The position numbers and the translations under genes are program-made. From positions 1-24,515 of the forward strand of contig JAVCCG010000129.1 in assembly GCA_030765605.1 (NCBI GenBank): a stretch of DNA of 24,515 bases, in the 5' to 3' direction. The notes under the pieces are model-generated. The model saw only the letters and a program-made list of their open reading frames with translations. It was not told where the DNA came from and made no database searches. The stretch comes from Candidatus Alcyoniella australis (GTDB lineage Bacteria; Lernaellota; Lernaellaia; JAVCCG01; Alcyoniellaceae). The stretch's first letter is position 1, and every line of letters begins with the position of its first letter. Of the stretch, positions 1-24,515 are shown piece by piece.

Positions 1-179
1 ACTAAAACGATTCACCATGCAACCCTTGGCATTCCCTTCGACCCTCGAGTCTTAGACGCGACAAATGGTTTTAAAGAGCCTGGTGCCGCTTATTGACGCT
101 ACGGATAGCACGTCTTTTAGCCCAACTTCGCAAATTAATCTCGATCCAATCCTCCCGGCGAGCAGGTGGGTGTGGGACA

Positions 180-210
180 GGCGCGTCGGCTTGTTCCAAG
201 CCGACGCGCC
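180..210. repeat. Perfect 14-bp hairpin with 3-nt loop
   Basis: GGCGCGTCGGCTTG (180-193) is perfectly complementary to 197-210, with a TTC loop. It is followed by a C-rich run rather than T residues, so it does not look like a standard intrinsic terminator. It could be a stand-alone palindromic element or a transcript-stabilising structure. It lies 53 bases before the first dispersed repeat copy and may belong to the same mosaic. Confidence 0.8.
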
Positions 211-262
211 GCTCTCTCCCCCCGCGCGATCAGGGTATTGTCGAGTGGTTTTGCAGCTTGGA

Positions 263-380
263 GCTGCACCAAAACTCACAAGCGGACCATGAACGTAGTT
301 CAACGATGATCTCCGCGACGCGGGGTGGATCGTTGGTCAACTACCTGCGTAATCCGCGAGCTTTGCACCGGCTCATAGCC
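263..380 (+). repeat. Dispersed palindromic repeat, copy 1
   Basis: This segment is related to three others in the window. Bases 293-380 align without gaps to 13495-13582 (by eye 66 of 88 identical). Bases 272-320 align inverted to 437-485 (37 of 49 identical). Bases 263-350 align inverted, with gaps, to 24320-24398. Conserved cores are CCGCGACGC, ATCGTTGGTCAAC, GTAAT.CGCGAG and CCGGCTCA.AGCC. Two cores are small palindromes (GTTG-GT-CAAC and CCGGCT-CAT-AGCC with one mismatch), so an RNA or single strand would fold. No coding potential is apparent. Confidence 0.8.
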
Positions 381-400
381 AGCCCTGCTCGCGCCCACCC

Positions 401-422
401 AATAATGTTATCCAACATTATT
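401..422. repeat. Perfect 9-bp AT-rich hairpin between inverted repeat copies
   Basis: AATAATGTT (401-409) pairs perfectly with AACATTATT (414-422) around an ATCC loop. It lies between repeat copies 1 and 4, which face each other, so it is close to the centre of a larger inverted structure. It is downstream of the minus-strand SGNH operon and could act in 3'-end formation, but no T-run follows on either strand. Confidence 0.75.
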
Positions 423-436
423 ACCCCACCATCTTC

Positions 437-485
437 CGTCGCGGAGAGGATCGTGGAGTTACGACCCTGGTTCGCTCGCGTGTTT
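437..485 (-). repeat. Dispersed palindromic repeat, copy 4 (inverted, overlaps gene end)
   Basis: The reverse complement of copy 1 (320 down to 272) aligns here without gaps at about 76 percent. CGTCGCGGAGAGG (437-449) and CGCTCGCGTGTTT are also shared exactly with the copy at 24320-24398. The repeat covers the stop codon and the last codons of the SGNH gene, so it supplies part of that protein's C-terminus. Together with copy 1 it forms a 49-bp imperfect inverted repeat separated by about 116 bp. Confidence 0.75.
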
Positions 486-1421
486 GCCGGGGTGCTCGTC
501 GAGATAGCGCAATATCTCCTCGGCCACCAGGCGGTGCCCCTCGCCGGTGAGGTGCACCGGGCTGATCAGCAGGGCGTCCGCCCCTTGCTCGTCCAGGGCT
601 GATTGCAGCGCCGGGTAGGTGTCGACCCAATCCAGGCCCGAGCGTTGATACCACTGCCGTCCCTCTTGATAGAACGAGCGGCGGTCGGACTCGAGCATTG
701 CCACGGGCACATAAAGGTGCGCCACGTCCGCGCGCTGAAACACCGCCTCGATGATCTCCAGCGCGTGACCGCGCTCGCCAAACGGCGTCTTCTCGATCGA
801 GTGCCGGGCGCGGATCAGGGCCAGGCTTAGCAGGTAGTACATCCGGCTGTGGTGCAGCAGGCCTTGGATTTTGTGCACTAGCGGCCCGTTTCGGCGGCGT
901 TCGCTGATCCCCTGCTGCAGCTCGGGCCGCACGTCGAACGGATCGGCGCAGACCAGCACCAGATCGGGCTGATGGGGCAGCACGTCGCGCTCAAGGCGCA
1001 GCGCCATCTGGGTCAGGTCGTAGCCCGGGACCGCGGCGTTGAACACCTCGTGCCTGCGGCCGGGAAAGCTTTGGTCCAGGCCCTGGCCGACCAGCGCGGC
1101 AAAGGTGCGCCAGGTCTGGACGTTGGCGCCGTAGGCCACCGAGTCGCCGACCACGAACAGCCGGAACACGTCCGCGGGTTTGTGGCGCAGATCCGAGGGC
1201 AGGGGAGCCCAACCGGGGGATGCTCCGGGTTCGCACTCCACGCTCCAGCCCAGCTCCGCGTCGTAGCGCAGTTTGCCGCCGGCGTAGCGATAGCCGTCCT
1301 CAACGTGTTGGGATTGATCGGCCAGGGTCCCGGCCACGATCAGTCGGCAGACCAATTCGCCCAACGCCAGCAGCGCCAGGACCGCCACAACGGCGAACAG
1401 CGCGCGGCGCGCAGCGCTCAT
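459..1421 (-). CDS. SGNH/GDSL-hydrolase-like membrane-anchored protein
   Basis: This 320-residue protein has one N-terminal membrane segment (about residues 6-30), probably a signal anchor, and an extracytoplasmic domain. The SGNH block I motif VGDSVAYG places the expected nucleophile at Ser94, and VPGYD near residue 131 fits block II. Block III is CAD rather than GND. Block V reads SPVHLTGEGH, with His290 present but Ser where the catalytic Asp usually stands three residues earlier. The fold call is therefore firmer than the activity. Known relatives remove or add acyl groups on polysaccharides. Its ATG overlaps the stop of the DUF362 gene by 4 bp (ATGA), indicating translational coupling. 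The last codons lie inside a dispersed repeat copy. Confidence 0.75.
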   Translation of the reverse strand: MSAARRALFAVVAVLALLALGELVCRLIVAGTLADQSQHVEDGYRYAGGKLRYDAELGWSVECEPGASPGWAPLPSDLRHKPADVFRLFVVGDSVAYGANVQTWRTFAALVGQGLDQSFPGRRHEVFNAAVPGYDLTQMALRLERDVLPHQPDLVLVCADPFDVRPELQQGISERRRNGPLVHKIQGLLHHSRMYYLLSLALIRARHSIEKTPFGERGHALEIIEAVFQRADVAHLYVPVAMLESDRRSFYQEGRQWYQRSGLDWVDTYPALQSALDEQGADALLISPVHLTGEGHRLVAEEILRYLDEHPGKHASEPGS

Positions 1422-2536
1422 CGGACCGAGATCAGCTCGTACTCCCGGCTGCCCAGGCCGATGCGCTCCCCGTGCTTAAGCTGCACGGTCCAGTCGATGC
1501 TCGGGTAGATGTCGCGCGCCTTGTCCGCGCCCGGCGCGTGAGCCGATTTCAGCGCGGTATTTTGCAGTCCCGGCGCGGCGTTGAGCAGGTCGATGCAGGC
1601 TTGATCCAGGGCCACGGGATCGCGCGAGGCGACAATGCCGATGTCGGCGACGATCGGCGCGTCGGAGTGCGAGTAGCAGTCGCAGGCGGGCGAGACGTCG
1701 GTGATGAAGTTGACGAACAGCGCGCGTCCGGCCTTGCTCGAGAGCAGGCCCAGGGCGTGTTCGGCCATCCGCATCTGGCAGTGCTCGGCCCCGGCGTTCA
1801 TCTTGGTGCGGATCGCGCCTACCGGGCAGACCACGATGCAGCTTCCGCAGCCGCTGCACTTATCCGGGTCGATCGACGCCTTGCCCCCCTCGGGAATTTC
1901 GATCGCGTCGAAGTTGCACTGGATCGCGCAGTCGCCGCAGGCGATGCACGTCTCCTGGTCGATGTAGGGGTTGACCGTCGAGTGTTGCAAAAGCTTGCCC
2001 GCGCGGTCCGCGCCGCCCATGCCGATGTTCTTGATCGCGCCGCCGAACCCGGTCAGCTCGTGCAGCTTGAAGTGCGCCAGCGAGAGCAGCGCCTGACTGT
2101 GGTGCAGGTCCGCGCCGATGCTGACCTGGGCCAGCTGCGGGCAATCCACGCGCACTTTGACGCACGAGGTGCCCTTGAGCCCGTCGGCGATAATCAGCGG
2201 CGCGCCGACCGAGGAGTAGCCGAAGCCGTTTTGCAGCGCGGTGTGCAGATGCTTAACAGAATCCGAGCGCGAGCCGCGGTAGAGCGTGTTGGTGTCCATC
2301 AGCGCCGGTCGGGCCCCGGCGCGCAGCAGGCGCTGCACGAAGTGGCGCACAAACACCGGCCTGATAAAAGCGGTGCAGCCGGCCTCGCCGAAGTGCAGCT
2401 TGATTGCGGTCAGCCGATCTTTGAAGTCGATCTGCTCGAAGCCCGCGGCGTCGAGTAACGCGTCGATGCGCTGAAACAGGTTGCGCTTGTTGTGGGCGCG
2501 CAGGTCGATCATGAATACCTTGCTAGGATTACTCAT
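1418..2536 (-). CDS. DUF362-domain protein with 2x[4Fe-4S] ferredoxin module
   Basis: The protein is 372 residues with no signal peptide, so probably cytoplasmic. A DUF362-type domain surrounds a bacterial 2x[4Fe-4S] ferredoxin module. The two clusters are C197/C200/C203/C207 (CIACGDC...C) and C227/C230/C233/C237 (CSGCGSC...CP). The segments LHFGEAG near residue 48 and GFGGAIKNIGMG near 163 fit the DUF362 core. A further CDC pair lies at 285-287. The biochemical role of DUF362 ferredoxins is unproven; electron transfer is the reasonable inference. Both ends overlap neighbours by 4 bp (ATGA), so it is the middle gene of a coupled operon with a GT-C enzyme and an SGNH protein. Confidence 0.85.
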   Translation of the reverse strand: MSNPSKVFMIDLRAHNKRNLFQRIDALLDAAGFEQIDFKDRLTAIKLHFGEAGCTAFIRPVFVRHFVQRLLRAGARPALMDTNTLYRGSRSDSVKHLHTALQNGFGYSSVGAPLIIADGLKGTSCVKVRVDCPQLAQVSIGADLHHSQALLSLAHFKLHELTGFGGAIKNIGMGGADRAGKLLQHSTVNPYIDQETCIACGDCAIQCNFDAIEIPEGGKASIDPDKCSGCGSCIVVCPVGAIRTKMNAGAEHCQMRMAEHALGLLSSKAGRALFVNFITDVSPACDCYSHSDAPIVADIGIVASRDPVALDQACIDLLNAAPGLQNTALKSAHAPGADKARDIYPSIDWTVQLKHGERIGLGSREYELISVR

Positions 2537-4272
2537 GGCTCTTCCTCCGATGTCGTGATGGGTTGGTCGCGCCAGACCGTGATCGGCAGCTCGCCGGTGG
2601 TGTAGATCCGGTCGACCTGTCGCGGCCTGATGCGCGCTGGGTCGATCACGAACGGCGGATGCCGGAATCCGTCGCTGTCCTTGACGATCACGTTGCCGCC
2701 TGCCCGGCGGTCTTTAGCGCGGATGAATCCTTGGAACCCGCCCTGGCCGTAGCGCCCGACGATCAGCTGCAGCGAGTCGAAATCGTGGCTCAGCGGATCG
2801 AGTAAGCGCGCGGCCATGCGGCTGCGTTGCTCGACGATGCGCCGCATGCGCTCGTAGGGTTGTTCGAGCAGCATCATTCCCCGCGGCCCGTAGACCAACA
2901 CGGCCACGGACCAGGGGCGCAGGAGGGTCAGGGTGAACTGTAGGCGCTTGGCCTCGTTTTCGGGGTTGGCCCCGCCAACGGGATATTGTCGGCCGGTGTA
3001 GAGGATGCACAGCACCGCGTGCTCGTCCGCGTTCACGCGCTCGAGCATCTGCCGGGCCTGATCCTCCAGCGGCTTGGCGCTTTGCGGCAGCGTGGCGTCG
3101 GGCGGCGGACGTTGCCACTGCAGCACGATCGGGTGCTCCCGGGCCAACCGGGTCAACCAGTTCCAGGGCAGCACCCGCGGCGCGGACTGTAAAAAACCGA
3201 GCACCAGAAACGGCAGCAGCAGCGCAACGCGTCGGCGGTTGTTCTTCAGCGAAGCTATCGCCAGTCCGATCAGCGCCGCGACCGGCGTGGTGATTCCGGC
3301 GAGGTAGACGAAGTCCTTGGTGGAGATCGCTGAAAAGAATATCAGCGGCGCGGCGATCCACAGCCCGAGCAGCCAGCGTCCGGCCAGCCTTTTTTTAAAG
3401 ACCAACACCAGCGAGACCAGGAACAGCACGGTGTTGCTGTAGCCCAGCACGATCCGCGGCCCCTTCTTCAGGTAGTAGTACCACTGGTCGCGGTAGGGGT
3501 AGAGCGGCACGGAGATCAGGTCCGAGTTGTGCGTGGAGTTGGTCTGAATGTAGCCCACGATGAAGGGCAGGGCGGCCAGGGTAGGCAGCACCAGGGCCAG
3601 GGTCGCTCCCAGGGCGAAGCGCCGCGGCGATCGCTGTTCGTTACGCAGTTGCCAAAGCGCGTGGAGCACGATCAGCGCCAGCGGCGCAACGAGGTAGATC
3701 TGCGGGATGCCGCGCTCGGACCACATCGCCGCGGCCATGAGCACACCGGCCAGAACGCAACGCCACAGCCGGGTGAACCCTTCGGAGGTCAGGCAGGCCC
3801 AGATCGCCAGGGTCACGCAGGCCGGTGCGAGCAGGAACGTGCCGTAGACGTGACCCAGCAGGCTGACGTCGGCGAACCAGGCGGCTAGGCAGGCGCCGGC
3901 AGCTCCGGCCCACGGTCCGCCCAGCCGGGCCGCGAGCAGGTAGATGGATAGAAGGTAGAGCAGCAGCGCGATCACGGCCACCGAGCGCACCACGTTGAGG
4001 CTCGAGCCGTAGGCCGAGACCAGCGGCCAGGTCATCCAGAAAATCAGCGGCGGCACGCTGGTGAAGTACTGGTAGCCAAAGGCGCCGTGCAGCCGATCGC
4101 CCAGGGGCAGCCGTGGATCGCCGTGCACGAAACGGTACTTCTGGAAGGCCTGGATGTGATCGACGGTGTCGATCTCGAGCACGGCCTGGTCGCTGGCGAT
4201 CCACTGGCCGTGCAGCGCAGCGCTCAGCGCCATCACCAGCAGCAGTATCGCCAGGGAGAGGTATTTGGGCAT
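2533..4272 (-). CDS. GT-C fold membrane glycosyltransferase (ArnT/PMT-like)
   Basis: This is a 579-residue polytopic membrane protein. A first transmembrane segment (about 4-22) is followed by a periplasmic loop with an acidic motif (EIDTVDH, residues 33-39) and then SVPPLIFW (73-80). These correspond to the early Asp and the PPL motif of GT39/GT83-type enzymes, which transfer sugars from polyprenyl-phosphate donors on the outer face of the inner membrane. About ten further hydrophobic helices reach residue ~365, followed by a soluble C-terminal domain of ~200 residues. It is the first gene of the minus-strand operon, and its TGA overlaps the next ATG. I see no strong Shine-Dalgarno at this ATG. 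Donor and acceptor cannot be told from sequence. Confidence 0.68.
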   Translation of the reverse strand: MPKYLSLAILLLVMALSAALHGQWIASDQAVLEIDTVDHIQAFQKYRFVHGDPRLPLGDRLHGAFGYQYFTSVPPLIFWMTWPLVSAYGSSLNVVRSVAVIALLLYLLSIYLLAARLGGPWAGAAGACLAAWFADVSLLGHVYGTFLLAPACVTLAIWACLTSEGFTRLWRCVLAGVLMAAAMWSERGIPQIYLVAPLALIVLHALWQLRNEQRSPRRFALGATLALVLPTLAALPFIVGYIQTNSTHNSDLISVPLYPYRDQWYYYLKKGPRIVLGYSNTVLFLVSLVLVFKKRLAGRWLLGLWIAAPLIFFSAISTKDFVYLAGITTPVAALIGLAIASLKNNRRRVALLLPFLVLGFLQSAPRVLPWNWLTRLAREHPIVLQWQRPPPDATLPQSAKPLEDQARQMLERVNADEHAVLCILYTGRQYPVGGANPENEAKRLQFTLTLLRPWSVAVLVYGPRGMMLLEQPYERMRRIVEQRSRMAARLLDPLSHDFDSLQLIVGRYGQGGFQGFIRAKDRRAGGNVIVKDSDGFRHPPFVIDPARIRPRQVDRIYTTGELPITVWRDQPITTSEEEP

Positions 4273-4323
4273 CGGACAAGCTTAGCCGCGCCGGACTATG
4301 CCGAGCAAGGCCGCGACTTGAGA

Positions 4324-4352
4324 TTGACAAGCGAGTCGCGTGTGGGTTTTAT
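4324..4352 (+). promoter_or_regulatory. Candidate sigma70 promoter for fbp
   Basis: A perfect TTGACA (4324-4329) is followed after 17 bp by TTTTAT (4347-4352), a 4-of-6 match to the -10 consensus. Transcription would begin near 4359, giving a leader of about 38 nt before fbp. It sits in the only gap between the divergent glycosyltransferase operon and fbp. Confidence 0.6.
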
Positions 4353-4396
4353 TGCAAGGAACATAAAAAATCGGCAACACGACCAATGGAGAAGCT

Positions 4397-5407
4397 ATGC
4401 AAAGCCAAACCATGACACGCTTCATTTTCGAGAACCAACGCCATTTTCCCGAGGCGCGTGGCAAGCTCTCGGGGTTGTTGGCGCAGATCGAGCTGGCATG
4501 CAAGATTATCTCGCGCGAGGTCAATAAGGCGGGCCTGGTCGAAGTCCTGGGCCTGACCGGCAGCCGCAACGTCCAGGGCGAACAGGTGCGCAAGCTCGAC
4601 GTCTACGCCAACGAGGTGATGAAGCACGTGCTGGGCAGCTCGGGTTATCTAAACTCGATGGCCAGCGAGGAAGAAGAGAGCGCGGTCTGCGTGCAGGCCG
4701 AACACCTGCGCGGAGACTATGTTGTCTCCTTCGACCCGCTGGACGGCAGCAGCAACATCGACGCCAACGTCTCGATCGGCACGATCTTCTCGATCCACCG
4801 CTCGCGCGAAGAGCCGGGGCTCGAGGGCGGTCTGCTCCAGCCGGGGCGCAAACAGGTCGCGGCCGGATACGTGGTCTACGGCTCGTCGACGATCCTGGTC
4901 TACACCACCGGCAGCGGCGTGCACGGTTTTACCCTCGACCCGTCGATGGGCGAGTTCCTGCTCTCGCACGAGAACATCACGATTCCCGCCAGCGGCAAGC
5001 TCTACTCGGTCAACGAGGGCAACTACCCGTATTGGGACGATGCGACCCGGGAGTACATCGGCTACATCAAACAGATGGACCGCTCTACGGGGCGGCCTTA
5101 CTCGTTGCGCTATATAGGCAGCCTGGTGGCCGACTTCCACCGTACGCTGCTCTACGGCGGGATCTTTCTCTATCCGCGCGACTCCAAGGATCCGCGCAAG
5201 AGCTCGGGCAAGCTGCGGCTGCTGTACGAGGCCTCTCCGCTGGCCTTCATCGTTGAGCAGGCCGGCGGCCGCGCCAGCGACGGGCGGCGCAGTATCCTCG
5301 ACATCGAACCTCAGTCTCTGCACCAGCGCGTGCCGCTGATTATCGGCAGCGCCAAGGAAGTCGATCTCTATGAAAAGTTCATAAAACAGGGCGTAAAAAC
5401 AAGTTAA
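4397..5407 (+). CDS. fbp: Fructose-1,6-bisphosphatase, class I
   Basis: The 336-residue protein hydrolyses fructose 1,6-bisphosphate to fructose 6-phosphate in gluconeogenesis and sugar-phosphate metabolism; it is cytoplasmic. It has the full class I length and hallmark motifs: ASEEEES (89-95), the metal-binding DPLDGSSNID (113-122), YGSSTILVYTTG (161-172), GKLRLLYEASP (271-281) and EQAGG (287-291). GGAG lies 6 nt before the ATG. It faces away from the glycosyltransferase operon and has its own TTGACA promoter. It is the only clear central-metabolism gene in the window and nothing around it suggests a linked pathway. No obvious intrinsic terminator follows. Confidence 0.97.
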   Translation: MQSQTMTRFIFENQRHFPEARGKLSGLLAQIELACKIISREVNKAGLVEVLGLTGSRNVQGEQVRKLDVYANEVMKHVLGSSGYLNSMASEEEESAVCVQAEHLRGDYVVSFDPLDGSSNIDANVSIGTIFSIHRSREEPGLEGGLLQPGRKQVAAGYVVYGSSTILVYTTGSGVHGFTLDPSMGEFLLSHENITIPASGKLYSVNEGNYPYWDDATREYIGYIKQMDRSTGRPYSLRYIGSLVADFHRTLLYGGIFLYPRDSKDPRKSSGKLRLLYEASPLAFIVEQAGGRASDGRRSILDIEPQSLHQRVPLIIGSAKEVDLYEKFIKQGVKTS

Positions 5408-5425
5408 TGCAGTGCACGGGGCAAC

Positions 5426-5483
5426 TTGACTTTTTCCGGCCGTTCATTTAGGTATAAGCGGTCTTAAAGGCTCGCAACCTTTA
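5426..5483 (+). promoter_or_regulatory. Possible promoter and leader hairpin of the surface-protein operon
   Basis: TTGACT (5426-5431) is followed by TATAAG (5453-5458), but the 21-bp spacer is longer than optimal. At 17 bp the -10 would be the weak TAGGTA. Just downstream, TAAAGG (5465-5470) and CCTTTA (5478-5483) form a 6-bp inverted repeat that would lie at the start of the transcript. This is the only promoter-like sequence between fbp and the barrel gene. Confidence 0.35.
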
Positions 5484-5557
5484 CCTAGTCAAGAGACCCA
5501 GGAAATTTGATCGAATTGCCCTTTGATCCTGCACGCGACCAAGGAAAGGAATAACTG

Positions 5558-6799
5558 ATGAAGCTGAGGGCGGTGCTTCTGATGTTGGTCATCTTCCTCA
5601 TCGTAAGCTTCGCCACCGCATCTTTGGCCCAGGAGGGCGACGATGACGGTGACGACGACGACGACGATGACGGTGACGACGACGATGGCGGAGACGACGA
5701 CGACGACGACGACGAAGGCGACGACGACGACGACGAGGATGAGAACAAGTGGGGCGAAGCGGCCCTAGATCACCCGTTGCACGACGTCTTCACTTATCCC
5801 ACCGACTACGTGGCTCGTCCGTTGGTCTACAATCGACGGATCTCCGAGTTGGGAGTGGTTTACCACCACTTCTACGCCACGGAATACTGGGACGAGGACG
5901 GTAACCTGGTCACCGGCAGCTTCAAGGTCAAGAAACAGACCTGGGAGCTGTACTTCGGTCTGGGCATTACCGACAACCTCACCTTCACGATGCGCTTCCC
6001 GTTCAGCTACAAAGAGACGCTGATCAAGCCCGGCAATCAAAATTACCGGCGCTTCAAGAGCAACGTCTACGGCGCCTCGATGGAGGACGCCCTGCGCAAT
6101 TGGTTGGACCAGGACGACATCTGGAAGTTGTGGGAAGCCACCTTGCCGCAGATGGGCGACGCCAGTTTCGAGATTCGTTACCAGGTCTACCATCGCTACG
6201 TCGACGACTGGAACACCTCGCTGGCGATTGACGCCAACTGGAAGTTCCCCACGGGCAACGACAACCCGCGGCGCAACGAGATCGCACGCAACTATCTGAC
6301 CGCGGGCACAACCGACTTCTACGGCGGCGTGGCCTTCAAGCAGCAGTTGTGGAAATTCTCGGCGATGGCCAAGGCCGGATACCTCTATCGAATGCCCTCG
6401 AACACCAAGTACAGCCCGGGCGAGATAGACATGGCCGATCAGGTCCAGGGCTACGGCGAGGTATTCTTCCAGGTGCCCAAGCTGCCGCCCTATCTGGGCA
6501 GCTTCGCCGTGGGTTCTGGGGTCAGTGTGATGTCGCGGCTGTTCGACACTACGATCGAGGACAAGGACGACCGTCGATTGACGCTGGACGACAAGGGAAC
6601 GTTCATCAACGTCCAGCCCAAGCTGCTCTATCAGCGCAGCTCGGGCTACGACGTCTGGATCGGCATGGACGTCCCGTTCGCCGGGCAGAACAGCTTCCTC
6701 AAGTACTCGCGGTCTTACTTCCTACCGCCATACGAGGTCGAGACGTATGAGCCAGCCGGTATCACCTACTCGATCGGCATTGCCAAGCGCTGGCAGTAG
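5558..6799 (+). CDS. Outer-membrane beta-barrel protein with Asp-rich mature N-terminus
   Basis: The protein has 413 residues. A signal peptide (1-24, cleavage near SLA-Q) is followed by a strikingly acidic segment at 26-62 made only of Asp (27), Glu (4) and Gly (6). From about residue 70 to the end, alternating aromatic/polar beta-strands (for example WELYFGLGITDNLTFTMRF) and a C-terminal strand ending YSIGIAKRWQ point to a transporter-like outer-membrane barrel. AAGGAAAGGA lies just before the ATG. It is the first gene of a three-gene operon; the next start is only 10 nt after its stop. I do not recognise a named family, and the substrate is unknown. The acidic arm could bind cations such as calcium, which is inference. 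Confidence 0.8.
   Translation: MKLRAVLLMLVIFLIVSFATASLAQEGDDDGDDDDDDDGDDDDGGDDDDDDDEGDDDDDEDENKWGEAALDHPLHDVFTYPTDYVARPLVYNRRISELGVVYHHFYATEYWDEDGNLVTGSFKVKKQTWELYFGLGITDNLTFTMRFPFSYKETLIKPGNQNYRRFKSNVYGASMEDALRNWLDQDDIWKLWEATLPQMGDASFEIRYQVYHRYVDDWNTSLAIDANWKFPTGNDNPRRNEIARNYLTAGTTDFYGGVAFKQQLWKFSAMAKAGYLYRMPSNTKYSPGEIDMADQVQGYGEVFFQVPKLPPYLGSFAVGSGVSVMSRLFDTTIEDKDDRRLTLDDKGTFINVQPKLLYQRSSGYDVWIGMDVPFAGQNSFLKYSRSYFLPPYEVETYEPAGITYSIGIAKRWQ
5633..5743 (+). repeat. GAY/GGY trinucleotide tract encoding the Asp/Gly segment
   Basis: A 111-bp, near-uninterrupted run of GAC, GAT, GGC and GGT codons (with a few GAA/GAG) encodes residues 26-62 of the barrel protein. Mixed GAC and GAT codons argue that the amino-acid composition is selected and not just a fresh microsatellite expansion. 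Such tracts can still change length in steps of 3 bp. Confidence 0.85.
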
Positions 6800-6809
6800 G
6801 GGGTGAATC

Positions 6810-9800
6810 ATGTTGACGCAAGCTAAAAGGATGGAGCGGGTCACCATGAAAGCGATGAGCGCCAAACTGGTTTTGGCCGCTGTCGTGATAACCCTCGTTT
6901 TGGCCTCAGTGCCCCAGACGGCCTCGGCGTCCTTCTTCCTCTGGGATGGAGAGATCACGCATAACGAGCTGGACTGGAAGTACTTCGAGACCGAGCACTT
7001 CATAATCTACTATTACGACCAGACCGAATATTCGGCGCGGGTGCTCTCCAAGTACATTGAGGACATCCACGACACGATCACGACCTATTTCAACTTCGAG
7101 CCCGCGCATAAAACTCGGATCACGATCATCGATACCGAGGACTATTCCAACGGTTTCGCAGCGTACAACTTCGATTGGATCACGCTGTGGACCAACAACC
7201 TCTACATCACACTGCGCGGGCGCCAAGACCACATCAAGTCGGTCTTCGCCCACGAGTACGGCCACATTGTCAGCCTCAAGGCCGCGGCGGTATTCCGCGA
7301 GAACATGATCGGCCTGGTGGTCGGTGGTACGCGCTCGAGCCAGAAATACAATTTCGACATCGGCGTCGGCTACTTCTGGGGCTCCGAGAACCTGCCGACC
7401 TGGATGGTCGAGGGCGTGGCCCAGTATTCCGACCAACTCTACGGCACCGACAACTTCGATACCCATCGTGAGATGTTGCTTCGTATGGCGGTCCTCGAGG
7501 ATACGATCCTCACAATGGACCAGATGGACATCATCTACGACAAGGACAACTTCATCCAAAGCGAGCTGGTCTACAACCAGGGCTACTCGATGACCAACTA
7601 CATCGGCGAAACATACGGCATGGATATGAACGCCAAGATGTGGCATCAGGCCGGCCTGGAGTGGCAGAATCTCGCATACGGCACGGTGATCAAGCGCGAG
7701 CTGGGCATCAACCGCGACGAGTTGTACAACCGCTGGAAAGAGTGGCTGCTCAACAAGTACACCCGCGAGCTCGAGGGGATCTACGGCAACGAGTACAAGG
7801 GCACCGAGATGGAGTTCTGGGACTGGCTGCCGCCCAAGGCCGAGCGCACCGATCAGGATAAGTGGATGGAGGGCATCCACAACCTGCAGGCCAAGTACAG
7901 CCCCGACGGCGAGTACCTGGCGTTCGCCTCGTCCGCCGGCTCGGGCAGCTACTACCCGAACCTTTACGTGCGCAAGACCCATCCCGATCTCGAAGAGAAG
8001 AACGACGAAAAGCCGGTCTTCGTGGCCAAGCTGCCCGCCGAGGGCTTCGACTGGTCGCCCGACAGCACGAAGATCGTCTACGTCAAGCACGCGGCGGAGC
8101 CCTACCGTCACGACTACCGCCAGGAAATCTTTGTCTACGATGTGGAGAAAGAGGTCCATACCCGCGTGACCCACCAGGTCCGTGCGTTCAACCCGGCCTG
8201 GTCGCCCACCGAGGACAAGATCGCCTTCACCGTGGCCAACAACGGCCAGCTGAGCCTGGCGATTCTCGATTACCCGAACTACGGCGGCTACTACAAGCTG
8301 GTCGAGTTCAACGATATGACCCAGTGCGGATGGCCGACGTTCAGCCCGGACGGAACCAAGATCGCCTTCCTGATGTACCGCCATGGACGGCAGGACATCT
8401 GGCTGATCAACTCCGACGGCACCGACCTGCGGCCGCTGACCTACGACCGTTTCGACAACCGCGACGCGTCGTGGATGCCCGACGGCAAGAGCATCGTCTT
8501 TTCCTCCGACCGCACGGGCATCTTCAATGTCTACAAGATGGACATCGAAACCCACGAGCTCACGCAGCTGACCAACGTTATCGGTGGCGCGTTCTGGCCG
8601 TGGATCAGCCCCAACGGCGAGGGCGAGACCGTAATAAACTACGCCTACTTCACCGCGCACGGCTTCCGGCTGCACGAGATGAAGTTCGACGAGTTCTACG
8701 GCAAGAAGGTCGAGGACTACTACTTTGACGTGACTGAAGAGGAAATCGCCGCCAACCTGGCCAGCCTCGACCCAATCCCCGAGATCGTCGGCCACGACTA
8801 CGCGGTGTGGAACGGTCCGCTGGGCATCTGGCCGATCTGGGCCGAGCATCGTGGACGCTGGGTGATCTACCCCGAGTTCATGTACGAGGATCAGCGCTTC
8901 AAAGCCGGGTTCACAACGATCGCCATCGACCAGGCCGAACGTAACCTGGTGGTGGGCGAGATGCTGTTCGGCGAGGAGACCGAGTACCACCTGTGGTACG
9001 AGAACTACATGCTGCCGTTCACCACGTTCCTGAGCTTGCACCGGATCTTCCCGATCAACTCCTCGGAGTTCGACGCCCTGCACTTCAAGCTCAAGGCCTC
9101 GTTCGACGCGGCCTTCTACCTGATGGGCGCGCGCTATACGTTCAAAGGCAACAACTGGTACTTCTACTACTTCTTCAAAGACATCCGGGTCGAGCAGCCT
9201 GGTATGCGCATGCGGCAGTTCACCGGCCGCAGCCTCAACCTGGCCTACTCCAACGACTCGATTATCGACTACCGCCTGGACGGCAGCGCCAACCCGCGCG
9301 GAGGCTCGTCGTTCTTCTTTGAGTTCATGTACGCCAACCCCAACATCAAAGAGCCGTTTACCGGTGCTTCGATGGGTTCCGACCTGAGCGCGATCTACGG
9401 CGATACCGAGAACTACTACACCAAGTACGATACCGAGACCGACGACTCCCTCTATCCGTTGCCCGACTACGGCTACTGGGGATTCAACGTCAACTATCAG
9501 AAGTACTTCCCGATCCCGTTCTGGGGCACCACGCCCCGCAGCAAGTACGACCTGACCGCGGGCAAGGGTTGGGCTTACCAGTGGTACAAGCTGGACCACA
9601 CCCTGAACTTCAAGTTCATCGGTGGGTTCGTGCATTCGACCGTTCCCGAGGACTTCGGCTGGGGCAACAGCTACGGCCGCGTTCACTGGTACGATCGCTT
9701 CGCTGCCGGCGGAATGACCTTCTCCGGCACGCGAGCCTACTCCAACAACGGAACCTTCCTCGGCTATGAGCGCTACACCCTCGAGGGTGAGACCATGGCC

Positions 9801-10157
9801 GTGGCCGGTCTGGAGTACCGCTTCCCGATCATTCGGGACATCGACACCAAGTTCGGACCGTTCTACTTCGACGCGGTCTACGGCGCGGTGTTCGGCGACG
9901 CGGGTAACCTCTGGTCCCATGTGAACAAGCAGAAGGACTTCTACAACCCGGCCAAGATCTTCGACGACAACGGCGACGGCGAGTTCACCCTTGCCGACGA
10001 CTTGCTCTACGACGTCGGAGGCGAGCTGCGGTTTACGATGTTCCTGTTCAACGGATTTTGGAACAGCTTCATCAAGGTCGCCCACGGCTTCCAGGACGAG
10101 GAGCGGGATAAGTTCCCGGTCCGGTGGTACCTGGGTCTTGGCACCGACTTTGATTGA
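6810..10157 (+). CDS. Giant surface metalloprotease: gluzincin + PD40 propeller + C-terminal barrel
   Basis: This 1115-residue exported protein has a signal peptide ending at about residue 40 (TASA-S). A peptidase-MA-like zinc domain follows: TEHFIIYYYD near 60, HEYGH at 148-152 and WMVEG with Glu201 as likely third zinc ligand. Residues ~355-620 carry at least five TolB/PD40-type repeats (YSPDGEYLAF, WSPDSTKIVY, WSPTEDKIAF, FSPDGTKIAF, WMPDGKSIVF). The region ~660-1115 is aromatic-rich and ends like a BamA/D15-type barrel (YGAVFGDAGNLW). An EF-hand-like loop (D1052, N1054, D1056, G1057, D1063) interrupts the last strands. AGGGGGTGA supports the ATG at 6810. Met13 (6846), preceded by GGAG, would give a more usual signal peptide. 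The antisense strand is also open across the gene, which I treat as a shadow. Confidence 0.82.
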   Translation: MLTQAKRMERVTMKAMSAKLVLAAVVITLVLASVPQTASASFFLWDGEITHNELDWKYFETEHFIIYYYDQTEYSARVLSKYIEDIHDTITTYFNFEPAHKTRITIIDTEDYSNGFAAYNFDWITLWTNNLYITLRGRQDHIKSVFAHEYGHIVSLKAAAVFRENMIGLVVGGTRSSQKYNFDIGVGYFWGSENLPTWMVEGVAQYSDQLYGTDNFDTHREMLLRMAVLEDTILTMDQMDIIYDKDNFIQSELVYNQGYSMTNYIGETYGMDMNAKMWHQAGLEWQNLAYGTVIKRELGINRDELYNRWKEWLLNKYTRELEGIYGNEYKGTEMEFWDWLPPKAERTDQDKWMEGIHNLQAKYSPDGEYLAFASSAGSGSYYPNLYVRKTHPDLEEKNDEKPVFVAKLPAEGFDWSPDSTKIVYVKHAAEPYRHDYRQEIFVYDVEKEVHTRVTHQVRAFNPAWSPTEDKIAFTVANNGQLSLAILDYPNYGGYYKLVEFNDMTQCGWPTFSPDGTKIAFLMYRHGRQDIWLINSDGTDLRPLTYDRFDNRDASWMPDGKSIVFSSDRTGIFNVYKMDIETHELTQLTNVIGGAFWPWISPNGEGETVINYAYFTAHGFRLHEMKFDEFYGKKVEDYYFDVTEEEIAANLASLDPIPEIVGHDYAVWNGPLGIWPIWAEHRGRWVIYPEFMYEDQRFKAGFTTIAIDQAERNLVVGEMLFGEETEYHLWYENYMLPFTTFLSLHRIFPINSSEFDALHFKLKASFDAAFYLMGARYTFKGNNWYFYYFFKDIRVEQPGMRMRQFTGRSLNLAYSNDSIIDYRLDGSANPRGGSSFFFEFMYANPNIKEPFTGASMGSDLSAIYGDTENYYTKYDTETDDSLYPLPDYGYWGFNVNYQKYFPIPFWGTTPRSKYDLTAGKGWAYQWYKLDHTLNFKFIGGFVHSTVPEDFGWGNSYGRVHWYDRFAAGGMTFSGTRAYSNNGTFLGYERYTLEGETMAVAGLEYRFPIIRDIDTKFGPFYFDAVYGAVFGDAGNLWSHVNKQKDFYNPAKIFDDNGDGEFTLADDLLYDVGGELRFTMFLFNGFWNSFIKVAHGFQDEERDKFPVRWYLGLGTDFD

Positions 10158-10186
10158 TAAACCTGACCACGGTGTGGGAGGTTGAA

Positions 10187-12667
10187 ATGAACTGGCGAAC
10201 GATCTCGTTCCTCCTGGTTATCACGGCGGCCATGGCTTTGCTCATCGGTTGCATGCCTGACAGCACCGAGATAACGGAGGAGATTCCAACTGAAGGCAAC
10301 GACACCTTCCATTTTAAGGTCGATGAGATAGCCCTGGCCGAAGAGGTCAACGAGTTCGGTGAAACCACCGGACGCAGGGGCATGCCGATGGACCTTGACC
10401 GTGACGGATTAAACGAAACCTTCTATCAGGTTCCGTATCCCAAGGTCGGTGTATTCCCGCTGGGTTTTGACGCCGAAACCGGGGTTTCCAATGCGGTAAC
10501 CACAGCCGGCATCATGGATGTCGTACCGGGCAAGACCGAGTATTCGATGTCGATCCTGCCGTTGCGAAGCTGGCTCAAGCTCAGCTACGTTGATAGCGTT
10601 GACACCAGCCGGAATCCCGATCAGTTGACACTCGTGTCCTGGATCGATCCGGTAAACCAGAAGGAACTCACCGCGCCGATAACCGGACGGGAGGACAATC
10701 CGATCTGGGAGGTCTTCGACCTGGGCTCGGTTAAGGTCAACGCTGATCCGGGCGCGGACGACGACGACGATGACGACGATGACGACGACACGCCGCCGGT
10801 ACTCAAGGGCTGCGAGCTGTATCAGGCCCTGTGCGAGGCAATGGAGCCCTGCGCTTCGGGTGACTTTACTGTAAGCAGTTGCGCTGATTGGTACTCGATC
10901 AATTCCAAGAATTCCGAGTACCGCGACCTGTTCAAGTGCATTGACGTGATCGATTACACCTTGTCCTGCGGCGAAGCGCTTGCGTTGCGCGACCAATGCT
11001 GGGACGAGAATGTAGTCGATTATTACGGCTGCAAGGCGCAGCATGCCCCCGACATCGAAGACGTCTACTACTCCAAGGGCGGCGCAATCAGCACCTACGG
11101 CGAGTCCAGCACACCGGCCCTTGATTCAGACCAACCATTGGGCATCTTCTTCCATTATCGCGACGCTGAAGGCGACATTGTCGGCGGCAAGATTCGCGTG
11201 CAGATCAACGGCGGCGACGTCCAGAGCGTGGATATTCCCTCAGCCGACTGGGGTATGACCTCCTGGGACAGCAAGGCCGTGATCGGTGTCAGCGTTAACG
11301 GCGACATCGACAGCGGTGAGCACACGATCGAAGCCTGGCTGGTTGACAACTGCGGCAACGCAGGCAACCACATTGTCCGCAACTTCACCGCCAACAGCGG
11401 CAACCGAGGGTCGGACACCGACCTGACCGGCAAGCGCCTGACGTTCAGCGCGTTGGAGATTTTCGATCCCGAGGTCAACAACTTCAACAAGGGGAAGGGA
11501 TTCATCGCACAGGAAGTGTTTGACGATGGATACTTCTACGAGATCGAAGGCTTCGCGATTTCGATCCTCCAGGCCTACATTTGGTTCATCCGCGACAAGG
11601 ACGACTCCAATCAGCTCGAGTACGACTTTATCGACTCCAAGGTGCTGTACAACACGCACCATGACGGCGGGACCAAGTCCGATGTTCGCGACGACAGCAT
11701 CGCCTCGGTCTTCCTGTTCGACGAGCCGATGCCGATGGGCATCCTGCTGATCTACGGCGATGCCGGCTGGAACCTGTTCCATCAGGGACCGTACGGCTCG
11801 TCCGACGTCAACTTCGTCCGCGGCAACTGGAACGACCACGTGATCGGCGTGCCGACGCAGCCGATCTTCCAGGTCAAGCCTGACTATCAGGGATGTAACA
11901 CCGACGACGCACTGTGCGGTCACTGGGTGGATCGGGTTGACGACGAGGACATCGAACTGGCCGACAACAAGGGCAATACCTTGAGCCGCGACAAGGCGGT
12001 AGAGAGCTGCTCCGAGCATTCGGCCAATCCGTACTGGCAATGTGTTGTGAACTGTTCCAAGAAGGACGAGTTCGGCACAATCGGCTGCGGCGACCTCGAG
12101 GATTGCGTTGACGAATGCACCTGGGGTGACACCGCCAATTCAATGTGCGACCTGCAGGACAACATCGTAATGCATCTCAAGCTGCGGGTGCCCAGCCGCT
12201 ACGCCAACGATCCCAAACATTACGATCGCCTGATGAACGACGACGATATCTACATCGGAGTGTTCGTTCAGGGCGATGGCCCGGTGCCCGGCGCCTACGT
12301 CAAATTCGACCCGGCGCGGTCGAACTACAACGTACCGTTGGCATACGGCGACTGGCTGCCCAAGAGCTTGTTCCAGAATACTTCGACCATCGGCGACTGG
12401 TGGATGCAGGCCTACCCCGGCATCTTCAAGGTCACCGACACCGGCGGCGTGATCTACGGCAGTGCTTACCTACCGGCCAACGAGACCTATGAGGATCCGT
12501 GGTACTTCCTGATCAACTACGGCTTCAACTGGATCGACCCGACCTTCGAGGGCTGGAGCCTGTACACGGTCTCCGGCAAGTACATCCAAGATCCGTACCC
12601 CTGGTCCACGGTGATCCCGATCACCTACGGCGATAAACGCGCCATGGGCGGCGACTGGCTGAAGTAG
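10187..12667 (+). CDS. Large surface or periplasmic lipoprotein with Asp11 linker and Cys-rich module
   Basis: The product is 826 residues. The lipobox LLIGC places the lipidated Cys at residue 22. I start at ATG 10187 because GGGAGG lies 5 nt upstream and the lipobox is then at normal distance; an upstream TTG in the same frame is less likely. A calcium-loop-like DLDRDG follows near residue 69. A run of 11 Asp (10757-10789) separates the N-terminal domain from a Cys-rich module (GCELYQALCEAMEPC...CADW...C), then a beta-rich region resembling Ig-type folds (~320-420), a second Cys-rich patch (CEHS...CVVNC...CGDLEDCVDEC) and a Trp/Tyr-rich C-terminus. No known family is recognised. It is the third gene of the surface operon, 29 nt after the protease, and is followed by a strong terminator. 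Confidence 0.78.
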   Translation: MNWRTISFLLVITAAMALLIGCMPDSTEITEEIPTEGNDTFHFKVDEIALAEEVNEFGETTGRRGMPMDLDRDGLNETFYQVPYPKVGVFPLGFDAETGVSNAVTTAGIMDVVPGKTEYSMSILPLRSWLKLSYVDSVDTSRNPDQLTLVSWIDPVNQKELTAPITGREDNPIWEVFDLGSVKVNADPGADDDDDDDDDDDTPPVLKGCELYQALCEAMEPCASGDFTVSSCADWYSINSKNSEYRDLFKCIDVIDYTLSCGEALALRDQCWDENVVDYYGCKAQHAPDIEDVYYSKGGAISTYGESSTPALDSDQPLGIFFHYRDAEGDIVGGKIRVQINGGDVQSVDIPSADWGMTSWDSKAVIGVSVNGDIDSGEHTIEAWLVDNCGNAGNHIVRNFTANSGNRGSDTDLTGKRLTFSALEIFDPEVNNFNKGKGFIAQEVFDDGYFYEIEGFAISILQAYIWFIRDKDDSNQLEYDFIDSKVLYNTHHDGGTKSDVRDDSIASVFLFDEPMPMGILLIYGDAGWNLFHQGPYGSSDVNFVRGNWNDHVIGVPTQPIFQVKPDYQGCNTDDALCGHWVDRVDDEDIELADNKGNTLSRDKAVESCSEHSANPYWQCVVNCSKKDEFGTIGCGDLEDCVDECTWGDTANSMCDLQDNIVMHLKLRVPSRYANDPKHYDRLMNDDDIYIGVFVQGDGPVPGAYVKFDPARSNYNVPLAYGDWLPKSLFQNTSTIGDWWMQAYPGIFKVTDTGGVIYGSAYLPANETYEDPWYFLINYGFNWIDPTFEGWSLYTVSGKYIQDPYPWSTVIPITYGDKRAMGGDWLK
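10757..10789 (+). repeat. GAY tract encoding 11 consecutive Asp
   Basis: Eleven successive GAC/GAT codons lie inside the lipoprotein gene, placed like a linker between the N-terminal domain and the Cys-rich module. The codon mix resembles that of the Asp tracts in the barrel gene, the GH43-like gene and the HEFFH metalloprotease gene. Confidence 0.85.
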
Positions 12668-12690
12668 TACGGCGACAATCGACGATTGAC

Positions 12691-12720
12691 AGGGGGAGGG
12701 CGCAAGTCCTCCCCCTTTTT
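12691..12720 (+). terminator. Intrinsic terminator of the surface-protein operon
   Basis: AGGGGGAGG (12691-12699) pairs perfectly with CCTCCCCCT (12708-12716), with an 8-nt loop around CGCAAG, and is followed immediately by TTTTT. It starts 24 nt after the lipoprotein stop codon, which marks the end of the three-gene transcript. Confidence 0.92.
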
Positions 12721-12766
12721 CGTATAGACGCGATGGGCTATTCTGGTTTTATAAAAGGGGAGGCGA

Positions 12767-13438
12767 ATGCTGCGCAGATTAGTTCTTCTGAGCTTAATGG
12801 TATCAATGCTGTGGACGATCGCCGTGGCGCAAGAGCGCGCGGACTTCCTGCGCTTCGATCCTCAAGGCGTGGTCGACCGCACGGATTTCGAGCTGAGCGT
12901 GGTCAGCCGTAGCGCGGACGAGCTGGTTTTACGCTTGAGCGTGCCCGGCGTGTTCTACCAGGATCAACAGGCCCAGGACCGCGAATTCAAGCGGTTGTAT
13001 CTGCCGGGCGAGGGCATGACCCAACAGGTCGGACTGCCCGAGCTGCCGCTGATCCGCGAGCGGCTGGAGGTGCCCGCGGGCGTGAGCATTGGGGTGCGGC
13101 TGATCGAGGCGGACCACGGCGTGATAAGCGGGATCGTGCCCTGGCCGTTTCAGGCGCCGCTGCTCGAGGGGCAACAGGCCGCAAGCTTCGACTTTGACGA
13201 GCAGGCCTACGCCGTTGCCGGACTCTATCCCGCGCAGTTGATCGAAGTTTCCGAGGTAGGGCAGATGCGCGGGACCAGCGTGGTCACCATCAGCTTTGCG
13301 CCCCTGCGCTACGATGCGGCCAAAGGCGAGCTGCAAACGACCCGTAGCGCGACTTTCGCCCTGACCTTCGAGTACGGACAAGACCCTGGGAACGACGCCG
13401 ATCCTGCGGCCCAAACGGCAAAGCCTAGCTGTCGGTAA
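12767..13438 (+). CDS. Orphan C25 (gingipain-type) propeptide, peptidase missing
   Basis: The 223-residue secreted protein has a signal peptide (about 1-21, ending VAQ) and then a region resembling the Propeptide_C25 domain: GLPELPLIRERLEVPAG near 86-102, GLYPAQLIEV near 155, and a closing strand pair ending RSATFALTFEYG. In the family this propeptide precedes a Cys-peptidase C25 domain and keeps it inactive. Here the frame stops ~13 residues after the propeptide, and a palindromic repeat copy starts 57 bp later. AGGGGAGG lies just before the ATG. It may be the remnant of a protease gene that lost its catalytic part, or a stand-alone inhibitor of another C25 protease. The family call rests on motif pattern only. 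Confidence 0.6.
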   Translation: MLRRLVLLSLMVSMLWTIAVAQERADFLRFDPQGVVDRTDFELSVVSRSADELVLRLSVPGVFYQDQQAQDREFKRLYLPGEGMTQQVGLPELPLIRERLEVPAGVSIGVRLIEADHGVISGIVPWPFQAPLLEGQQAASFDFDEQAYAVAGLYPAQLIEVSEVGQMRGTSVVTISFAPLRYDAAKGELQTTRSATFALTFEYGQDPGNDADPAAQTAKPSCR

Positions 13439-13450
13439 GAATAGGGGGGT

Positions 13451-13472
13451 AAAGATCGAGAAATCGATCTTT
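13451..13472. repeat. Perfect 9-bp hairpin with GAAA tetraloop
   Basis: AAAGATCGA (13451-13459) pairs perfectly with TCGATCTTT (13464-13472) around a GAAA loop, 12 nt after the propeptide stop. It is followed by GTGTGTAG, so it is not a canonical terminator on the plus strand. It leads directly into repeat copy 2. Confidence 0.75.
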
Positions 13473-13494
13473 GTGTGTAGGCTCGCCGGGGGGC

Positions 13495-13582
13495 ACCTTG
13501 GTCAACGCCAAGCCCCGCGACGCAGCGAGCATCGTTGGTCAACGACTAGTGTAATACGCGAGGCATGCTCCGGCTCAAAGCC
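13495..13582 (+). repeat. Dispersed palindromic repeat, copy 2
   Basis: This copy aligns without gaps to 293-380 (by eye 66 of 88 identical). It contains perfect small palindromes: CTTGG/CCAAG, TCGTTG-GT-CAACGA (13532-13545) and the first arm of CCGGCT-CAA-AGCCGG (13570-13584). It fills the gap between the orphan C25 propeptide and the convergent trmO gene. Palindromic cores are better conserved between copies than the bases between them, which suggests that the structure matters. Confidence 0.8.
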
Positions 13583-13620
13583 GGGCGGGCGCCTCAAAGG
13601 TGCCCACCGCTTCCTTTTTT
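13570..13620 (+). terminator. Tandem hairpins plus T-rich run, possible terminator
   Basis: Two hairpins share a CAA loop: CCGGCT/AGCCGG (13570-13584) and GGGCGCCT/AGGTGCCC (13587-13605, one G-T pair). A T-rich stretch ending TTTTTT (13615-13620) follows after about 9 nt. It could end plus-strand transcription from the propeptide gene, although the T-run is further from the stem than usual. The second hairpin overlaps the stop codon of the convergent trmO gene. Confidence 0.4.
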
Positions 13621-14091
13621 AAATCGGTCGTCCGCCAGCGTGTCGCGCTGGGTGCGTCCTTCGATCCAGCCCGAGCGGGATTGGGGAATCGAGTCGAATC
13701 CCGGCACATAGGGCTTGATGTCGAGCAGCGGGGTCTGGTCGAGCACGTCGAGCCCCTCGACCTCGAGCACGTTGCCGCGCACCGCGCACAGCCGCACCGA
13801 GCTGATGCCGATCGGGTTGGGCCTGCTCGGCGCGCGCGTGGCGAACAGCCCGTGGGCCTGATCGTCGAGGTAGGGCTTGACGCTCAGCGAACAGGGACCG
13901 GCGTCGTGGCACAGGTAGATCAGCCAGATGTGCTCGAAACCATCGAGGTCGGCCAATCCCGCGACGTAGGCCGGATCGAGTTGCACCTCGCCGCGCGTTG
14001 CTCCGCCCATGCGCGGTTTGATCGGGGTCCCGGCCTGCACTTTGAACGGACTGCGGATGATGCCGATAGGCTTAAACTCGATGGATTTCAT
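13594..14091 (-). CDS. trmO: tRNA (N6-threonylcarbamoyladenosine37-N6)-methyltransferase TrmO-like
   Basis: The protein is 165 residues from the Met at 14091, where TsaA/YaeB-family similarity begins (MKSIEFKPIGIIRSPF). An upstream in-frame extension is low-complexity and overlaps the neighbouring gene, so I exclude it. The family methylates t6A37 of certain tRNAs using S-adenosylmethionine, in the cytoplasm. Hallmarks are GFEHIWLIYLCH and ATRAPSRPNPIGISSVRL, matching the RxPxRPNPIG signature, plus DQTPLLDIKPYVPGFDS. Bacterial YaeB proteins are often longer, with a C-terminal domain absent here. It starts 25 nt after the small zinc-ribbon gene on the same strand, so co-transcription is likely. 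Its 3' end overlaps a hairpin next to the palindromic repeat. Confidence 0.88.
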   Translation of the reverse strand: MKSIEFKPIGIIRSPFKVQAGTPIKPRMGGATRGEVQLDPAYVAGLADLDGFEHIWLIYLCHDAGPCSLSVKPYLDDQAHGLFATRAPSRPNPIGISSVRLCAVRGNVLEVEGLDVLDQTPLLDIKPYVPGFDSIPQSRSGWIEGRTQRDTLADDRFKKGSGGHL

Positions 14092-14116
14092 GGATGCGCC
14101 CGGGTTGGAGTGTCGA

Positions 14117-14326
14117 TCAGATCTCGATCGGCTCGCACAGGTTGCCGGCCTTGGCCGAGGCCCGTCCGCAGATGTGGCAGACGTATTTGGCCCCCTTGGA
14201 GAACTTGGCGACCTTGGCCATCTCGCGCTTGCGCGTAAGCTCGCACAGATGGTTGGCATGGTGGGCGTGCTTGTCGAACAGCTTATGCTCGGGAACTACG
14301 CCCTTGGTGCTCTTGGCTTGGGCCAT
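14117..14326 (-). CDS. Small conserved zinc-ribbon-like protein
   Basis: This is a 69-residue protein starting at MAQAKSTKG. I choose this Met because GAGGAGG stands 5 nt upstream; the longer frame before it has no protein-like character. Cys28, Cys50, Cys53 and Cys64 (LCEL ... CHICG ... LCEP) could bind one zinc, and a His cluster (KHAHHANH, 19-26) precedes them. Lys and Arg are frequent, so nucleic-acid or ribosome contact is possible but unproven. It lies 25 nt upstream of trmO on the same strand. It resembles small zinc-ribbon hypothetical proteins of delta-proteobacteria-type genomes, but I cannot assign a function. Confidence 0.78.
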   Translation of the reverse strand: MAQAKSTKGVVPEHKLFDKHAHHANHLCELTRKREMAKVAKFSKGAKYVCHICGRASAKAGNLCEPIEI

Positions 14327-14428
14327 CGGTTCCTCCTCGCTGTTTGATTGATCTATACGGCAGTGTGGCCCGCGATCATTCGGGCTGTCAAACCGTTTAT
14401 CCTTCGTGGATGAGCTGATCCCGTTTAA

Positions 14429-14458
14429 TTGTCGCTCTGTAACGCATCGCGCTATAAT
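14429..14458 (+). promoter_or_regulatory. Candidate sigma70 promoter for the GH43-like gene
   Basis: TTGTCG (14429-14434) and a perfect TATAAT (14453-14458) are separated by 18 bp. Transcription would begin near 14465, leaving a leader of ~30 nt before the ATG at 14494. The sequence lies between the divergent zinc-ribbon and GH43-like genes. Confidence 0.55.
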
Positions 14459-14493
14459 GTCGGAGCCCGCCGCCACACACAGAGAGTCCAATC

Positions 14494-15522
14494 ATGCGTT
14501 TTCCAACTCTGATCATCCTCCTGCTGGCGATCGTTGCTTTTCCCGCGAGCGTGCTGGGCTATTCAGCGCCCATCGACCTGCCCGGCGCCCCCAGCGCGGC
14601 CGATCCGCACGTGCTGTATCACGAGGGCACGTACTACCTATATCCGACCACGGGTTTCGAGTCCGACCGCCTCGAATGCTGGAGCTCGACCGACCTTGAG
14701 CACTGGGACTATCGTGGCGTGATCTGGGGCCCGGTGCCCGCGGGTTGGTGGAACGATGGCAAGATATGGGCCCCGCATGTGGAGCGCGACCCGCTCAGCG
14801 GCCGCTTCTACCTTTACTACACGGCCAACGAGAAGATCGGCATGGCGGTCTCGGACTCGCCGATAGGGCCGTTCTTTGACGTGTTCGACCATCCGTTTAT
14901 CGGCGACGGCTACGGCGGATGCGAATTCAACGCCATTGACGCCTTTATCTGGCGCGAGCCGGACGGCAGGCTGTTCATCTACTACGTGGGGTACGAGCCC
15001 TGGGCCACGATCCGCGTCTCGTCGATGCCCGACTACGAACACGTGGACCCGTGGTGGATCGTGCTCACACGGCCGCTGCCGCTGTCGTGGGAGGGGTTCA
15101 TCAACGAAGGCCCCTGGATGTTCAAGCGCGGCAACACCTACTACCTGATGTACTCGGGCAACGGCGGAAATCTGCCGTGGTACGCCATCGGCTTTGCCGT
15201 GGGTTCCGACCCGCTGGGCCCTTTTAAGAAGTACGTTTACAATCCGATTCTATCGACCGACGTGGACCGCAATTTTTTTGCCCCAGGTCACCACAGCCTG
15301 GCGCGCACACCCGAAGACCCCAACCAATACCTGATCTTCTACCACACGAAAGACAGCCCGCTTCCCGGCTGGGAGCGCAGCGTGCGCATCGACCGCCTGC
15401 AGTTCTCCCACGGCATACCCTACGTGGATCCCGACGATGACGACGACGATCCCGCACCCGAACCCCCGCCAGTGGACGACGATTCGGATGATGATGATGA
15501 TCTGGAGTGGTGCGGGAACTAG
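14494..15522 (+). CDS. Secreted GH43-like glycoside hydrolase with Asp-rich tail ending in Cys
   Basis: The 342-residue protein has a signal peptide (about 1-22) and a five-bladed GH43-type propeller. Likely catalytic residues are Asp37 (SAADPHV, general base), Asp149 (NAIDAFIW, pKa modulator) and Glu205 (INEGPWMFK, general acid). The repeated pattern of YYLY, YLYYT, IYYVGYE and YYLMYSG matches GH43 blades. Members cleave alpha-arabinosides, beta-xylosides and related plant or algal glycans; the substrate here is not determinable. After the domain come Asp runs (314-319, 328-330, 332-336) around a Pro-rich spacer and a tail LEWCGN with Cys340. A TATAAT promoter lies upstream. It is convergent with the AT-rich island. 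Confidence 0.85.
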   Translation: MRFPTLIILLLAIVAFPASVLGYSAPIDLPGAPSAADPHVLYHEGTYYLYPTTGFESDRLECWSSTDLEHWDYRGVIWGPVPAGWWNDGKIWAPHVERDPLSGRFYLYYTANEKIGMAVSDSPIGPFFDVFDHPFIGDGYGGCEFNAIDAFIWREPDGRLFIYYVGYEPWATIRVSSMPDYEHVDPWWIVLTRPLPLSWEGFINEGPWMFKRGNTYYLMYSGNGGNLPWYAIGFAVGSDPLGPFKKYVYNPILSTDVDRNFFAPGHHSLARTPEDPNQYLIFYHTKDSPLPGWERSVRIDRLQFSHGIPYVDPDDDDDDPAPEPPPVDDDSDDDDDLEWCGN

Positions 15523-16217
15523 AAGTTGCTAATTTGCTTATAGTATTCAGGTAGATGCAAACGAAGACGGTTTAAAAAACTCCAACATTGCGCTGCCGCC
15601 TTTCTCCGTGGGTATTTTAGGTTGTACTGCTCATAGGTTTTATTATATTCGGAGCAGAGTATTTTAACGAGATCATCATCCGAACGTTGTTTTTGCTGGT
15701 TATTACCCGGGAATATTGATTTTATTGGCCAGAGACATAGTTGAGCGAATAGAAAAGCTTCATCGTTCGCATTTATCACATCTTTTGGGCTCCGTTCGAA
15801 ATTTGGTATTTCAAGAAGGTCTTTATGTAGAAGTAAATGTGCAACTTCAACTGCTAGATAGAACCATTTTGACTCAGGTTTGATTTTTTCATGATTGCTG
15901 ATCCATATTCGTATAAACTCTGTTCCTTCTTCGTCCAGTTCGACGAGGTCGATAATACTTCTGAATCTTTTAGCGTAGTCTGGTGTCTCGATGTATTTTA
16001 TTTGTAGCCAACCCTTTGCACCTCGTATAAATGGAACTTCCTGGAAGAAAAGGCCATCATTTCGTATCCCGCCATGGTTTATACCCAGGGCCTCTTGGGC
16101 GATCACGTTCAGATGAACCGGAAGCAAAGTATTTCGGAGGAAGAATTCATTCAATGTTTGTGACTGGGGCCTTGCGTTGTAAATTCTTCGATACATACTA
16201 GTCTCTAGTCTATACAT
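15519..16217 (-). CDS. ImmA/IrrE-like protein with degenerate zinc site
   Basis: The protein has 232 residues. LLPVHLNVIAQEALGI (31-46) fits the N-terminal helix pattern of ImmA/IrrE (COG2856) peptidases. WFYLAVEVAHLLLHKD (118-133) aligns with their active helix FTLAHELGHLLLH, and NDEAFLFAQLCLWP (151-164) with the ANxFAxxLLMP segment that carries the third ligand. The first His of HExxH is Val123; Glu124 and His127 remain. Active relatives cleave phage or ICE repressors; this one may be a non-catalytic sensor or regulator. It overlaps the preceding small membrane-protein gene by 8 bp. Met8 is an alternative start. It belongs to the AT-rich island. Family assignment is by motif reading only. 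Confidence 0.6.
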   Translation of the reverse strand: MYRLETSMYRRIYNARPQSQTLNEFFLRNTLLPVHLNVIAQEALGINHGGIRNDGLFFQEVPFIRGAKGWLQIKYIETPDYAKRFRSIIDLVELDEEGTEFIRIWISNHEKIKPESKWFYLAVEVAHLLLHKDLLEIPNFERSPKDVINANDEAFLFAQLCLWPIKSIFPGNNQQKQRSDDDLVKILCSEYNKTYEQYNLKYPRRKAAAQCWSFLNRLRLHLPEYYKQISNF

Positions 16218-16500
16218 CGTCCTTGTTATCCTCTTTCTTTTTAGTGCTCCTTACTTTTTTCAAGACGTTCTTTTTATTCTCTTTCATTTCTGTATATAAA
16301 AATTGAATCATTTCATCATCTACATCCCCATCCCCGTATACATTTAAAAAGTTTTTGCTATTGTCAAATAATGTATAAGTATTACGAACATCTTTTTTGG
16401 AACTAGTTTTTCTATAAAAAATATCAATAATAAGGCCACCAATTGCCACAATAAATAATCCTACTGTTGCTATTGCGGCGATGGCTTGCCAGTCCTGCAC
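16210..16500 (-). CDS. Small single-pass membrane protein of the AT-rich island
   Basis: The 96-residue protein starts with GTG, with AGGAG 5 nt upstream. One N-terminal transmembrane helix (about 6-29, IAAIATVGLFIVAIGG) is followed by a mixed soluble segment and a strongly Lys-rich tail (MKENKKNVLKKVRSTKKKE) that should face the cytoplasm. I do not recognise a family. Its gene overlaps the ImmA-like gene by 8 bp, so the two are translated together and may interact, for example as a membrane partner of the degenerate peptidase; this is inference. Confidence 0.65.
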   Translation of the reverse strand: MQDWQAIAAIATVGLFIVAIGGLIIDIFYRKTSSKKDVRNTYTLFDNSKNFLNVYGDGDVDDEMIQFLYTEMKENKKNVLKKVRSTKKKEDNKDDV

Positions 16501-16572
16501 AAGATCTCCTAAATTGTTATACGAAGAAATCGGAAATAAATAAAAATATTGACATCCAACTAATATATAGAA

Positions 16573-16764
16573 TTATTTGCACCCTTTTTTCTTTTTTATT
16601 GTAGTCATTTTGTCTTTTTTGACAATCATGTTTGCTAATTGTTCATTGCCTTGTTCTAGCTGCTCTAATAGAAAAGCTGCTGCTTGAGAATCAAATGATT
16701 CCATTCCCAATGCAGCGGATTTCTTTTTTGTTAGTTCAGTGATTGGGCTAAGCTTTTTTGCCAT
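16573..16764 (-). CDS. Small Lys-rich hypothetical protein
   Basis: This is a 63-residue open frame in the AT-rich island: MAKKLSPITELTKKKS, then a predicted helix rich in Gln/Glu/Leu (AAAFLLEQLEQGNEQLANMI), then a basic tail ending KKKKGCK. No Shine-Dalgarno is seen. A TTGACT-N17-TATTTA promoter would start transcription within a few bases of the ATG, so the message may be leaderless. The pattern of a helix plus basic tail is protein-like, but no family is recognised. Confidence 0.45.
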   Translation of the reverse strand: MAKKLSPITELTKKKSAALGMESFDSQAAAFLLEQLEQGNEQLANMIVKKDKMTTIKKKKGCK

Positions 16765-16772
16765 AATAGTGA

Positions 16773-16801
16773 TAAATAATATAAGTATGCCAAAAAGTCA
16801 A
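16773..16801 (-). promoter_or_regulatory. Candidate promoter of the AT-rich island
   Basis: On the minus strand TTGACT (16796-16801) is followed after 17 bp by TATTTA (16773-16778), a 3-of-6 match to the -10 consensus. It also reads CTTGACTTTTT, the same 11 bases as the -35 region before the barrel gene (5425-5435). AT-richness makes chance matches likely. Confidence 0.3.
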
Positions 16802-16840
16802 GGATATTTATAATCTCAGTTTTCTTTTTGATAAATAATG

Positions 16841-18211
16841 TCAGAAATTGTATTTAGCCCGTAGGACCAGCATGTCGTTCTTGTCGAACTCGCCGAAGCG
16901 TGTGTCTTCCTCGCCGCCCATGATGTATGCCGAGAGTTGCAGGGCGAAGTCGTCGGTGAACAGGTAGTCCACGCCGGGGTGCAGCAGCCAATCGCCGTGG
17001 GCGAAGTTGTAAAACCCGGAAACGCTGAACGCCAGCATATCCTCTAAAAACGCCTGTTCTACGTTGAGGATCGTGCCGGACTCCATTTCGGCGTCGAACA
17101 ATCTGGGTTCGTAATCGAGGATCTGCAAGTGGAAATACTGGGCCACCACGCGGCCGCTCTCCCACATGTAGTCGGCGGCCACAATGCCGTCCACCGTGGC
17201 CTTGCGCGTGCGGTAGTCCTTGCCCACGAAGTTCAGAAAAGCCCAGGCTGTTTCGTAATTAAGATCGGCATTGTCTACGTCCACCGGAAGCTCGTAGAGG
17301 TACCACTTGGGCGTGGTGAAAGAGCCCTCGAAGCGCAGGCCCACGCCGCCGACTCCGGTTGAGACCGACAGTCCGTAGACGTTGACCCGCTGGTACACGC
17401 GCTGGAGTTGCAGGAAGTCGCCGGAGAGCAGCTTCGAGGCGTAGGTGTCGATGCGGTAGGTGGGGAAGTCGTCGAACCCGTCAAAGGCCACGGCGTAGAT
17501 GTCCCAGCCGCGCAGGCTCAGGCCTAGGCGCGCGGCGACCTCGGAGTTATTCAGCGTGGGCTCGGGCCGTTTCTCGGGCAGCTCCTCAATGTAGAAGTCG
17601 AAGTCCGTGGCCAGCGTGTTGATGATGCGCAGTTGGTGAGGGACCCAGATGCTCTGATCGGGGTCCGAGGGGATGCGGTCGGGCTCGAACAGCGGAATCC
17701 AGACCACCTCGAGCCGCGCGGGCCCGAGGAACAAATCGCCCTCAAGCATCCAGACGCCGATCTTGCGTTCGGACTTGTCGTAGGTGAAGAACGAACTCAG
17801 ATCGTCGGGATTGACCACGTCGATCGGGTTGTACTCGTAGGCGTCGCCCCATTGATAGATGCGGCGTCCGGCGGCCACGGCAAAGTACTTACTGAGGTAC
17901 ATGCCGTAGGCCTCGCGCAGCCGGACATCGGTCTGCTCGCCCTGCTGGGCGTCGATCGGCTGATCCAGCACGTCGTAGCGCAGATCCACGTCGGCGAACA
18001 TCCGCGCTTTACCACCAGAGCCGCGGGCGTTGAGGCTCAGGTCGAGCCAGGCCAGGGCCGAGTGCATGGCGGCCTGCTTGGCCCGCCCCAGTTTTTGCGC
18101 CAGCAGGCGGCCGTCGGCCAGCAGGAAGCCGTAGAGCTGCACGTCGGCGGCCAGCGCCGCAACGGGGAGCAGCAGACAAACGATCAGCACCAGTGCAATC
18201 GAACGCCGCAT
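16841..18211 (-). CDS. DUF1302-like outer-membrane beta-barrel
   Basis: The 456-residue protein has a signal peptide (about 1-21, ALA-A) and alternating beta-strands throughout, ending LVLRAKYNF with the C-terminal Phe typical of BAM substrates. GRRIYQWGDAYEYNPIDVVN (115-134) matches the WG...NP(x)D region of DUF1302 porin-like proteins. It starts 39 nt after the LolA-like gene, with AAAGGA upstream of the ATG, and is the last gene of the marR-RND operon. In comparable clusters such a barrel accompanies an HAE3 RND exporter and a LolA-like protein, suggesting passage of a hydrophobic substrate to or from the outer membrane. The substrate is unknown. Its 3' end marks the border of the AT-rich island. 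Confidence 0.75.
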   Translation of the reverse strand: MRRSIALVLIVCLLLPVAALAADVQLYGFLLADGRLLAQKLGRAKQAAMHSALAWLDLSLNARGSGGKARMFADVDLRYDVLDQPIDAQQGEQTDVRLREAYGMYLSKYFAVAAGRRIYQWGDAYEYNPIDVVNPDDLSSFFTYDKSERKIGVWMLEGDLFLGPARLEVVWIPLFEPDRIPSDPDQSIWVPHQLRIINTLATDFDFYIEELPEKRPEPTLNNSEVAARLGLSLRGWDIYAVAFDGFDDFPTYRIDTYASKLLSGDFLQLQRVYQRVNVYGLSVSTGVGGVGLRFEGSFTTPKWYLYELPVDVDNADLNYETAWAFLNFVGKDYRTRKATVDGIVAADYMWESGRVVAQYFHLQILDYEPRLFDAEMESGTILNVEQAFLEDMLAFSVSGFYNFAHGDWLLHPGVDYLFTDDFALQLSAYIMGGEEDTRFGEFDKNDMLVLRAKYNF

Positions 18212-18250
18212 CTAATCAATCCTTTACGTTCGGCGCGGGCCGGAATCGAA

Positions 18251-19021
18251 TCAGGGGTTTTCGAGCTGCTGCAAAGTGAACAGCTCGGGTTTGAGCCCCT
18301 GGTTGTGCTTGATCTCGAGGATCGTCAAGGTGGTGTTCGAGCCCTGCTGCACGTTCTCGATCTTGAGCACCATCACGGTCCAGAAGCCGTTGATCTGCTC
18401 GATGCGCTGGGCAGTGCCCTCTTTAATAAGCTGGCCGTTGGCATCGTACATCTTGAGGCGCAGCGGCACGTATTGGTCTTTCCAAACCCAGGTCTCGATC
18501 CTGCTGTACTCGATCTCTTTATCTTTGGGCACCGAGCTTAAGATCCAGCAATCCTTGCCGTCGATTACGGCCGAGCCCTTGAGCTCGTGGGTCTGGTCGG
18601 CGGCGTCGTGGTCGGACATGTCGTAGTAGCTCAGGTCCGAGTTCATGAACGAGTCGTTCTGGTTGGACGATTCGATGCGCACGGTCTTTTTCTGGCGCGC
18701 CATGTACATCCAGCGGTCGTCGTCGCCGTCCTTGTGCTGCAACGAGAGGAAGCCGTAGTTTTTGTACTTGGCAGGCTCGACAAAGCGCATCAGCTGCATG
18801 TTGCCCGCATCGTCGTAGAGCTTGTTTATCTGCAGCGTGCGCTCTTTGGTCTTGCCGTTGCTGGTGACGATCGTCATTTTCATCGTCTCGACCTTGTCCA
18901 GACCCTCGTCGCGCTCCATGGTTTTCTTGGCGACTTCGTCCGCGCTGAGATCCGCGGCCATTGCGGCCACGGCGAGTCCCAGTATCAGGGCGAAGATTGA
19001 CGCAAAAGCTATCTTTCTCAC
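18251..19021 (-). CDS. LolA-like outer-membrane lipoprotein-sorting protein
   Basis: The 256-residue protein has a signal peptide (1-22, AMA-A) and a LolA/LppX-like fold typical of COG2834 proteins that sit beside RND exporters. The pattern ADEVAKKTMERDEG, DDDRWMYMARQKKTVRI and MNSDLSYYDMSDHD is characteristic, with later strands KDCWILSSVPKD and RIETWVWKDQYVPLRL. Such proteins carry lipids or lipoproteins through the periplasm in a hydrophobic cavity. The start is GTG, with GGGAG 9 nt upstream; it overlaps the RND stop by 4 bp (GTGA), so the two proteins are translationally coupled. The likely role is as periplasmic shuttle between the RND protein and the outer-membrane barrel, which is inference from context. 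Confidence 0.85.
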   Translation of the reverse strand: MRKIAFASIFALILGLAVAAMAADLSADEVAKKTMERDEGLDKVETMKMTIVTSNGKTKERTLQINKLYDDAGNMQLMRFVEPAKYKNYGFLSLQHKDGDDDRWMYMARQKKTVRIESSNQNDSFMNSDLSYYDMSDHDAADQTHELKGSAVIDGKDCWILSSVPKDKEIEYSRIETWVWKDQYVPLRLKMYDANGQLIKEGTAQRIEQINGFWTVMVLKIENVQQGSNTTLTILEIKHNQGLKPELFTLQQLENP

Positions 19022-21840
19022 TTGGTGGTACTCCCTGTGTGAGGTTGTTTCTTAACGAAGCGCGGCACAAACAGGCCGAACAGCGCCGGGTAGCAGATCA
19101 GCGTTGTGCTCGCGGCAACCAACATGCTCAGGGCGGTGAGGATGCCCATGCGCATCATCGGGTTGAACTGGCTGAAGATCAACACCAGCCAGCCCAGGAT
19201 CAGCGATACTGCGTTGATCGCAATCGCCGCTCCCGCGGTCTGGGCGGTGAGCTGCATCGCCTCGACCGGCGAATGGCCTGCGGCGACCTCGAGCCGGAAG
19301 CGGTTGAGGTAGTGGATCGCGTAGTCCACGCCCATGCCTATCGCTCCCACCGAGACCAACGCGGTGCCGATCTCGAGCGGAATGCGATGTATCGGCAGGC
19401 CGTGGGTGTAGAGCATCGCGGTCAGCCCCATCAGCGCGAAGTTCATGCCGATCGTCACTACCACCGGCACAATGGCGTACAGTCCGCCCAGTGCCGAGCG
19501 GAAGATGATCATGCACAGAATGAACACCACCACCAGGCAGACGACCAGCGAGGTGATCTGGCCGGTGACGATCATCCGGTCGGCCTCGGCCTGCAAAAAG
19601 TGCGGGCCGGAGATGATCAGCGAGCCGTGGCGGCCCGAGTCGGTGATGTTCGGGTTGTAGATGTTGTGGATTTTGTCCCACAACCCGGGCTCGGGCGGGC
19701 CTGGCCTGGCCCAGTCCAGCTCGCCCTGGATCTCGCGGTCGTAGTAGTCGAACAGCGCGTCGCGCAGCGACCAGAACTTGCGCGTGCTGCCTTCCTTGAA
19801 CTGCATCGCCACGCGGATCGCCGCGTAATCCTCTACGTCCAGGGTGCCTTCGAGTTGCTCGTCGCCAATGGTGAAGTAGTAGTCGAGCACCTGGTCTTCG
19901 GTCTCGGGAACCCGGTAGAACTGCGGGTCCCCGCCGTTGGTCACCTGGTGGAAGCGTTTGAGGTAGGACAGCGCGCTGATCGACTTGCCCGGCTCGGGAT
20001 AGGTCTGCGGGTCCTGCTCGTGCAAGGCAGTGACATAATCGATCATCCCCTGCACCGCGGCCAGGCTCTGCGGATCGCTGAAGGCGTCGGGCTCGGCCTC
20101 GAACACCAGGTCGATGACCGAGGTGCCGCCGAACGAGGCGTTCAGTCGTTGGTCGGACTGGATGATCTCGCTGCTGCTTTTAAAGAAGGTGACGAAGTTG
20201 CTGTCGCTGTAGATGCCCCTCATCAGGAAGATCGTCACCGGCAGCCCCGCGACCATGGCGATCAGCACGGCTTTGCGGTGGTTGTAGAAGAACATGCTGA
20301 AGCTCGCCACGTTGCGCCCCAGCCAGCCACCGTCTTTGCCGCCCAGCCGCCGGGCCTTGACCGGCAACAGCACCAGCAGCGCAGGGATCGTGGCGATCGA
20401 GACGATCAGCGCCACGGCCACGCCCAGCGAGAGCATCAGGCCGAAGTCGCGGATCAGCACCACCTTGCTCGTGGCGTTGGCTAAAAAGCCGACCACGGTG
20501 GTCACGCCGGTCATTACCACCGCCAGGCCGACCTCCTGGAGGGTCTTGGCCACCGCCTCGTTCTGCGGTACGCCCTCGGCCACCAGCTCGTATATGTAGT
20601 GGATCATGTGGATCGTATAGGCCGTGCCGATCGCCATCAGTACAACGGGGATCGAGCTGGTGATCATCGTCATCGGCTTGCCCACCAGCGCCATGAACCC
20701 TACGGTCCAGATCACGGAGATGATGACCGTCAGCATCGGCAGGGCCACTCCGCCCAGGCGGCGGAACGAGACCAGCAGCGTCGCCAAAATCACCAGCAGC
20801 ACCAGCGGAATCATCGTGCGCAGGTCGCGCTGCATGTACTCGCCGAGCATGATCGTGATCACCGGCGATCCGGCGACCTCGACCTCGATCCCCTCGGGGA
20901 CTTCCTGCTGCACTATCGCCCGCGCCTGTCTGTAGATCTCCTCTTTTTGCTCGATCTCCATGCCCGCGGGCAGCTTGATCATGATTCCGGTCGAGAGCTT
21001 GTCGTAGCTGGCCATGGTGCCGGCGAAGGTCTCCCAATCGAACAGGTCGAGCTCGAGCTGTTTGACGATCTGTAGCTGCTCCTGTTCGTCCGCGGGCCAC
21101 GAGGGGAGCAGGTCGCTGACCGAGACCACCACCTCCTCGGAGCCGTCCTCGAGCAGCTCGGTGCTGCCGCGTACGGTTTTAACCGTGGGGATCGCCAGTA
21201 CGTCTTCCATCAACACGCTGCGCGCGCAGATGTCGTCCTCGATTTGGGCTTCGGTGCAGCCTGCGCAGTTGCGCTCGATCAGCTTGGGAACGAACTGCCT
21301 CTGGGCGCTGAAGCACAGGCCTTCGCCGCGATTCTCGACGCTGCACTGGGTGGGCTCGTTGACCAGCAGTGTCCGCAGGTCGTCGTGATCGGCCAGCCGC
21401 ATGCAGCTTTGGTTGTCCCAAGCCGATTGGTCGCACTCGGGTAGGGAACTGCGCAGATCTGCCAGGTCGGAGCGGCTATCGGGCCAGATGAACCAACCGG
21501 GGCGGTGGCTGTCGAACTCGTCGCCGATGCGGTCGACGAAACGCAGTTGCTCGAGCTTTTCACAGATGCGGTCCAGCGCCTCGATCACCCGCGGCTGAAA
21601 GATCGTCTGGTCTTGGCCCTCGGGCGTGTAGAGGCCGAAGATCATGATCGTGTCCGAGCCGAACTGTTTGGTCAGCACGCTGTAATACGACTTGGCCGGA
21701 TTATCGCTGGGTAAGAATTCCTTGATCTCGTTGCTGATCCTGATTTTCGGGATCTGCAAGGCGAAAAAGATCGTGACGATCAAAGTGGCGACCAGTATCA
21801 ACTTCGGATTGTTCAGGACGAACTTGCTCCAAAGGCGCAT
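19018..21840 (-). CDS. RND superfamily exporter, HAE3/MmpL-like
   Basis: This 940-residue inner-membrane transporter has the two-fold RND architecture. TM1 (12-30) is followed by a large periplasmic domain (to ~343), TM2-6 with GTAYTIHMIHYIYE (405-418), a second periplasmic domain from ~550, and a second helix block with GVDYAIHYLNRFR near 836. The GxxYxIHxxxxxx pattern is diagnostic of the HAE3 branch, which includes hopanoid and lipid exporters such as HpnN. Eight Cys between 93 and 205 (93, 136, 146, 166, 176, 192, 195, 205) form an unusual Cys-rich stretch that could make disulfides. The ATG overlaps the marR stop by 1 bp (TAATG), and the stop overlaps the LolA-like GTG. Proton-driven export of a hydrophobic compound is likely. 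Confidence 0.9.
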   Translation of the reverse strand: MRLWSKFVLNNPKLILVATLIVTIFFALQIPKIRISNEIKEFLPSDNPAKSYYSVLTKQFGSDTIMIFGLYTPEGQDQTIFQPRVIEALDRICEKLEQLRFVDRIGDEFDSHRPGWFIWPDSRSDLADLRSSLPECDQSAWDNQSCMRLADHDDLRTLLVNEPTQCSVENRGEGLCFSAQRQFVPKLIERNCAGCTEAQIEDDICARSVLMEDVLAIPTVKTVRGSTELLEDGSEEVVVSVSDLLPSWPADEQEQLQIVKQLELDLFDWETFAGTMASYDKLSTGIMIKLPAGMEIEQKEEIYRQARAIVQQEVPEGIEVEVAGSPVITIMLGEYMQRDLRTMIPLVLLVILATLLVSFRRLGGVALPMLTVIISVIWTVGFMALVGKPMTMITSSIPVVLMAIGTAYTIHMIHYIYELVAEGVPQNEAVAKTLQEVGLAVVMTGVTTVVGFLANATSKVVLIRDFGLMLSLGVAVALIVSIATIPALLVLLPVKARRLGGKDGGWLGRNVASFSMFFYNHRKAVLIAMVAGLPVTIFLMRGIYSDSNFVTFFKSSSEIIQSDQRLNASFGGTSVIDLVFEAEPDAFSDPQSLAAVQGMIDYVTALHEQDPQTYPEPGKSISALSYLKRFHQVTNGGDPQFYRVPETEDQVLDYYFTIGDEQLEGTLDVEDYAAIRVAMQFKEGSTRKFWSLRDALFDYYDREIQGELDWARPGPPEPGLWDKIHNIYNPNITDSGRHGSLIISGPHFLQAEADRMIVTGQITSLVVCLVVVFILCMIIFRSALGGLYAIVPVVVTIGMNFALMGLTAMLYTHGLPIHRIPLEIGTALVSVGAIGMGVDYAIHYLNRFRLEVAAGHSPVEAMQLTAQTAGAAIAINAVSLILGWLVLIFSQFNPMMRMGILTALSMLVAASTTLICYPALFGLFVPRFVKKQPHTGSTTK

Positions 21841-22304
21841 TATTTGTTGTTCCTTCCATTGTCGATGGCTTGCAGTTCGCGTTCCATTCCCTGCGCGATC
21901 GCCTCGAGATGTTCCAGAAGTTGTCCGAGCTGTGCGGGGTTAAGGTGTTTGATCACCTGCTCGGTAAATTTCCGCCGGTAGGCCGTGATTTCGCGAAACA
22001 GGCGCTTACCGGCCCGCGATAGCTGTACGCGCACCACGCGCCGATCCTCGGGATCGGGACGGCGCTCGACGAACCCGCGCTCGATCAGCCGGTCGATGAT
22101 CCCGGTCAGGGTGCTCGGAGCCAGGCGCAGACCGTCGGCCAAACAGCTCATGGTTTGCATCCCCTGTTCGCCCAGCGCGCTGAGGGTGATCACCTGCTGC
22201 GAGGGCATGCGCGAGATCCTGCCGTGCAGCACCTGCGCCTCAAGGTAGCGGTCGATCATCCGCTGCAGCAGATCTTGGATTTTCCGAATCTCCGGGTCGT
22301 CCAT
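21840..22304 (-). CDS. MarR-family transcriptional regulator
   Basis: The protein is 154 residues. The winged helix-turn-helix spans about 55-105: MSCLADGLRLAPSTLTGIID (recognition helix) followed by the wing RPDPEDRRVVRVQL, where the DxRxxxxxLT-like signature is seen as DRRVVRVQLSRAG. Helices at both ends would form the dimer interface. It is the first gene of the operon and overlaps the RND gene by 1 bp, so it probably controls export in response to a ligand. A palindrome lies between the -35 and -10 of its promoter, a standard arrangement for autorepression. The ligand cannot be inferred. Confidence 0.92.
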   Translation of the reverse strand: MDDPEIRKIQDLLQRMIDRYLEAQVLHGRISRMPSQQVITLSALGEQGMQTMSCLADGLRLAPSTLTGIIDRLIERGFVERRPDPEDRRVVRVQLSRAGKRLFREITAYRRKFTEQVIKHLNPAQLGQLLEHLEAIAQGMERELQAIDNGRNNK

Positions 22305-22352
22305 GTTATTTCGATCTCTGAATATTTCAAGATTCGAAGCTTATGACGCAGC

Positions 22353-22381
22353 ATGTTAATGATTCACATCATACGCGTCAA
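22353..22381 (-). promoter_or_regulatory. Promoter with embedded operator for marR-RND operon
   Basis: On the minus strand TTGACG (22376-22381) and TAACAT (22353-22358) are separated by exactly 17 bp. The spacer contains the inverted repeat ATGAT-GTGA-ATCAT (22359-22372), a plausible MarR binding site that would block RNA polymerase. Transcription would begin near 22346, about 42 nt before the marR ATG. Confidence 0.6.
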
Positions 22382-22417
22382 CTTAAATAATCGTGCAAAC
22401 TACGCCGGTAAACGGGT

Positions 22418-22436
22418 TGCGGCCTCGGCGGCCGCA
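22418..22436. repeat. GC-rich hairpin in the marR/metalloprotease gap
   Basis: TGCGGCC (22418-22424) pairs with GGCCGCA (22430-22436) around a 5-nt loop. No T-run follows on either side. The divergent intergenic stretch 22305-22619 otherwise holds the two promoters described and a weaker AAAACCG/CGGTTTT inverted pair near 22482-22506; no gene is seen. Confidence 0.55.
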
Positions 22437-22521
22437 TTGACTAGATAACAACGGCCGCGGGCCTTTTGAGAGCCGGATGATAAAAACCGTTAAGAAACCT
22501 CGGTTTTGCCTGCAAGATGGC

Positions 22522-22550
22522 TTGACATCACGTGGCTTGGCATGGAGAAT
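22522..22550 (+). promoter_or_regulatory. Candidate sigma70 promoter for the HEFFH metalloprotease
   Basis: A perfect TTGACA (22522-22527) is followed after 17 bp by GAGAAT (22545-22550), a 4-of-6 match. Transcription would start near 22557, downstream of the first in-frame ATG at 22506. This supports the GTG at 22620 as the real start. Confidence 0.55.
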
Positions 22551-22584
22551 TTCACCGCCCGCGACCCTACGGGGAACGCATCAT

Positions 22585-22604
22585 ACGTACCGGTCTTCGT
22601 ACGT
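22585..22604 (+). promoter_or_regulatory. Leader hairpin just before the Shine-Dalgarno
   Basis: ACGTAC (22585-22590) and GTACGT (22599-22604) form a perfect 6-bp stem with an 8-nt loop. It ends 1 nt before GAGAGGAG (22606-22613), the ribosome binding site of the GTG at 22620, so it could influence translation initiation or message stability. Confidence 0.4.
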
Positions 22605-22619
22605 CGAGAGGAGCTTTTC

Positions 22620-24284
22620 GTGCGACATCTGAGTTTGATCATCGCGGCCTTCGCGGCCTTGGTATTACTCTACGCATCGCCCGCGTTGGCTGGTCCGACG
22701 CTTGATCTCGATGCCACCCTCGATGCGATTGACGCGGATCGTGTAAACGGCGAGCTGAGCTACGAACAGGCCCTGGTGGCCAAGGTTCATGCCCTCAGTG
22801 GCGGAGGCCAGGATTCGCAGTACGCCCAGCCCGGCGTCGGCGGAGCGTCGCTGTCCCAGCCGCAGTGCGGCACGCCGGTGATCCTCGAGGTCCTGGCGGC
22901 CTACGATTCGCTCTCGGACTGGGCGCGCGACGAGATCGACGCTGTCCTGCTGGTCGGCGGTGACCAAAGTTTTACTCCTCCGACCCTGCCGGACAAGGCG
23001 CGCATTCCGCGCCCGGGTCACGACACGCCGTTCTCCGAGCAGTCCGAGCATTTCAACATCAAGTGGGGCACGCTCAATCCGCCGACTACCCTCCAGGTGG
23101 AGTTGATGATCGAAGCCCTGGAGCAGTCGTGGGACACTGAGGTGGTGGCGATGGGCTACCCGGCCCCGAGCAGCTCCGGCTCGTATCTGGTCGACATCTA
23201 CGTCGGCAACTCCGGCGATGTGGGCGAGAACGTGCCGGACATCGGCTTTGCCGGCGCCTATACATCGATCTACATGCAGGACAACTACAATCTCGAGACC
23301 CCTGAGATGTCGTACATCGTGATGCACCCCGACATTCTCGAATACGAGCCGGCGATCCAGGAGATCTCGGCCCACGAGTTCTTCCACGTGCTGCAGTTCG
23401 CCATCTGGCTGATCAACTACCCCCACGGATACTTCGATTCGGAGAGCAACTGGTGGTGGGAGGCCACGGCGGTCTGGATGGAGGACCAGGTTTACGACGA
23501 CGTCAACCAGTACATCTACTTCCTCAACTACTACATGGAGAACCCGCACCAGTCGCTGCACCAGTTCTCCTCGGGCGCACCGCACCAATATGGAATGTGC
23601 ATCTGGGCGCGCTACCTGGACCAGTACTACGATGGCGAGCAGACGATCTACGACCTGTGGATCGACCCCCATCCCGCGGGGATCCTGGTCGCCACCGACG
23701 AGTACGCGACCGACTTCAACGATACCGACCTCGAGACAGTGTTCAGCGATTTTGTGGCCAAGGTGGCCATGGACGACCTTGAGGAATCCCAGATGTGGGA
23801 CGAGGTGGAGATCACCCAAACCGTTTCCGATTATCCCTACGTGCAGCAGGACGACGAGGTCGCCAAGACCGAACGTCCGCGGATTATCGGCGCCAACTTC
23901 TATCGCCTGCGTCCCGGATCGGCCGAGGGGACGCTGCTCATCGAGTTCAACGGCCAGAACACCTATGAGGACAACGACATCGACTGGCTGGTGACCGTGG
24001 TCGCAGTGGGCGGCGGCAAAGCCGACTACGAGGTGCTGCAACTCCTGACCGACGACGAGGGCGAAGAGGGCTCGATCGAGATCAACGGGTTTGGCAACGA
24101 CTACGACGAGGTCTGGCTGATTCCCACGCCGTTCCCGAGCAAGATCAGAGCCGTGGACAAGTTCGGCACCTCCCGCAGCTTCAAATATTCCTGGGCCGCC
24201 GACATCACCCAGTCCAGCGGCGACGACGATGACGACGACGCGGGCGATGACGATGACGACTCCAGCGCAGGGTGCTGCGGGTAG
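22620..24284 (+). CDS. Secreted HEFFH zinc metalloprotease, MXAN_6640-like, Asp-rich Cys-ending tail
   Basis: The product is 554 residues from GTG 22620, chosen because GAGAGGAG lies 6 nt upstream and the signal peptide then begins at residue 1 (RHLSLIIAAFAALVLLYASPALA). A longer ATG frame at 22506 precedes the promoter. The zinc site is HEFFH (252-256), with Glu281 in WWWEATAVWMED as third ligand: a gluzincin arrangement like the MXAN_6640-type putative metalloproteases. An upstream domain has SEHFNIKWG near 140, and a beta-rich C-terminal domain follows the catalytic part. The end is DDDDDD-AG-DDDDD-SSAGCCG. An extracellular or surface protease is likely; the substrate is unknown. A palindromic repeat follows 35 bp after the stop. 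Confidence 0.82.
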   Translation: MRHLSLIIAAFAALVLLYASPALAGPTLDLDATLDAIDADRVNGELSYEQALVAKVHALSGGGQDSQYAQPGVGGASLSQPQCGTPVILEVLAAYDSLSDWARDEIDAVLLVGGDQSFTPPTLPDKARIPRPGHDTPFSEQSEHFNIKWGTLNPPTTLQVELMIEALEQSWDTEVVAMGYPAPSSSGSYLVDIYVGNSGDVGENVPDIGFAGAYTSIYMQDNYNLETPEMSYIVMHPDILEYEPAIQEISAHEFFHVLQFAIWLINYPHGYFDSESNWWWEATAVWMEDQVYDDVNQYIYFLNYYMENPHQSLHQFSSGAPHQYGMCIWARYLDQYYDGEQTIYDLWIDPHPAGILVATDEYATDFNDTDLETVFSDFVAKVAMDDLEESQMWDEVEITQTVSDYPYVQQDDEVAKTERPRIIGANFYRLRPGSAEGTLLIEFNGQNTYEDNDIDWLVTVVAVGGGKADYEVLQLLTDDEGEEGSIEINGFGNDYDEVWLIPTPFPSKIRAVDKFGTSRSFKYSWAADITQSSGDDDDDDAGDDDDDSSAGCCG

Positions 24285-24319
24285 GGTAGCCGCGGAGAGA
24301 ATTGGTTGCTGTAGAATCA

Positions 24320-24398
24320 GCGCAGTACGATTATCATTGAACAACGATCAAGCCGCGTCGCGGAGAGGGTCTCGTGGTCCGCTCGCGTGTTTTGCAGC
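24320..24398 (-). repeat. Dispersed palindromic repeat, copy 3
   Basis: Its reverse complement matches copy 1: GCTGCA..AAAAC, AGCGGACCA.GA, TCTCCGCGACGCGG, ATCGTTG.TCAA and CGTA.T. There is one internal deletion of about 12 bp relative to copy 1. CGTCGCGGAGAGG (24356-24368) and CGCTCGCGTGTTT are shared exactly with copy 4 (437-485). The homology ends near 24398, just before the leader of the IS110-like gene, so this point may be one end of the insertion. Confidence 0.75.
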
Positions 24399-24412
24399 GT
24401 ATACATGAAAGA

Positions 24413-24495
24413 GGGCTGTCCTCGAGGTCTGTTTGATAAAACAGCCTCAAACGTTAAACGTGCTCATACGACACAAACTTTGAGGAGGACAGCCC
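24413..24495 (+). promoter_or_regulatory. Structured leader of the IS110-like gene, possible bridge-RNA or attenuator region
   Basis: GGGCTGTCCTC (24413-24423) is perfectly complementary to GAGGACAGCCC (24485-24495). Inside, GAGG-t-CTGTTT / AAACAG-CCTC (24424-24448) forms a hairpin with a GATA loop. A competing pair, CCTCAAA (24445-24451) with TTTGAGG (24479-24485), would cover the start of the ribosome binding site GAGGAGG (24482-24488). IS110-family elements carry a structured non-coding RNA next to the transposase gene, so this may be part of it. The role is inferred. Confidence 0.5.
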
Positions 24496-24496
24496 A

Positions 24497-24515
24497 ATGC
24501 AACTTTACATCGGCC
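24497..24515 (+). CDS. IS110-family transposase, first codons only (cut by window end)
   Basis: An ATG preceded at 8 nt by GAGGAGG opens a frame reading MQLYIG before the window ends. IS110-family DEDD transposases typically begin with a short strand of the form M-x-L-Y-x-G-[IL]-D, with the first catalytic Asp immediately after. Six residues are too few for proof. The palindromic leader and the position directly beside a palindromic repeat, a preferred neighbourhood of IS110/IS1111 elements, agree with this reading. Confidence 0.5.

Follow-up and report, generated by a model that had tools for sequence, protein, structure and literature searches.

The window analyzed here, a stretch of 24,515 nucleotides from Candidatus Alcyoniella australis, carries at its center of interest a gene (P0001) for a 1115-aa protein flanked by two operon partners (Table 1). 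The protein almost certainly combines a gluzincin domain, a TolB-like propeller, and an Omp85-type barrel in one chain; profiles and predicted structure (full-length AlphaFold2 model, pTM 0.82) agree with the original prediction of a gluzincin, a PD40 propeller, and a BamA-like barrel fused together. An alignment of starts suggests that the ATG at 6846 is perhaps likelier than 6810 to be the start, with a ribosome site plausible at both. Antisense to the gene lies an open frame of 1059 aa (6906-10085, minus strand), most likely a side effect of the high-GC codon usage.

Table 1. Coordinates of P0001, its domains and motifs, and its operon partners within the window
Feature	Position	Strand	Basis
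P0002, 413 aa, predicted outer-membrane barrel, upstream operon partner	5558..6799	+	weak FapF/Phenol_MetA_deg likeness
P0001, CDS, gluzincin-TolB propeller-Omp85 barrel protein, 1115 aa	6810..10157	+	ORF ends exact
Likely signal peptide, residues 13-40, hydrophobic helix with A-S-A end	6846..6929	+	sequence; model helix 9-37
Gluzincin (peptidase MA-like) domain, residues ~50-325	6957..7784	+	PF13485
HEYGH zinc-binding motif, residues 148-152, within helix 141-159	7251..7265	+	invariance
WMVEG, residues 198-202, with E201 as presumed third zinc ligand	7401..7415	+	invariance; helix 197-210
Six-bladed TolB-like beta-propeller, residues ~335-631	7812..8702	+	PD40, TolB profile, TolB structural match
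Linker, residues 632-682, without recognizable POTRA	8703..8855	+	model secondary structure, Pfam scans
16-stranded Omp85-type beta-barrel, residues 683-1111	8856..10142	+	profiles and model
FLGY, residues 983-986, at Omp85 L6 motif position, loop beta11-beta12	9756..9767	+	alignment
EF-hand-like loop DDNGDGEFTLAD, residues 1052-1063, in predicted extracellular loop L7	9963..9998	+	
P0003, 837 aa, Cys-rich lipoprotein with lipobox, downstream operon partner	10154..12667	+	

In Pfam, the isolated N-terminal domain scored 34.1 bits with Peptidase_MA_2 (PF13485), over the cut-off of 32.4, and the whole protein 32.0 bits, slightly under it; the model also matched 70 of 71 relatives. PF00149, a calcineurin-like phosphoesterase family, was not matched in the protein. 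In the full-length model, where pLDDT is mostly about 90 across this domain and lower at residues 171-190, HEYGH and E201 each fall within a helix (Table 1). Across a 71-member and a 21-member alignment, which cover about 90 relatives from many phyla, H148, E149, H152, and E201 never vary, and on these alignments their invariance is well beyond chance. With these residues invariant and PF13485 over cut-off, the peptidase-MA-like zinc site proposed from HEYGH and the downstream Glu of WMVEG is upheld, and none of the aligned relatives has lost it. The HExxH helix, the Glu in a second helix, and the domain profile together assign the protein, as far as sequence and model go, to the gluzincin type of clan MA, and the Pfam match and predicted secondary structure apparently reflect a gluzincin fold. 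The matches to the full-length model in a fold search were taken up by propellers, speaking neither for nor against that fold, and the gluzincin profile found only chance-level matches (dynein light chain) among PDB sequences. We consider it probable that the protein is an active zinc protease.

The propeller is recognized by PD40 on the whole protein (Pfam, E = 3.6e-20). Six SPDG-like repeats lie between residues ~364 and 605, where at least five had been predicted, and the region is modeled as six blades with a structural match to TolB (Z 25.8). The two share a six-bladed PD40 propeller, but the protein misses the equivalog cut-off of the NCBIfam TolB profile (118.5 bits versus 343), and the genome encodes its true TolB at another locus. 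The suggestion that this is a propeller of the peptidoglycan-binding type is no more than an analogy with TolB-Pal.

Modeled alone, the C-terminal part forms 16 strands with a mean pLDDT of 73.7, a model of moderate confidence in which long loops are poorly predicted. The best 47 Foldseek matches to this model were all Omp85 relatives (TamA, BamA, Sam50, Toc75, FhaC, and CdiB), and a second structural comparison gave Z 19.8 with BamA. The window barrel by itself had no Pfam match and found nothing in a PDB sequence search; the matches came with the family profile, built from 71 barrels, which hit TamA and BamA chains only (E 8.8e-4 to 0.03). Omp85 (PF01103) was matched in 24 of the 71 relatives, at best with 2.2e-10. 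Judged by profile and model together, the C-terminal part is an Omp85-superfamily barrel, in keeping with the D15/BamA-like barrel first suspected and with a transmembrane-type structure of 16 strands resembling BamA and TamA. No POTRA domain was detected in Pfam scans of the protein and its relatives, or between propeller and barrel in the model.

This protein has in common with BamA and TamA a barrel of 16 strands and, joining strands 11 and 12, a loop of the L6 type, but those proteins have POTRA domains, and in the window clade Leu replaces the L6 Arg. The L6 motif of Omp85 proteins (VRGF/LRGY) reads FLGY in all same-class proteins and FPGY in a Myxococcota MAG; Arg or Lys is kept in the other 14 of 21 proteins, and the Omp85 classification of 2014 relies on barrel similarity, with the L6 Arg not among its criteria. 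We infer from the model that, with the N terminus periplasmic, odd-to-even connections face outside, so that the FLGY loop would be L6, as in BamA, and the EF-hand-like loop L7. The latter matches D-x-N-x-D-G-x-hydrophobic-x-x-x-D at residues 1052-1063, occurs with N, S, or T at position 3 in all seven genomes of the class, and was seen in none of the other aligned relatives; it is a class-specific insert between predicted strands 13 and 14. The position and pattern of this loop were described correctly, but with its predicted location across the membrane and its restriction to the class it lends no support to the possible calcium dependence of the enzyme that had been proposed with it.

Matches at E <= 1e-20 were present in 26 of 98 sampled genomes, the window's own counted. 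Each of the other six class genomes is among them, with ~50% identity; in one of these six the match is broken into several frames. A single-sequence scan of the genome contigs found nothing; the relatives came from an alignment query, with at least 358 among the matches listed. Among these listed matches, most were from KSB1, Latescibacterota, Ignavibacteriota, Calditrichota, Neomarinimicrobiota, and Gemmatimonadota. From these at least 358 relatives, 80 were retrieved, and almost every one is a single ORF of ~900-1250 aa. By sequence, the same-chain architecture is widespread in FCB phyla and not unique to the window genome; in the tree, the window class groups with the Myxococcota MAG, with support and separately from the FCB clade. 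A search of plasmids gave no full-length match and one partial match (50% of the query), to a Salinibacter ruber protein annotated as basic secretory protein-like, the rest being mostly of propeller type. No named NCBIfam model covers the entire chain.

The order P0002-P0001-P0003 is kept, co-directional and nearly gap-free, in all six other class genomes. P0002 matches FapF weakly (E 0.0018), and a P0002-like gene lies beside the Myxococcota MAG homolog (hhalign 97.3%, E 1.9e-11); P0003 has no Pfam match. Relationships of P0002 to PorV (40% probability over 98 columns) and, on comparison, of P0003 to M6i were rejected. A distant paralog of 959 aa is encoded on contig C61 (L007:7467-10346), with an intact HExxH site and a barrel that reaches the Omp85 cut-off, downstream of an ORF whose 634-aa product is lipoprotein-like and contains an Asp-rich stretch. 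Long Asp runs are found in the secreted P0002 and P0003 as well as near the C61 paralog; that of P0002 is much shorter in class relatives.

Elsewhere in the window, an orphan gingipain-type propeptide (Propeptide_C25, 223 aa; 12767-13438, plus strand) has no catalytic domain after it, and a 592-aa protein (22506-24284, plus strand) matches DUF6055 and scores 102 bits with the MXAN_6640 putative metalloprotease model, whose cut-off is 140. A low-GC stretch at 15519-17000 (0.38 at 16001-17000 versus ~0.60), beside a small ORF that weakly resembles Peptidase_M78/IrrE, was possibly acquired. On the minus strand at 16841-22304, genes for a MarR regulator, an MMPL-type RND exporter, a LolA-like protein, and a DUF1302-like protein likely form an operon, which looks like an envelope lipid export set.

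How does this protein relate to known systems? WD40-Omp85, in which a TolB-like propeller is joined to an Omp85 barrel, was defined in 2014 by Heinz and Lithgow (PMC4104836), whose suggestion for its function was a BamA-BamB-like role; the WD40-like subfamily has since been called not well characterized (PMC11116518). With a TolB-like propeller in place of POTRA and an Omp85 barrel, as assigned from profiles and models, the 1115-aa protein falls within that definition and is a real, underdescribed variant of this known subfamily. Both have a propeller and then an Omp85 barrel without POTRA, but the invariant gluzincin domain and the gene cassette described below do not appear in the main text of PMC4104836, which does not mention "peptidase" and assigns its "metalloprotease" subfamily to PF00149. 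That "Metallo" subfamily, as presented there, likewise has a metal-dependent enzyme domain on an Omp85 barrel, but the domain is a different one. PL-Omp85/PlpD (type Vd) also places a hydrolase domain N-terminal to an Omp85 barrel, combining a patatin lipase with POTRA, whereas here a putative zinc protease is combined with a propeller. Among open-access PMC papers, nothing beyond WD40-Omp85 was found on the gluzincin-propeller-Omp85 combination or the cassette.

The N-terminal domains of Omp85 barrels are periplasmic. The enzyme domain that PlpD carries on its Omp85 barrel likewise stays in the periplasm (PMC11116518), and for these two reasons we doubt the original description of a surface protease, which is probably wrong; by analogy, the gluzincin domain and propeller most likely sit on the periplasmic side of the outer membrane, not on the cell surface. 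The reading we favor, and hold to be reasonably likely, is that of an outer membrane-tethered, periplasmic WD40-Omp85 zinc metallopeptidase that matures or clears exported proteins. We imagine that, after Sec export, the 16-strand barrel would insert in the outer membrane and leave the gluzincin domain and six-bladed propeller hanging on the periplasmic side, with the propeller probably gating the zinc site or presenting substrate to it. The enzyme may then cut proteins in assembly at, or export across, the outer membrane, for maturation or clearance. The likely clients would be T9SS-linked surface proteins in FCB bacteria and the co-encoded lipoprotein P0003 and barrel P0002 in the window clade, a speculative assignment drawn solely from gene neighborhood.

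In FCB loci, PorV, an M6-like protein of ~1000 aa, the protease-barrel gene, and a DUF5683-like gene of ~285 aa follow one another in this order on one strand (cassette loci L057-L136; example L066:1857-5941). In loci with enough flank, chosen by score and drawn mainly from one orthologous clade, the M6-like gene is directly upstream in 56 of 65, PorV is present in 50 of 57, and the small DUF5683-like gene is downstream in 52 of 68. The NCBIfam "T9SS-dependent M6-like inactivated metalloprotease" model matched all 15 M6 proteins tested, 11 of which have a T9SS sorting tail, and the PorV profile was likewise matched in 15 of 15. HExxH is kept in none of 50 M6 proteins. This cassette connects a WD40-Omp85 gene to type IX secretion genes in FCB phyla, a genomic association that appears to be new.

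One can envision that in FCB bacteria the protease is dedicated to a branch of type IX secretion, where it would form one device with PorV and the dead, exported M6 protein, as the cassette frequencies and the loss of HExxH from all 50 M6 proteins would suggest. Yet in the window clade the protein persists with no such cassette, a barrel gene and one for a large lipoprotein taking its place, which argues that its activity is independent of the cassette, and gene order could reflect shared regulation only; we find this alternative doubtful. Profile searches of the window genome found no M6i and no PorV over cut-off; a search for SprA, which gave no signal in any control, was uninformative. More tentatively than our favored metallopeptidase, we offer the possibility that PorV, the dead M6 pseudoprotease, an active Omp85 zinc protease, and the DUF5683-like protein make up an undescribed type IX-linked outer-membrane processing device in FCB bacteria, with the same protease serving other clients (P0002 and P0003) in the window clade.

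It is unlikely that the protein serves chiefly in assembly or translocation, as a BamA-BamB-like fusion in which the protease-like domain would be a binding domain or a quality-control cutter for stalled barrels. The Omp85 fold and the TolB/BamB-like propeller are consistent with such a role, and it is the one proposed for WD40-Omp85 in the main text of PMC4104836. However, a pure binding domain would not need strictly invariant catalytic residues, and the window clade no longer has the Arg of the Omp85 L6 motif. The genome also has a separate five-POTRA BamA (contig C95), a second BamA-like protein (C53), and a TolB over cut-off (C85), so the protein would add to the standard machinery and replace none of it. 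Least probable is a surface-exposed protease whose gluzincin domain and propeller are moved outside by the barrel or by host secretion machinery, as once proposed for type Vd PlpD, since, even though Omp85 relatives such as FhaC translocate proteins and the FCB neighbor genes belong to a secretion system, both domains would have to unfold and cross a 16-strand barrel, and the PlpD enzyme domain was shown to remain periplasmic.

An outer membrane-tethered metallopeptidase of this kind would give a testable activity, through its invariant zinc-protease site, to WD40-Omp85, a subfamily listed since 2014 with its function unassigned. The family would also join PlpD as the second case in which an Omp85 barrel anchors an enzyme, and its association with PorV and the dead T9SS-dependent M6 protein may offer a concrete place to seek its substrates.
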